This document shows positions 1-64,000 of a stretch of 64,000 nucleotides of DNA, piece after piece; position 1 is the first letter of the stretch, and each line of letters starts with the position of its first letter. The position numbers were made by a program, and so were the translations under genes. The stretch is from Prostheceraeus crozeri (taxonomy: Eukaryota; Platyhelminthes; Polycladida; Euryleptidae): positions 35,776-99,775 of the forward strand of contig CAJQUW010011240.1 in NCBI GenBank assembly GCA_907163375.1. The letters run 5' to 3'. The notes under the pieces are model-generated. The model ran no database searches, had not been told where the DNA came from, and was given only the letters and a program-made list of their open reading frames with translations.

Positions 1-2287
1 TCATTGAAAACCATTATACAATTTTTCAACACTGGAATACGAATTAAAATGTGGTTCACAGAGTCATATTGAAAGTGGTCGCTGTACTGGTTGGAAGAAC
101 ATCTCAAGAATTCACAGATAAAATTTCTAATTATTGGATAATTCCTCGGTCAAGCGGTTAAGAAACCTACTGTAGTGTTTTTCTGGAATAAGCACACTTA
201 AGATCTTCTTTACCTACAATCATTTCTCAGATAAATAGAATGTCGCTGGAACTCTTCAATTAATCATTGAATGACTTATGTGATATAATTTGATGACATA
301 TTGGCAGCTGATTTTCGAATGCATGCAGAGATTTTGAAAATTGTTCAAATATAATGAACAGGGGCCCTTTAAAGTAAAATAAAGGCTCTAATGTATGCTC
401 TGCAAATCGACATTACAAGTTGCGTATGTGTCTGATTATACTCTTGATAGATTATAGGAGCGATATTTCAAACTTATGAACGTACAGAACGTTTTAGAGG
501 ATTTCCTTCTTTGTCATCATGTCGCTGCACTATTTTGTAGATTCATTATTGCTTTTGTATACATGCTCTTTGGACATGGGGCAACAATCCAGATCACAAA
601 TTGCCTTGATAAATATAAATGCCAACCAGAAAACAAGGAAACCAGCTCGTACAATTTTCTTTTTGCCCCAACTAAGTTCCCCGGCGTGTGCCATAATTTT
701 CATGCAATTTCCATTCTAGGACTTTCTATGGTATTGTTAATTTCTATGTATGTAACCCTTTCCTACCTGCCGCATGGCTTCCACTCTTCCATACCGTCCC
801 CAAAAATTTTGTACATAGTTTTTTTTTGTATTATTTGTAATTTTGTATCGCTTGAATGCAGATGTGAATTTTTAAATATTTTTCTATAATGTCATAAAAT
901 CACTTCCTGAAGATAGCTATAGATAATAACTGAAATTAATCGAACGTTAGAGAATAAAAATCAATGCAACACTAGAATTTGGCTCTTTCCAAAAAAAATT
1001 ATGAAGTTAATGCGATGTAGCTGGGCGACATGGTGTATCGACAAGTAAAGTCACAGTTCGCCTTTCTTTCCATGATATCATGGTAAGTCCATCGGGACGT
1101 TTGCCATCTTATGTGGAAACTCCCGGAGGCTGCAAGATGGCAGGAAATCCACTGGATATCAAGGCTCGTCGAAAAAGGTCATTGGACTCTTGATGATGCT
1201 GTCAGCAGGCAGCAATGAAGATATACATGTATTATCTTTCAAATGACAACCTAAAAATCGTCGGTGCGAACCGCCAGATGTTCGTAGACAAAAAAATTAA
1301 GAAATAAAGATACCGCCAGAAATCGATGTCAATGATGCCTCACGGCTAAGTATTTTCTGTTGAAAAACTGCTTTTACAAGTAATTATTATGTTGAAAACT
1401 GAGCTGCACCGCCAGAAATATAAAGACAGAAGTAATGAATGGAATGAATTAATACCTTTTGCATAAAATACTTTACCATGTGTACGCTACTTATAGATGC
1501 TATGCTAGAGATGCTTAGAAAGCCTACGATAATTGGCCTAAAATGCAAACTGGGCAGCCTAATAGCCTAATTGCTAGAGGAGTAGGGAAAACAAGCCAAG
1601 CTTTGTATATCTTGTACATGTATTTGGTTTCTTACACAGCAGGGCGTGAAATCGATAGCGTAGTATCATAATATGTCATATGTAAATTCAAATATCAAAA
1701 TAATGCTTAATTAGTGTAAGCGATTTCATGATAAAAAATTAACTTCGGATAGCTCGTCATGTTAAATACGTCGTATATCAATACTCGTCATTTTAATATT
1801 ATCAATACAAAAATTAGATGCTGACCGACTAAGGATGGTAAAGCAGAGAGCAGACATGTAATGAACGTGCCGCTATCCTCCACCGTGACCCGTAGAGTTT
1901 GAATTGTAAGGATAAATTATTGACTTTTGATCTTTCAAGAGAACAGGAGGGCACGAATATACTGAAACATGGGCCGAATTCTGCTTCCTATAGTAAAAGT
2001 ATCTGTGTTCGACACATACTTCACATTTCTAAATATGCAATTCTTAGTTCTGGACTAATGTATATTTTAGAACCATGCAATAATTTACAGATCGGTCAAG
2101 AAAAACATGGAATCAAAGAATCTTTTTACTTCTCTATTGCATTCGATTGACGGTACATAGATGATCATTAAATCTGTTTTTATAGTTCATTTACAATTCG
2201 TGCATGTAAGTTGAGTTGTCGACTGTTTCATTCATGCGTCAGTTGTTCATGACCACTTCCTTTGTACCGGTACATACATGTAGTTGC
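1..2287. other. Intergenic DNA, no supported gene
   Basis: No open frame here has recognisable domains or convincing coding character. The longest one, at 476-889, is hydrophobic and low in complexity and matches nothing I know. A stretch near 905-950 faintly resembles the repeated CTGAAGAT...GAAAC ends seen in some Penelope-like or other retroelements, but it is too degraded to call. The rest is AT-rich sequence without structure that I can see. Confidence 0.5.
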
Positions 2288-2992
2288 TTATTGCTCTTCT
2301 TCATCATTACCTTCGTCTTTCTTATCACCTTCATCTTCGTCATCGCCGTCTTCCTCATGATCACCTTTACGGTCATCGTCACGATCGTCATCACCTCTGC
2401 GTCTACGACGACTTCCAGCGCCACGTTCCATCTGCTTCCGTCGTTCTATTTGTTCCATTTCGAGTAAAAGGCTTTGGATTTGTTCTTTCTTTTCTTGAGC
2501 ACAGCACATGACTGGAGAAACTGCGTTGGTTGCATCATCGAAACTATGGTATAACTCTTCCTTTGCTTTTTCGAGATCCGACTTGATTCCATCAATCTCA
2601 GTCTTGTTTGACTTCATATAATTTGCCTTTTTCAATGCACTTGCCGCTCCTGCTACCCGAACCAGCTTTCTGGGAGCATCGAGCAGCACACGGAAGAAGA
2701 TTTGTGTATTTCTTTCCGCAACATCACATGTATCGTTCTTGCATGGCCATTTTCGTTCAGGATGTTCCAGTTGCTTATTGAAATCCAAGAAATTGATCAA
2801 TTTGAATGCCAATTGAAGTTCTTCTTGACGTCCACCGTGACCGCCTCGACCTCCTCTGGAGCCGCCATCTGGACCGCCTTTTCCTTTTTGACGGGTGTGA
2901 GAGCCACCGTTAGATGGCTGAGTGGAATTGGAAGCACTGAGACATATCGCGCACGATATGACCAGAATGAGAAGTCCCAAGAAGTATTTCAT
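2288..2992 (-). CDS. Putative secreted Gly/Arg-rich and acidic-tailed protein (host gene)
   Basis: A 234-residue protein that I do not recognise. It opens with a clear signal peptide (MKYF, then a hydrophobic run to about residue 20). A short Gly/Arg/His-rich stretch follows (about 30-55), then a helical central region with several cysteines (CKNDTC, MCC). The end is an Arg-rich patch followed by a long Asp/Glu/Lys tail. I chose the Met at 2992 because the signal peptide starts there and a polypyrimidine/CAG acceptor-like site lies immediately upstream on this strand (near 2997-3010). This suggests a 5'UTR intron and a multi-exon host gene. There are no transposon hallmarks. A secreted acidic (matrix, coelomocyte or venom-type) protein would fit, but the function is unknown. 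Confidence 0.55.
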   Translation of the reverse strand: MKYFLGLLILVISCAICLSASNSTQPSNGGSHTRQKGKGGPDGGSRGGRGGHGGRQEELQLAFKLINFLDFNKQLEHPERKWPCKNDTCDVAERNTQIFFRVLLDAPRKLVRVAGAASALKKANYMKSNKTEIDGIKSDLEKAKEELYHSFDDATNAVSPVMCCAQEKKEQIQSLLLEMEQIERRKQMERGAGSRRRRRGDDDRDDDRKGDHEEDGDDEDEGDKKDEGNDEEEQ

Positions 2993-3607
2993 TTTACCTG
3001 AAAGCGATGAAACAATATCATAATACACAGATGTTTTTAGCATTTGATGTATAGAAATGTTTAGAGATTATTGAGTTTATGTAATTACAAGATCTAACTA
3101 GCATTATTCTATCTGCTTGTAAAAGATAGTGCATGATTTCATATAATCAAGGATTTGAAAGCAATCTCATCTTTTGCTTTCATGTCATTACTCGGCCTGT
3201 GCATTGGTGTAATTTGATATCTTATCTGAAATTTTTAGAAAGATACTAGCAAATTTCTGAATAAAGCGAAAAGAAATTGCGATTTCAAATATACTGCCTG
3301 ACAAAAAACCTTAACACTGATCATTACTAATCAATGGCAGCTGTTAAATTTCTAGGCCGATCTTACTCCCAAACAAATTTCTATGTGACCTCTCTAGCAT
3401 AGCCATATATATCGTTGATCCTTTTACAGAGGATCAACGTTTGGATAAGTTTAAACCTCGCTTAATTGCAAGATTTATTGTCTTTTTGACATAAGTCGTA
3501 GCGGCATGATGAAGCACGGAGATGAATTCGCAGAATGTGTGGCTATTGGAATGGTTCGCTGCGTTCGCATGCGTAATGTTTGTAAAGAATTGAATGTATC
3601 ACATGTA

Positions 3608-3891
3608 CACTGTAAACTGTAGGGCACTAATTTTGGCACGAAACAGAAATTTCGTGCCAGTTAGCGCGTAGTTAGTGCCTTTCTAGTGCCTCGAGGCACT
3701 AGTAGGCGCCACTAGGCACTAATAGGCACCAAACCAAATATTTGTTTATCCAATGAAATCGAAGGAAAAATCAATGGGCGCGAACTCGGCACTACGAACT
3801 TCGTGCCTACTCGTGCCTTGTGTTGGTTAGAATTGATGCCTAAATTTCGTGCCTAATTCAAGCGAAATCTCGTGCCCTAGAGTTTACAGTG
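3608..3891. mobile_element. MITE with 20-bp TIRs and repeated GGCAC motifs
   Basis: A 284-bp element with terminal inverted repeats (CACTGTAAACTGTAGGGCAC against CACTGTAAACTCTAGGGCAC, one mismatch) bounded by TA on both sides (3606-3607, 3892-3893). The interior is rich in GTGCC/GGCAC words in both orientations (for example around 3640-3720 and 3790-3880), so it could fold into a large hairpin. It has no coding capacity. TA duplication and palindromic structure point to mobilisation by a Tc1/mariner-type transposase, but the family is not identified. Confidence 0.75.
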
Positions 3892-4300
3892 TAGGCTAGC
3901 TATTAGGAATCGGTGGGTGTGTTGGTGTGAAGATGGAAAAGTTGCAAGACAAAAAGAAGTTGCAAGACCATGGTTAACAAATAGAGTCACATACCTGAAG
4001 CTGATGATTGCAGCAAAGAGAAATGATGGTTTCAGAGCGTTTCGTATGAAGCAATAATAATAATAATAATAATAATAATATGCGTTTATTTCAGGTAAAT
4101 GAAAATCACAAATACAGGTAGCAATCACAAATCACATTTTAAAAGTCACATAAAGTGAATATTCGAGCCCATAGAGCGAAAAGTATTGCAGAAGTTGCAA
4201 GTCACAAACTTGAGTTAAAAATACGACATGCATATGTTAAAAATGAACGGGAGCGTCTAACCGTCAGACAAAGTGGCATTCGGAAATGGCCCGAATGTGG

Positions 4301-6808
4301 TCAACGGGGAGGAAGAAGGGAGTTCAAGGGATGCTGTGAGATCATGCATTTGTTTAGAAATTTTAGAACAAGACAGTTCCGTCTCTCGTGAAAGTTTGGC
4401 ATGATTTTACAAGAACATGTGTCATCACAAATGATGCGATGGGCTCTCTTGATCACTCTCTCAATCTTCGTACAAGAAAAACATGAAATTTCACCAAATA
4501 CTGGAATAGCATACAGGAGGATAGACATAATAATTCCATTGAAGATTTTTATGAGCTCTTGCTTGGTTACAAACGGTTTCACAATCCTCAAAATATGAAG
4601 TCGTCTGCTTGCGGTTCGAGTAACACGGTTGAAGTGAGCATCCCAGGACAGATTGTCAGTAAGAGTCACACCTAGGATAACACATGCTTTGGACAGACTG
4701 ATTTGGGCGTATGGCAAGGGCACTTCGTAGGAAACATTCGGCTTTTTGATAACCAGTTGACAACACTTTGACAGATTCAAACTCATATTGTGGCTTCTAG
4801 TCCATTCAGTCACAATGCTCAAAAATGACGGTGGTGCGTGGTCGCGTTCACAGGATTCAACTAAGGTAATGTCATCAGCGAACTTAATGATACGAGCTGT
4901 TGCGCAATCAATAGATAGGGATGACATAAATGAACCAAACAGAAACGGACCCAACACTGATCCCTGAGGTACTCCTGATGTGACCTCTACAAGAGGACCA
5001 GTAATGCCGTTCACGTGAATGCGTTGAAACCTACTTGAGAAGTACGAATGCAGCCAGTTCAAAAATCCAGTGTCAAATCCTTTAGGGAACAAAACGTTTA
5101 TCATGCGCTTGTGCTGAACCATGTCAAATGCCTTAGATAGATCTAGGCATGTTACCCTGACAGCAATAGTTCCAGAATGCTCCATCAATGCTGTAACAGT
5201 GTTATAGAGATCGATCAAAGCAGTTGACGTAGAGCCATGAGACCGAAAGGCGTGTTGATCATCACCAAAATGAGAGACAAAATCAGATTTCATTTGTCGG
5301 AGGATGCAACGCTCAAAAACTTTTGAGATTATTGGTGTAAGACTAATCGGACGGTAGTCGTTGATTGTAGGATTGCTTTTTTTCTCAATGGGACGAACGA
5401 AGGAGTTTTTCCACAAATCAGGAAAGATCATAGAGTCGATCGAAGTCTGAAAAAGGTGAGCAAGAGGTGCTGAGATTAATTCTGCCGCCTCGCTAAGTAG
5501 CCTGGCATTCACAAAGTCTGGACCAGCTGATTGCTTTGATGGAAGAGCTCGCAATAAATCATAGACACAACCTTCACTGACCTGAACATTCCAACTCTCA
5601 CCCGGAAAGACACACAGGGCATCGTCCACGGCAGGATTAAAACCATCGGAGAAGTGACGAGAGAGATCGTTCAAGAAGTCCACATCATGAAGCTTCGCAG
5701 CAGACTTAGTCGAAGAACTTCCATTTATTTCTTTCACAATGTCCCACACGTTGTTGTGTCTGTTCAAGACCCCATTGCTCCAGCGTTGTTTCGAATTCAT
5801 TATTTCGCTCTTGACTTTTTGACTGAAGTGATTGAATCGAGGCCAGTCTTTTGAGCGATAAGCGATCCATCTGTCTTCTATGAGAGCTTTTAGAATCGGT
5901 GTTATCCAGGGCTTGTCTGTAGCATTCAATGTTACTTCTCTTTGAGGTATTGCACTCATTGCTACAAAAAACGTTTCATAAAAGGCGACTACTTTGCTGT
6001 TTATATCAGGACTTTCATAAACACGACGGAAATCAACAGCTCTCAGACAGCTCAAAAAGCTATTCAGATGCTGCTGTCGATAGTCAAAAATCACTTTTTT
6101 CACACTGTTGGAGGGAGGAGTGGCAGAAAGAGTAAGAAGAAACACAGTATTGTGGTCGGATGAACCAAGTGGAGGACCAATTATTGCTGGCTGTGGGAAA
6201 TGAGTCTGTAGAATTTCGGAAATCCAAATATGATCCAGATGCGAACTTCCTCGTGTTGGTGAATGAACACAGTTATTGCATGACAAGACATCTTTGAAGA
6301 TGGACGTGTCAAAGTCGTTGAAATCGCCGCCCACTATAAATGTCAAACTTGGATCACTGATGAGAAGCCGATCAAACTGAGATATGATGCAGTCAGAAAT
6401 ATTGCGTCGTGAATGCACTGGAAGATTCGGTGGAATATACATGCACGAAAGAATAGTATTAGTGATCGGTAATTTCACTGCCACCCACTCAAAGCAATCA
6501 TGAGACTCAAGGTCCAGTGAGATGGAAGCGAAGCAGTCATGGATCCATAAGGCAACTCCCCCACCTGCACGATTCTGTCTGTCACCTCTGAAAAGGGTAT
6601 AACCATCAATGTTGAAAGGAGAGGAGGATATGTCATCAGATAGCCAAGTTTCGGTCACAGCAATACAAGACGGTGTGAGGTTTGCAACAAGACCGCGAAG
6701 TTCATCCATCTTATTGGATACTGATCTTGCATTGATTAACAACATGGTAGGATATCTTGGAGGAGCTAAAAACTTTGGGGAAAATTCTTCAATGAAGAGC
6801 GTAGGCAA
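4301..6808 (-). CDS. Retrotransposon ORF2: APE endonuclease and reverse transcriptase
   Basis: This is the replication enzyme of the non-LTR element: target DNA nicking and target-primed reverse transcription. The 835 residues begin with an AP-endonuclease-like domain (about 20-230; NARSVSNK, TETWL, GGDFNDFD, SSDHNTVF). The RT domain follows (about 440-720), with NDYRPISLTPIISKVFER, LDLSKAFDMVQH, SGVPQGSVLGPFLF and the catalytic FADD. The RT thumb and C-terminal region (YAIPVFG, RVIKRAHRII) end at the stop. The frame is open and overlaps ORF1 by 43 nt; the true start may lie a few codons in. Family placement near CR1/L2 rests on domain order and tail type and is inferred. Confidence 0.85.
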   Translation of the reverse strand: MPTLFIEEFSPKFLAPPRYPTMLLINARSVSNKMDELRGLVANLTPSCIAVTETWLSDDISSSPFNIDGYTLFRGDRQNRAGGGVALWIHDCFASISLDLESHDCFEWVAVKLPITNTILSCMYIPPNLPVHSRRNISDCIISQFDRLLISDPSLTFIVGGDFNDFDTSIFKDVLSCNNCVHSPTRGSSHLDHIWISEILQTHFPQPAIIGPPLGSSDHNTVFLLTLSATPPSNSVKKVIFDYRQQHLNSFLSCLRAVDFRRVYESPDINSKVVAFYETFFVAMSAIPQREVTLNATDKPWITPILKALIEDRWIAYRSKDWPRFNHFSQKVKSEIMNSKQRWSNGVLNRHNNVWDIVKEINGSSSTKSAAKLHDVDFLNDLSRHFSDGFNPAVDDALCVFPGESWNVQVSEGCVYDLLRALPSKQSAGPDFVNARLLSEAAELISAPLAHLFQTSIDSMIFPDLWKNSFVRPIEKKSNPTINDYRPISLTPIISKVFERCILRQMKSDFVSHFGDDQHAFRSHGSTSTALIDLYNTVTALMEHSGTIAVRVTCLDLSKAFDMVQHKRMINVLFPKGFDTGFLNWLHSYFSSRFQRIHVNGITGPLVEVTSGVPQGSVLGPFLFGSFMSSLSIDCATARIIKFADDITLVESCERDHAPPSFLSIVTEWTRSHNMSLNLSKCCQLVIKKPNVSYEVPLPYAQISLSKACVILGVTLTDNLSWDAHFNRVTRTASRRLHILRIVKPFVTKQELIKIFNGIIMSILLYAIPVFGEISCFSCTKIERVIKRAHRIICDDTCSCKIMPNFHERRNCLVLKFLNKCMISQHPLNSLLPPR

Positions 6809-7494
6809 ACTTTGTTGTTGAAGATGACGACGTCTTCACCGGAACCTCTCCGCTCCTCAAGCTCTTTGCGCAGCTCGAACCATTCTTGTTGTTGCCGCTT
6901 GGTTCTATCTTGATGTATGAAAACACGGTTGAATTGTCTAGAGTCTTTCAAAGTTCTTGCTGATCGAATAAGGGATCGCTTTGCCACCTGGGTTGGTAGA
7001 ACAACTTTGATAGGCCTCGGTTTACCGCGTCCGATCTTTCCAACTCGGCGTATTTCGGAAGGTTGGATATTCTTGAATTCCAAATGATCAAAAATTTTTC
7101 TCACAATATCTCTGTCACACTTCTTGCGATCGTCAAGCGAATCACTACAGTCTTCTGCTACTCCAGAAATTATAATGTTGTTTCTTCTTGCCTCTCTCTC
7201 TTCAAACTCGTTGTACATTTCAGACTTGAAGAAGTCAAGCTGAAAAAGAGCAGATTTCATATCGTTTATTTCTTTTTGCTGTGCGTGATTTGCCTGATGA
7301 CATGCAGTTGCAGATTTCTCAACAATCTTGATGCGGTCATCAAGAGAATCAAGTCGGCTTTCCAATCGACCTATTTCCTCTCTGAAGGACTTCAGCAATT
7401 CCTGCTTTATATCTATAGAAATTTCTTGCAGATCTCTCAAGGTCGCCAGCTTTGAAGTATCATTCGTAGAGTTGGTTCTGGTTTGTCTTGTCAT
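6766..7494 (-). CDS. Retrotransposon ORF1: coiled-coil RNA-binding protein
   Basis: A 242-residue L1-ORF1p-like protein. It has a polar N-terminus, a heptad-type coiled coil (about 20-110, rich in L/E/K with RIKIVEKS), then a segment with NNIIISGVAED and KVVLPTQVAKRSLIRSARTL that looks like an RRM-type domain, and a basic C-terminus. Proteins of this kind coat the element RNA as trimers. The ATG at 7494 follows a 5'UTR of roughly 360 nt. The 43-nt overlap with ORF2 implies reinitiation or coupling. Confidence 0.75.
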   Translation of the reverse strand: MTRQTRTNSTNDTSKLATLRDLQEISIDIKQELLKSFREEIGRLESRLDSLDDRIKIVEKSATACHQANHAQQKEINDMKSALFQLDFFKSEMYNEFEEREARRNNIIISGVAEDCSDSLDDRKKCDRDIVRKIFDHLEFKNIQPSEIRRVGKIGRGKPRPIKVVLPTQVAKRSLIRSARTLKDSRQFNRVFIHQDRTKRQQQEWFELRKELEERRGSGEDVVIFNNKVCLRSSLKNFPQSF

Positions 7495-8254
7495 CTTCGC
7501 AACTGGGACGATCTAGCATGAGTGCCGAGAGCAAAAATATGAGCCACTTGCGGGTTCGAACTGAGTCTATAAAGGCTGACGCTGCACCGCGAACCAAATA
7601 CACCACGCACGCTGTCCTCATTGGTCGGGTGATAGTTGTATCTATTCGTAGAGTACCAAAATCGCCTGCAGGTAGTGTCCGATGTGTGATGACGTCAAAC
7701 TCGGCAGCTACGTCTTACCGCTATGAAGTTGCAAAATCGAGGAAGTGAGATTAATTCACACACACAACGACGAGGACAGAAATTCCAAGATTATGGCAGA
7801 ACGAAGAATCCCGACGAAAAACACACCAAAGAATTGAACACTAGACCACAAGACGATGAAGATGATATATAAATTTCCACGAAACGAATATCTGGAACCT
7901 CCAAAATGAATCAATCACAAATGTGTTGCACGAGTAACGGAGAATACGACCGCACCACAGATCGATTGCTGCAGTTGAATAGGCTGCAATAGGCTGCCCC
8001 ATGTGTTAACTGGTGTTAACAGCTTTCGAAAGGTTGGTTGAAGAGCAACGGGAAGTCATTGAGCATGATAGATCGGATGAACTCTACGAACAATAGATTT
8101 TGAGCTTGCATTAATACCAGGAGGGCCATGCAGGTTTCTAAATATGTGTGACATAAATTTTTATTATCTAAACATATAGATTTGATACTATTTCATTAAT
8201 GAAAGTGATGTTCCTGCAATTCTAAGTGTTGAAATTTTTTTGTCACGCAGTATA

Positions 8255-9838
8255 TGATACAATGTTCTAGAGATTCATATGCGTGTGGGTTAGTCTAGAA
8301 CGGACATAATCCTATCACAGCCATTGTATGCAATGGTAGCAAGCAATGGAGATTGACATAGACATTCATTTCTCTTTGGCCGATCTCTTTGGCATCTCTC
8401 TTGTTGTCATGCTATTATCTAATCAAATCTATTCAACAAGCTAGGCTACTTTTTCATAAGAACTCCTGTATATACTCACCAAATGGAAGAATTGGAATAC
8501 TTCAACAACCGTCGGAGACGCTTATATAAATCAGAGATCCTGCAGTTTTTATCGCAAATACTCGAAACAAACATTAATTTATGACTTTAGATTTACACAG
8601 GCACAGCTTGCTGAATATTGGACATCATTGACTGACGTTTCTGTACGAAAGTTTCTTCCCTTCGAAGTCTTGAACAAATTTAACACCACCAACTGATTTG
8701 CGAAATAACATGCATTGTCTGGCAATAAACAAATATTTTCCTGCGAATGTCTGTCTATTGCTTAAAAGTTTATCTGAAAATGATTTTTTATTTTTGTGAT
8801 ATTGTATGCAAGATTATAGACAATTTTGAAGAAGGCGTGTTTCACTTCAATTCTTCTGACATTAGTCAATTGATAAAATCTGTCAGATATTGTTTAAAAT
8901 AAAATCAGAAATTAGAGTATAAATTTGAATATCGTAGCTGTATTGCAGTAGTATATTACTGTAGCCATATTACAGTAATCAGTATCCAGTTGCTGACACA
9001 TTAGTTGCAATTACTATAAATCAATTCTGCTTCTTAAATTGTGACGACCATCTAGTCTACATTTTTATATCACAGCCTCAACATGCTTCTACTTAAACAT
9101 AATTTCGATTTCCCTCGTCTGGTTCTCTTTCTCGGTGGTGCTTCTGATGCAAATCTCCATTTAATTGTCTCCAATTACTTCATCGTTGCATTTGAATGGT
9201 TAGTCCATGTCAATAATTCCGAAATCACGTGACCAATCCCAGTGTTAGGGTAAATCCATCTTATATAACAAAAGTGTCTTTTGTCTGGAAAATCCTTAGT
9301 TCTGAACCAAATGTCACAACTTTTTTTCATTTTGATCGCTAGGATCTATTCTTTTCGGTCACGATAAATTCAAATCAATCTAACAATGTTTTCTTCGTGA
9401 AAAATTTAGCTCAAGGCAGAAAAAGTGCCGAAAAGCCCGTCCCAAGCATGGGTATTTTATCTTCGGGAAGAAATTTCGTTGTCTCCTTAAAATATACAAA
9501 TTAGTTGTGTATCATCAGAAAGCGTATGAACCGGACTTTTGGCTAAACAATAATTTAGGATTGCATTAACATTGATTTGGGACTTTTTTCCAATTAGCCT
9601 TAGTCCTCCAGAAATTGTCATCTGACCGGTACCATGTTTTTGTCTTCGCAGCTTAGAAATGATCTTTTTAATGTACTTTATTTATACGACGAAATGCATC
9701 ATTCAAGTTGTCGCACCAAAAGGAAAAAAATCAACTACCGGTATGTCATCATCACAATTCAGCAATTGTGAATTTAAAATATGTCGTGCATTCGTTTGAC
9801 CGGACTTTTCTGATTCTTCTCAAAATTTCAATTTGTTG
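8255..9838. other. Intergenic DNA, nothing recognised
   Basis: AT-rich host DNA between the Tc1 relic and the CCCAAG-ended element. I see no convincing coding region, RNA gene or ordered repeat in it. Confidence 0.4.
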
Positions 9839-9845
9839 CTGAAAC

Positions 9846-11091
9846 AAGGTTGGGTCCACTCTTGGGTTTTGGGTAGTCTTGGGGGGGATACCCAAGAATC
9901 TTGGGGTGGGGACCCAAGAGCTTGGGTAACCCCCAAGAGTGAGAACCCAAGAGTAAAGAAATTGACCATGAATGATCATTTGCGGTTTTCCTGGAAAAAT
10001 TCTGCCTACTTATATGACCACATCATGTCATAGCAAGTCATCTACATGTAAGCTTACATGCATGTAAATGTAAATATGTAACCTGTTTCAACCACACGAT
10101 TGGTCTTTCTATGATAAAACTGTGCTATCATCAATTTTGATATAGACATACCGTAAATGTCTATTTGACAGGTTGTTTAATTAGCTTTTTTAAACTGTGC
10201 TTTGATTACCTATAGCTTCCTTGTAAATTTAATCCATTAAGCTAGATGTAATGCATGTTGTGTTAGACTGAATTTTGTATATATCATTTTGCGTGGAATA
10301 AAACAAATAATACATGTAAAAATGCAATGCATTAAACCAATACCTGTATAAAGCTCATGCTGTTGAATTGGTAGCCTACAACAATTCGTAGATAACTTGC
10401 TTCACATAGCCTCTTGCCTTGAAAGTTAAAAACTTTGGCCTATATTGTTTATTTTATTATTAGTCTATATTAGTCTGTATTAGAAATAGGAAGGTATCGG
10501 TATCATTTAATGCAGTGACATTCTTTGATGATTGCTTCTTGCGATTAGTAAAAATATCGTTGCATCTATATTTGTGCTATTTTCATCTTATACGAGGCCT
10601 ATGTTATGTGTGTTTCGTTTCTCGATCAGACATGTTGCAAGGAATGTAGCTTAGTCATGCATGTTGTTCTAATTAGGAAATTATTAGGCTGTAGATGTAA
10701 ACAGGGATGATGATATTGAGCCCAGAGATAATATATGCCGATAATTAAAACTTTTAGCTGAATATTGATTGATATGGCCTCGATTCCGCAATCGCAAATT
10801 CATGTAATAAATAGTAATCAATATGAACATTAGATACATATTAATTAATTGGATAGCAATATGTACAACATGTCATGATTCACATAATATCTTCATGCAA
10901 TTTTAAATCTCAATCAAAATTCTAAACATGTTCTGGAAATTGTTGTTCCACTTCATTAGAGAAATAGCCACTCTTGGGTCCAATCTTGGGGGTACCCAAG
11001 ATTAGATTTAAGATTAATCTTGGTCTTGGGTCTTGGGGGGTAGCCTACTGGGCTTGAGGGTTCCCAAGCTCAGGTTTGGACCCACCCTTGC
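9846..11091. mobile_element. Non-autonomous DNA element with CCCAAG/CTTGGG terminal repeats
   Basis: The ends are imperfect inverted repeats built from CTTGGG/CCCAAG words: left AAGGTTGGGTCC..., right ...GGACCCACCCTTG. The subterminal stretches (9846-9955 and 10972-11080) are dense in the same hexamer in both orientations. A 7-bp match CTGAAAC flanks both sides (9839-9845, 11092-11098) and may be the target duplication. The 1-kb interior is AT-rich and non-coding. The G-rich ends could form G-quadruplex-like structures. The superfamily is unknown. Confidence 0.55.
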
Positions 11092-11245
11092 CTGAAACCA
11101 CATTTTTCCGTCCAGATTTTATGAAACCTCATGGAATTATCAAGAACCATAATTCACAGCATGCATGCGAAATTTTATTTGATAGGACAATGATTATCAT
11201 TTTCGAAATCTCGTAAAACGGCCAAAATTTCCATCAGACCGAGAC

Positions 11246-12235
11246 AGTAGTAAGTAAAACTCCACTTCTGGACCGCGCAAGATGGCCGCCGTCGCTGACG
11301 TCCCCCCCCCTCTGGACCGGCAGAGTGTCGTGGTCGGCCGCCGTGGTGCTTTGGGTCTGAGTCCCCCCCCTCTGGAACGACAGAGGTCTGTCGTGGTGTG
11401 CCGGCCAGGTGGGTCCACGTTCACAACATGTTCACTGACTCCCCCCCCCTCTGCATCAGCAGAGTGTCGTGGTGGACTTGGGCGACCGCCAGGATTAGTC
11501 TTGAGGCTATAGTGTGTGATGTTTTTCGTGCAATCTGCTGAATGTTGGGTTGTAAACTGGGCTGTTTCGAGTGGAAGGAGTGGTCGGATGTGAAAACGGA
11601 GGCCAGATTCGGATTCATCGTGAAATTCTGCATCGGTATGGTGAGTTTCAAGTCAATCGGAGAGAAAAATTTTCACTGACGTCCCCCCCCTCGGGAGAGC
11701 TGGCTTCGATCTTGGCTTCCAGTGGACGGATTTAGTCGTGCCATAGCTCGTTTGAAAGCTAAGAGTGAGACAAATTCACTGAAAGAATCGGCTTGTTCCT
11801 ATCTGTCTTCGTTTAGATGTGAGATGCCATTTAAGATTTTAGGTCGGAGCTCGCTCACCTGAAAAAATCCTAAGTGTCAGAGTGGCTTTGTATGGGCAAA
11901 ATTTTGAAAATTTTCCAAAGTGTGGCATTTCGACCTGGGACCGTCACCAAAACATTTTTCATCAAATTTCGTGACGTCCCCCCCCCGGCACCGATCTTCC
12001 AACTTTGGTTCTAGAGATCGTAGAAAGTCGTGCAATAGCTCGTTTGAAAGCTAAGAGTGAGACAAATTCACTGAAAGAATCGCCTTGTTCCTATCTGTCT
12101 TCGTTTAGATGTGAGACGCCATTTAAGATTTTGGGAGATTGACGAAAAACGATAGAGTTAGAATTTCCCAAGAAACAGCTCCAGCGGGCGAATGAAGGCT
12201 GGAATTGGTAAACGGAGGTCAGATTTGGAATCAGC
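11246..12235 (+). repeat. Left terminal inverted repeat of copy A with poly-C tracts
   Basis: Matches, in inverted orientation, the right arm ending at 35106 and the arms of copy B. It contains C8-C10 tracts near 11303, 11364, 11442, 11684 and 11978, most preceded by GACGT or GACT and followed by TCTGGA or TCTGCA. Between tracts are conserved modules of roughly 290 bp (cell-like words such as TCGTTTGAAAGCTAAGAGTG). The first 450 bp differ from the inner modules. It is non-coding; the short open frames here are artefacts of the repeat. Confidence 0.8.
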
Positions 12236-12248
12236 TTGATGTTATTGT

Positions 12249-12391
12249 CCAATGAGGATCATCATCCAATGAGAATCAAGCATTTCTATATAAATAGCGA
12301 GCCTTCCACAGTGAGAATCATTCCATCGTTGAATCACACGAGTGACGGACGCACATTTCCTCTCTCTATTCTATTCTATTATCGAACTAAA
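12249..12391 (+). promoter_or_regulatory. CCAAT/TATA promoter of the left early-type transcription unit
   Basis: Two CCAAT boxes (12249-12253, 12266-12270) precede a strong TATA box TATATAAAT (12287-12295). The expected transcription start is near 12320. The 5'UTR contains a GAATCACACGAGTGACGGAC segment and a CT-rich stretch closely shared with the PolB promoter of copy B (46610-46660), so the two units are probably co-regulated. The leader ends at an ATG that is also the last codon before a splice donor. Confidence 0.75.
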
Positions 12392-13166
12392 ATGGTAAGT
12401 CGCTACTTTCCTCCCTCTCCTCCCTTGAACGTAAACTTAATACAATCTTTTCCATTTTCAGGCATCTACTCCATCTGCTGCGCTAGTAGGACAAAATGGC
12501 GGTCAAACGTTACAAGGTTCGCTACGATCAGATCATCTACAACTGAGGCCAGTGGAAGAAACAACCAAGGTACATAATCCTACACCGCTACAGCGTAAAT
12601 TTAAACAAGTCTTGCGTTATGACGATCATGGCGTAGTACTCCAAACGGGAATGCTCCCTTCCACGGATGTCAAGATAATGCACAATCAGTATGGGGACTA
12701 CATACTGATCCCCGTGAGTCCGTACATTCGCCACCAACTTGATATTATTGAGGAGTACGTGACATTAAATATGGACATTCCTACTCCTCTTGCTCAAGAG
12801 TGGAAGGCGAGAGATGACAAGGATACTCCCTATAGAAAGATTTGGGATGGTAATCACATTTGCCTACCGGTATCACATTGGTGCACTTACTATAAGAAGG
12901 AGGGAGATCATTCAACAGCCATCACATGCGACGAGCTCGGAGAAGGTACTTGGGATATCCTTTTCAAAGTGAATGGGCTATATTATGGTCGGCATAAGGA
13001 TAATAAAATAGCCTCTCTCTCCATGCATATGGAATCCATCCTATATATTCCAAAACCACCCAACGTGGACGACATAATTGATCAAATCCTTAACAGCAGT
13101 GGTACGAAGCGCAAGTCGGAGAAGAATGCTGCATCAAAACGCAAATCAAAGAAGGAGAATTACTAG
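12392..13166 (+). CDS. Conserved 234-aa Polinton protein of unknown function (spliced)
   Basis: A two-exon gene. Exon 1 codes only for the initiator ATG (12392-12394) followed directly by GTAAGT. The intron ends at TTTTCAG, and exon 2 runs 12462-13166 with the frame continuing at GCA. No other ATG lies near the start of the open frame, which supports splicing. The protein has a polar N-terminus, a compact middle (about 40-200) with conserved aromatic and Asp residues, and a Lys/Arg/Ser tail that looks like a nuclear localisation signal. I do not recognise a family. A position behind a TATA promoter at the element end suggests an early, nuclear role. The copy in B (62033-62807) is intact and nearly identical. 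Confidence 0.7.
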
Positions 13167-13200
13167 TCCTTTCCTAACTCTACCCTATGACAATTCGCTT

Positions 13201-13326
13201 ATGTGCTTTGAGTGTCGTAGACGTGGTCTTATTAGATACATTTTACTTCTTCGTTGCCATCATATCATTTGTGTATTTTGTCGTGAAAAGCATCGATGTA
13301 ATTCTTCATTTTGTAATATGTTATAG
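13201..13326 (+). CDS. Small RING-like zinc-finger protein (41 aa)
   Basis: A 41-residue product almost wholly made of a RING-type cysteine/histidine pattern: C2-x2-C5, then C19-x-H21-x2-C24-x2-C27, then C33-x4-C38. Spacing fits a C3HC4-like cross-brace except for the last CX4C pair. It sits 34 bp after the preceding stop and just before an acceptor site at 13360. It could be an independent small gene or an exon spliced to something else. Copy B keeps it unchanged (61873-61998). RING proteins are usually E3 ubiquitin ligases, but this one is minimal, so enzymatic activity is only an inference. Confidence 0.5.
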   Translation: MCFECRRRGLIRYILLLRCHHIICVFCREKHRCNSSFCNML

Positions 13327-13360
13327 AACGTTTCCTTAGATGTGTAAATTTCCGTTTTAG

Positions 13361-13909
13361 GCTTCTATCATCATTTTTATGGATTGTGAGGGTGAACCTG
13401 TACAGGAGCTCAGTGCTATTGCTATGAACAATTGGACATATCAGATTGTCAGTGTCTATCATCAACATGCCAACTGCAATCCCAATGTTGATCAATGGGC
13501 GAGAAAACACATTCATGGACTTAATCTGAAATATTTGCAAGACTATGGCTTTTCTTGTAAGAGTGCTCTTCTTATTGACTTTAAACGATGGTTAGCTGCT
13601 TTCAATGTTATACGCATCTTTTGTAATAATCCTGGTAAGGAGAGGAAAGTATTTCCTAATTTAATCATTGATGATATTTTGCTCCCACCTTGGGATAGTA
13701 GAGTGAATCAACACTATCATGAAGTCACGAAACGTTTTAAGGATTTGTGTGTTCCTATTTTGTCTGTTCGTTGTAGTAGCTACATTCATAACCAATGTTT
13801 CTTTCCTCCTTACCTCAGCACTGCCAAAGTCCTGTATGGTTATCATTGCTCGCTGTATGATAGTTATCAGCTGTATCTATTTTATCTGTTTCAAACCATT
13901 GATTTATAA
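13361..13909 (+). CDS. DEDD-type exonuclease-like protein, probably spliced to the ATG exon at 12392
   Basis: An internal ATG (13379) would give 176 residues. However, a polypyrimidine acceptor (TTTTAG, ending 13360) lies 18 nt upstream in frame, and the six added codons supply the hydrophobic first beta strand expected before motif I. The acceptor phase is exactly that of the ATG-only exon at 12392-12394, so alternative splicing from that exon is likely. Motif I is DCEGE (DxE). An IHGL...GF segment and a degenerate NNPGKE stretch in place of the usual HNxxFD follow, then a late His/Asp region. The fold resembles RNase T/Pol III epsilon-type 3'-5' exonucleases, but the motif II change leaves activity uncertain. 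AATAAA lies at 13932-13937. Confidence 0.6.
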   Translation, partial: ASIIIFMDCEGEPVQELSAIAMNNWTYQIVSVYHQHANCNPNVDQWARKHIHGLNLKYLQDYGFSCKSALLIDFKRWLAAFNVIRIFCNNPGKERKVFPNLIIDDILLPPWDSRVNQHYHEVTKRFKDLCVPILSVRCSSYIHNQCFFPPYLSTAKVLYGYHCSLYDSYQLYLFYLFQTIDL

Positions 13910-14008
13910 TGCATGCTTGTTACCGTTATTCAATAAATGTTACTATGAGAAGAGTTGTTGTTTTCATGCAATGGATGGGTTAGTTAAAGGGCGATCATGT
14001 CTTTCTGA

Positions 14009-14407
14009 AACGACTGCGGAACATTACATTTTCATAGACAAAGTTTAAAAGGAGCTGTTCAAGATTATGTGATAAATTTTCATAAAGATGAGACCGACAT
14101 CGAAGCAGTGGTCGATGATGCTAGCAATCTATTTCTAGAGTTAATGAATACATTCTCTGATAGCATTGTCATGGCGCGATTAGTTGCGAAAATTAAGTTT
14201 AGTCATTTTGGAAAGGAAGAGGTGGAAAGTCGCTCTTTCCATTTTGCTTCTTATTCAATGGAAGTGGTAGATCACCCCCAAGAATTTTTTAAAAGACATA
14301 TGATAAAAATTGCTGAACGTCTTAACGCATTCAACCATCATGGTAGCAGTCTAGTGATTGAAGCGATTTCAGATATTCACATTCAACTTTCCATAAAGAA
14401 AAATTGA
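14009..14407 (+). CDS. Stand-alone homologue of the PolB N-terminal domain; start uncertain
   Basis: The frame is open from 14009. The first in-frame ATG is at 14144; upstream it could be entered only by splicing. The product has an acidic helical start and a domain around SFHFASYSMEVV, EFFKRHMIKIAERL and GSSLVIEAISDIHIQL. The same order of motifs occurs in the PolB of this element before its INVDCxSQCFK segment, so I infer a duplicated, detached copy of that domain. The stop is 2 nt from the next ATG, suggesting a shared transcript. In copy B the frame is broken by two single-base insertions (60790-61190), so the domain may be dispensable or B is decaying. Confidence 0.55.
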   Translation, partial: NDCGTLHFHRQSLKGAVQDYVINFHKDETDIEAVVDDASNLFLELMNTFSDSIVMARLVAKIKFSHFGKEEVESRSFHFASYSMEVVDHPQEFFKRHMIKIAERLNAFNHHGSSLVIEAISDIHIQLSIKKN

Positions 14408-14409
14408 AA

Positions 14410-14733
14410 ATGCAGTGGTACTTGATTGTAGCACAACTGGTTTTCGAGCTATGTCTGCTTACTCTCGAAGTATATTCCTTCTGTACATGCGTCTATTATT
14501 TAGAAAAGGCTAGCAAATTCATATCTTCAAAAAGACTTGCTATAGACATCAGTAACGGCGAAACTATGTGTTGTGATGTATGTAAGCGAAAGGATGGAAA
14601 TGAAAAGCGCATCTTCAAGAGATGTAAGCATGCTTTTTGTCAACTCTGTTTCATACGTAATTGCATTCAACTTTGCAAATGTAGCCACTGTGATATTGCT
14701 CATTTCGAGTGTCACTTATGTCGCAATAGTTAG
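14410..14733 (+). CDS. Membrane-anchored RING-like protein
   Basis: A 107-residue protein with an N-terminal hydrophobic segment (about residues 2-30), which should anchor it in a membrane, and a C-terminal RING-like domain. The RING ligands are C55-x2-C58, C72-x-H74-x2-C77-x2-C80 and C91-x2-C94, followed by another CxxxxCxxC group. The ATG at 14410 was chosen because the frame upstream starts only with TTG. It follows the preceding gene by 2 nt. Viral RING proteins with membrane anchors often ubiquitinate host surface or signalling proteins; that role here is inference. Copy B (60464-60787) is intact with few substitutions. Confidence 0.65.
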   Translation: MQWYLIVAQLVFELCLLTLEVYSFCTCVYYLEKASKFISSKRLAIDISNGETMCCDVCKRKDGNEKRIFKRCKHAFCQLCFIRNCIQLCKCSHCDIAHFECHLCRNS

Positions 14734-14838
14734 CACCTATGCAAATGTGGTAAAGATAGGTTTTAGCAAAGACTAACACGGAAAATCGCGAAACGTAAAA
14801 GTCAAAAGTTTTCTTCAGCCATTCAAGCTCTCCGACGA

Positions 14839-15126
14839 ATGAAAGCAAATCAGCGATACAATGCTATACGACATGCTAATGATAAATTCATCCGTGAAAT
14901 TATTTCTCATGTGAGGAAGTTGAGGACGAAGAAATTAGCGCCAAAACAACGAAAGTTACTTAAGCGATATGCTACGAAATTGCGTTTCATCTCCAATCCT
15001 AAAGTCACCCTTCAAAGAAAGAGGAAAACTCTAACACAAAAGGGCGGTTTCCTTTCAGCAATACTTCCAATGATAGCTCCTGCCGTGGGCAACCTATTGG
15101 GTAATATCTTTGGCTCTAGACGTTAA
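14839..15126 (+). CDS. Small basic protein with hydrophobic C-terminus (virion-type); upstream start lost
   Basis: The 95 residues comprise a strongly basic helical body and a Gly-rich hydrophobic tail (GGFLSAILPMIAPAVGNLLG). Small basic or hydrophobic proteins of this shape accompany the capsid genes in Polintons and recall the membrane-active or core peptides of adenoviruses; the role is inferred. In copy B the protein starts 23 codons earlier (60412). In A the corresponding ATG is ATC (near 14782) and a 15-bp in-frame deletion follows, so A can start only at 14839 and lacks the basic N-terminus. Confidence 0.65.
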   Translation: MKANQRYNAIRHANDKFIREIISHVRKLRTKKLAPKQRKLLKRYATKLRFISNPKVTLQRKRKTLTQKGGFLSAILPMIAPAVGNLLGNIFGSRR

Positions 15127-15157
15127 TTATGCAAATGTTGAATCTCAAAGTAATAAA

Positions 15158-15775
15158 ATGGATTTCAGACTTCAATGTGATAAAGTTCTGACTGTATCAG
15201 GTCCATCTCATGCAGGTAAAACTGTTTTCACGCTGAATTTATTGGATAAAAGAAGGGAGTTGTTTAAGGAACCTATCAATCGAGTGATTTGGTGTTATGG
15301 TATTTATCAACCGTCGCTGTTTCAGGAATTGCAAAGTCGCAACTTTATTCGACATGAAGGAATTATTCCAGTGGATAAACATCAGTCTAATGATGTTGTT
15401 GTATTGGATGATTTATTAAAAGAAAGTAAGAATTCAAAAGATGTTACAGATATGTTCACTCGTGCAGCACATCATAAAAGGTGCTTTATCATCTATATCA
15501 CACAAAATTTGTTTCCTGATGGAAAAGAAGCTCGTACACGAAACCTGAATACACACTATTATGCTATTTTCAAGAATCCGCGAGATAAAAGTCAATTTGA
15601 AATTTTAGCGCGACAAGTTGCACCCAGAGGATCAAAAGCCTTAATTGAAATTTTTCAAGCAGCTACTGAAAAACCATACGGTTACTTATTCATTGACTTT
15701 ACGCAAGAGTGTCCGGAAGAATTTAGATTTCGAAGTGATATTTTGAAAACTCCCATGATTATCTACAAACTATGA
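15158..15775 (+). CDS. FtsK/HerA-type (A32-like) genome-packaging ATPase
   Basis: A 205-residue P-loop ATPase that should pump the genome into the capsid. Walker A is GPSHAGKT (about 15-22), Walker B is VVVLDDL (D84/D85), and a sensor-like IIYITQN lies at about 111-116. The size is normal for Polinton ATPases. I start at ATG 15158 because it lies just before the conserved DFRLQ lead-in; the frame extends upstream only with non-ATG codons. It overlaps the next gene by 4 nt at ATGAG. Copy A is intact; copy B has a 2-bp deletion just after Walker A. Confidence 0.9.
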   Translation: MDFRLQCDKVLTVSGPSHAGKTVFTLNLLDKRRELFKEPINRVIWCYGIYQPSLFQELQSRNFIRHEGIIPVDKHQSNDVVVLDDLLKESKNSKDVTDMFTRAAHHKRCFIIYITQNLFPDGKEARTRNLNTHYYAIFKNPRDKSQFEILARQVAPRGSKALIEIFQAATEKPYGYLFIDFTQECPEEFRFRSDILKTPMIIYKL

Positions 15776-16464
15776 GTTCTTATTCTCGCATGATTGTTAT
15801 TCCTCAGGATGAATATGTACAATTGACTGCCATGCAGCAAGTAAAGCAACCTCTTGCAAATCAAATGTATAGGAAAGAAATAGATTATCAGCAAAATGTT
15901 CACATCAAAGATCCACATCGTGCTGTATTATTACAATCGGAAACTGTTGAGCAATTGAAAAACTTGAAGAATAAGATGCGTGACTCTGTATCGACTGCTA
16001 CACCTTTAGCATCTCGCGCACATGCCATATCTCTTTTCAACAGTATTGAACCCCATCTCAATGTAAATGATAGAGGAGAAATCATTACAGATGAAAATAA
16101 AGTGATTGATGCTTCACGTTATGAAGACTTGATTCAGTATGCGACACGTAGAAAGCGCCGTCAGGGCTATGTTCCACCTGGTTGGTCATACTTTCTTAAA
16201 CTATTGAAAAAGCATAATGTGCCAAAATTTGCTTTAAATAATGAGACATTGAAAGAACTTGATTCAACAGTGGCTACTGCTCCAATGCTTCAGGCGATGA
16301 AAATGCCAACAAATTGGTTTAAGACGTCACCTGCTACATCCCCTCCCACACTCACTAAGCAAACAAGAGGAAGAACTCGACGTAGATCTACATCACCACT
16401 AAAACTAGTAAAAGGAAAACGTAAAACAGCTCCTCCTAGGAAATACATGTTCTCAGACTATTAA
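15772..16464 (+). CDS. Conserved 230-aa Polinton protein, basic proline/serine-rich tail
   Basis: The start overlaps the ATPase stop by 4 nt. The N-terminal half carries an IPQDEYVQL motif and DPHRAVLLQSE; the middle has a coiled-coil-prone segment. A block at about 115-160 (YEDLIQYATRRKRR, VPPGWSYFLKLLKKH) is followed by a Ser/Thr/Pro/Arg/Lys-rich tail. I do not recognise the family beyond its position among morphogenesis genes, so a structural or DNA-packaging role is only suggested by context. Copy B (58721-59413) is intact and differs by only a few residues. Confidence 0.7.
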   Translation: MSSYSRMIVIPQDEYVQLTAMQQVKQPLANQMYRKEIDYQQNVHIKDPHRAVLLQSETVEQLKNLKNKMRDSVSTATPLASRAHAISLFNSIEPHLNVNDRGEIITDENKVIDASRYEDLIQYATRRKRRQGYVPPGWSYFLKLLKKHNVPKFALNNETLKELDSTVATAPMLQAMKMPTNWFKTSPATSPPTLTKQTRGRTRRRSTSPLKLVKGKRKTAPPRKYMFSDY

Positions 16465-16465
16465 T

Positions 16466-16681
16466 ATGAAGCAGATGTGTTGCTTGCCATGTAATGAGCC
16501 GCCAGAGGTGAATGTCGTTGTCACTTGCACTTGCTGCGCCAGCTCTCACAATGAAACCCCTAAGCAATGTGAACACGATCGCAAAATCGCTAAAGCTAAA
16601 TGCTGCAGTTGTTGTAAATGTAGAAAGGCAAGAAAACAAAAGGATGAGAAGGAGAAAAAAGAGTCAGTCGTCATCGACTGA
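16466..16681 (+). CDS. Cys-rich 71-aa ORF overlapping the integrase start
   Basis: Contains about a dozen cysteines in CC, CxxC and CxC arrangements (MCCLPC, CTCC, CCSCCKC) followed by a Lys/Glu tail. This is a metal-binding (metallothionein or zinc-ribbon-like) composition. It begins 1 nt after the preceding stop and overlaps the integrase frame at 16512-16681. Either this ORF or the N-terminal part of the integrase frame may be unused: the recognisable integrase starts only near 16690. In copy B a single-base insertion breaks the start of this frame. The function is unknown. Confidence 0.4.
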   Translation: MKQMCCLPCNEPPEVNVVVTCTCCASSHNETPKQCEHDRKIAKAKCCSCCKCRKARKQKDEKEKKESVVID

Positions 16682-17732
16682 ACGTTTGAAGTCAATCTAT
16701 TATGATGTAAAGCATCCGGCAGGATTTGCATCTATCAAGAAATTATCAAAAGCGAGTGGTCTTCCACAATCACAAGTGAAACGATGGTTAAACGGTCAGG
16801 CTACCTATACACTCCACAAACAAGCGAAAAAGAAGTACCGCACCCGCCATTATATTGTTCATGACATCGATGAACAGTGGCAAGCAGATTTGTGTGATGT
16901 TGCCTCCATTTCAAAACATAACTCGGGCAATAATTTTATTTTAACCGTCATTGATATTTTCTCGCGTTATGCGTGGGCTCAACCTTTAAAAACTAAAGAA
17001 GGGAAAGGAGTAGCAAAAGCATTCCAAACAATTTTTCGAGAAGGCCGCATTCCAAAAAGAATTCAGAGTGATCAAGGAAAAGAGTTTGAAAATCAGCATG
17101 TGACAAGATTATTTGAGAGGCATGACATTGAGTTGTTTAGTGTAAAGAGTGCTTATAAAGCTGCACTCGTTGAACGTTTTAATCGCACATTAAAAAATCG
17201 CTTGTGGCGACATTTTACTGCCAACTTGACACAAAATTGGACAAAGGTTCTACAAGATACACTCCATGCCTACAATCACTCTATCCATCGTTCTATTGGA
17301 CTCAGACCAGTAGATGTAAATGCTGACAATGTAGATAAAGTGCGCGAATCATTCCAACGTAAACGCACTCATGTGAAAAGTGATGTGAAAATTGGTGATA
17401 AAGTTCGTATCTCAAAAGTGAAAAGTGTTTTTGCTAAAGGGTACCTTCCGAATTGGACAGAGGAGGTATTTACAGTATCAAGGATTAATCAAAAAGACTC
17501 TCCGACCACCTACAAGTTGAAAGATTACGATAATGAAGAAATTGAGGGTAGCTTTTACCGCGATGAGATTGAGGTAGTCACTGAAAGTGAAACATATTTG
17601 GTAGAGAAAATCATTCGATGTAAAAAACGCCAACGTGAAGAATGGTGTCTTGTTAAATGGACTGGTTATCCTTCAAGTATGAACTCTTGGATGCGTCGTG
17701 CTGACATCTTTCACCTAAGTGATCGACAGTGA
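16512..17732 (+). CDS. Retrovirus-type integrase with chromodomain
   Basis: Inserts the element into host DNA, making the 6-bp duplication seen at the ends of copy A. Of 406 residues, the first 55 are probably not conserved integrase. An HTH-like region precedes the catalytic core. Core acidic residues are D126 (QADLCDV), D187 (IQSDQGKEF) and E221 (ALVERFNRTLK). An SH3-like stretch follows (KIGDKVRISKVK), then a C-terminal chromodomain at about 361-399 (YLVEKII...EEWCLVKWTGYP...W). Chromodomain integrases can target histone marks. A later ATG (near 16644) is a plausible alternative start. It is intact in both copies with about 98% identity. Confidence 0.92.
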   Translation: MSLSLALAAPALTMKPLSNVNTIAKSLKLNAAVVVNVERQENKRMRRRKKSQSSSTERLKSIYYDVKHPAGFASIKKLSKASGLPQSQVKRWLNGQATYTLHKQAKKKYRTRHYIVHDIDEQWQADLCDVASISKHNSGNNFILTVIDIFSRYAWAQPLKTKEGKGVAKAFQTIFREGRIPKRIQSDQGKEFENQHVTRLFERHDIELFSVKSAYKAALVERFNRTLKNRLWRHFTANLTQNWTKVLQDTLHAYNHSIHRSIGLRPVDVNADNVDKVRESFQRKRTHVKSDVKIGDKVRISKVKSVFAKGYLPNWTEEVFTVSRINQKDSPTTYKLKDYDNEEIEGSFYRDEIEVVTESETYLVEKIIRCKKRQREEWCLVKWTGYPSSMNSWMRRADIFHLSDRQ

Positions 17733-17773
17733 TTCATGCAAAGTTGTAACTAACAATGTTTAGGATTTGAGCT

Positions 17774-18229
17774 ATGAATCCAACTGCCTCATTTTATTCA
17801 CGACCCTCCTATGTAAGTGGTGTAGGACAAATTTATATCGGCGCTCGCCGCCAACGTGGAGGTAGCATACTTGGTGCACTGAAATCTGTTGTAGCACCTC
17901 TCATATCCGATGTCGGTAGATCTTTAAAACGAAATGTTTTAAGTAATGCCGTTGGCTTTGCTGGTGATGTTGCTAGTGATCTTTCCAGAGGTAGAAGTTT
18001 TAAGAGCAGTTTGTTGAATCGTGGGAAGGAACGCGGTTTAAAAACATTGAAGCAGACCTTTGCTGGTGTTACTCAAGGAAAGAAATCACCTAAACGAATG
18101 AAAAAAGGAAGGAGGAAACATCGCGGAGCTGGTAAGGTGCGATCTTCAGTCAAAAGGCATTCACGCAAACGTCGTAGAGGCTCTAATCATTCATCAGGCG
18201 CTAAACGACGACGCTGCCATAACTTCTAA
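17774..18229 (+). CDS. Basic core-like or minor virion protein
   Basis: 151 residues. The N-terminus is Ser/Tyr/Gly-rich, followed by ARRQRGGSILGALKSVVAPL, a hydrophobic helix and another amphipathic segment. The last 50 residues are very rich in Arg/Lys/His/Ser. The composition resembles adenoviral core or pVI-type proteins that condense DNA or link it to the capsid, and the Gly-Gly-Ser site could be cut by the element's own protease; both are inferences. It sits 2 bp upstream of the capsid gene, consistent with one late transcript. Confidence 0.65.
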   Translation: MNPTASFYSRPSYVSGVGQIYIGARRQRGGSILGALKSVVAPLISDVGRSLKRNVLSNAVGFAGDVASDLSRGRSFKSSLLNRGKERGLKTLKQTFAGVTQGKKSPKRMKKGRRKHRGAGKVRSSVKRHSRKRRRGSNHSSGAKRRRCHNF

Positions 18230-18231
18230 TC

Positions 18232-19509
18232 ATGGAGTGTAAAACTTCTGGTTTTTGTTTGTTTGATCAACAAGCCATACAGACAGATATTCTTAGTTCA
18301 AGTATTGTAGATTATCATCCTCGAACAGCTGAGAATGCTGGCCCCATTGAATTTGTTATTCCTGGTGGTAGTGATGACTACATAGATTTGAGTTATGCGA
18401 TGGTTGATTTGAGGTTTAGAATTCAGCAAGCAGATGGAACTGCTATTGACGATACACATAAAGTTGGACTGAACAATTTACCATTGACTACATTACTTCG
18501 TGATGTTTCTCTAACGATTGGAGAGCAGCAGGTGGAAGGTGGTCAAAGCGATTATCCCTATAAATCATATTTCAATCATGTATCACAGTTTCATCCAGCA
18601 GCACAAAAAAGTCATATGGAAGCCATGGGATGGTATAGAGATGAAGCAGGAAAATTTGATGTTGAAACAAACAGTGGCTTTGTAAAGCGATCTGCTATGA
18701 TTAAAGATAGTAGAGTATGTCAGCTATATGGTCCGCTAAATTTAGACTTCTTTAGACAGTCAAAGTTTTTACTCTGTAATACCAGCATGCGACTCAAGCT
18801 GACATTGAATAAGCCTGAATTTGCGCTGAATGCATTTGCTAAAAATGACAATTTTAGAATTCATGTGGAAGATATTGCACTTTACATTCGTCGAGTAGTA
18901 CCGAATCCAAGTGTCATTAGAGGACATGCTGAAGGTCTTAACCGCCAAAATGCCATTTACCCCGTTCAGCATGCAAAGCTTCTCACCTTTACAATTCCTA
19001 AAGATCAAAAGAGTTTCATGAAAGATGGCCTCTTTCCATCGGAAGCACCGAAGCTCCTCATGGTGGCAATGGTTGAAAATGACGCATTTAATGGTAATAT
19101 AAAGAAGAATCCTTTCAATTTTAAACACAATCAGTTAAGTGAAATTGCTTTACGTGTAAATGGTGTGAGTCATCCTGGTCCACCCTACAAACCAGATTTT
19201 GCTGCGGATCAATTTATGCGCAGTTATGTTGATTTTATGGATGTCTTTGGCTTTTACAATACGGATGACACCAACGGACTGACTATGAAAGAGTTTAAGA
19301 GTGGATATACTATTTATGCATTTGATTTGACTGCTGACAGCGATATTAGTGCACCCTATCGTCAAGCGAACGTGCCTCATAATATTCGTTTGGATTTGAC
19401 GTTCAAAAGAACACTACCTGAGACGATCAATGTATTAATTTATGCAGTCTTCGATTCAAACATTGAAATTACAAAGTATCGTGACGTGATTCTTCAGTAT
19501 AATCGTTAA
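18232..19509 (+). CDS. Major capsid protein (Polinton PY / F54H12.2-like)
   Basis: 425 residues, the expected range for the metazoan F54H12.2-like family, which corresponds to the Polinton double-jelly-roll capsid protein. Recognisable features are the GPIEFVIPGGSDDYIDLSYA lead-in, the NLPLTTLLRDVSLTIGEQQV strand pair, the DYPYKSYFNHVSQFHP helix region, and a C-terminal half with the strands LTADSDISAPYRQAN and HNIRLDLTFKRTLPET. The stop overlaps the protease start (TAATG). Copy B differs at about five residues, indicating very recent common ancestry or constraint. Confidence 0.85.
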   Translation: MECKTSGFCLFDQQAIQTDILSSSIVDYHPRTAENAGPIEFVIPGGSDDYIDLSYAMVDLRFRIQQADGTAIDDTHKVGLNNLPLTTLLRDVSLTIGEQQVEGGQSDYPYKSYFNHVSQFHPAAQKSHMEAMGWYRDEAGKFDVETNSGFVKRSAMIKDSRVCQLYGPLNLDFFRQSKFLLCNTSMRLKLTLNKPEFALNAFAKNDNFRIHVEDIALYIRRVVPNPSVIRGHAEGLNRQNAIYPVQHAKLLTFTIPKDQKSFMKDGLFPSEAPKLLMVAMVENDAFNGNIKKNPFNFKHNQLSEIALRVNGVSHPGPPYKPDFAADQFMRSYVDFMDVFGFYNTDDTNGLTMKEFKSGYTIYAFDLTADSDISAPYRQANVPHNIRLDLTFKRTLPETINVLIYAVFDSNIEITKYRDVILQYNR

Positions 19510-19970
19510 TGAGTTGGTTGACTGCTGACGATATTAAGACTAAAGTGCAGCGTAATGCAGACGAAGCGACGTTGAAAGCTTTCGATAATGTCTATTCACT
19601 CGATACCTTACCACCTGCAGTAAATCACTATCCCATCTTTATTGTGCTAAACACTCATTCGCAGAATTTAGGCGGTGAGCATTGGAAAGCGATCTTTATT
19701 GGAGAAGACCGACGTGGTGAACTATTTGACTCTCTTGCTCAACCTCCAAATATACCAACACAGCAGTGGTTGAGAAAACATACGCGTCAATATCAGCGAA
19801 ATGAACGCATACTACAACATCCACTTTCATCAACGTGTGGTGCTTTTGTACTGTACTTCATCTTAAAACGTTTACATGTATCTCGATTTGCATCTATTAT
19901 TCAAAACTTTTCATGTAATCCATCCTCTAATGAAAAAATGATTTGTAAGTTCTATCATGATTTGAAATAA
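19509..19970 (+). CDS. Adenain-like (Ulp1-fold) cysteine protease
   Basis: 153 residues; the maturation protease that trims capsid precursors. The catalytic set is visible in order: H58 in GEHWK, acidic D74 in GELFDS, Q103 in LQHPLSS and nucleophile C110 in STCGAF. Spacing is that of adenovirus-type proteases, slightly short at the C-terminus. It overlaps the capsid stop by one base, and its own stop overlaps an AATAAA signal at 19966-19971. It is intact in both copies. Confidence 0.9.
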   Translation: MSWLTADDIKTKVQRNADEATLKAFDNVYSLDTLPPAVNHYPIFIVLNTHSQNLGGEHWKAIFIGEDRRGELFDSLAQPPNIPTQQWLRKHTRQYQRNERILQHPLSSTCGAFVLYFILKRLHVSRFASIIQNFSCNPSSNEKMICKFYHDLK

Positions 19971-20001
19971 AAACATCATGTTGGAAAAATTGTTTTTTAT
20001 T
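19966..20001. terminator. Overlapping convergent polyadenylation signals
   Basis: AATAAA on the plus strand (19966-19971) overlaps the protease stop codon. AATAAA on the minus strand (plus-strand TTTATT, 19996-20001) overlaps the stop codon of the TBP-like gene. The late forward block and the reverse transcription-factor block therefore converge within about 30 bp. The same arrangement exists in B near 55182-55220. Confidence 0.7.
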
Positions 20002-20542
20002 TTACAATCCGCTGGGTACGTACATACTCAATGAGATAGTCTAGGATCACATTTTCTTGTACATGAGATTTTAGTCCAGTAATGATCACTTTACTATTAT
20101 GAAAGATTGCCACATGCACAGGTAACCAACAACTAATGAGAGCTGCAGGAAAAAGTTCGGGTTCATAACACAAATTGTAACTGCTGGTACGAATCTTCAA
20201 AAATGATAGACTGTCACTCAATTGAGTAGAGATCACCATATTGTCCACAGTCAGATTCGACATCACACACCTCTCCCTCTTCCATATCCGACGTAGTAGT
20301 CTTTGTAGCTCTAAGCGCATTGACTGCGCCGATGAATGAGAAAGGGCGCCGAGAATCTGTACAGTCCCATTTGGGAAGAGTTGAAGATTCCGTGAATTGT
20401 TCATCTTCACCACTAACATTTGAGGACGGCCCGGGTAATACTTGCTGTTTGGAAGCTGTTGGTGTAATGTTGTGAGATCGATTTTGGTGTAGAGTCTGAA
20501 GCGACGGAGAATGTTGACGATGGTGTAGCGATGGCGCTTCAT
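19997..20542 (-). CDS. TATA-binding protein (TBP)-like transcription factor
   Basis: A 181-residue protein, the length of the TBP core, made of two direct repeats (about 8-86 and 97-176). Repeat 1 has TIVNILRRFRLYTKIDLTTL and LQLFPNGTVQILGA. Repeat 2 has NMVISTQLSD, the TBP hallmark YEPELFP, and VAIFHNSKVIITGLK. Of the four DNA-intercalating phenylalanines (yeast F99, F116, F190, F207), three are present (F56, F131, F147); the F99 position is Pro40. Start: the Met at 20542 directly precedes repeat 1. It should bind TATA-like promoters, perhaps those of the element. Its first 329 nt overlap the end of the adjacent PC4-like frame. It is intact in both copies. Confidence 0.85.
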   Translation of the reverse strand: MKRHRYTIVNILRRFRLYTKIDLTTLHQQLPNSKYYPGRPQMLVVKMNNSRNLQLFPNGTVQILGALSHSSAQSMRLELQRLLRRIWKRERCVMSNLTVDNMVISTQLSDSLSFLKIRTSSYNLCYEPELFPAALISCWLPVHVAIFHNSKVIITGLKSHVQENVILDYLIEYVRTQRIVK

Positions 20543-20864
20543 GATGAAAGAATGAGTAAATTGAGCGATGTACCTTCCTTTTATACTTTTCCCAACTACC
20601 TTGATGAAATGTGAAGTTAGTATGAAGTTGGGAATGATAGAGTTGAATTCGCCGATTGTTGACGCGCAGCCAGATGCGATTTCCAATACGTGAATGTCTT
20701 TTCATATAGAAGTATTTCAAGTCCTTCATGATATGATGTAGAGATTGAAAATGACGATAAGATAAAGCAAACTCTCTTCTCACATTTCCAGTTGAATCTT
20801 TGAAATAGACGTTTCGATCATGATCCGTTTCAATACGTTGTAGGGAATCTAATTTCCAACTCAT
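20214..20864 (-). CDS. PC4-like DNA-binding protein paralogue 2, with long tail
   Basis: 216 residues. The first 110 align throughout with the neighbouring 118-aa protein (WKLDSLQRIETDHDRNVYFK against WILDSLQYIRVDRDGNVHFK). That part has two strand-strand-strand-helix units whose pattern resembles the PC4/p15 coactivator fold (short basic strands, then a FALSYRHFQSL helix start). The fold assignment is by pattern only. The remaining 105 residues are Ser/His/Gln-rich and acidic and are read in the frame overlapping the TBP-like gene, so the tail may be incidental. It lies 22 bp downstream of its paralogue on the same strand. Confidence 0.6.
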   Translation of the reverse strand: MSWKLDSLQRIETDHDRNVYFKDSTGNVRREFALSYRHFQSLHHIMKDLKYFYMKRHSRIGNRIWLRVNNRRIQLYHSQLHTNFTFHQGSWEKYKRKVHRSIYSFFHHEAPSLHHRQHSPSLQTLHQNRSHNITPTASKQQVLPGPSSNVSGEDEQFTESSTLPKWDCTDSRRPFSFIGAVNALRATKTTTSDMEEGEVCDVESDCGQYGDLYSIE

Positions 20865-20886
20865 GATGTGTGGTAGTCATGTCTGA

Positions 20887-21243
20887 TTAAGATTTGCATA
20901 GTAGGGCGATGAACTCACGACGAATAAATGTCATGATGGAGCGATGTATATATCTTCTATACTTCTCCCAATTGTATTTGCGAAATGAGAAACAGTTTGC
21001 GGAATGAGAATGGTAGATTTGAATTTCATTTCTGTAATGTTGAAGCCAAACTTGATCACCCAAGGAGATGAATCTTAATGTTTCAAAATATTCCAAATCC
21101 CTCATGATATCATTGAGGTTGACAAATTGTCGCCATGTTAATGTAATTCCTCTTGATGTATGACCATGAGAATTTTTGAAATGTACGTTTCCATCACGAT
21201 CAACTCTGATATATTGTAGAGAGTCCAAAATCCAAGTCTTCAT
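20887..21243 (-). CDS. PC4-like DNA-binding protein paralogue 1
   Basis: 118 residues from the ATG at 21243. Two similar halves: VDRDGNVHFK...RGITLTWRQFVNL and LGDQVWLQHYRNEIQIYHS...NWEKYRRYI. Each looks like the strands plus helix of a PC4-type single-strand DNA-binding and coactivator fold, where human PC4 has a comparable GISLxxxQW motif. Together with the second paralogue and the TBP-like gene it forms a reverse-strand transcription-factor block. It diverges from the minor-capsid gene at 21279, with only 35 bp between the two ATGs. Confidence 0.6.
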   Translation of the reverse strand: MKTWILDSLQYIRVDRDGNVHFKNSHGHTSRGITLTWRQFVNLNDIMRDLEYFETLRFISLGDQVWLQHYRNEIQIYHSHSANCFSFRKYNWEKYRRYIHRSIMTFIRREFIALLCKS

Positions 21244-21278
21244 GATGTTATGCAAAGTTGCAGATTAGCAATATAAAA

Positions 21279-22676
21279 ATGTCGTTTTATCATATTTTGC
21301 TTAGCAATGCGGCTACAAAGAGATTTACTAGTAATCGAGCCGCACTCTTTTCTACTCCCATTGATCATGCACAACAGCTAAATGGAAATTGGGAAGTGGG
21401 TGTCACTCAACTTGTTTATAGCAACTGTGTCTATACTTTTGATCATGAGGTGATGACTATTAATATGAGGCGTACAGCTGCTTACCAATGTGAAAAGGGC
21501 TGCCGAGTATACATTCCACAGTGGCCAAAGAAAGATCTCTTATCATGTAAAAAGTTTATATATGATTTCTTGAATAAAGCGAGTAAACATATTGTCCAAT
21601 TTACTCCGCACAATGATGATTATACTTATGTACATCATGTAGTTGAGAAAGATTGGATTGTTGGTTTAAGTCCAAGTTTAAGAAATGATTTAGGTTACCT
21701 CGCTAGCGCCTTAACAAGCTATGATAATTTTAGCGTTAATTACCACATAAGTGGTCATAAACAGTTAATATATCGAGAGGATGCTTATTATGTAGATCTT
21801 ATTCCAAGAAATGAGAAGACGTTGGTGAAGAAGATTGTGATTAAGCCAAGAAAGACAAACACGACTCCTGAAACATTATTGAAGAAATTTAATTATCTCC
21901 TTCGAGTTGATGGCAAACAAGTGGCAACATTGACTTATATTAAATCATCTAATCATATTGCAATAAGCAAATTAAATGATGATGATCTAGTATTAGTTTG
22001 TTCAAAAGATTTTCATCAGTTCTTACGACATCGTTCTGCAGCTGTTCATGGAAAATCTGATGTGCAACATTTACCATGTGAAAGGTCAAATCAATTTGAT
22101 ACAGAATGGACCGTATCTTTATACAGAAAGTGTGTAGAGCCTTTAGGTGGTATCTTACATGAAACAAGAGTGTTGATGCCTCGCATTATTACTTCGGTTA
22201 AATTGGTTGTAGATTATTTAAATGAAGTGATTAATGACCAACATATTTCATTTTCTGAAAAAGAAGGTACTTTGTCTCTCACTATAAGTGGAAAAGGTAT
22301 TGAACTAATTATGGATAAAACTCTAATGGACATTTTGGGTTTTGATCAAAATATCTTTAAAAGTGGTACTGTAACCAAAGCTAGCGCAGACATGTCGCTA
22401 TCGCGTCGTATTAACTATTTTCAGATATATTCCAATATTGGTGAAGATGTACGTGTGGGAGATGTTGAAGCTCCATTGCTAGCAATGATACCATACCAGC
22501 CAAAAAGCTGCAGTATTTTATCTGAGCATACTTTCAAGAAAGTGCATTATACAAAGCTGAAATCAAAGTACATCCCACAAATTGATATTGCCATTTATGA
22601 CGATGCTGGTGCGTTGATTCCTTTTCATAAAGATGCTGTGACAAGTATCACACTCCATTTCCGAATGAAGAGTTAA
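21279..22676 (+). CDS. Minor-capsid/penton-like protein 1
   Basis: 465 residues from the ATG at 21279; the frame upstream has only TTG. It opens with the widespread Polinton motif for capsid-associated proteins (PIDHAQQLNGNWEVGVTQLV). It ends with a conserved Polinton-style C-terminus (HYTKLKSKYIPQIDIAIYDD...FHKDAVTSITLHFR). A similar N-terminal motif opens the next gene, so the two are paralogues. Penton or spike-type minor capsid protein is the best reading; which of the two is the penton cannot be decided here. TATAAAA sits immediately before the ATG. Confidence 0.65.
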   Translation: MSFYHILLSNAATKRFTSNRAALFSTPIDHAQQLNGNWEVGVTQLVYSNCVYTFDHEVMTINMRRTAAYQCEKGCRVYIPQWPKKDLLSCKKFIYDFLNKASKHIVQFTPHNDDYTYVHHVVEKDWIVGLSPSLRNDLGYLASALTSYDNFSVNYHISGHKQLIYREDAYYVDLIPRNEKTLVKKIVIKPRKTNTTPETLLKKFNYLLRVDGKQVATLTYIKSSNHIAISKLNDDDLVLVCSKDFHQFLRHRSAAVHGKSDVQHLPCERSNQFDTEWTVSLYRKCVEPLGGILHETRVLMPRIITSVKLVVDYLNEVINDQHISFSEKEGTLSLTISGKGIELIMDKTLMDILGFDQNIFKSGTVTKASADMSLSRRINYFQIYSNIGEDVRVGDVEAPLLAMIPYQPKSCSILSEHTFKKVHYTKLKSKYIPQIDIAIYDDAGALIPFHKDAVTSITLHFRMKS

Positions 22677-22685
22677 TGCAAACGT

Positions 22686-24236
22686 ATGCTAATATATTTT
22701 TCCAATATGAATAATGTGGAAAGTGAAAATAAGGACTCGTTTCTAATTTACTTACCCAGTAATTCTTCTATGAATAAATTTCCCAAAAATAAACTATCAG
22801 ACTATCGAGTAGAATTAAATCGGCCACTGCATTTAGAAGGTGAATGGGAGGTTGGCGTTTCTAGTATTTGCTATGATAGCAATATTCAGAATGTGAATGA
22901 TTTGGAAGAAATGATATTGACTCCTCGCACCCATGATGGAATAACGATGAATAATGCATTTGAGTTCCCATACAATTTAACATCAGATGGAAAGTGGAAC
23001 TATGAATGGATTCAGATAAAATCAGATTCTTATGAACCATTTGGGAATGAGAAAATTATTAAGGCATTCAACAGTGGTAATACTTCCATCATGAAGAATA
23101 GAAATCAGAAAGCTTATGAGTTTACTATCTATCATTGGAGTGGGAGACAGTTCCTCCGCTTTCATTCTTTTACTAAAGGTCTTACGCTGAGGTTGGATAA
23201 TGAATTCTATCCACATCTTGGTTTTGGTCATGGACTACATCTAACGTCAATTGCTACTGCAAATGTTAAAAAAGTTTATTCAAATCGAATCAACAAATTT
23301 CATTATAAATTTAAAATATTTGATGAAGATGTTGTAGAATTCGAAGAACGCATCATTTTGAAAAAGCGTGGTGTTCAACCTTTATCACTTATTGAGTTAG
23401 TAAAACGATGGAATGAGACTGTGGGTAAGAAGTATGGAGAGAAAATTATGGCGGACAAAAATAAGTTGGTTATTCAGAAATATAATGACAAACTTACAGT
23501 TTATTTCTCTCCAACCTTGCGTCATTTTGTAAGACATTATACACCTATTATTGGAAGCGGTGTGGTGTATTCTTCTCATGAATATCACACTAAAGCTGAT
23601 TCAGTTAATGATGAATGGTGGGTGGACATCTATGGCGATCGCATCAAGAAAATTTACCAGTCTTATGAAGAATCTAAAGTTGCTATCAATATAATGCCGC
23701 GTCTATATCATACAGTTGAAAGCTTCATTCATGTAGTAAATCCTTATATACAACAGAAGTTGAAGCATGTGATGAAAGGTAAATATGATGTAAAGACACA
23801 CCACATTTCGTTTTCAATTGAAAATCAACGCGTTGTTCTGAAACTGGGTGATGACATTCAATGTCAATTGAGTAAAAATTTGAAAAAACTCTTTGGTTTT
23901 TCAATGCTACAAACAGTGTTTGCTGCTGCGCATACGATTGGTATAGAAACACCAATGACACTTGATAAACATGAACAGCACCTTTACATTCAAAGTGATT
24001 TGATTCTACCTATTTCTGTTGGTGAGAAAAAAGAATACATTTTACGTGATTTCATTCATAATAAAGACGCTTCATATGGAATAGTCGAGAAGATGTTTGA
24101 ATCTATTTTCTATCATCCCGTCGTCAAACAAACTATACCCTCTATTACTATCAAAATTACCAATGGTTTACAAGAGTGCATCCATGTGAAAGATACTAAA
24201 TCCCTCGTAACTTTAGTGTTTTGGAAAACAAAGTGA
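22686..24236 (+). CDS. Minor-capsid/penton-like protein 2
   Basis: 516 residues; begins 9 bp after the previous stop. The N-terminus has the SDYRVELNRPLHLEGEWEVG motif shared with the preceding protein; a second Met (22707) is an alternative start. Two further blocks (YHTVESFIHVVNPYI and KNLKKLFGFS) parallel similar positions in its neighbour. It probably forms part of the vertex or capsid-associated complex. An AATAAA lies at 24260-24265. Identity to copy B is about 98% and drops sharply right after the stop codon. Confidence 0.65.
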   Translation: MLIYFSNMNNVESENKDSFLIYLPSNSSMNKFPKNKLSDYRVELNRPLHLEGEWEVGVSSICYDSNIQNVNDLEEMILTPRTHDGITMNNAFEFPYNLTSDGKWNYEWIQIKSDSYEPFGNEKIIKAFNSGNTSIMKNRNQKAYEFTIYHWSGRQFLRFHSFTKGLTLRLDNEFYPHLGFGHGLHLTSIATANVKKVYSNRINKFHYKFKIFDEDVVEFEERIILKKRGVQPLSLIELVKRWNETVGKKYGEKIMADKNKLVIQKYNDKLTVYFSPTLRHFVRHYTPIIGSGVVYSSHEYHTKADSVNDEWWVDIYGDRIKKIYQSYEESKVAINIMPRLYHTVESFIHVVNPYIQQKLKHVMKGKYDVKTHHISFSIENQRVVLKLGDDIQCQLSKNLKKLFGFSMLQTVFAAAHTIGIETPMTLDKHEQHLYIQSDLILPISVGEKKEYILRDFIHNKDASYGIVEKMFESIFYHPVVKQTIPSITIKITNGLQECIHVKDTKSLVTLVFWKTK

Positions 24237-24415
24237 AGTCATTGTGATATGTTTATTGAAATAAAAATATGTATATGAAAAAGTCTTTTCACAGATATAG
24301 GGGGAATGGGCTGACTGTAGGCATATATTCACAAGGAAGAAACGATCTCATGCGATACATAAAACAACCATGTATATCTACAAAAAGCAACATCAAAATA
24401 CTGAGTTAAAGTTGA

Positions 24416-27400
24416 TTATGTCAATACATCTCCTGAATGTGGTAGCGTGAGTTTTATTCTTTTGGGTGGAGGTATGTTTGTGTCAGGATGTCCATGTGGA
24501 AGAGATGTGTTATGTCCTATCCAACACCTCTTATCCTCCCATGCTGAAAGTGCTCGTTTCTTGAACGTGTACGTTTTCACAGTATGAACTTGAGATTTTA
24601 AGATTGTCATATTGACAAACGTTATATTTTTATTTTTATAGGCCTTCTTATAGGAGCGATGTTTCATTTTGTGAACAATGGATTTTGATATACCTTTAGC
24701 ACGCTTAATACTATCTGCACATTCTTTTAATTTCATGAAATACATTTTAGGACGGAGGAGAATCATTTCATCTATTTCCTTTCCTGCTGTTTCATCCTTA
24801 AAACAACCAAGTTTGGCTTTATTCTGTATGGAATAGAGTGGATGAGTGGGATTGTAGTTAGATGTGTCGAAATATTTTTCTAATGACTTGCCTACTTCAT
24901 TAAAATTTAAATCTTTTTGAGTGGTAATTCCTAAAAAGAAACTATCTGTATCACCACCCAGCAAGCGAACCTCTTTTACGAGAAGGCATGGTTTTAATAT
25001 TTTGTAGAAGAGTTGATACATTTCAAGCTTGGAATAATCTAAAACGGCTTGCCCAATATAGATGGGTTTGCACAACTCAACTTCTGATTTTATCATTTTA
25101 ACACCTACAAGATCCTCATCGATGATGTCTCTATCAATGAAAAGAGGTGATGAGGTCAATTTGTGATATTTTTGTTCATCAACGACTAGTTTGTAGTTCA
25201 TACGTTTTCTAACATCCTCCATGGTCTTTCCGAAAAGACTGTTATTCTTATATTTATAAAAATCCTTTTCAAAATTATTTTGGGCGAGTGCACGTTTTTG
25301 ACTGTTACTATCTATGTAGGGTTTGAGGAATGCTTTCTGTCTAAATTTGATAATGCGGTGAACTGACTTTAGAAGCATGCCCATTTCTAAATAGAATTTT
25401 AATATGCAGAAGTGTACGAGATAATTTTTCTTATCATATTGGGTGAGTAAAAGTTTGCGGCATGGTTTGTACCTTGGCTGTCCACACTCTGTTAAGTTAT
25501 TATGAAATTGTGACATGAATGGTGAAAACATATCTTCAGTCACTTCACCAGATTCAGGTGCGAGTGGGAAATCAGCAGTTTTATTTTTAATGCTATTTGG
25601 ATAAATCAAATCCACTTCAAAATAATATCCCCAATCACCTTCATCTGGAATCTTCAGTATGTTTGAAGGATTGGAGTAATACTCAAGCTCATCTTGATTT
25701 AACCAACTAAACTCGGAATGAGGTAGTGGTTTAGACAGTGAACTGCCATATAAATTATTTTGGTCATAGTACTTTAGGTGGATATGATCATCACCTACTG
25801 TTTCAGATTTTATATGATGTTTATTTACAAATGTGAGACCACCGCGTATTCCGCGCTCAAATATATTATACATCTCCGGGTCTTGTAAGAGGTGAATGGT
25901 CTCACCAGTCATTTTAAAGGCTGATTTAAAGGACATGGCTGGTAGACTGACAAAGTGGACAGGATCTAATTTGTCTTCTTCTAATGCCACTAGTCGAAAT
26001 TCCTGAAAGACATCAGCCAGCAAAATGACATCTAATTCTAAGTAAGCGATCATATAATCGCCAAACGTTTTACATTCAAATTTTAACCATGCCTCTTGAG
26101 CATGTTCATAATCTTCTATTGGACAATCTTCACCCGTCAAATCGTTTTGGAATTTGTCAATGGAAGGAAGGGTTGTTTCATTTAGTTTAGACATTGAGCT
26201 AAAATACGCATAAGGAAAGACTCCTTTGCGAGTGATTATTTCATCCGTTAAGTTTGGATAGTGTTTCTTCAAAGTTTGACTATGGGGAAGAAACTTGAGA
26301 TTACGAACGAGAGAAGCTAGTGACGCTGACATGAATTGGAATGAATCTAAAAATTTTATTTCGAAGAAGACTGTCTTATTTTCTTTAGTTTTATCTACTG
26401 GTACTTTTGCTGTCATTGCCATGAATTTTTCTCTCGTTTGTGCTATTACATTAAACTGCCACGATTTCATCTGGCTCAACCCTCCTTTTATGAGCATATG
26501 ACTGTCATAGCCCTTAAAGTTATGAAAAATGACGGGTAGTACACGACGTCTCAACCTAAGTGAAAAGTTACATTTGGAGCAGAGTGCGTTTCTAAATTTA
26601 CCAGTGATGTGATCATGATCACGCACTTTCTTAATTTTATCGTCATCAAACGTTTTATGACATTTAGGGCAGGATGTGCAACTTTCAAATTTTTGTTTGT
26701 CTTCATCTGACATATGTAGTGACTTACGCTGCAATTGGGAATCATATGATTGTTGAAATTTAGCAGCTTTATCGAGAAATTCTAGAAATTTTGAAATGCA
26801 ATCTTCACCTTGCCAAGTATGCATTTTGTTTTGTCTATTCCTAAAGTGGTCATGCCATACTTCATAGCAGGATATGGCTGCTGGCTTGTGGATGATATCA
26901 TCAATGTAGCATTCTATGTCTGCGTAAATGACACGCAGGGGACTTAATTCGTCACCATTATCCCTATGTGAAAATATTTTATCTTTGGGCATGCGTTCCA
27001 TTTGTAATTTACCTCGCTTGCACCATTCATAGTGAGTTTCAAATTTATCTTTACTCCAAAAGGAGCGGATGCAGCGGTCGCATACAAAATGTTCACCTCT
27101 TTTAGAGTGCCCCAAGTGAGTGTACAAGCGAGAGATTTTGGGAATACCACAGTAGTGCCATTCCTCGCTGTCATTTTGTTTTACTAATAAGAGGTTGACT
27201 ACACGTTCATAACAAGTTGAACGTGAATTATAGCGGGCACCCTTCAACCCCTTCTCCCACACGTGAACGACAATTTTAATCTTATTATGTTTTTCGAACG
27301 TTTCTACATCTTTGATTTTCATGTTGTTACTATCACAACCTTCAAAGTCTAGTTCATCCTCCCACTGTCTATAGCTATAGGTGCGATCTCGGTGCGCGTT

Positions 27401-28390
27401 GATATCATTATAGTGAAGGATGGATAGGACTGCATATTTGAAACACTGTGATTTACAATCGACATTGATGACAGCTTTCTTATTATACAACGTTTTTGGT
27501 AGTTTAAATGTACCTCGAGCTGCATGACTTTCTAATAGTGAAATTTTGAATATGGCTGAGTCCACACCATCAAAAATGAGAGCGCTGTCGCGTTGATTGA
27601 ATTTATCCACATTTGATTTTAAACATTGAATGTGAAAATTTAGCCAAGACTCGCAGTCTACAACTTCGGTTGCGGAAGAGGAAGGAACATGAAACTGTAT
27701 TCTCTCCGTCACTTGACCCGTTTGAAAATCTATCTTAATATATTTTAGTTTAAGGTAGATGAGCGCCTTCATTCTAAAATTGTCTAAATTGTTGAAGAGC
27801 GCTTCGATAATGTTTGAATTTTGAAGGAGCCACTCAGGAAAATCTACTATTTGAGTATTGGACTCCATGCAGTAGTCGCGTACTAAATTATTATGTGAAA
27901 CATTAATGAGGGAGCTGGTAGAGGTACCGTTGGTGTAGTGGTCATTTGCATGCGTGTGTTGAAGTCTGTGTGAAGATCGCTGAAAGTGACTATCAAAAGA
28001 AAGAGGGCACAAATCGCAAGGAAAGGAGATGTCATCGACAGAATCAACTTCACCTCCGGAGATTGACGCCGCTTTGCGTTGACACACACGTTGTTTGATG
28101 TGTCGAAGGAGACTGTGCTTCCTTGTAAACATATGTCCGCAGTCGGCACATTCCCACTCGTTGCCTTGTCGCGAGAGTCCTGAGCTGGAACTCACATCAC
28201 CTGAAAGAGAAATCATTCTTTCATCTCTGTTCAATTCTCAGTGTATTGTTACAACCTACCTTGACTCAACAACTCTAAACTTTCCTCAAGAAGGGAGGGT
28301 GTTGGTGATGAAGTTGATGCCTGAAATTGAGGAAGATGCTATTAGCCACACGTTTGAGGGAGATGAGTGAAGAAATTTTCAACTTACCAT
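24416..28390 (-). CDS. Protein-primed family B DNA polymerase with N-terminal zinc fingers (three exons)
   Basis: Replicates the element. Exons: 28388-28390 (ATG only), 28260-28320, and 24416-28200, about 1282 codons. All junctions are GT-AG with matching phase, and the same three-exon model fits copy B. Domains: two C2H2 fingers (WECADCGHMFTRKHSL, CDLCPLSF); a Polinton-specific N-terminal domain with INVDCKSQCFKYAVLSILHY; another finger; exonuclease motifs YADIECY and FHNFKGYDSH; polymerase motifs YYDQNNLYG, KNNSLFGKTMED and GGDTDSFFL. The frame is intact. The poly-A signal is at 24252-24257 (reverse). Compared with B it is only about 80-85% identical, unlike neighbouring genes. Confidence 0.9.
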
Positions 28391-28667
28391 TTCAACGAAA
28401 TTATGTTTAAGCTTGATACTTCAACAAGATAGAGACTTCACTCAAATAATACGTCTCAAATTTGGAATTCACTTGTACGCCTCAAATAATAACAGAATTC
28501 GCTAGACAACAGTTCACTTATGCGTCTCAAAGACAGAGTGAAATGACACGAATGTCACTTTGCATATATACTTTCATATTCATCATTCATTGGCTGTTCA
28601 TTCTGATTGGTTGCTTGTTGATACTTAAGAATTAGAAAACATTTCAAAGTTATTATTCACAGTCAAC
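28391..28667. promoter_or_regulatory. Divergent promoter between PolB and the 131-aa gene, copy A
   Basis: Two ATGs point away from each other across 277 bp. For PolB a TATA-like AGTATATATGC lies near 28563-28573 (reverse). The PolB leader has three variants of a CACTTGTACGCCTCAAA-type motif (about 28443, 28479 and 28525). A TATA-weak region near 28620 may serve the forward gene. In copy B the PolB leader is replaced by sequence closely matching the promoter of the 234-aa gene, so promoter modules have been exchanged. Confidence 0.6.
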
Positions 28668-29063
28668 ATGACAAGCCCTCCGACAACACCAAACACAAAA
28701 TTCTCTTCTCCATCCTCAACACCAATCGCTCCAACGAAGGTAGAGAAGGTGTTATTACCAGCGGACAACGAAGAGAGTGTATGTGAGAAGGAGTGTCCCG
28801 ACTTAACAGGTGTGAGGTGGAAGTATCTCCAGTACGATACTGACGATGTGATGGAGATCACCAGCACCAAGTTCCTCCACCAATTATGGGAGTGGTACAC
28901 CCCTAACTCCCAGCCACGAACTATGGAGGAGTGGGAGTATATTGACAAAGTGAGGCTCGCAGTGGAAGAACGATTAAAGCAAGTGAACTGTTTTTGTTAT
29001 CTATGTGAAGCCAGACTATGGGACGATATTGACGATGAAGACCTTTTGAAATACATGCCATAA
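28668..29063 (+). CDS. Small early-type protein (131 aa), unknown
   Basis: N-terminal Ser/Thr/Pro-rich segment, then a conserved domain (LTGVRWKYLQYDTDDVM, WEWYTPNSQPRT) and a C-terminal CFCYLCEARLWDDIDDEDLL with a CxCxxC pair. I do not recognise it. It is divergent from PolB, with AATAAA overlapping its stop (29062-29067). The B version (46006-46443) has 145 residues; the N-terminal third differs strongly while the last 70 residues are well conserved. That marks the C-terminal domain as the functional core. Confidence 0.65.
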   Translation: MTSPPTTPNTKFSSPSSTPIAPTKVEKVLLPADNEESVCEKECPDLTGVRWKYLQYDTDDVMEITSTKFLHQLWEWYTPNSQPRTMEEWEYIDKVRLAVEERLKQVNCFCYLCEARLWDDIDDEDLLKYMP

Positions 29064-29110
29064 TAAATTTTTATTTCGTATTATCTTTGCTTTCATACTG
29101 ACTTACTTGA

Positions 29111-30138
29111 ATGGGGCTTCAGTGGATGATTTAACCATGTATACATTTTCATTTGGAAATAGTAGCACGCTTAGTCTAACTTGTAAATCTTAAAACATTT
29201 CATATGGACGATGATGATAGTTGAAATAGTGTCAAATAAAATTAAGATAGCTTACACTTCTGATACAGGGATAGCAATCGACTGCGATCCATGTGTAAAG
29301 AGCTTGTTAGACTACGGATGGGCTTAAGTGGATGATTTAACCATGTATACTTTTTCATTTGGAAATAGTAGCACGCTTAGTCTAACTTGTAAATCTTAAA
29401 ACATTTCATATGGACGATGATGGTAGATGAAATAGTGTCAAATAAATTAAGATAGCTTACACTTCTGATACAGGGATAGCAATCGACTGCGATCCATGTG
29501 TAAAGAGCTTGTTAGACTACGGATGGGCTTAAGTGGATGATTTAACCATGTATACTTTTTCATTTGGAAATAGTAGCACGCTTAGTCTAACTTGTAAATC
29601 TTAAAACATTTCATATGGACGATGATGGTAGATGAAATAGTGTCAAATAAATTAAGATAGCTTACACTTCTGGTACAGGGATAGCAATCGACTGCGATCC
29701 ATGTGTAAAGAGCTTGTTAGACTACGGATGGGCTTAAGTGGATGATTTAACCATGTATACATTTTCATTTGGAAATAGTAGCACGCTTAGTCTAACTTGT
29801 AAATCTTAAAACATTTCATATGGACGATGATGATAGTTGAAATAGTGTCAAATAAAATTAAGATAGCTTACACTTCTGATACAGGGATAGCAATCGACTG
29901 CGATCCATGTGTAAAGAGCTTGTTAGACTACGGATGGGCTTAAGTGGATGATTTAATCATGTATACTTTTTCATTTGGAAATAGTAGCACGCTTAGTCTA
30001 ACTTGTAAATCTTAAAACATTTCATATGGACGATGATGATAGATGAAACAGTGTCAAATAAAATTAAGATAGCTTACACTTCTGATACAGGGATAGCAAT
30101 CGACTGCGATCCATGTGTAAAGAGCTTGTTAGACTACG
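29111..30138. repeat. Tandem array, five units of 205-206 bp
   Basis: Unit boundaries at about 29316, 29521, 29726 and 29932, marked by GGATGGGCTTAAGTGG. Units differ by a few substitutions and one 1-bp indel. Each unit contains CAGGGATAGCAATCGACTGC, the same 20-mer that lies upstream of the TATA box of the 84-aa gene (30989-31008). Copy B has just one unit (45751-45957). The array looks like a duplicated regulatory segment, for example enhancer-like. Units include short open frames that do not resemble proteins. Confidence 0.85.
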
Positions 30139-30251
30139 GAAGAGAGAAGTGTGTTATGTTGCGTGTGGCGCGTGAGTGTCCGCCCATTTCATTCCATTCA
30201 TCAATTCGTCTCATTGATAGAGACAGGTAGAACTCATGGTTCTCATAACGT

Positions 30252-30671
30252 ATGCAATGGAAAGTTTTAGGCAACCTTCGACAGTTGGCTAAATGTCGCC
30301 CTGGCGCGAATGCATACTACGTTGAGACAGAGGCAATCACTTGCAAACATGACGCAGAGAGGTTAAACAAGATTGACCATTGCCGAATATCCCTTGCGGT
30401 ATACATAGCTACGGGTTTCACCGCCGCCCTTTACAGGAACGCCCGTCGAAAGGAAGTATTACACCGAACTTCATTTGCAACGTTCAAGTTGACTGATAGC
30501 AGATTCAACTTAATGATAGTATTCGCCAGTCCGAAGACTGCCCAGGGCAAACCGCGAGGAGGTTCTATGATGTCTTGCCCCATGGTGGCCCTTAAGAGAG
30601 CCGATGGTTCGTTCTCGGTGTCAATGGTGTCAATTAAGTTGACTATTGGCTGGAATAGTCAATGGGTATGA
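30252..30671 (+). CDS. Possible 139-aa ORF, doubtful
   Basis: Open frame beginning MQWKVLGNLRQLAK. The copy-B equivalent (45257-45637, reverse) is 126 residues with few changes. The last 45 codons coincide with the antisense strand of the repeated 138-bp element, and the remaining portion could instead be non-coding (it shows short self-complementary stretches such as AGAACCATGAGTTCT near 30230). It has no recognisable domain. Keep as a candidate only. Confidence 0.3.
   Translation: MQWKVLGNLRQLAKCRPGANAYYVETEAITCKHDAERLNKIDHCRISLAVYIATGFTAALYRNARRKEVLHRTSFATFKLTDSRFNLMIVFASPKTAQGKPRGGSMMSCPMVALKRADGSFSVSMVSIKLTIGWNSQWV
30482..30618 (-). repeat. 138-bp post-stop element, copy A-1
   Basis: Follows the stop codon of the 84-aa gene in its sense direction by about 25 nt. 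Read on the minus strand, it has a C(UUCG)G-capped 5-bp hairpin (CAGTC/GACTG), a 7-bp hairpin AAGTTGA/TCAACTT, and an enclosing ATGATAG/CTATCAT pairing. Here the enclosing pair is changed by one base (ATCATAG). It is about 95% identical to the four other copies. Confidence 0.75.
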
Positions 30672-30897
30672 CGGTTAGGTTGTCATAGACCCTATACCGC
30701 CGAGGTCGTACTGGTGCATCTGGCACCTTTCGGATGCGAGTGGTATTTGGAGTCCATACCTCATCCGTCCAAACAATCTTCTTAATCTTCCCCTTCTTCT
30801 CATCCTCCTCATCCCACTCGTCGAGGATGACGAACTCGGGAATGGCGTTGTCTTCATCGATGAAGACGGGAATGGTGCTAGTCGATGTCGCTTCCAT
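30643..30897 (-). CDS. Small acidic protein (84 aa), unknown
   Basis: Starts at ATG 30897 behind its own TATA box (30938-30945). It is rich in Asp/Glu/Ile/Val, with FVILDEWDEEDEKKGKIK in the middle and a basic C-terminal part (RIRKVPDAPVRPRRYRVY). I do not recognise a family. Conserved in B (45002-45256) with eight substitutions. Together with its promoter and the following 138-bp element it forms a self-contained cassette. Confidence 0.7.
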   Translation of the reverse strand: MEATSTSTIPVFIDEDNAIPEFVILDEWDEEDEKKGKIKKIVWTDEVWTPNTTRIRKVPDAPVRPRRYRVYDNLTVIPIDYSSQ

Positions 30898-30937
30898 CGT
30901 GACTTCAAATTGAATGAGAAGTGCTACAATCTTCTGG

Positions 30938-31008
30938 CTTATATAGGGTTTTCAACAATGAATTGCTCAACAGCGAATCAGAATGCTTCAGGGATAGCAA
31001 TCGACTGC
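30938..31008 (-). promoter_or_regulatory. TATA box and upstream 20-mer of the 84-aa gene
   Basis: On the minus strand the conserved GCAGTCGATTGCTATCCCTG (31008-30989) lies about 45 bp upstream of TATATAAG (30945-30938), about 40 bp before the ATG. The same 20-mer recurs in every unit of the 29111-30138 array, suggesting a binding site for one regulator. Confidence 0.65.
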
Positions 31009-31013
31009 ATAAT

Positions 31014-31151
31014 GTTCAAGTTGACTGATAGCAGATTCAACTTAATGATAGTATTCGCCAGTCCGAAGACTGCCCAGGGCAAACCGCGTGGAGGTTCTAT
31101 CATGTCTTGCCCCATGGTGGCCCTTAAGAGAGCCGATGGTTCGTTCTCGGG
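31014..31151 (-). repeat. 138-bp post-stop element, copy A-2
   Basis: Begins about 12 nt after the stop of the 88-aa gene, sense orientation. It has the same hairpins as the other copies, including the full ATGATAG/CTATCAT pairing and the C(UUCG)G loop. Confidence 0.8.
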
Positions 31152-31163
31152 AGTAACGTCATC

Positions 31164-31430
31164 TTACACCCTACCAATTCTGCTGAGAGAGTCTTTGACT
31201 CTCTCTTTGGTAGCACTGTCGACTTCCACGCTAATTGGCACGTGGCTAAAAAGTGGAATGTAGCGCCATTCCGTTGGATTGACAGCAGTTGCTGTCATCG
31301 GATTGCCAATCCCAGCAAGATTATTAAAAACTCTGTCTTGCTCCTCTAGCCTGACAAACTCCTCAAATAAATTTCGCGGCCTTAACTGCGGTCCGCGAGG
31401 AGAGCTGACTTGACTGTTCGGCGTCTGCAT
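31164..31430 (-). CDS. Small protein (88 aa), unknown, only in copy A
   Basis: Its own TATA box TATATAAA lies at 31469-31462, with the ATG at 31430. The product has a Pro/Ser-rich start, a segment LFEEFVRLEEQDRVFNNL and a C-terminal part with IPLFSHVPISVEVD. I do not recognise it. It is flanked on both sides by direct copies of the 138-bp element and is absent from B. This is what gain or loss of a cassette by recombination between the repeats would produce. Confidence 0.6.
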   Translation of the reverse strand: MQTPNSQVSSPRGPQLRPRNLFEEFVRLEEQDRVFNNLAGIGNPMTATAVNPTEWRYIPLFSHVPISVEVDSATKERVKDSLSRIGRV

Positions 31431-31489
31431 GATTGAAATGAAATGAAATGAGAGGCAGTGGTTTATATACCCCTCTAACGCGACGCAAC

Positions 31490-31627
31490 GTTCAAGTTGA
31501 CTGATAGCAGATTCAACTTAATGATAGTATTCGCCAGTCCGAAGACTGCCCAGGGCAAACCGCGTGGAGGTTCTATCATGTCTTGCCCCTAGGTGGCCCT
31601 TAAGAGAGCCGATGGTTCGTTCTCGGG
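31490..31627 (-). repeat. 138-bp post-stop element, copy A-3
   Basis: Follows the coiled-coil gene and its probable 3'UTR intron (31663-31722) in the sense direction. One base differs at the CCATGG site (CCTAGG). It is otherwise the same potential fold as the other copies. Confidence 0.8.
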
Positions 31628-31726
31628 AGTGACCTGATGGGGTGGTGAAGGCGGGCAAAGATCTGCAATGAAAATGATATGTATTAGAATAGGATATACT
31701 ATCTTATTTACTTTTCACTTACCAAG

Positions 31727-32905
31727 TTAGTCATCCTTTGGCAGTCTCGCGCGCTTCCGAATAGAAAATTTGTGTAGATGGCCGCGCATTCTCAGGCTGG
31801 CGTGTAGGCACTTCTTACTCGGATGGCCGTTATAGCATAGGATGGCCTCGTCGAGGCTTTGATTTACTAATACTTCGCCGGCCAAATGATTATCCCGAAT
31901 AGGGATGTGAAACTCAAACAAACGATCCTCATTCACACGTTCCCACTCATCCCTCATGCGCTCCAACTTCTCATACGCCTGCCTCTCATCACCCCGCCGA
32001 GCCACAGTCCTCTCCAACTCAACATTCCTCGCTCTCAACACACTCATCTCCTTCATCATCTCCTCAAACTTCGCTTCTGCATCTCTCATTCTTCTCTCCG
32101 CAGCACTCGCCCTCTTCTCACACTCATCATTCTTCTCTTCCAACTCTCGCGTCTTTTTCTTCAAATCAGTCACACTACGCCTCATTCTAATATTTTCATC
32201 CGCTACCTCCTTCGACTTCAGTTCCTTCTTTTTCAACTCATCCAACTCCTTCACAACTTCATCCTTCACTTTCTTCAAACTCTCATACTTATTAATCAAC
32301 AAATCATGCGCCATCTGCTGCGAAACATGCCTCTTCTCTTCATCCTTCAACCACCTCGCCGACTGCACACGAATCCCACCACTCTTCACTTTTGGGGAAG
32401 ATGAGCTCTTCGGGGGGTCGGTGATGACAATGTTTGACACCTCCGACGACGAAGAGCTCAACTTCCTCACACGCTTCCTCACACGCTCCCTATCTAAATC
32501 CACATCATCCTCATCATCACTCTCAAGCACTCTCTTTCGCTCAATCTCACCCTCCAACGACGCAACCGCTCTCGCCAACTCATCATTCTCAACAACATTC
32601 TCAACAACATTCTCAACCTTACCCTCTCGCTCGATCGCCATTATTCGCTCCCTCTCTTCCACAATCATTTGCGTAAATCTCAAATCAGTCACTAAACCAC
32701 CACTACAGTCAGCATGCACTCTGTAAAAACGCGCCTCATCCTCATCACCCTTCAGCACTCTGCACTTCACACACGCAACCCTATTCAAGATAATCATGTG
32801 GCCGGTGCCCGCCTTCTTGACATGAGCCTTGGCGTCCGCACTGCGATTTATTCGACCGCACACACACATTTTGATATGGTATTTTCTGTTTTTATCGTTT
32901 GCCAT
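31727..32905 (-). CDS. Zinc-binding N-terminus and long coiled-coil protein, copy A allele
   Basis: 392 residues from ATG 32905, just after an acceptor-like CAG. It starts with a Cys/His motif (IKMCVCGRINRS...KAHVKK and later CVKC...C). An acidic and serine-rich linker and about 150 residues of coiled coil rich in K/E/R/L follow. A C-terminal globular part contains FHIPIRD, CYNGHPSKKCLHA and a basic end. The B allele has the same order but little sequence in common. It sits behind a leader intron; a further GT-AG intron lies 4 nt after the stop. Fibre, nuclear scaffold or host-interaction protein are all possible. Confidence 0.65.
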   Translation of the reverse strand: MANDKNRKYHIKMCVCGRINRSADAKAHVKKAGTGHMIILNRVACVKCRVLKGDEDEARFYRVHADCSGGLVTDLRFTQMIVEERERIMAIEREGKVENVVENVVENDELARAVASLEGEIERKRVLESDDEDDVDLDRERVRKRVRKLSSSSSEVSNIVITDPPKSSSSPKVKSGGIRVQSARWLKDEEKRHVSQQMAHDLLINKYESLKKVKDEVVKELDELKKKELKSKEVADENIRMRRSVTDLKKKTRELEEKNDECEKRASAAERRMRDAEAKFEEMMKEMSVLRARNVELERTVARRGDERQAYEKLERMRDEWERVNEDRLFEFHIPIRDNHLAGEVLVNQSLDEAILCYNGHPSKKCLHASLRMRGHLHKFSIRKRARLPKDD

Positions 32906-33530
32906 GCCTGATTTATCGTTAGCTGTAAGATAATGAAATTTGTATAAGTTTGGAATCATGTAGTACAGTCATATTCCTAAAGAGTGTAGTGAGTGGCACT
33001 CGATCCCGTCGACAGCCCGAAGGCCTTGTACTGATCACTAGGGAAGTGAGAGATCTTCCCCGATACCCGCTCTTTACAGCTGAAGACATCATTGTCACTG
33101 CCCCGAAGTGGTAACAGGAACGCCGAGTCAAAGGTAGTGATCAGTAGCTGGGATCTAACCCCTCAAAGCTGCCTTAGACTTAGTCAAATTTCAAATCTGA
33201 TAGCAGATTTGAACTCAGGATACTTGAAAACCTTAGTCTATATGTTAAAACTTTGAAAAAACTGAAAATTAAGAATTTTTAAAAAATTCCGCATTTTACT
33301 ACTCATACTACTTTTAAAAAAATTATTCAGTAGTAAAGACACTATCAAATTCTATCATACAAACTTTGAAGTAAGAAGATAGCTTGCCTACTTCAAAAGA
33401 TAGAGTCCTTTGAAACACCCGATATCGGGAGCTCAGAGCGACGACCGTCGCTTACCTCGTCTTTCGATGAAGTGATCAGACTTACGTTGTCGGGGGTTTA
33501 TATATGCTCGAAAGAAAACTAAAAATGGCA
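32906..33530 (-). promoter_or_regulatory. Promoter and conserved hairpin-rich leader intron, copy A
   Basis: On the minus strand a TATA box (CATATATAAA, near 33510-33501) is followed by donor-like GTAAGT/GTAAGC sites (33486, 33457). After about 500 bp an acceptor (TTACAG, near 32927) precedes the ATG at 32905. Within the intron, about 32985-33235 is highly similar to copy B (43020-43270) although the proteins on one side are nearly unrelated. It includes a 9-bp hairpin (TTCAAATCT/AGATTTGAA) and a CCTTCGGG tetraloop-type stem, and may be a functional RNA. Confidence 0.6.
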
Positions 33531-33689
33531 CTATCTCCGAAAGTATTCATCGTAGCGACATGCGGTTTGTTGCAAACGATTCGTCTTATCATTCTCTATC
33601 AGATGACACCTGAACCATTCTGATATGACCACGGGAAGTTGGTCCGTCAGCACATGTCCATGTAACATGCCACAAGTGAAAAAATTACT

Positions 33690-35106
33690 AAGTGTGAGAG
33701 CTCCAGTGTGGTGAAAATTTTGAAAAATTTAAAACTTCCGAATTTCGACCTGGGACCTTTACCAAAACATTTTTCACCAAATTTCGCTGACCTCCCCCCC
33801 TCGTTCAGAGGAATTTGATGAAAAATGTTTTGGTGACGGTCCCAGGTCGAAATGCCACACTTTGGAAAATTTTCAAAATTTTACCCATACAAAGCCACTC
33901 TGACACTTAGGATTTTTTCAGGTGAGCTCCGACCTAAAATCTTGTAACAGCTCTAACTTTTGAACGGCTGGTCCGATTGACTTGCGGCAAAAAATGTCGT
34001 GCAGCAGTTTTTTCTCCTCTTTCAAACGAGTAGCTGTAAGACAAAATCCGTCCACTAGAACCAAAGTTAGAAGATCGCTGTCGGAGGGGGTCAGCGAAAT
34101 TTGATGAAAAATGTTTTGGTGACGGTCCCAGGTCGAAATGCCACACTTTGGAAAATTTTCAAAATTTTGCCCATACAAAGCCACTCTGACACTTAGGATT
34201 TTTTCAGGTGAGCTCCGACCTAAAATCTTGTAACAGCTCTAACTTTTGAACGGCTGGTCCGATTGACTTGCGGCAAAAAATGTCGTGCAGCAGTTTTTTC
34301 TCCTCTTTCAAACGAGTAGCTGTAAGACAAAATCCGTCCACTAGAACCAAAGTTAGAAGATCGCTGTCGGAGGGGGTCAGCGAAATTTGATGAAAAATGT
34401 TTTGGTGACGGTCCCAGGTCGAAATGCCACACTTTGGAAAATTTTCAAAATTTTGCCCATACAAAGCCACTCTGACACTTAGGATTTTTTCAGGTGAGCG
34501 AGCTCCGACCTAAAATCTTAAATGGCGTCTCACATCTAAACGAAGACAGATAGGAACAAGCCGATTTTTTCAGTGAATTTGTCTCACTCTTAGCTTTCAA
34601 ACGAGCTATGGCACGACTAAATCCGTCCACTGGAAGCCAAGATCGAAGCCAGCTCTCCCGAGGGGGGGGGACGTCAGCGAAAATTTTTCTCTCCGATTGA
34701 CTTGAAACTCACCATACCGATGCAGAATTTCACGATGAATCCGAATCTGGCCTCCGTTTTCACATCCGACCACTCCTTTCACTCGAAACAGCCCAGTTTA
34801 CAACCCAACATTCAGCAGATTGCACGAAAAACATCACACACTATAGCCTCAAGACTAATCCTGGCGGTCGCCCAAGTCCACCACGACACTCTGCCGATGC
34901 AGAGGGGGGGGAGTCAGCGAACATGTTGTGAACGTGGACCCACCTGGCCGGCACACCACGACAGACCTCTGTCGTTCCAGAGGGGGGGGGACTCAGACCC
35001 AAAGCACCACGGCGGCCGACCACGACACTCTGCCGGTCCAGAGGGGGGGGACGTCAGCGACGGCGGCCATCTTGCGCGGTCCAGAAGTGGAGTTTTACTT
35101 ACTACT
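33690..35106 (-). repeat. Right terminal inverted repeat of copy A with 286-bp tandem modules
   Basis: Inverse of the left arm; ends ACTTACTACT at 35106. It carries two essentially identical consecutive 286-bp modules (about 33898-34183 and 34184-34469) plus partial ones, and the poly-C tracts appear here as G runs (near 34664, 34906, 34981, 35042). Module number differs between all four arms, showing repeat expansion and contraction. Open frames in the modules are repeat artefacts. Confidence 0.8.
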
Positions 35107-35112
35107 CGAGAC

Positions 35113-37177
35113 CATAAAATTATCGGTGAGAAGACACCGACAATATATAGTACAAATACTCACTTGGTGTGGTCGCCGCTATGATTTTCTAGTTCATCAT
35201 GAAAAGTGATTATATATGCAAATTTTCAAAGAAAACGAAGTTGCAAAGTTGAAAAGACAAAAATTGCCCAAAAATGCTGTTGTATAAAATGGATTTACCC
35301 GTTATTCAAATAAGCATAATGATGATTATTTGCGTGATCAAAATCAGGCACTGAAATCGGAGCTCAGTTGCATTGTTATTATTATTATTCAATATTATTC
35401 AATGAAGTTGCATGACGACGAATTTGTGATAATGAAAAAACGGAAATGCTTGCCGTTCCCAAGAACTGAAGAACTGAAGAACTGAAGAACTGATAAGCAG
35501 ATGATTTCAACATGCCGTCGGTTGTTAAACAAGAAAGCATATGTTGTACTTCGTCTGAGAATTTTTTCCACTTTTTAGCAATATATAGGATTGCAGTCTG
35601 AAGTGGGATTTTTACCGTCACGCTTGTCTTGCGTGTGTAGCTTCTCGAATAGAAGTTGCGGGTTAAGTGATTTGTTTGCAATTTTGGTGCGAATTCTATT
35701 TGAGGGTGCATCCAGTGCCCCGGCCAGTGCGTAAATTTACGCTTCAGCGCAATTTTCATATTTTGCTCGTAAATGCGTAAATGACTAGTGACCAAATTAC
35801 ATTTGAGTCATGTCTTTACCGTTCTTGGTCGACGAAAGCTCCGAAATCTCTGCATGTAATTTGGCGCTCTTGCACGATTCAAAGAAGCTTGAATGTCACT
35901 TCAGTTGTTTTTACATTTACCATCCATCCATCAGTCATTTTTTCATGATATTCGTCATTTACATTTATTAAAAGTCATTTTTAATATTGCTGTTTCTGCA
36001 GTCCCATTAGGCGTGTGGGATGATCAATTTTCTGACTAATTTAAGAAAAATCACCTTTAATCAAAATAGAGGCAATGGTAATCCGGTGCATTTCAACAGT
36101 TTCAAACCTGCGCTTGATGTATAATCAATCACTGATATGCAGACCTAATTCAGAAGATTTGCATCAATACGCATCATGGAAAAAATGCTGGCTGACCACA
36201 TTAAATGACAAAAATTGTATGACTTTTTAATGGACACTAACGAATAGCGTTTTCTGTTAAAATGCGAGGTCTTGAATAGGCAAATTAGAGGTTTTAATAA
36301 TATGCTAAGAGAAACTTTCCAATGTTTTCAAAAAAATAAATAGAAGACTCTTTTATTTAAAAGCTTTTCAAAAAACCTTATTGTAACTTTCATAACCCAC
36401 AGTTGCCTAAAAGCCTTCAAAAACTCTTATTTCTAACAGAGTTGTGCTGCATAGTGCACAGTTTCAGCCATAGAAAATCAATCATCAAGCAAGCTTGTAA
36501 GTACCGCAAACTTTGTTGTGTGTGCATGTGCTGGCATTAGAATGGCTGTTCAATCATGTCAAATTAATTTAGTTGGAAAAAAACGTTTTATTAGAAAATG
36601 TCTCGATTTGTAGATCATCATTTGAATATACACCTTTTCCAGCTCATGTATGGAATCGCCAAATTCATTGTTAAAATTACTCAAATCAAGAATAGTTCTT
36701 CAAATCAGGCATTCAACTGGTAATTTCTGATGTTATGAATCTCAAATCAAGTATGAAGCTTGTCATTTCTTGAGTTTAGTTATTGACGACAGAGACACAA
36801 TGCATTTGATTCAAATATTATGTAAACACCATTATTGAATATTAATAAATCATTTGTTTAAAGGGAGCTGATTGAAATTTGAACATCACGACTTCCCCTT
36901 CAGTCAGCAGTAAAATGAGATGACATTGCCGGATCGAGATGTCTATACTTTCCTTGTCGCTATATAAGGACCTAGTTTCTTCGCCAATAAAATGAGTATT
37001 TTTGGTCGAAAATGAATTTTCCGCATCGCCGTATTTCGCATATTATCAACAGGAATTGCTAATCTTGATAATATCCCAGATTATTGACAAAATCGATCTG
37101 ATTAAAATGCATGCAAGATCTAACTATTCCAGATCACTAAACACTGATCCAAAAATGAATGGATAGATTGCGCTGAG
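35113..37177. other. Host DNA right of copy A, no supported gene
   Basis: After the target duplication (35107-35112) the sequence is AT-rich with a (TTA)n run near 35375-35400 and about four tandem AACTGAAG units at 35462-35494. A reverse frame at 35385-35795 spans both simple repeats and has no recognisable domain. Nothing else is evident. Confidence 0.4.
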
Positions 37178-37625
37178 ATGACGATTTATATTCTTATATA
37201 TTCTTTTGCCTGCTTTTGTAATGTTTCTACCTATTTGCTGGAAAAATTAAACTCGGTCGAACGCAGGGCTTTCCGTATAATGGGCTTAAGCTTGGACATT
37301 GATAAGTCTCTGGCAATTGTCGCGAGCAAGTCCTGTTCAAAACTGTTCACTTCAATCACGAAGAACCCCTGCCACCCTTTACGTGAACTTTTCGTCGAAC
37401 GGCCTTCACTGTCAACCAGAAACTCATGCTGTTTCTTCTTTCCTTTTGCTAAAACGAAGCGTTTCGGAAACTCCTTCATTAAATTTTGTAAATAACGTTT
37501 TCTTTCTACCTTCTGTTAACCCAAATTCCCTTTTATATCTGTGCTGTAATGACTTTTTGTTATGTGCTCAGCGATTTGTACCCACATTGTGAGACAATAA
37601 AGACTTTTTATTTATTATTTATTTA
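37178..37625 (+). mobile_element. 5'-truncated non-LTR retrotransposon fragment
   Basis: Encodes the last 100 residues of a CR1/L2-like ORF2: LEKLNSVERRAFRIMG, then CHPLRELFVERPSLSTRN and a terminal KTKRFGNSFIKFCK. A short 3'UTR, AATAAA (near 37597) and a TTTATTTATT tail follow. It is 5'-truncated, as usual for target-primed insertions. It differs from the element at 4052-7855. Confidence 0.7.
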
Positions 37626-37767
37626 TATGTACAACATGACGTTATCTATTGACCGTGAGCTCGTTTTTGCTCTTGCCATGACCCCATTTGCTATAAAATT
37701 GCCATGAATCGCAAGCAAAGGAATTCAAGGGCATCGCTCCTGTGTTCTATAAGCGCTATGTTGACTA

Positions 37768-38774
37768 CAGTATTGTGCAGAAAGATTGCCCCACCAACGA
37801 AAATTCTATAAAGACGTCTCTAGTACATATCTAAGAAGTCTTTGTGTTATTTAATGGAATTCAGTAACCATGGTTGCAAATTTCATCATAAACTCTTTCT
37901 GTTGATGCTTTTCATGTAAGAAGATACACATGTGTGGACATCATGAAATAAAGAAAGTGAGAATGCATTTGTGATAGGCCTACTGGTAAAAATGCTTAAA
38001 TATTAGGAAAAATTCCCATTCATGAAAACATGCAGGTCAGAAGAAGTAGATCGGCACAATCTATTAAAAGGTCAAAATTCTTCTTTGAAAACTTTTCATT
38101 CGGTGATTTCTTGGGCTTGTTGAACTGTTGGTCGTTTGGCAGTTGCCAAACAAGTCGGCTACAACCAATCAGCGACAACCGCTATAACAATCAATAAAGC
38201 AATCATGAACGTGCCAACAAGTCATCCTGACAATATTTGTAAGGAGTTCTTGCGAGAGAATGGTGTTGGAATAGCCAGGAAACAGTCCTGACCTAAACGT
38301 TACAGAGAACCTGCCGCACATCTTCAAACAAAGAATTGATATACATGAGTCGAAGACAAAACAAGGCATTATCGAGCAATGCCTGGACATATTGATACCA
38401 AACAATGAAATGGCTGATGCATGCAGGAAACTTATTAAATCGATTCCTCGAAGATTAGCAGAATGCATCAAGGCTACAAGTGGCCCATTGACGTTTTGAA
38501 GTTCGCTTTCTTATTAGCACGATCTGTTTTTTAAGTAAATTATTAGTTGATTACTATACACATGTTCTACAGTATGTTTTGATAGCTTCAATGAACACAA
38601 TTAACAAGAAACACATTCAGATATTTATTTGCAGAAGCCAATATGACAAAATTGTTGTTTGATAACATTTACTTTCCAAATATTTAGATGAATTTGTGAT
38701 ATACCATCATTGAGATGAAAATTCCTGAGTATCTCGTAATATGCACGGAGGGGCAATCTTTCTGCACAGTACTG
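37768..38774 (+). mobile_element. Tc1/mariner-family element, internally degraded (1 kb)
   Basis: The 25-bp ends CAGTATTGTGCAGAAAGATT... and their inverted match (38750-38774) are flanked by TA. The forward strand at 38160-38500 carries remnants of a Tc1-type transposase C-terminus: DLNVTENLPHIFKQRI (usually PDLNPIENLW), then a LIKSIPRRLAECIKA ending. Stops and frameshifts make it non-functional, and the N-terminal half is missing. Confidence 0.75.
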
Positions 38775-39053
38775 TATATGCTTTGTATCTTCGATGTTTT
38801 GTGATGCCGATGCACATGATTTTCAGGCTATCTCAATTGTTTTTATCACATATGGGTCATTAGAACAGTAACCTTGAAACCTGACAACAAATACGTGAAC
38901 TATCCAGTAAATACTTTGAAGCTCCATATTCAAGTTTGATCATATTATTCGAACTATTATATATTTCTGCATCTAAAATCTACAATTCTATTTTGACGAG
39001 CTTCAATGAAGTTTTTTAGATCGGTCGCTGCCCATCACATTTGTGCTTTTCAT

Positions 39054-39229
39054 GAAGTCGCTGAAGTTAGCACAAACGTTAGTGCCAACTTTTTTCAAAC
39101 ATTTTGCTCAAAGACGAAATCCAGCTCACTTATGTAAAACAATGCGAAAACGGCGTTTGACAACCATAACATGACAAAAAAGTTGATGCTAACGTTGGTG
39201 CTAACGTTGGTGCTAACTTCAGCGACTTT
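39054..39229. repeat. Short palindromic MITE-like repeat
   Basis: A 176-bp unit whose ends are inverted: AAGTCGCTGAAGTTAGCAC at the left and GTGCTAACTTCAGCGACTT at the right. The inner motif CTAACGTTGG is duplicated next to the right end. It could form one long hairpin. No target duplication is clear. Confidence 0.6.
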
Positions 39230-39231
39230 AA

Positions 39232-39425
39232 CCGGTAGGCATTTAAAGGTTATTACCGACATCGCAATTAAACTTCGCCCTCCTGGGTAGACCCTTTAAA
39301 CATAGGGCCCTTGATAAGCATTTACCGACTTCGTAATTAAGCTTTGATCGCCTCCACTTGGTAGATCCCATATCGGTAGGCATTCAAGGGTATTACCGAT
39401 TTCATAGTTAAACTTCGCCCCACTG
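39232..39425. repeat. Three degenerate tandem units of about 70 bp
   Basis: Units share GGTAGGCATT(C/T)AA...TTACCGAC(T/A)TCG.AATTAA.CTTCGCCC. They are diverged from one another. Non-coding, probably a decayed minisatellite or transposon piece. Confidence 0.5.
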
Positions 39426-40860
39426 CATGGTGTGGCCTGTGCCAATGAAAGTTTAACGATCGTGTAAATTCAGTCCTACATTTTATATCCCAATAAATAC
39501 AATTCTCTGTAGAATTTTTTCGTGTAATTGTCATCTACCCTCGTATTTTTTATTATCCCTAGTTCAAAAAGTTGAAACTGAATTGATATTTGGAGTACAC
39601 AATTTTGATGTAGTAGCCTACAGTACTAAGATGATTAATAAGAATTTCATTTCATCTGATAGTCGAGTCGGATGATCAAATCGCTTTAACAAATGCTAAT
39701 CGTTAATTGGAACTTCATTTTTTAAATTGAATCGGATGATCGTTAATTGGAACTCAGAGCTGACGAATCGGATGATCACTAATCGGGACTTCATTTTTCC
39801 GAATCGCGCCCACCTCTGGTTTTCCATTGACATATTCTCTAGGGTTACGTGATAATGTGGCGAATGCATGTGTAGTGTGTACATATCAGGGATGCGGAGT
39901 CCTCATTTTGATGGGACTCCGACTCCGGGTGGCAAGTATCAGCCTTATAGTTCTGATAACCTACATCATGTTTCTTGGTTCTTCATAGGCTTACCTGAGC
40001 CTGATTTTAGTGATCATTGCTATATTAAATCAATCATTTTCCATTACACTAACCTTGCACATCACTTGCCGGTGTGTGCTTTACACGGTTTTTCTCCAGT
40101 CTCTACCAGGCAGGAAAATGATTGTCAGGAATTGAGATCAGCTGATCCTAAATAAAGTATACATCTCACGCTATCCACATTGTTTTCATGTATTCCTGTA
40201 CAATGAAAGTTTTCAAGATTCACAGATGACATACTGTGAATGTCATAGAGATACCTCTATCAGTATTAAAATCTGTACGTAGGCCTATACACATTGAATG
40301 AAAAACACATCACCAGTTGAATGCTACATCACATGAAGAAACATATGGTAAGTTATGCACCATATGCGGTGAATCGGCAAGTGCTGTTTGCTGAGTTGTA
40401 AAATTTTGCATTCACTTGCAAAGCAATTAAGAACATACCTGAAGTTTATTTATTTATTATTTATAAAATGGTGTTTTAGGGATGTAGCCTACGACAGCAT
40501 CATGTCTATATGGGTTTGAATTGCGGCGATTCAAATGTTCCCATTTTTCAACTTGAAATGCATCTCAGCATGATTCTACTTAATTGATCAATTGACATAG
40601 TTGACAGAGTGATCATGTAGACAGTCTATCAACATAAACACTGCAGATTATTAGCATGAAGGAATGGCTTAACTGTAGATTCTCGTGGTTGATAAATACA
40701 TTTATCTGTGATTCGACAAGCACATAGACTACCGTACAATAAGCATTTGAGCATTTGTACAACATGATTTGAGATGTTGCCTTCTTGCCTCACTCTTTGA
40801 GGTAAATTCTATGTTGCAAGTTGGAAAATGACGGCTAGGGCATGGACTCATCTATATAGA
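39426..40860. other. Host DNA left of copy B, no supported gene
   Basis: Contains several dispersed GAATCGGATGATC.nTAAT words (39670-39800) but no gene that I can support. The last six bases, TATAGA (40855-40860), would be the target duplication of copy B; the partner lies outside the window. Confidence 0.4.
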
Positions 40861-42600
40861 AGTAGTAAGGAAGTGACAAACACCAGATAGCGCAAGATGG
40901 CCGCCATCGCTGACTCCCCCCCCCTCTGGAACGGCAGAGTGTCGTGGTCGGCCGCCGTGGTGCTTCGGGTCTGAGTTCCCCCCCCCTGGAACGACAGAGG
41001 ATGTAGTCTGTCGTGGTGTGCCGGCCAGGCGGGTCCACGTTCACAAACTGTTCGCTGACGTCCCCCCCCTCTGGAACGATAGAGTGTCGGTCGTGGTGGA
41101 CTTGGGCGACCGCCAGGATTAGTCTTGAGGCTATAGTGTGTGATGTTTTTGGTGCAATCTGCTGAATGTTGGGTTGTAAAATGGGTTGTTTCGAGTGGAA
41201 GGAGTGGTCGGATGAGAAAACGGAGGTCGGATTCGTATTCAGCGTGAAATTCTGCATCGGTAGGGTGAGTTTCAAGGCAATCGGTGAGAAAAAATTTTCA
41301 ACATTTTTCGAAAAACGACAGAGTTAGAATTTGGGACGTTTTGGTGTGTAGCGTCAAAACGAAGCATCGGATGAGAAAACGGAGGTCAGATTCGGATTCA
41401 GCGTGAAATTCTGCATCGCTATGGTGAGTTTCAAGTCAATCGGAGAGAAAAAATTTTCGGCTGACGTCCTCCCCCTCTGGACAGCTTGCTTCGATTTTGG
41501 CTTCCAGTGGACGGATTTTGTCGTGCGATAGCTCGTTTGAAAGCTAAGAGTGAGACAAATTCAGTGAAAGAATCGGATTGTTCCTATCTGTCTTCGTTCA
41601 AAAGTTAGAGCGGTTACAAGATTTTAGGTCGGAGCTCGCTTACCTGAAAAAATCCTAAGTGTCAGAGTGACTTTGTATGGGTAAAATTTTGAAAATTTTC
41701 CAAAGTGTGGAATTTCGACCTGGGACCGTCACCAAAACATTTTTCATCAAATTTCACTGACCTCCCCCCCCCCCTCTGGACAGCTTGCTTCGATTTTGGC
41801 TTCCAGTGGACGGATTTTGTCGTGCGATAGCTCGTTTGAAAGCTAAGAGTGAGACAAATTCAGTGAAAGAATCGGCTTGTTCCTATCTGTCTTCGTTCAA
41901 AAGTTAGAGCGGTTACAAGATTTTAGGTCGGAGCTCGCTTACCTGAAAAAATCTTAAGTGTCAGAGTGACTTTGTATGGGTAAAATTTTGAAAATTTTCC
42001 AAAGTGTGGAATTTCGACCTGGGACCGTCACCAAAACATTTTTCATCAAATTTTGAAATTTCACTGACGTCCCCCCCCCCCTCTGGACAGCTTGCTTCGA
42101 TTTTGGCTTCCAGTGGACGGATTTTGTCGTGCAATAGCTCGTTTGAAAGCTAAGAGTGAGACAAATTCAGTGAAAGAATCGGCTTGTTCCTATCTGTCTT
42201 CGTTTAGATGTGAGACGCCATTTAAGATTTTGGAACATTGGCGAAAAACGACAGAGTTAGAATTTGGGACGTTTTGGGCTGTAGCTTCAAAACGAAGCAT
42301 CGGATGGGAAAACGGAGGCCAGATTTGGAATCAGCGTCAAATTCTTTATCTGTATGGTGAGTTTCATGTCAATCGGAGAGTTTCAAGTCAATCGGAGAGA
42401 AAAATTTTCAACATTTTTCGAAAAAACGACAGAGTTAGAATTTTTGCGATGGCTGCCTACTGTAGAGCCAAAACGAAGCATCGGATGGGAAAACGGAGGC
42501 CAGATTCGGATTCAGCGTCAAATTCTACATGGAAATGGTGTATTTCCAGCTCAATCGGAGCACTAGAACCGGCGATAGACGGGTTTTTTAGTGTTTGGAT
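40861..42600 (+). repeat. Left terminal inverted repeat of copy B
   Basis: The outer 450 bp match the ends of copy A. Modules of about 295 bp follow, each starting at a C8-C12 tract plus TCTGGACAGCTTGC (near 41470, 41765 and 42070), then a divergent inner part with repeated GAAAAACGACAGAGTTAGAA words. One more module is present than in the left arm of A. Confidence 0.8.
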
Positions 42601-42631
42601 GATGGGTGTTACGTCATCAGCTGATCGCCAC

Positions 42632-43391
42632 ACACTATATAAGCTGGGAACTGACAGTGAGATGTCATTAAGACGAGAGCGATTGTCAACGGTAAGTCGT
42701 CTCTCTGAGCTCCGATGATAGCTTCGGACATTCCAAATCCCGAGTTTCTGTAAGAAACCGACTTAGAAAATTTCATTGCTGATATCAGCTAAGGCGTCAG
42801 ACTTAGAGGTTAGCCAGGAGATGGCCTTCGTCTCCAGGCCATAAAAGACTCCAAAACTTTAAAGGCTTGTAACTTTGCTTCTACAAGTCCGTTTGACTTG
42901 ATTCAAAAAAGGTTCGGTCGCTATTGACCTGGCCTAAGTGACAGACTACTTATAAAATTTCATAAGTAGTGCTAAAAAGTTGAAAAATTTAAATTCACTA
43001 GTTTTGGAGGTTTTCTGGGGTTTTCAAGTATGCTGAGTTCAAATCTACTATCAGATTTCAAATTTAACTAAGTCTAAGGCAGCTTTGAGGGGTTAGATCC
43101 CAGCTACTGTTCACTACCTTTGACTCGGCGTTACTGTTACCACTTCGGGGCAGTGACAATGATGTCTTAAGCTGTAAATAGCGGGTATCGGGGAAGATCT
43201 CTCACTTCCCTAGTGATCAGTACAAGGCCTTCGGGCTGTCGACGGGATCTAGTGCCACTCACTACACTCAAATCTATCATCTCACTAAGTGTAAAATCAT
43301 TCTTTTCCGTTTTTATAAACTAGGAATCAATCGTTTGCTATCAAACGTTTACGGAATTATAATCATTGTTTCCCCCTTTTCACTTCAGAAA
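42632..43391 (+). promoter_or_regulatory. Promoter and conserved hairpin-rich leader intron, copy B
   Basis: TATA box CTATATAAG (about 42636-42644), a non-coding exon ending at donor GTAAGT (near 42691), and acceptor CACTTCAG (43388) four bases before the ATG. The segment 43020-43270 is conserved with copy A, including the AATCT(A/G)CTATCAG hairpin and the GGCCTTCGGGCT stem. Confidence 0.65.
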
Positions 43392-44726
43392 ATGGTTAAC
43401 TACAATAATGCCAAGACGGCTTTCAAGCTCTGCGTTTGTGCAAAGATTTTTCGTAGTGACGCCTTCAAGAAACACTCTTGTGTAAATAAGCGAATGGTAG
43501 GGGGCATTCGATACTTTTGCAGCAGCCATAATGCATCTCGCCTTGTCGAGACGTTACCGGAGTGGCATGCGAAGCATAGCAGCTGCAGTCAACCAGAGCT
43601 GACTGAGGAGGCGAAGCAAAGTCTCTTCAGCTCAGAGTTGAAAGCTCTGGAGACTCAGTGCGCTGTCGAGGCTATCGCGTCACCAAAGCCTCCCTCATCT
43701 AGTGCACCAGCAAAGGCTCTCTCACCCACCCCGATTCTGGAGACTCAGTGTGCTGTCGAGTCTATCGCGTCAGCAGAGGTTCCTTCATCTAGCGTGCCAG
43801 CAAAGGCTCTCTCACCCACCCCGATTGAGTCTTCTCCGAAGTCGAGTAAATCCTCCTCCTCCTCTAGCGATGAGTCGGCTACTAGTAGCAGCGACAGTGA
43901 GGAAGAGGAGGAGGAGGAAAAAGGCTCGACGAAGGCTGACCTAGTCGAGAGTGTCTACCTCGATAGCGAGGTAGAGGCGGTGAGGGAAGTTGACCTCGAT
44001 AGCGAGGTGCAGCCGGCTAAGTTATCGAGCAGTGGTGGGATTGCGGCTCAATGTCGCAACTTCATTATGCGCCCACCACTGGTCGATAACTATGACAAGT
44101 TGAAGAATGAGTTGGAGGTGTGGAAGAGGGACTGTTTCTTCTATAAAGCGAGTTCCGAGAACCTCTCGCGAGTCACTCAGGAGCTCAAGAAGACTCAAGC
44201 TAGTCTTTTTGAGAAAGAAGGAGAGCTCGATCGCGAGAGGTTCTCGCACCTCGCTAGTAAGGCTAAAGAAGAACAGCTCCTGATCGAGAGAGAGAGTCAA
44301 GAGAAGGAGTTGAGAAAGATGAGGGAGGAGATGGAAGGGCTGCGAAAGCAGTTGGGGAAGGTGGTGGCGACTAATCAGGAGCTGCACCAACAAGTGATGA
44401 GTAGCAGTACTCGACGATCAAGTCGCCTCCACATTCCCCTGGATAAGAAAGGACGTGTGCCCGCAAGACCGCTCCTCTGTGAACGTGGCAGAGACGAAAT
44501 GTGTTACAGCAGGGCTAAAAAAGGTATCGAATGCCTTCATTTTACATTCGATCATAAGGAGGCAATCACAGGATTCCTGTTCGAACCACGTCCGGAGAAG
44601 ATCTGTAAGTTAAAACAAGTAACTTAGAGTTCAAGATGATAACTAACAACTTCTTTCTTTACAGATATCAAAGAGAAGCGCCCACCTGCTTCCGTCAACG
44701 AGCCGGAGGCGAAGCGGCAAGCTTGA
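43392..44726 (+). CDS. Zinc-binding N-terminus and coiled-coil protein, copy B allele (two coding exons)
   Basis: Coding exons 43392-44604 and 44665-44726, joined across GTAAGT/TTTACAG within a codon; the second exon adds about 20 basic residues. The N-terminal motif FKLCVCAKIFRSDAFKKH parallels that of the A allele. The middle has two copies of an LETQCAVE(A/S)IAS...LSPTPI repeat and a poly-Ser/Glu tract. About 120 residues of coiled coil and a C-terminal LHIPLDKKG...GIECLHFTFDHKE domain follow. Same architecture as the A allele (31727-32905) but very low identity, so this is a hypervariable locus. Confidence 0.7.
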
Positions 44727-44747
44727 GTTCCATATTTTTTCAATCAT

Positions 44748-44885
44748 CCCGAGAATGAACCATCGGCTCTCTTAAGGGCCACCATGGGGCAAGACATGAT
44801 AGAACCTCCTCGCGGTTTGCCCTGGGCAGTCTTCGGACTGGCGAATACTATCATTAAGTTGAATCTGCTATCAGTCAACTTGAAC
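44748..44885 (+). repeat. 138-bp post-stop element, copy B-1
   Basis: Starts 21 nt after the stop of the coiled-coil gene, sense orientation. It contains the C(UUCG)G hairpin (near 44826-44841), the ATGATAG/CTATCAT pair and the AAGTTGA/TCAACTT hairpin. Confidence 0.8.
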
Positions 44886-44892
44886 ATTATGC

Positions 44893-44961
44893 AGTCGATT
44901 GCTATCCCTGAAGCATTCTGATTCGCTGTTGAGCAATTCATTGTTGAAAACCCTATATAAG
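44893..44961 (+). promoter_or_regulatory. Upstream 20-mer and TATA box of the 84-aa gene, copy B
   Basis: GCAGTCGATTGCTATCCCTG (from 44893) and TATATAAG (44954-44961) precede the ATG at 45002 with the same spacing as in copy A. Confidence 0.65.
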
Positions 44962-45001
44962 CCAGAAGATTGTAGCGCTTCTCATTCAATTTGAAGTCAC
45001 G

Positions 45002-45256
45002 ATGGAAGCGACATCTACCGACAACATTCCCGTCTTCACCGATGAAGACAACGCCATTCCCGAGTTCGTCATCCTCGACGAGTGGGATGAGGAGGATGAG
45101 AAGAAGGGGAAGATCAAGAGGATCGTTTGGACGGATGAGGTGTGGACTCCAAATACCACCCGCATCCGAAAGGTGCCAGATGCACCAGCACGGCTTAGGC
45201 GGTATAGGGTATACGAGAACCTAACCGTCATACCTATTGACTATTCAAGCCAATAG
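45002..45256 (+). CDS. Small acidic protein (84 aa), copy B
   Basis: Counterpart of 30643-30897 with eight substitutions and no indels. It is acidic in the centre with a basic C-terminal third. It lies between two direct copies of the 138-bp element; the 88-aa gene found next to it in A is missing here. Confidence 0.7.
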   Translation: MEATSTDNIPVFTDEDNAIPEFVILDEWDEEDEKKGKIKRIVWTDEVWTPNTTRIRKVPDAPARLRRYRVYENLTVIPIDYSSQ

Positions 45257-45637
45257 TCATCTTGTTACTCCCGAGAACGAACCATCGGCTCTCTTAAGGG
45301 CCACCATGGGGCAAGACATGATAGAACCTCCTCGCGGTTTGCCCTGGGCAGTCTTCGGACTGGCGAATACTATCATTAAGTTGAATCTGCTATCAGTCAA
45401 CTTGAACGTTGCAAATGAAGTTCGGTGTAATACTTCCTTTCGACGGGCGTTCCTGTAAAGGGCGGCGGTGAAACCCGTAGCTATGTATACCGCAAGGGAC
45501 ATTCGGCAATGGTCAATCTTGTTAAACCTCTCTGCGTCATGTTTGCAAGTGATTGCCTCTGTCTCAACGTAGTATGCATTCGCGTCAGGGCGACATTTAG
45601 CCAACTGTCGAAGGTTGCCTAAAACTTTCCATTGCAT
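45257..45637 (-). CDS. Possible 126-aa ORF, doubtful (copy B counterpart of 30252-30671)
   Basis: The frame is open in both copies, but its C-terminal part is antisense to the 138-bp element and it has no known domain. High nucleotide identity in the region means that conservation of the frame is weak evidence. Confidence 0.25.
   Translation of the reverse strand: MQWKVLGNLRQLAKCRPDANAYYVETEAITCKHDAERFNKIDHCRMSLAVYIATGFTAALYRNARRKEVLHRTSFATFKLTDSRFNLMIVFASPKTAQGKPRGGSIMSCPMVALKRADGSFSGVTR
45270..45407 (+). repeat. 138-bp post-stop element, copy B-2
   Basis: Begins 14 nt after the stop of the 84-aa gene, sense orientation. Apart from a few substitutions it is identical to the other copies. 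Confidence 0.8.
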
Positions 45638-45750
45638 ACGTTATGAGAACCATGAGTTCTACCTGTCTCTATCAATGAGACGAATTGATGAATGGAATGA
45701 AATGGGAGGACACTCACGCGCCACACGCAACATAACACACTTCTCTCTTC

Positions 45751-45957
45751 CGTAGTCTAACAAGCTCTTTACACATGGATCGCAGTCGATTGCTATCCCA
45801 GAATCATGTAAGCTATCTTAATTTTATTTAACACTATTTCATCTATCATCATCATCATCGTCCATATGAAATGTTATAAGATTTGCAAGTTAGACTAAGC
45901 GTGCTACTATTTCCAAATGAAAAAGTATACATGGTTAAATTATTCACTAAAGCCCCA
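45751..45957. repeat. Single unit of the 205-bp repeat
   Basis: Homologous to one unit of the five-unit array in copy A (29111-30138), inverted. It includes the GCAGTCGATTGCTATCCC motif and a local (CAT)n expansion near 45847. Confidence 0.75.
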
Positions 45958-46005
45958 TTCAAGTAAGTCAGTATGAAAGCAAAGATAATACGAAATAAAC
46001 ATTTA

Positions 46006-46443
46006 TTATGGCATGTATTTCAAAAGGTCTTCATCGTCAATATCGTCCCAGAGTCTGACTTCACATAGATCACAAAAACAGTTGAGCTGCTTTAAACGTT
46101 CTTCTGCAGCGTCCCTCACTTTCTCAATGTACGCCCACTCCGCCACGGTTCGCGGTTGGGAGTTAGGGGTGTACCACTCCCATATTTGATGCAAGTGCGA
46201 CTTGCTGGTCATCTCCATCACCCCTTCGGCATCATATTGTAAATATTTCCACCGTATGCCTGTTAGGTCGGGCAACTCCTCTTCATCATCCTCCGGTAAT
46301 GATAACTTTCGTATATTGTCCAGATTGTATGTCTTCTCCACCTTCGCCTTTCTTGGTGCATTTGGTGTAACGAGCACCTTTGCTGATGTGCATGGAGAGG
46401 AGAACTCCAATGCGGTATTTGGTGTTGTTGGAGGACTTGTCAT
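46006..46443 (-). CDS. Small early-type protein (145 aa), copy B
   Basis: Counterpart of 28668-29063. The C-terminal 80 residues (DLTGIRWKYLQYD onward, CFCDLC, LWDDIDDEDLLKYMP) are well conserved. The N-terminal part is longer and differs. It is divergent from PolB. Confidence 0.65.
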   Translation of the reverse strand: MTSPPTTPNTALEFSSPCTSAKVLVTPNAPRKAKVEKTYNLDNIRKLSLPEDDEEELPDLTGIRWKYLQYDAEGVMEMTSKSHLHQIWEWYTPNSQPRTVAEWAYIEKVRDAAEERLKQLNCFCDLCEVRLWDDIDDEDLLKYMP

Positions 46444-46668
46444 GTTGTCTTTGAAATGCTGACTTTGAATAATGATAACTTTAACATTTTTCTAATTCTT
46501 AAGTATACACAAGCAGCCAATCAGAATGAACATCCAATGAATGAAGAGAATGAAAGTATATAAGCAAAGTGACATTCATGTCATTTCATTTAATCTGTGA
46601 ATCATACAAGTGACGAACGCACGATCTCTCTCTTTGACTATTATTCTGTCTGATCATATTTCATTAAA
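46444..46668. promoter_or_regulatory. Divergent promoter between PolB and the 145-aa gene, copy B
   Basis: AGTATATAAGC (near 46555-46565) is the PolB TATA box. The leader GAATCATACAAGTGACGAAC...CTCTCTCTTTGACTATT matches the leader of the 234-aa gene (12330-12380) rather than the PolB leader of copy A. Confidence 0.65.
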
Positions 46669-49600
46669 ATGGTAAGTTAAAGATTTCCTCTCTCATCTCC
46701 CTCAAACGTGTGACTAATAGCATCTTCCTCAATTTCAGGCATCAACTTCATCACCAACGCCCTCTCTTCTCGAGGAAAGTTTAGAGTTATTGAGTCAAGG
46801 TAGGTTGTAACACTACACTGAGGCTTGAACAGAGATGATAGAATGATTTCTCTTTCAGGTGATGCGAGTTCCAGCTCAGAACTGTCGCGACATGGCAACG
46901 AGTGGGAATGTGCTGACTGTGGGCACATCTTCACGAGGAAATGGGATCTCACCCGACACATCAAGCGAGGTGTTTGTCGACCTAAGCCGGCATCAATCTC
47001 CGAAGGTGGGGATGATTCTGTTAACGTCGTCTCCTTTTCTTGCGACTTGTGCGCTCAGTCTTTCGAGACACGTTTTGAACTATCTTCGCACAGACTTCAA
47101 CATACACACACGAACGATACCTACACCAACGGTACCTCCTCTATCCGACTCACTGAAGTGTCCATAAATAATTTAGTGAGGAACTACCAGATGGACTCCT
47201 CAGAAACCATTGCTAACTTTGAGGAATGGTTTCATCAAAATTCATCATTGATAGAAGCGCTCTTCAACAATTTAGACAATTTTAGGATGAAGGCGCTCAT
47301 CTATCTTAAAATAAAATATGTAAAAATCGACCACCATACTGGACAAATAATAGAGAGGTTAGAGTTTCACATACCCTCCTCTCCTGCAACCGAGGTTGTA
47401 GACTATGAGTCTTGGATAAATTTTCACATCCAAGGATTAAAATTAAATATTGATAAATTTAACGAGCGCGATAGCGGTCTCATTTTTGACGGCATTGAGT
47501 CCGCCTTATTTAAAATCAGTTTATTAGGAAATCATAGTGGTCGAGGCTCCTTTAAACTTCCAAAAAATTTAAAAAACAAAACAGCAGTCATCAATGTCGA
47601 TTGCGAATCGCAATGTTTTAAATATGCTGTCCTCTCCATTCTCCACTATAATGACATCAATGCGAATCGAAATCGCACATATAGCTATAGGCAGTGGGAG
47701 AATGAATTAAACTTCGATGACTGTAATAGTGACGATATGAAAATTAAAGATATAGAAAAATTTGAAAAATTGAACAACATTAAAATAGTTCTCCATGTTT
47801 GGGAAAAAGGATTGAAGGGTGTGCGCTACAACTCGCGTTCGAGTTGTTATGAACGTACAGTAAACCTGTTATTAGTAAAACAGGATGATAGTGAGGAATG
47901 GCACTACTGCGGTATTCCCAAAATCTCTCGCTTATACCACCACTTAGAAAACTCTAGTAGAGAGTTATATTACTGCGACAGATGTATTCGCCACTTTAGG
48001 AGGAAAACTAAATTTGAAACTCATTATGAGTGGTGTAAGCGAGGTAAACTGCAAATGGAACGCATGCCCAAAGATAAGGAGTTTTCATATAGAGAGAATG
48101 GCGATGAACTAAGTCCTCTTCGTGTCATCTATGCTGACATCGAATGCTATATCGATGATAACATCCATCGACCAGCAGCCATTTCCTGCTATGAAGTATG
48201 GCATGATCACTTTAGGAGTAGGCAAAATAAAATGCGCGTCTGGCAAGGTGAGGATTGTATTTACCAATTCCTACAATTCCTCGAACAGGCTGTAAAATTT
48301 CAACAAAAGTATGATGGTGAACTCTATCGCAGATCATTGCATATGACAGCAGATGATCAAGCAAAATTTGATAGTTGCAACGTTTGCCCCAAATGTAGGA
48401 AAACATTTGACGATGATAAGATTAAGAAAGTGCGCGACCATGATCACATCACTGGTAAATTTAGAAACGCACTCTGTTCAAAATGTAATTTTTCGCTGAG
48501 GATGAAGCGGCGTACATTACCCGTCATTTTCCATAATTTCAAGGGCTACGACAGCCATATGATAATAAAAGGAGGTTTAGGTCAAATGAAAGAGTGGAAG
48601 CTTGATGTAATAGCGCAAACGAGAGAGAAGTTTATGGCCATGACAGCAAAAGTGCCTGTCGATAAAACTAAAGAAAATAAGACGGTCTATTTTGATATAA
48701 AATTTTTAGATTCCTACCAATTTATGACTGCATCACTGGCCTCTCTCGTGCAAAATCTAAAGTCTCTTCCACTAACACAAAATCTTAAGAAACAATATCC
48801 AAATCTAACCGATGAAGTCATCACACGGAAAGGAGTCTTTCCATATGCATATTTTGATGCGATTAGTAAACTCGGCGAGACTTCTCTTCCGCCCATAGAT
48901 AAATTTAAAAATGATTTGACCGGCGCAGAATGTAAGACCGAAGATTATGATCATGCACAAGATGCATGGATAAAATTTGACTGCCATACATTTGGTGAAT
49001 ATATGATTGCCTACCTTAAGTTAGATGTATTTTTGCTGGCTGATGTATTTCAGGAGTTTCGACGAGTGGCATTAGAAGAAGATAAGTTAGATCCCGTCCA
49101 CTTTGTCAGTCTGCCAGCCATGTCATTTAAGTCTGCTTTTAAAATGACTGGTGAGACCATTCATCTCTTACAAGATCCAGAGATGTATAATTTATTTGAG
49201 CGAGGAATTCGCGGTGGTCTCACATTTGTAAATAAACATAGGTTAAAATCAAAAATAGTAGGCAATGACCAGACTCATCTGAAGTATTATGACCAAAATA
49301 ATTTGTATGGTAGTTCATTATCCAAACCGCTACCTCACTCTGAGTTTAGCTGGTTAGATGATAGTGAAATTCAACATTTCTCCAACCCTTCCAACATACT
49401 AGCAATTCCAGATGAAGGTGATTGGGGATATTATTTTGAGATAGATCTAATCTATCCAAATAATATTAAACATAAAACCGTGGATTTTCCACTCGCACCC
49501 GAATCAGGTGAAGTGACCAAAGATATGTTTTCCGACTTTATGAAACAATTTCATAAAGATTTAGAATCATGCGGTCAACCCGACTATAAGCCTTGCCGCA

Positions 49601-50640
49601 AACTTTTACTCACCCAGTATGATAAAGAAAACTATCTAGTCCACTTTAGCATCTTAAAATTTTATTTAGAAATGGGTATGATTTTAAAAAGAGTTCACCG
49701 CATTATTAAATTTAGACAGAAAGCCTTCCTCAAACCATATATTGATAGCAACAGCCAGAAACGTGCACTAGCCCAAAATAATTTTGAAAAAGATTTTTAT
49801 AAATATAAGAACAACAGTCTATTTGGTAAGACGATGGAGGATGTTAGAAAGCGCGTAAACTACAAACTAGTTAATGATGATCAAAAGTATCACAAATTGG
49901 TCTCATCACCTCTATTCATCGATAGAGACATTATCGATGAGGACCTTATAGGTGTTAAAATGATAAAATCTGAAGTTGAGTTGTGCAAACCCATCTATAT
50001 TGGTCAAGCTGTACTAGATTACTCTAAGCTTGAAATGTACCAACTCTTTTATAAAATACTAAAACCATGTCCTCTCGTAAAAGAGGTTCGTTTGTTGGGT
50101 GGTGATACAGATAGTTTCTTCTTAGGTATTACCACTCAAAAAGATTTAAATTTCAATGAAGTAGGAAAATCTTTAGAAAGATATTTTGATACATCAAATT
50201 ATCCTACTGATCACCCACTCTACTCCATCAAAAATAAGGCAAAACTTGGCTGCTTTAAGGATGAGACAGCAGGGAAGGAGATAGCTGAAATGATTCTCCT
50301 CCGTCCAAAAATGTACAGTATGAAATTAAAGGATAGCGACGATAGCATTAAGCGCGCTAAAGGCATATCAAAATCCATTGTGTAAAATATGAAACATAAG
50401 AATTTCAGGAAAGCCTATAGAAATAAAAATATAACGTTTGTCAATATGACAATCTTAAAATCTAAGTCGCATGAGATCAAAACTCATACTTTTAGGAAAC
50501 GGGCGCTTTCAGCATGGGAGGATAAGAGGTGCTGGCTAGAACACAACATATCTCTTCCACATGGACATCCTGACACAAACATACCACCACCCAAAAGAAT
50601 TAAACTCACACTACCACATTCAGGAGACGTCTTAGCATAA
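46669..50640 (+). pseudogene. PolB, copy B: three exons, premature stop near the C-terminus
   Basis: Exons 46669-46671 (ATG), 46739-46799 and 46859 onward, with the same junctions as in A. All exonuclease and polymerase motifs are present (YADIECY, NFKGYDSH, YYDQNNLYG, NNSLFGKTMED, GGDTDSFF). A TAA at 50383-50385 interrupts the frame; the same frame continues from 50386 to 50640 and clearly encodes the missing 84 residues. It may be truncated but partly active, or decaying. Its divergence from A PolB (roughly 15-20% of residues) far exceeds that of the capsid genes. Confidence 0.8.
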
Positions 50641-50944
50641 TCATCCTTAACTTAGTATTTTGATGTTGATTTCTGTAGATAAACATTGTTGTTTTATGTA
50701 TCGCATGAGATTGTTTTTTCCTTGTGAATATGTGTCCACATCTGTACATTCCCCATGTGATGACTTTTCCACTGAAAGACATTTTTCCTATCCCTGTATA
50801 TTTCCACCCTTCACGAAGTAAAAAGACTTTTTGTATATAGCAATGTTTATTGAAGTGCGCTCATGTATATATTTCAGTGGATGTTGTATAAAGTCTATTG
50901 CTTCACATTCATGTACATATTTCAATAAATGTTGTATAAAGACT
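50641..50944. other. PolB/minor-capsid intergenic region, copy B
   Basis: AT-rich 3'-3' intergenic region with two imperfect copies of a TTCATGTA(T/C)ATATTTCA(G/A)TGGATGTTGTA-type unit (about 50860-50940) containing reverse poly-A signals. It is unrelated to the A sequence at 24240-24415; similarity ends at the minor-capsid stop codon. Confidence 0.5.
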
Positions 50945-52495
50945 TCACTTTGTTTTCTGAAACACTAAAGTTACGAGGGATTTAGTATCTTTCACGTGGA
51001 TGCACTCTTGTAAACCATTGGTAATTTTGATAGCAATAGAGGGTATAGTTTGTTTGATGACGGGATGATAGAAAATAGATTCAAACATCTTCTCGACTAT
51101 TCCATATGAAGCGTCTTTATCATGAATGAAATCGCGTAAAATGTATTCTTTTTTCTCACCAACAGAAATAGGTAGAATCAAATCACTTTGAATGTAAAGG
51201 TGCTGTTCATGTTTATCAAGTGTCATTGGTGTTTCTATACCAATCGTATGCGCAGCAGCAAACACAGTTTGTAGCATTGAAAAACCAAAGAGTTTTTTCA
51301 AATTTTTACTCAATTGACATTGAATGTCATCACCCAGTCTCAGAACAACGCGTTGATTTTCAATTGAAAACGAAATGTGGTGTGTCTTTACATCATATTT
51401 ACTTTTCATCACATGCTTCAACTTCTGTTGTATATAAGGATTTACTACATGAATGAAGCTTTCAACTGTATGATATAGACGCGGCATTATATTGATAGCA
51501 ACTTTAGATTCTTCATAAGACTGGTAAATTTTCTTGATGCGATCGCCATAGATGTCCACCCACCATTCATCATTAACTGAATCAGCTTTAGTGTGATATT
51601 CATGAGAAGCATACACCACACCGCTTCCAATAATAGGTGTATAATGTCTTACAAAATGACGCAAGGTTGGAGAGAAATAAACTGTAAGTTTGTCATTATA
51701 TTTCTGAATAACCAACTTATTTTTGTCCGCCATAATTTTTTCTCCATACTTCTTACCCACAGTCTCATTCCATCGTTTTACTAACTCAATAAGTGATAAA
51801 GGTTGAACACCACGCTTTTTCAAAATGATGCGTTCTTCGCATTCTACAACATCTTCATCAAATATTTTAAATTTATAATGAAATTTGTTGATTCGATTTG
51901 AATAAACTTTTTTAACATTTGCAGTAGCAATTGACGTTAGATGTAGTCCATGACCAAAACCAAGATGTGGATAGAATTCACTATCCAACCTCAGCGTAAG
52001 ACCTTTAGTAAAAGAATGAAAGCGGAGGAACTGTCTCCCACTCCAATGATAGATAGTAAACTCATAAGCTTTCTGATTTTTATTCTTCATGATGGAAGTA
52101 TTACCACTGTTGAATGCCTTAATAATTTTCTCATTCCCAAATGGTTCATAAGAATCTGATTTTATCTGAATCCATTCATAGTTCCACTTTCCATCTGATG
52201 TTAAATTGTATGGGAACTGAAATGCATTATTCATCGTTATTCCATCATGGGTGCGAGGAGTCAATATCATTTCTTCCAAATCATTCACATTCTGAATATT
52301 GCTATCATAGCAAATACTAGAAACGCCAACCTCCCATTCTCCTTCTAAATGCAGTGGCCGATTTAATTCTACTCGATAGTCTGATAGTTTATTTTTGGGA
52401 AATTTATTCATAGAAGCATTACTGGGCAAGTAGATTAGAAACGAGTCCTTATTTTCACTTTCCATATTATTCACATTGGAAAAATATATTAGCAT
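50945..52495 (-). CDS. Minor-capsid/penton-like protein 2, copy B
   Basis: 516 residues, about 98% identical to 22686-24236. It has the same RVELNRPLHLEGEWEVG motif and the same 9-bp spacing from the preceding gene. Intact. Confidence 0.65.
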   Translation of the reverse strand: MLIYFSNVNNMESENKDSFLIYLPSNASMNKFPKNKLSDYRVELNRPLHLEGEWEVGVSSICYDSNIQNVNDLEEMILTPRTHDGITMNNAFQFPYNLTSDGKWNYEWIQIKSDSYEPFGNEKIIKAFNSGNTSIMKNKNQKAYEFTIYHWSGRQFLRFHSFTKGLTLRLDSEFYPHLGFGHGLHLTSIATANVKKVYSNRINKFHYKFKIFDEDVVECEERIILKKRGVQPLSLIELVKRWNETVGKKYGEKIMADKNKLVIQKYNDKLTVYFSPTLRHFVRHYTPIIGSGVVYASHEYHTKADSVNDEWWVDIYGDRIKKIYQSYEESKVAINIMPRLYHTVESFIHVVNPYIQQKLKHVMKSKYDVKTHHISFSIENQRVVLRLGDDIQCQLSKNLKKLFGFSMLQTVFAAAHTIGIETPMTLDKHEQHLYIQSDLILPISVGEKKEYILRDFIHDKDASYGIVEKMFESIFYHPVIKQTIPSIAIKITNGLQECIHVKDTKSLVTLVFQKTK

Positions 52496-52504
52496 ACGTT
52501 TGCA

Positions 52505-53905
52505 TTAACTCTTCATTCGGAAATGGAGTGTGATACTTGTCACAGCATCTTTATGAAAAGGAATCAACGCACCAGCATCGTCATAAATGGCAATATCAAT
52601 TTGTGGGATGTAGTTTGATTTCAGTTTTGTATAATGCACTTTCTTGAAAGTATGCTCAGATAAAATACTGCAGCTTTTTGGCTGGTATGGTATCATTGCT
52701 AGCAATGGAGCTTCAACATCTCCCACACGTACATCTTCACCAATATTGGAATATATCTGAAAATAGTTAATACGACGCGATAGCGACATGTCTGCGCTAG
52801 CTTTGGTTACAGTACCACTTTTAAAGATATTTTGATCAAAACCCAAAATGTCCATTAGAGTTTTATCCATAATTAGTTCAATACCTTTTCCACTTATAGT
52901 GAGAGACAAAGTACCTTCTTTTTCAGAAAATGAAATATGTTGGTCATTAATCACTTCATTTAAATAATCTACAACCAATTTAACCGAAGTAATAATGCGA
53001 GGCATCAACACTCTTGTTTCATGTAAGATACCACCTAAAGGCTCTACACACTTTCTGTATAAAGATACGGTCCATTCTGTATCAAATTGATTTGACCTTT
53101 CACATGGTAAATGTTGCATATCAGATTTTCCATGAACAGCTGCAGAACGATGTCGTAAGAACTGATGAAAATCTTTTGAACAAACTAATACTAGATCATC
53201 ATCATCATTTAATTTGCTTATTGCAATATGATTAGATGATTTAATATAAGTCAATGTTGCCACTTGTTTGCCATCAACTCGAAGGAGATAATTAAATTTC
53301 TTCAATAATGTTTCAGGAGTCATGTTTGTCTTTCTTGGCTTAATCACAATCTTCTTCACCAACGTCTTCTCATTTCTTGGAATAAGATCTACATAATAAG
53401 CTTCCTCTCGATATATTAACTGTTTATGACCACTTATGTGGTAATTAACGTTAAAATTATCATAGCTTGCTAAGGCGCTAGCGAGGTAGCCTAAATCATT
53501 TCTTAAACTTGGACTTAAACCAACAATCCAATCTTTCTCAACTACATGATGTACATAATTATAATCATCATTGTGCGGAGTAAATTGGACAATATGTTTA
53601 CACGCTTTATTCAAGAAATCATATATAAACTTTTTACATGATAAGAGATCTTTCTTTGGCCACTGTGGAATGTATACTCGGCACCCCTTTTCACATTGGT
53701 AAGCAGCTGTACGCCTCATATTAATAGTTATCATCTCATGATCAAAAGTATAGACACAGTTGCTATAAACAAGTTGAGTGACACCCACTTCCCAATTTCC
53801 ATTTAGCTGTTGTGCATGATCAATGGGAGTAGAAAAGAGTGCGGCTCGATTACTAGTAAATCTCTTTGTAGCCGCATTGCTAAGCAAAATATGATAAAAC
53901 GACAT
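52505..53905 (-). CDS. Minor-capsid/penton-like protein 1, copy B
   Basis: 466 residues from ATG 53905, one Asp longer than in copy A (an extra codon in an NDDDD run). It has the N-terminal NGNWEVGVTQLV and C-terminal FHKDAVTSITLHFR blocks. Intact. Confidence 0.65.
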   Translation of the reverse strand: MSFYHILLSNAATKRFTSNRAALFSTPIDHAQQLNGNWEVGVTQLVYSNCVYTFDHEMITINMRRTAAYQCEKGCRVYIPQWPKKDLLSCKKFIYDFLNKACKHIVQFTPHNDDYNYVHHVVEKDWIVGLSPSLRNDLGYLASALASYDNFNVNYHISGHKQLIYREEAYYVDLIPRNEKTLVKKIVIKPRKTNMTPETLLKKFNYLLRVDGKQVATLTYIKSSNHIAISKLNDDDDLVLVCSKDFHQFLRHRSAAVHGKSDMQHLPCERSNQFDTEWTVSLYRKCVEPLGGILHETRVLMPRIITSVKLVVDYLNEVINDQHISFSEKEGTLSLTISGKGIELIMDKTLMDILGFDQNIFKSGTVTKASADMSLSRRINYFQIYSNIGEDVRVGDVEAPLLAMIPYQPKSCSILSEHTFKKVHYTKLKSNYIPQIDIAIYDDAGALIPFHKDAVTSITLHFRMKS

Positions 53906-53940
53906 TTTTATATTGCTAATCTGCAACTTTGCATAACATC

Positions 53941-54297
53941 ATGAAGACTTGGATTTTGGACTCTCTACAATATATCAGAGTTGATCGTGATGGAAACGTA
54001 CATTTCAAAAATTCTCATGGTCATACATCAAGAGGAATTACATTAACATGGCGACAATTTGTCAACCTCAATGATATCATGAGGGATTTGGAATATTTTG
54101 AAACATTAAGATTCATCTCCTTGGGTGATCAAGTTTGGCTTCAACATTACAGAAATGAAATTCAAATCTACCATTCTCATTCCGCAAACTGTTTCTCATT
54201 TCGCAAATACAATTGGGAGAAGTATAGAAGATATATACATCGCTCCATCATGACATTTATTCGTCGTGAGTTCATCGCCCTACTATGCAAATCTTAA
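53941..54297 (+). CDS. PC4-like paralogue 1, copy B
   Basis: Amino-acid sequence identical to the copy A protein (20887-21243). Two PC4-like half units; divergent from the minor-capsid gene across 35 bp. Confidence 0.6.
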   Translation: MKTWILDSLQYIRVDRDGNVHFKNSHGHTSRGITLTWRQFVNLNDIMRDLEYFETLRFISLGDQVWLQHYRNEIQIYHSHSANCFSFRKYNWEKYRRYIHRSIMTFIRREFIALLCKS

Positions 54298-54319
54298 TCA
54301 GACATGACTACCACACATC

Positions 54320-54970
54320 ATGAGTTGGAAATTAGATTCCCTACAACGTATTGAAACGGATCATGATCGAAACGTCTATTTCAAAGATTCAACTGGAAAT
54401 GTGAGAAGAGAGTTTGCTTTATCTTATCGTCATTTTCAATCTCTACATCATATCATGAAGGACTTGAAATACTTCTATATGAAAAGACATTCACGTATTG
54501 GAAATCGCATCTGGCTGCGCGTCAACAATCGGCGAATTCAACTCTATCATTCCCAACTTCATACTAACTTCACATTTCATCAAGGTAGTTGGGAAAAGTA
54601 TAAAAGGAAGGTACATCGCTCAATTTACTCATTCTTTCATCATGAAGCGCCATCGCTACACCATCGTCAACATTCTCCGTCGCTTCAGACTCTACACCAA
54701 AATCGATCTCACAACATTACACCAACAGCTTCCAAACAGCAAGTATTACCCGGGCCGTCCTCAAATGTTAGTGGTGAAGATGAAAAATTCACGGAATCTT
54801 CAACTCTTCCCAAATGGGACTGTACAGATTCTCGGCGCCCTTTCTCATTCATCGGCGCAGTCAATGCGCTTAGAGCTACAAAGACTACTACGTCGGATAT
54901 GGAAGAGGGAGAGGTGTGTGATGTCGAATCTGACTGTGGACAATATGGTGATCTCTACTCAATTGAGTGA
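54320..54970 (+). CDS. PC4-like paralogue 2, copy B
   Basis: 216 residues, one substitution from copy A. The conserved N-terminal half matches paralogue 1. The tail overlaps the TBP-like frame from 54642. Confidence 0.6.
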   Translation: MSWKLDSLQRIETDHDRNVYFKDSTGNVRREFALSYRHFQSLHHIMKDLKYFYMKRHSRIGNRIWLRVNNRRIQLYHSQLHTNFTFHQGSWEKYKRKVHRSIYSFFHHEAPSLHHRQHSPSLQTLHQNRSHNITPTASKQQVLPGPSSNVSGEDEKFTESSTLPKWDCTDSRRPFSFIGAVNALRATKTTTSDMEEGEVCDVESDCGQYGDLYSIE

Positions 54971-55187
54971 CAGTCTATCATTTTTGAAGATTCGTACCAG
55001 CAGTTACAGTTTGTGTTATGAACCCGAACTTTTTCCTGCAGCTCTCATTAGTTGTTGGTTACCTGTGCATGTGGCAATCTTTCATAATAGTAAAGTGATC
55101 ATTACTGGACTAAAATCTCATGTACAAGCAAATATGATCCTAGACTATCTCATTGAGTATGTACGTACCCAGCGGATTGTAAAATAA
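54642..55187 (+). CDS. TATA-binding protein (TBP)-like transcription factor, copy B
   Basis: 181 residues with the two TBP repeats and YEPELFP intact. Four substitutions relative to A (in KMKNSR, SSYSLCY and VQANMILD). None touches the retained Phe positions. It keeps the overlap with the PC4-like frame and the convergent poly-A signals with the protease. Confidence 0.85.
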   Translation: MKRHRYTIVNILRRFRLYTKIDLTTLHQQLPNSKYYPGRPQMLVVKMKNSRNLQLFPNGTVQILGALSHSSAQSMRLELQRLLRRIWKRERCVMSNLTVDNMVISTQLSDSLSFLKIRTSSYSLCYEPELFPAALISCWLPVHVAIFHNSKVIITGLKSHVQANMILDYLIEYVRTQRIVK

Positions 55188-55213
55188 AAAACAATTTTTC
55201 CAACATGATGTTT

Positions 55214-55675
55214 TTATTTCAAATCATGATAGAACTTACAAATCATTTTTTCATTAGAGGATGGATTACATGAAAAGTTTTGAATAACAGATGCAAATCG
55301 AGATACATGTAAACGTCTTAAGATGAAGTACAGTACAAAAGCACCACACGTTGATGAAAGTGGATGTTGTAGTATGCGTTCATTTCGCTGATATTGACGC
55401 GTATGTTTTCTCAACCACTGCTGTGTTGGTATATTTGGAGGTTGAGCAAGAGAGTCAAATAGTTCACCACGTCGGTCTTCTCCAATAAAGATCGCTTTCC
55501 AATGCTCACCGCCTAAATTCTGTGAATGAGTGTTTAGCACAATAAAGATGGGATAGTGATTTACTGCAGGTGGTAAGGTATCGAGTGAATAGACATTATC
55601 GAAAGCTTTCAACGTCGCTTCGTCTGCATTACGCTGCACTTTAGTCTTAATATCGTCAGCAGTCAACCAACTCAT
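55214..55675 (-). CDS. Adenain-like cysteine protease, copy B
   Basis: 153 residues, two substitutions from A (RRLHV, ASVIQ). Catalytic His58, acidic 74, Gln103 and Cys110 are all retained. It overlaps the capsid stop by one base. Confidence 0.9.
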   Translation of the reverse strand: MSWLTADDIKTKVQRNADEATLKAFDNVYSLDTLPPAVNHYPIFIVLNTHSQNLGGEHWKAIFIGEDRRGELFDSLAQPPNIPTQQWLRKHTRQYQRNERILQHPLSSTCGAFVLYFILRRLHVSRFASVIQNFSCNPSSNEKMICKFYHDLK

Positions 55676-56952
55676 TAACGATTATACTGAAGAATCACGT
55701 CACGATACTTTGTAATTTCAATATTTGAATCGAAGACTGCATAAATTAATACATTGATCGTCTCAGGTAGTGTTCTTTTGAACGTCAAATCCAAACGAAT
55801 ATTATGAGGCACGTTCGCTTGACGATAGGGTGCACTAATATCGCTGTCAGCAGTCAAATCAAATGCATAAATAGTATATCCACTCTTAAACTCTTTCATA
55901 GTCAGTCCGTTGGTATCATCCGTATTGTAAAAGCCAAAGACATCCATAAAATCAACATAACTGCGCATAAATTGATCCGAAGCAAAATCTGGTTTGTAGG
56001 GTGGACCAGGATGACTCACACCATTTACACGTAAAGCAATTTCACTTAATTGATTGTGTTTAAAATTGAAAGGATTCTTCTTTATATTACCATTAAATGC
56101 ATCATTTTCAACCATTGCCACCATGAGGAGCTTCGGTGCTTCCGATGGAAAGAGGCCATCTTTCATGAAACTCTTTTGATCTTTCGGAATTGTAAAGGTG
56201 AGAAGCTTTGTATGCTGAACGGGGTAAATGGCATTTTGGCGGTTAAGGCCTTCAGCATGCCCTCTAATGACACTTGGATTCGGTACTACTCGACGAATGT
56301 AAAGTGCAATATCTTCCACATGAATTCTAAAATTGTCAACTTTAGCAAATGCATTCAGCGCAAATTCAGGCTTATTCAATGTCAGCTTGAGTCGCATGCT
56401 GGTATTACACAGTAAAAACTTTGACTGTCTAAAGAAGTCTAAATTCAGCGGACCATATAGCTGACATACTCTACTATCTTTAATCATAGCAGATCGCTTT
56501 ACAAAGCCACTGTTTGTTTCAACATCAAATTTTCCTGCTTCATCTCTGTACCATCCCATGGCTTCCATATGACTTTTTTGTGCTGCTGGATGAAACTGTG
56601 ATACATGATTGAAATATGATTTATAGGGATAATCGCTTTGACCACCTTCCACCTGCTGCTCTCCAATCGTTAGAGAAACATCACGAAGTAATGTAGTCAA
56701 TGGTAAATTGTTCAGTCCAACTTTATGTGCATCGTCAATAGCAGTTCCATCTGCTTGCTGAATTCTAAACCTCAAATCAAGCATCGCATAACTCAAATCT
56801 ATGTAGTCATCACTACCACCAGGAATAACAAATTCAATGGGGCCAGCATTCTCAGCTGTTCGAGGATGATAATCTACAATACTTGAACTAAGAATATCTG
56901 TCTGTATGGCTTGTTGATCGAACAAACAAAAACCGGAAGTTTTACACTCCAT
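55675..56952 (-). CDS. Major capsid protein, copy B
   Basis: 425 residues, about five substitutions from 18232-19509, no indels. Same F54H12.2-like features. Confidence 0.85.
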   Translation of the reverse strand: MECKTSGFCLFDQQAIQTDILSSSIVDYHPRTAENAGPIEFVIPGGSDDYIDLSYAMLDLRFRIQQADGTAIDDAHKVGLNNLPLTTLLRDVSLTIGEQQVEGGQSDYPYKSYFNHVSQFHPAAQKSHMEAMGWYRDEAGKFDVETNSGFVKRSAMIKDSRVCQLYGPLNLDFFRQSKFLLCNTSMRLKLTLNKPEFALNAFAKVDNFRIHVEDIALYIRRVVPNPSVIRGHAEGLNRQNAIYPVQHTKLLTFTIPKDQKSFMKDGLFPSEAPKLLMVAMVENDAFNGNIKKNPFNFKHNQLSEIALRVNGVSHPGPPYKPDFASDQFMRSYVDFMDVFGFYNTDDTNGLTMKEFKSGYTIYAFDLTADSDISAPYRQANVPHNIRLDLTFKRTLPETINVLIYAVFDSNIEITKYRDVILQYNR

Positions 56953-56954
56953 GA

Positions 56955-57410
56955 TTAGAAGTTATAGCAGCGTCGTCGTTTAGCGCCTGATGAATGATTA
57001 GAGCCTCTGCGACGTTTGCGTGAATGCCTTTTGACTGAAGATCGCACCTTACCAGCTCCGCGATGTTTCCTCCTTCCTTTATTCATTCGTTTAGGTGATT
57101 TCTTTCCTTGAGTAACACCAGCAATGGTCTGCTTCAATGTTTTTAAACCGCGTTCCTTCCCACGATTCAACAAACTGCTCTTAAAACTTCTACCTCTGGA
57201 AAGATCACTAGCAACATCACCAGCAAAGCCAACGGCATTACTTAAAACATTTCGTTTTAAAGATCTACCGACATTGGATATGAGAGGTGCTACAACAGAT
57301 TTCAGTGCACCAAGTATGCTACCTCCACGTTGGCGGCGAGCGCCGATGTAAATTTGCCCTCCACCACTTACATAGGAGGGTCGTGAATAAAATGAGGCAG
57401 TTGGATTCAT
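56955..57410 (-). CDS. Basic core-like or minor virion protein, copy B
   Basis: 151 residues; N-terminal GARRQRGGSILGALK block and Arg/Lys-rich C-terminus as in A, with a handful of substitutions. Intact. Confidence 0.65.
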   Translation of the reverse strand: MNPTASFYSRPSYVSGGGQIYIGARRQRGGSILGALKSVVAPLISNVGRSLKRNVLSNAVGFAGDVASDLSRGRSFKSSLLNRGKERGLKTLKQTIAGVTQGKKSPKRMNKGRRKHRGAGKVRSSVKRHSRKRRRGSNHSSGAKRRRCYNF

Positions 57411-57451
57411 AGCTCAAACCCTAAACATTGTTAGTTACAACTTTGCATGAA

Positions 57452-58672
57452 TCACTGTCGATCACTTAGATGAAAGATGTCGGCACGACGCATCCAAGAG
57501 TTCATACTTGAAGGATAACCAGTCCATTTAACAAGACACCATTCTTCACCTTGCCGTTTTTTACATCGAATGATTTTCTCTACCAAATATGTTTCACTTT
57601 CAGTGACTACCTCAATCTCATCGCGGTAAAAGCTACCCTCAATTTCTTCATTATCGTAATCTTTCAACTTGTAGGTGGTCGGAGAGTCTTTTTGATTAAT
57701 CCTTGATACTGTAAATACCTCCTCTGTCCAATTCGGGAGGTACCCTTTAGCAAAAACACTTTTCACTTTTGAGATACGAACTTTATCACCAATTTTCACA
57801 TCACTTTTCACATGAGTGCGTTTACGTTGGAATGATTCGCGCACTTTATCTACATTGTCAGCATTTACATCTACTGGTCTGAGTCCAATAGAACGATGGA
57901 TAGAGTGATTGTAGGCATGGAGTGTATCTTGTAGAACCTTTGTCCAATTTTGTGTCAAGTTGGCAGTAAAATGTCGCCACAAGCGATTTTTTAATGTGCG
58001 ATTAAAACGTTCAACGAGTGCAGCTTTATAAGCGCTCTTTACACTAAACAACTCAATGTCATGCCTCTCAAATAATCTTGTCACATGCTGATTTTCAAAC
58101 TCTTTTCCTTGATCACTCTGAATTCTTTTTGGAATGCGACCTTCTCGAAAAATTGTTTGGAATGCTTTTGCTACTCCTTTCCCTTCTTTAGTTTTTAAAG
58201 GTTGAGCCCACGCATAACGCGAGAAAATATCAATGACGGTTAAAATAAAATTATTGCCCGAGTTATGTTTTGAAATGGAGGCAACATCACACAAATCTGC
58301 TTGCCACTGTTCATCGATGTCATGAACAATATAATGGCGGGTGCGGTACTTCTTTTTCGCTTGTTTGTGGAGTGTATAGGTAGCCTGACCCTTTAACCAT
58401 CGTTTCACTTGTGATTGTGGAAGACCACTCGCTTTTGATAATTTCTTGATAGATGCAAATCCTGCCGGATGTTTTACATCATAATAGATTGACTTCAAAC
58501 GTTCAGTCGATGACGGCTGACTCTTTTTCCTCCTTCTCATCTTTTTGTTTTCTTGCCTTTCTACATTTACAACAACTGCAGCATTTAGCTTTAGCGGTTT
58601 TGCGATCGTGTTCACATTGCTTAGGTGTTTCATTATGAGAGCTGGCGCAGCAAGTGCAAGTGACAACGACAT
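57452..58672 (-). CDS. Retrovirus-type integrase with chromodomain, copy B
   Basis: 406 residues, intact, with the DDE residues and C-terminal chromodomain as in A. Most of the few substitutions fall in the first 55 residues or in linkers, consistent with that N-terminal part not belonging to the functional enzyme. Confidence 0.9.
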   Translation of the reverse strand: MSLSLALAAPALIMKHLSNVNTIAKPLKLNAAVVVNVERQENKKMRRRKKSQPSSTERLKSIYYDVKHPAGFASIKKLSKASGLPQSQVKRWLKGQATYTLHKQAKKKYRTRHYIVHDIDEQWQADLCDVASISKHNSGNNFILTVIDIFSRYAWAQPLKTKEGKGVAKAFQTIFREGRIPKRIQSDQGKEFENQHVTRLFERHDIELFSVKSAYKAALVERFNRTLKNRLWRHFTANLTQNWTKVLQDTLHAYNHSIHRSIGLRPVDVNADNVDKVRESFQRKRTHVKSDVKIGDKVRISKVKSVFAKGYLPNWTEEVFTVSRINQKDSPTTYKLKDYDNEEIEGSFYRDEIEVVTESETYLVEKIIRCKKRQGEEWCLVKWTGYPSSMNSWMRRADIFHLSDRQ

Positions 58673-58719
58673 TCACCTCTGGCGGCTCATTACATGGCAA
58701 GGAAACACATCTGCTTCAT
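58503..58719 (-). pseudogene. Cys-rich ORF, copy B, frameshifted near its start
   Basis: Counterpart of 16466-16681. A one-base insertion at about 58701 (GTTTCC instead of GTTGC) separates the original ATG from the Cys-rich body. An internal ATG (58700) could still give 65 residues. Confidence 0.4.
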
Positions 58720-58720
58720 A

Positions 58721-59413
58721 TTAATAGTCTGAGAACATGTATTTCCTAGGAGGAGCTGTTTTACGTTTTCCTTTTACCAGTTTTAGTGGCGATGTAGATC
58801 TACGTCGAGTTCTTCCTCTTGTTTGCTTAGTGAGTGTGGGAGGGGATGTAGCAGGTGACGTCTTAAACCAATTTGTTGGCATTTTCATCGCCTGAGGCAT
58901 TGGAGTAGTAGCCACTGTTGAATCAAGTTCTTTCAATGTCTCATTATTTAAAGCAAATTTTGGCACATTATGCTTTTTCAATAGTTTAAGAAAGTATGAC
59001 CAACCAGGTGGAACATAGCCCTGACGGCGCTTTCTACGTGTCGCATACTGAATCAAGTCTTCATAACGTGAAGCATCAATCACTTTATTTTCATCTGTAA
59101 TGATTTCTCCTCTATCATTTACATTGAGATGGGGTTCAATACTGTTGAAAAGAGATATGGCATGTGCGCGAGATGCTAAAGGTGTAGCAGTCGATACAGA
59201 GTCACGCATCTTATTCTTCAAGTTTTTCAATTGCTCAACAGTTTCCGATTGTAATAATACAGCACGATGTGGATCTTTGATGTGAACATTTTGCTGATAA
59301 TCTATTTCTTTCCTATACATTTGATTTGCAAGAGGTTGCTTTACTTGCTGCATGGCAGTCAATTGTACATATTCATCCTGAGGAATAACAATCATGCGAG
59401 AATAAGAACTCAT
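58721..59413 (-). CDS. Conserved 230-aa Polinton protein, copy B
   Basis: Intact and nearly identical to 15772-16464 (two substitutions around TTPMPQAMK). Unknown function, morphogenesis block. Confidence 0.7.
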   Translation of the reverse strand: MSSYSRMIVIPQDEYVQLTAMQQVKQPLANQMYRKEIDYQQNVHIKDPHRAVLLQSETVEQLKNLKNKMRDSVSTATPLASRAHAISLFNSIEPHLNVNDRGEIITDENKVIDASRYEDLIQYATRRKRRQGYVPPGWSYFLKLLKKHNVPKFALNNETLKELDSTVATTPMPQAMKMPTNWFKTSPATSPPTLTKQTRGRTRRRSTSPLKLVKGKRKTAPPRKYMFSDY

Positions 59414-59426
59414 AGTTTGTAGATAA

Positions 59427-60024
59427 TCATGGAGTTTTCAAAATATCACTTCGAAATCTAAATTCTTCCGGACACTCTTGCGTAAAGTCAATGAATAAGT
59501 AACCGTATGGTTTTTCAGTAGCTGCTTGAAAAATTTCAATTAAGGCTTTTGATCCTCTGGGTGCAACTTGTCGCGCTAAAATTTCAAATTGACTTTTATC
59601 TCGCGGATTCTTGAAAATAGCATAATAGTGTGTATTCAGGTTTCGTGTACGAGCTTCTTTTCCATCAGGAAACAAATTTTGTGTAATATAGATGATAAAG
59701 CACCTTTTATGGTGTGCTGCGCGAGTGAACATATCTGTAACATCTTTTGAATTCTTACTTTCTTTTAATAAATCATCCAATACAACAACATCATTAGACT
59801 GAAGTTTATCCACTGGAATAATTCCTTCATGTCGAATAAAGTTGCGACTTTGCAATTCCTGAAACAGCGACGGTTGATAAATACCATAACACCAAATCAC
59901 TCGATTGATAGGTTCCTTAAACAACTCCCTTCTTTTATCCAATAAATTCAGCGAAAACAGTTTTACCTGCATGAGATGGACCTGATACAGTCAGAACTTT
60001 ATCACATTGAAGTCTGAAATCCAT
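59427..60024 (-). pseudogene. Packaging ATPase, copy B, frameshifted after Walker A
   Basis: Relative to copy A a 2-bp deletion near 59952 shifts the frame two codons past the GKT of Walker A. A separate 1-bp deletion near 59431 removes the last four residues. The rest, including Walker B (LDDLL), is conserved. The copy cannot make a normal packaging enzyme by itself. Confidence 0.85.
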
Positions 60025-60055
60025 TTTATTACTTTGAGATTCAACATTTGCATAA

Positions 60056-60412
60056 TTAACGCTTAGAGCCAAAGATATTACCCAATAGGTTGCCCACGGC
60101 AGGAGCTATCATTGGAAGTATTGCTGAAAGGAAACCGCCCTTTTGTGTTAGAGTTTTCCTCTTTCTTTGAAGGGCGACTTTAGGATTGGAGATGAAACGC
60201 AATTTCGTAGCATATCGCTTAAGTAACTTTCGTTGTTTTGGCGCTAATTTCTTCGTCCTCAACTTCCTCACATGAGAAATAATTTCACAAATGAATTTAT
60301 CGTTAGCATGTCGTATAGCATTGTATCGCTGATTTGCTTTCATTCGTCGGAGAGCTTGAATGGCTGAAGAAAACTTTTGACTTTTACTTTGCTTCATTTT
60401 ACGTTTCGCCAT
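60056..60412 (-). CDS. Small basic protein with hydrophobic C-terminus, copy B (full length)
   Basis: 118 residues; retains the N-terminal MAKRKMKQSKSQKF part that copy A has lost, and shows the original start. Same Gly-rich hydrophobic tail. Confidence 0.7.
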   Translation of the reverse strand: MAKRKMKQSKSQKFSSAIQALRRMKANQRYNAIRHANDKFICEIISHVRKLRTKKLAPKQRKLLKRYATKLRFISNPKVALQRKRKTLTQKGGFLSAILPMIAPAVGNLLGNIFGSKR

Positions 60413-60463
60413 TTTCCGTGTTAGTCTTTGCTAAAACCTATCTTTACCACATTTGCATAGGTA

Positions 60464-60787
60464 CTAACTATTGCGACATAAGTGACACTCGAAATGAGCA
60501 ATATCACAGTGGTTACATTGGCAAAGTTGAATGCAATTACGTATGAAACAGCGTTGACAAAAAGCATGCTTACATCTCTTGAAGATGCGCTTTTCATTTC
60601 CATCCTTTCGCTTACATACATCGCAACACATAGTTTCACCGTTACTGATGTCTATAGCAAGTCTTTTTGAAGATATGAATTTGCTAGCCTTTTCTAAATA
60701 ATAGACGCATGTACAGAAGGAATATACTTCGAGAGTGAGCAGACATAGCTCGAAAACCAGTTGTGCTACAATCAAGTACCACTGCAT
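60464..60787 (-). CDS. Membrane-anchored RING-like protein, copy B
   Basis: 107 residues with the N-terminal hydrophobic segment and all RING ligands conserved (few substitutions, such as QRCF and QCNHC). Intact. Confidence 0.65.
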   Translation of the reverse strand: MQWYLIVAQLVFELCLLTLEVYSFCTCVYYLEKASKFISSKRLAIDISNGETMCCDVCKRKDGNEKRIFKRCKHAFCQRCFIRNCIQLCQCNHCDIAHFECHLCRNS

Positions 60788-60789
60788 TT

Positions 60790-61190
60790 TCAATTTTTCT
60801 TTATGGAAAGTTGAATGTGAATATCTGAAATCGCTTCAATCACTAGACTGCTACCATGATGGTTAAATGCGTTAAGACGTTCAGCAATTTTTATCATATG
60901 TCTTTTAAAAAATTCTTGGGGGTGATCTACCACTTCCATTGTGTAAGAAGCAAAATGGAAAGAGCGACTTTCCACCTCTTCCTTTCCAAAATGACTAAAC
61001 TTAATTTTTCGCAACTAATCGCGCCATGATAATGCTATCAGAGAATGTATTCATTAACTCTAGAAATAGAGTGCTAGCATCATCGACCACTGCTTCGATG
61101 TCGGTCTCATCTTTATGAAATTTTTATCACATAATCTTGAACAGCTCCTTTTAAACTTTGCCTATGAAAACGTAATGTTCCGCAGTCGTT
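60790..61190 (-). pseudogene. Detached PolB N-terminal-like ORF, copy B, frameshifted
   Basis: Two single-A insertions in A runs (near 61013 and 61125) break the frame found in copy A (14009-14407). The C-terminal 70 codons remain open. Confidence 0.55.
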
Positions 61191-61289
61191 TGAGAAAGAC
61201 ATGATCGCCCTTTATCTAACCCATCCATTGCATGAAAACAACAACTCTTCTCATAGTAACATTTATTGAATAACGGTAACAAGCATGCA

Positions 61290-61838
61290 TTATAAATCAA
61301 TGGTTTGAAAGAGATAAAATAGATACAGCTGATAACTATCATACAGCGAGCAATGATAACCATACAGGACTTTGGCAGTGTTGAGGTAAGGAGGAAAGAA
61401 GCATTGGTTATGAACGTAGCTACTACAACGAACAGACAAAATAGGAACACACAAATCCTTAAAACGTTTCGTGACTTCATGATAATGTTGATTCACTCTA
61501 CTATCCCAAGGCGGGAGCAAAATATCATCAATGATTAGATTGGGAAATACTTTCCTCTCCTTACCAGGATTATTACAAAAGATGCGTATAACATTGAAAG
61601 CAGCTAACCATCGTTTAAAGTCAATAAGAAGAGCACTTTCACAAGAAAAGCCATAGTCTTGCAAATATTTCAGATTAAGTCCATGAATGTGTTTTCTCGC
61701 CCATTGATCAACATTGGGATCGCAGTTGGCATGTTGATGATAGACACTAACAATCTGATATGTCCAATTGTTCATAGCAATAGCACTGAGCTCCTGTACA
61801 GGTTCACCCTCACAATCCATAAAAATGATGATAGAAGC
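61290..61838 (-). CDS. DEDD-type exonuclease-like protein, copy B
   Basis: Same layout as 13361-13909: acceptor at 61839-61840, exon starting GCTTCT, and DCEGE motif. Six or so substitutions; intact. Confidence 0.6.
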   Translation of the reverse strand, partial: ASIIIFMDCEGEPVQELSAIAMNNWTYQIVSVYHQHANCDPNVDQWARKHIHGLNLKYLQDYGFSCESALLIDFKRWLAAFNVIRIFCNNPGKERKVFPNLIIDDILLPPWDSRVNQHYHEVTKRFKDLCVPILSVRCSSYVHNQCFFPPYLNTAKVLYGYHCSLYDSYQLYLFYLFQTIDL

Positions 61839-61872
61839 CTAAAACGGAAATTTACACATCTAAGGAAACGTT

Positions 61873-61998
61873 CTATAACATATTACAAAATGAAGAATTA
61901 CATCGATGCTTTTCACGACAAAATACACAAATGATATGATGGCAACGAAGAAGTAAAATGTATCTAATAAGACCACGTCTACGACACTCAAAGCACAT
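61873..61998 (-). CDS. Small RING-like zinc-finger protein, copy B
   Basis: 41 residues, identical to the copy A product (13201-13326). Confidence 0.5.
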   Translation of the reverse strand: MCFECRRRGLIRYILLLRCHHIICVFCREKHRCNSSFCNML

Positions 61999-62032
61999 AA
62001 GCGAATTGTCATAGGGTAGAGTTAGGAAAGGA

Positions 62033-62807
62033 CTAGCAATTCTCCTTCTTTGATTTGCGTTTTGATGTAGCATTCTTCTCCGACTTGCGCTTCGTACCAC
62101 TGCTGTTAAGGATTTGATCAATTATGTCGTCCACGTTGGGTGGTTTCGGAATATATAGGATGGATTCCATATGCATGGAGAGAGAGGCTATTTTATTATC
62201 CTTGTGTCGACCATAATATAGCCCATTCACTTTGAAAAGGATATCCCAAGTACCTTCTCCGAGCTCATCACATCTGATGGGTATTGAATGATCTCCATCC
62301 TTCTTATAGTAAGTACACCAATGTGATACCGGTAGGCAAATGTGATTACCATCCCAAATCTTTCTATAGGGAGTATCCTTGTCATCTCTCGCCTTCCACT
62401 CTTGAGCAAGAGGAGTAGGAATGTCCATATTTAATGTCACGTACTCCTCAATAATATCAAGTTGGTGGCGAATGTACGGACTCACGGGGATCAGTATGTA
62501 GTCCCCATACTGATTGTGCATTATCTTGACATCCGTGGAAGGGAGCATTCCCGTTTGGAGTACTACGCTATGATCATCATAACGCAAGGCTTGTTTAAAT
62601 TTACGCTGTAGCGGTGTAGGATTATGTACCTTGGATGTTTCTTCCACTGGCCTCAGTTGTAGATGATCTGACCGTAGCGAACCTTGTAACGTTTGACCGC
62701 CATTTTGTCCTACTAGTGCAGCAGATGGAGTAGATGCCTGAAAATGAAAAAAGATTGTATTAAGTTTACGTTCAAGGGAGGAGAGGGAGGAAGTAGCGAC
62801 TTACCAT
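62033..62807 (-). CDS. Conserved 234-aa Polinton protein, copy B (spliced)
   Basis: ATG-only exon 62805-62807, intron, and exon 2 62033-62737, with the same junctions as in A. A few substitutions; intact. Confidence 0.7.
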
Positions 62808-62960
62808 TTTAGTTGGATAATAGAACAGGGAACTAGAGAGAGAGAAAATGTGCGTCCGTCACTCGTGTGATTCAACGATGGAATGATTCTCACTGTGGAA
62901 GGCTCGCTATTTATAAAGAAATGCTTGATTCTCATTGGATGATGATCCTCATTGGACAAA
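62808..62960 (-). promoter_or_regulatory. CCAAT/TATA promoter of the 234-aa gene, copy B
   Basis: Same two CCAAT boxes as in A (ATTGG on the plus strand near 62935 and 62953). The TATA box is changed to TTTATAAAT (about 62909-62917), which is weaker than the A version. Confidence 0.65.
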
Positions 62961-64000
62961 AACATCAAGCTGATTCCAAATCTGGCCTCCGTTTACCAAT
63001 CCGAGCCTTCGTTTTGAAGCTACAGCCCAAAACGTCCAAAATTCTAACTCTGTCGTTTTTCGCCAATGTCCCAAAATCTTAAATGGCGTCTCACATCTAA
63101 ACGAAGACAGATAGAAACAAGCCGATTCTTTCACTGAATTTGTCTCACTCTTAGCTTTCAAACGAGCTATCGCACGACAAAATCCGTCCACTGGAAGCCA
63201 AAATCGAAGCAAGCTGTCCAGAGGGGGGGGAGGTCAGTGAAATTTGAAAATTGGATGAAAAATGTTTTGGTGACGGTCCCAGGTCGAAATTCCACACTTT
63301 GGAAAATTTTCAAAATTTTACCCATACAAAGTCACTCTGACACTTAGGATTTTTTCAGGTGAGCGAGCTCCGACCTAAAATCTTGTAACCGCTCTAACTT
63401 TTGAACGAAGACAGATAGGAACAAGCCGATTCTTTCACTGAATTTGTCTCACTCTTAGCTTTCAAAAGAGCTATCGCACGACAAAATCCGTCCACTGGAA
63501 GCCAAAATCGAAGCAAGCTGTCCAGAGGGGGGGGGGAGGTCAGTGAAATTTGATGAAAAATGTTTTGGTGACGGTCCCAGGTCGAAATTCCACAGTTTGG
63601 AAAATTTTCAAAATTTTACCCATACAAAGTCACTCTGACACTTAGGATTTTTTCAGGTAAGCGAGCTCCGACCTAAAATCTTGTAACCGCTCTAACTTTT
63701 GAACGAAGACAGATAGGAACAAGCCGATTCTTTCACTGAATTTGTCTCACTCTTAGCTTTCAAACGAGCTATCGCACGACAAAATCCGTCCACTGGAAGC
63801 CAAAATCGACGCAAGCTGTCCAGAGGGGGGGGGACGTCAGCCGAAAATTTTTTCTCTCCGATTGACTTGAAACTCACCATACCGATGCAGAATTTCACGC
63901 TGAATCCGAATCTGGCCTCCGTTTTCCCGTTTTCTCACCGATGCTTCGTTTGACGCTACACACCAAAACGTCCCAAATTCTAACTCTGTTCGTTTTTCGA
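62961..64000 (-). repeat. Right terminal inverted repeat of copy B, incomplete
   Basis: Inverse of 41308-42600 with modules of about 295 bp separated by G8-G10 runs (near 63223, 63529 and 63826). It runs off the window. Confidence 0.8.

Follow-up and report, generated by a model that had tools for sequence, protein, structure and literature searches.

Does a small integrating element in an animal genome carry its own TATA-binding protein (TBP), and what could such a protein do there? The question is raised by two related elements, copies A and B, in a stretch of 64,000 nucleotides from Prostheceraeus crozeri (hereafter the window), each of which has an intact TBP-like gene (Table 1). The host genome comprises 2.05 Gb in 14165 contigs and carries canonical TBP exons (L017, L019) as well as what we take to be a TLF-like exon (L018/L025).

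We call the element Polinton-type on the basis of its integrase, its terminal inverted repeats (TIRs), its size and its gene set. The outer ends of the TIRs of copy A, each ~800 nt long, lie ~23.9 kb apart, in agreement with the long TIRs and the roughly 15-25 kb of Polintons/Mavericks, and the integrase combines an rve domain with a chromodomain, another mark of this group. For the adenain-like protease, protein-primed PolB, double jelly-roll capsid protein and packaging ATPase of Polintons, the element has putative candidates (Table 1). The protease gene stands tail to tail with the TBP gene. That the 425-aa product is a capsid protein is our assumption from gene position: it has 264 homologues, its profile matched none of the PDB chains, and in PHROGs it weakly resembled a late promoter regulator family (E = 0.0047). 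The motifs GDTDS and YDQNNLYG in the 1266-aa ORF presumably mark a protein-primed PolB; the ORF gave no PolB match in Pfam or PDB, and one piece of it resembled vRNAP_dom below the cut-off of that model (E = 0.32). We note that the PolB-like ORF and its surroundings (24316-28401 in copy A, 46658-50740 in copy B) are 79-87% identical between the copies, with most other aligned blocks at 95-99%. For the ORF, dS is 1.07 and dN 0.115, and the block looks like an exchange between element lineages.

Table 1. Features of the window, with positions counted from its first letter.
Feature	Position	Strand	Basis or remark
Left TIR, copy A	11246..12050		808 aligned nt, 95.9% identity
Right TIR, copy A	34305..35106		pairs with the left TIR
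TIR, copy B	41308..42335		pairs with 62969-64000; 1037 aligned nt, 96.5%; may extend past the window end
Putative packaging ATPase	15158..15775	+	phrog_6891 ATPase E = 0.0011, Pox_A32 E = 0.012; both weak
Integrase with chromodomain	16512..17732	+	rve E = 1.3e-10, Chromo E = 1.6e-6; both above cut-off
Putative major capsid protein, 425 aa	18232..19509	+	gene position
Adenain/Ulp1-like protease	19509..19970	+	Peptidase_C48 E = 0.0013 (below its cut-off), Peptidase_C5 E = 0.044
TBP-family gene, copy A	19997..20542	-	181 aa, ATG to stop; Pfam TBP, PDB TBPs
TBP-family gene, copy B	54642..55187	+	181 aa, intact; counterpart of the copy A gene
TBP-gene core promoter, copy A	20550..20585	-	TATAAAAGG and TCATTC
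TBP-gene core promoter, copy B	54599..54634	+	same TATA-initiator as in copy A
Overlapping gene, 216 aa, copy A	20214..20864	-	overprints TBP codons 1 to ~108 with its C-terminal half
Overlapping gene, copy B	54320..54970	+	counterpart of the copy A gene
118-aa paralogue of the N-terminal half of the overlapping gene, copy A	20887..21243	-	alignment; no Pfam family
118-aa paralogue, copy B	53941..54297	+	0 nt differences to copy A
Large ORF, 1266 aa, PolB-like	24416..28216	-	Endonuclease_7 E = 4.1e-6; C2H2 zinc-finger stretches
TATA-initiator site near the left end of copy A	12287..12324	+	matched twice, with overlap; not followed directly by a clear gene
TATA-initiator promoter of the 84-aa ORF (30643-30897)	30910..30945	-	motif pair
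TATA-initiator promoter of the 88-aa ORF (31164-31430)	31434..31469	-	motif pair
ATGCAAA upstream of the putative ATPase gene	15129..15135	+	candidate second promoter class
Further ATGCAAA	17736		gene start 17774
Further ATGCAAA	20899	-	gene start 20864
Further ATGCAAA	21250		gene start 21279
Further ATGCAAA	22676		gene start 22707

A first-pass annotation, made from the letters of the window, had proposed a Polinton-encoded TBP of core length with two TBP repeats, the YEPELFP signature, three of the four intercalating phenylalanines and an intact counterpart in copy B. Each of these points is borne out, and the proposal as a whole agrees with sequence, gene order, copy number and phylogeny. 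The copy A ORF, which lies on the minus strand, matches the Pfam TBP model PF00352 in two repeat stretches (E = 8.4e-20, 70.8 bits against a cut-off of 22.9). Searched against PDB by sequence, the protein finds a solved TBP as its best match (E = 7.9e-12), and nearly all of the 35 distinct PDB sequences at E <= 1 are labelled TBPs or TBP fusions. The NCBIfam TBP models also respond (best E-value 4.1e-18), every one of them under its strict cut-off; PHROGs returned no match to the element TBP. YEPELFP occupies residues 126-132, and Pro40 stands at the yeast F99 position. Judged by its sequence, the 181-aa ORF is a genuine member of the TBP family.

The gene is not confined to the window. A genome search with the Pfam model scored 150 places, the best of 10982 candidates, four of which are host exons; by a hand count, 138 of the other 146, which we read as element copies, have no stop in the matched repeat. 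With the element protein P0001, all 150 best-scoring places (of 11879 candidates) run through residues 1-181 with no stop, at an identity of 98-100%, and the 99 best-scoring places for the capsid-type protein (of 19178 candidates) are all uninterrupted and 99-100% identical. Because only best-scoring rows were counted, these searches establish many intact copies and not the fraction that is intact. Capsid-type and TBP matches share 11 contigs beyond that of the window (by eye), 494 nt apart in ten and far apart in C751.

Three element lineages carry the gene, and their TBPs are 41-52% identical between lineages. Regions of 9.9 kb were taken around 12 TBP places, and genes were called by tblastn with the window proteins (E <= 1e-4). 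Three regions are of the window type (lineage 1: L044-L046), four belong to a divergent element with the order capsid-protease-TBP (lineage 2: L037, L038, L040, L041), and in five the TBP gene adjoins a PolB-like gene (lineage 3: L039, L042, L043, L047, L048). In other words, among regions picked by TBP, the gene accompanies capsid-type and protease genes in seven and a PolB-like gene in five. None of the five lineage 3 regions has a capsid, integrase, ATPase or protease gene detectable at this threshold, and none was found in another 10 kb on each side of three of them. One lineage 3 element (L042/L069/L070) has 968-nt inverted repeats ~16.3 kb apart, and this PolB-plus-TBP element is possibly a satellite of the full elements. 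Three divergent capsid-type loci were chosen independently of TBP (ranks 2 to 4, rank 1 being the already sampled L038), and each of the three shows TBP matches where they were expected, split into two pieces.

Selection on the gene is evident and not strong. The pooled dN/dS of intact copies within lineages is 0.42 (n=14), 0.50 (n=3) and 0.46 (n=10), after removal of seven duplicate loci and with L047 counted as intact, which is doubtful given its split match. Of 38 sampled places, ten are not intact, despite coming from good-scoring rows. The TBP is constrained to the degree expected when neutral drift after insertion is included. Equal non-synonymous and synonymous rates had been named beforehand as the sign of frame decay. 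The within-lineage values are not one; the two window copies fit less well, since their genes differ at 4 of 546 nt, all four changes being non-synonymous and none synonymous.

The DNA-contact face was examined in a family alignment of 139 rows, i.e. P0001 and 138 homologues among the matches listed (P0001-P0062, P0183-P0259). Yeast residue numbers and residue roles (intercalating Phe, minor groove, TFIIB-facing) were transferred to the element proteins on our own assumption. In the C-terminal half, N159, V161, P191 and F207 are invariant in all 139 rows, and F190 (138/139) and T215 (137/139) are nearly so. The TFIIB-facing residues are retained as well: E186 in 135 rows, E188 in all and L189 in 126. 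The deviations in this half are A, T or S at L205, where L is canonical, and mostly I at V213. The N-terminal half keeps N69 (115/116) and F116 (139/139) and departs from canonical TBP at other positions: F99 is Pro in 133/136 rows, V122 is Gln in 139/139, L114 is Gln in 135/139, T124 is Leu in 122/139 and otherwise Met or Phe (Leu, Met and Phe together 139/139), and V71 is Met in 103/127 (Leu in P0001 itself). The family has the canonical minor-groove and TFIIB-facing residues of the C-terminal half, lacks the canonical minor-groove residues V71, L114, V122 and T124, and has three of the four intercalating phenylalanines.

The two halves are conserved about equally in the family (0.59 and 0.60). 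Since the new N-half residues are themselves conserved, the change is better described as remodelling than as decay. The predicted DNA-binding face is asymmetric, with a canonical C half and a rebuilt, conserved N half, so that the single Pro of the first-pass annotation appears as part of a rebuilding of the N-terminal DNA-contact half. In our reading, the 5' kink of the TATA box would be kept and the 3' half would be read differently. The replacement of F99 by Pro, with the remaining substitutions of the N half, could also abolish stable TATA binding.

The TBP gene has a predicted core promoter of its own, which the first-pass annotation did not contain. In copy A the first T of TATAAAAGG lies at 20585, 43 nt before the ATG, and A+1 of the initiator TCATTC lies at 20553, 11 nt upstream of the ATG. 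A TATA box paired with TCAT precedes the gene in 33 of the 38 sampled places, covering all three lineages, with a spacing of 32 nt in 32 of the 33; one of the other places has the TATA box only and four have neither. The promoter sits within the coding part of the overlapping gene, so its TATA box might be conserved partly through the YKR codons of that gene, and both constraints probably act. A conserved N-terminal protein extension in metagenomic homologues (SIK...HFF) was considered and rejected. An extension of sufficient length is present in 23 of 138, and 17 of these 23 have I/T followed by K/N 14 codons before the start, which is what a TATA box at -43 would encode. We read the extension as in-frame TATA and initiator DNA: in the window the 54 codons from the preceding stop to the TBP start contain no ATG, and the DNA from the genome itself shows the TATA box.

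How widely the motif is used is a separate matter. The expectation that most small genes of the element have textbook TATA boxes did not hold for TATAAA alone, which shows no enrichment (19 occurrences in copy A and 23 in copy B, against 23 in the 18.2 kb outside); what stands is an excess of TATA boxes with an initiator at 28-33 nt, including that of the TBP gene. In copy A five such pairs fall on four sites, where shuffled sequences yield 0.27 on average and never more than 3 in 200 shuffles. The pair is absent before the putative capsid, ATPase and integrase genes of copy A. In lineage 3 each of the five regions has three matches (null means 0.03-0.20), including one that precedes the TBP gene and one in front of a further conserved ORF. 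The window-type region L044 has one (null mean 0.27); with the strict initiator, no pair occurs in any of the four lineage 2 regions.

Of the 19 gene starts of copy A, 5 are preceded at a distance of 15-45 nt by a second motif, ATGCAAA; any 7-mer reaches five in only 1 of 2000 random start sets. This count takes 22707, the second ATG of the ORF at 22686, as a start; with 22686 it becomes 4/19, which is reached in 13 of 2000 sets, and the start at 30898 is one base off. The motif is retained in window-type copies, and its exact form is absent within 80 nt upstream of the lineage 2 genes examined (L037, L038, L040, L041). ATGCAAA was therefore rejected as a target of the element TBP, since it is absent from lineage 2 although the family shares its DNA-contact residues. 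That it marks a second promoter class is only a lead. Two side observations concern its surroundings: at 21243-21279 the start codons of divergent genes are 35 bp apart and have one ATGCAAA in common, and 14739-15119 appears to be the gene of a small basic/hydrophobic protein that ends in KGGFLSAILPMIAPAVGNLLGNIFGSRR, with no ATG near its ATGCAAA motif.

What would the protein do? To our knowledge, virus-encoded TBPs otherwise come from large viruses with their own RNA polymerase. The TBP of a 24-kb integrating element would need host machinery. Among the 19 ORFs of copy A, Pfam recognised no TFIIB or RNA polymerase family above cut-off, and therefore the protein is most likely an alternative TBP that works with host RNA polymerase II (Pol II). 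The joint explanation that we favour, and think rather probable, is that Polinton-type elements encode a distinct, old TBP subfamily, transcribed by the host and acting as an alternative TBP at element promoters. Host Pol II would transcribe the gene from its TATA-initiator promoter, and the product would bind TATA-type core promoters of the element, its presumed targets, through the canonical C half and the rebuilt N half. With the TFIIB-facing residues retained in its C half, it would then stand in for host TBP/TFIID and bring in host TFIIB and Pol II. The outcome would be either a boost of the element's TATA genes and of its own gene or an element-specific promoter preference. The first-pass annotation had suggested promoters that could do without host TBP or compete with it, a function that we likewise treat as conjecture. 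If so, the data suggest that the element may itself steer the transcription machinery of the host.

Against this explanation weigh, besides the N-half changes, the 4:0 ratio of non-synonymous to synonymous changes between copies A and B, the ten non-intact places among 38, and the presence of TATA-initiator pairs at few genes. A bolder version we hold to be possible rather than probable. Here the rebuilt N half would confer a new, strictly oriented core-promoter specificity, and a small integrating virus without RNA polymerase would redirect host Pol II to its own class of promoters, using a factor that is expressed early from a TATA-initiator promoter and whose gene overlaps a second, possibly regulatory one: a specificity switch by half a TBP.

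The loss of canonical residues from the N-terminal DNA-contact face across the aligned family would also suit a negative regulator, in which a half-altered TBP sits on TATA boxes without forming a productive complex and represses host genes, element genes or its own. The promoter of the gene is itself a TATA box and would permit such autoregulation. We regard this as unlikely, since a pure blocker would need none of E186, E188 and L189, and these are kept in the great majority of rows.

Less probable again is a role in DNA bending, for replication, packaging or genome compaction, with no part in transcription. The protein is very basic (pI 9.6-10.2 in the three lineages), and the TBP gene persists beside the PolB-like gene in lineage 3, where capsid, integrase, ATPase and protease genes were not detected. 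The same lineage argues that packaging is no general role, as no capsid gene was found there, and the conserved transcription-factor contact residues point to transcription.

The first-pass annotation had asked for a tree with host and viral TBPs. In both trees that we calculated, with 21 and 20 selected rows of element TBPs, these proteins form a separate clade on one side of a long branch with 100/100 support. Host TBP, the TLF-like exon, archaeal TBPs and other viral TBPs all fall outside. The first tree used 21 metagenomic or window rows and the second 14 plus 6 own-genome rows; of 14 viral loci, 11 entered the first tree (L007 and L012, which are near-copies, and L013, from which no ORF was extracted, were left out) and six the second. 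In the first tree the IMG/VR rows L003-L005 group with eukaryotes at a weak 82/62 and the remaining viral rows, except the long-branched L011, lie among archaea at 87/96; in the second the deeper relations between viral, eukaryotic and archaeal TBPs have no resolution. The element proteins do not group with TLF/TRF2: the TLF-like exon, itself a long-branched row, lies outside the clade of 20 element TBPs at 100/100.

Relatives of the element TBP are diverse in public metagenomes: P0001 has 61 homologues at E <= 1e-3, and the TBP alignment 1062 at E <= 1e-5, of which the best 120 are listed. Four TBP homologues have exactly the contig size of a capsid-type homologue (P0012/P0154, P0186/P0166, P0191/P0162, P0225/P0097). 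The comparison covered contigs >= 3000, drawn from the 61 rows and the best 120 of 1062 for TBP and the best 120 of 264 for capsid, without the row of the window itself; 4 of 49 TBP values recur among 89 capsid values, against a shifted-control mean of 0.375 (maximum 3 in 600). Equal size ties the two kinds of homologue together indirectly. No relative was found in IMG/VR (scanned with P0001, A1, the capsid-type protein, A2 and A3), in GTDB contigs (A2 and A1) or in the phage collection.

A recent capture of a host TBP or TLF gene would find its source in the same genome, where TBP exons and a TLF-like exon are present. We consider it very improbable, as it is contradicted by the long branch with 100/100 support, which sets the element clade apart from both, and by the diversity of the metagenomic relatives. 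The gene is better understood as an old element gene and not as a recent capture, because it forms one deep clade apart from host, archaeal and viral TBPs.

A further result that goes beyond the first-pass annotation is that a predicted upstream gene overprints the N-terminal 60% of TBP in all three lineages. Its frame is open for 101-112 codons into TBP in 25 of 28 copies (the exceptions are L023, L045 and L047), whereas synonymous-codon shuffles give a mean open run of 8-19 codons and reach the observed run 0 or 1 times in 1000. The C-terminal ends of its product can be recognised as similar across all three lineages (PFSF, ...SIE). Synonymous divergence inside and outside the overlap gives a mixed picture (0.031 vs 0.051 in lineage 1, 0.061 for both in lineage 3). 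That the TBP frame is a chance ORF or a mere passenger of this gene, from which no functional TBP is made, is barely credible even with 60% of it overprinted in another frame, given the Pfam match, the 40% at the C terminus that lies outside the overlap, the equal conservation of the halves, the invariant TBP residues and a dN/dS below one outside the overlap (0.39 and 0.40).

Among known systems, the element TBP resembles the cellular TBPs of eukaryotes and archaea (PF00352), with which it shares the two repeats, the core length, the canonical C-terminal DNA face and the YEPELFP stirrup, and from which it differs in its rebuilt N-terminal DNA face (P99, Q114, Q122, L124) and its separate, long-branched clade. 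TLF/TRF2 (TBPL1) is likewise a second TBP-type protein in the animal cell, but the TLF-like exon of the host reads YEPELHS where TBP reads YEPELFP, and it lies outside the element clade. Haloarchaeal plasmids also bear extra TBPs, and the match from Halorientalis litorea lacks Phe at F99 as well (by eye); the four records are only 28.6-29.9% identical to the element protein, and the two that were compared fall among the archaeal rows.

Giant-virus TBPs resemble the element TBP in being encoded by a virus. The IMG/VR rows L003-L005, which are giant viruses in our reading, go weakly with eukaryotic TBPs, and the element has no recognised RNA polymerase or TFIIB. One report places a megavirus TBP in one expression cluster with the virus RNA polymerase subunits, TFIIB and TFIIS (PMC11464507). 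In mirusviruses TBP recurs within a group of DNA viruses, being present in 59% of genomes according to PMC10132985, which gives 431.5 kb for one genome; these are hundreds of kb against ~24 kb for the element, and the likeness is drawn from this published description. Elements of putative mirusvirus origin in a green alga are reported to carry TBP genes sporadically (PMC10675990). Poxvirus VITF-3, described in PMC12917281 as an atypical TBP/TFIIB-like factor, likewise has TBP-like parts and guides the choice of promoters, with the difference that its partner is the poxviral RNA polymerase. A literature search that covered few subscription journals and preprints found no report of a TBP in an animal Polinton, which does not prove novelty.

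A TBP found in nature whose DNA face is canonical in one half and rebuilt in the other would be a means of testing how direction and sequence are read and which contacts are required by TFIIB and TFIIA. It would also bear on gene control in host cells by Polintons, which have at least 150 near-identical TBP copies in this genome.

Two minor features of the window are recorded here. Tandem units of ~200 bp (GTGGATGATTTAACCATGTATAC...) were spotted by eye at 29100-30120 of copy A. Outside the elements, 4301-6745 on the minus strand is an ORF of the non-LTR retrotransposon type (RVT_1 E = 1e-29, endonuclease E = 4.9e-12).
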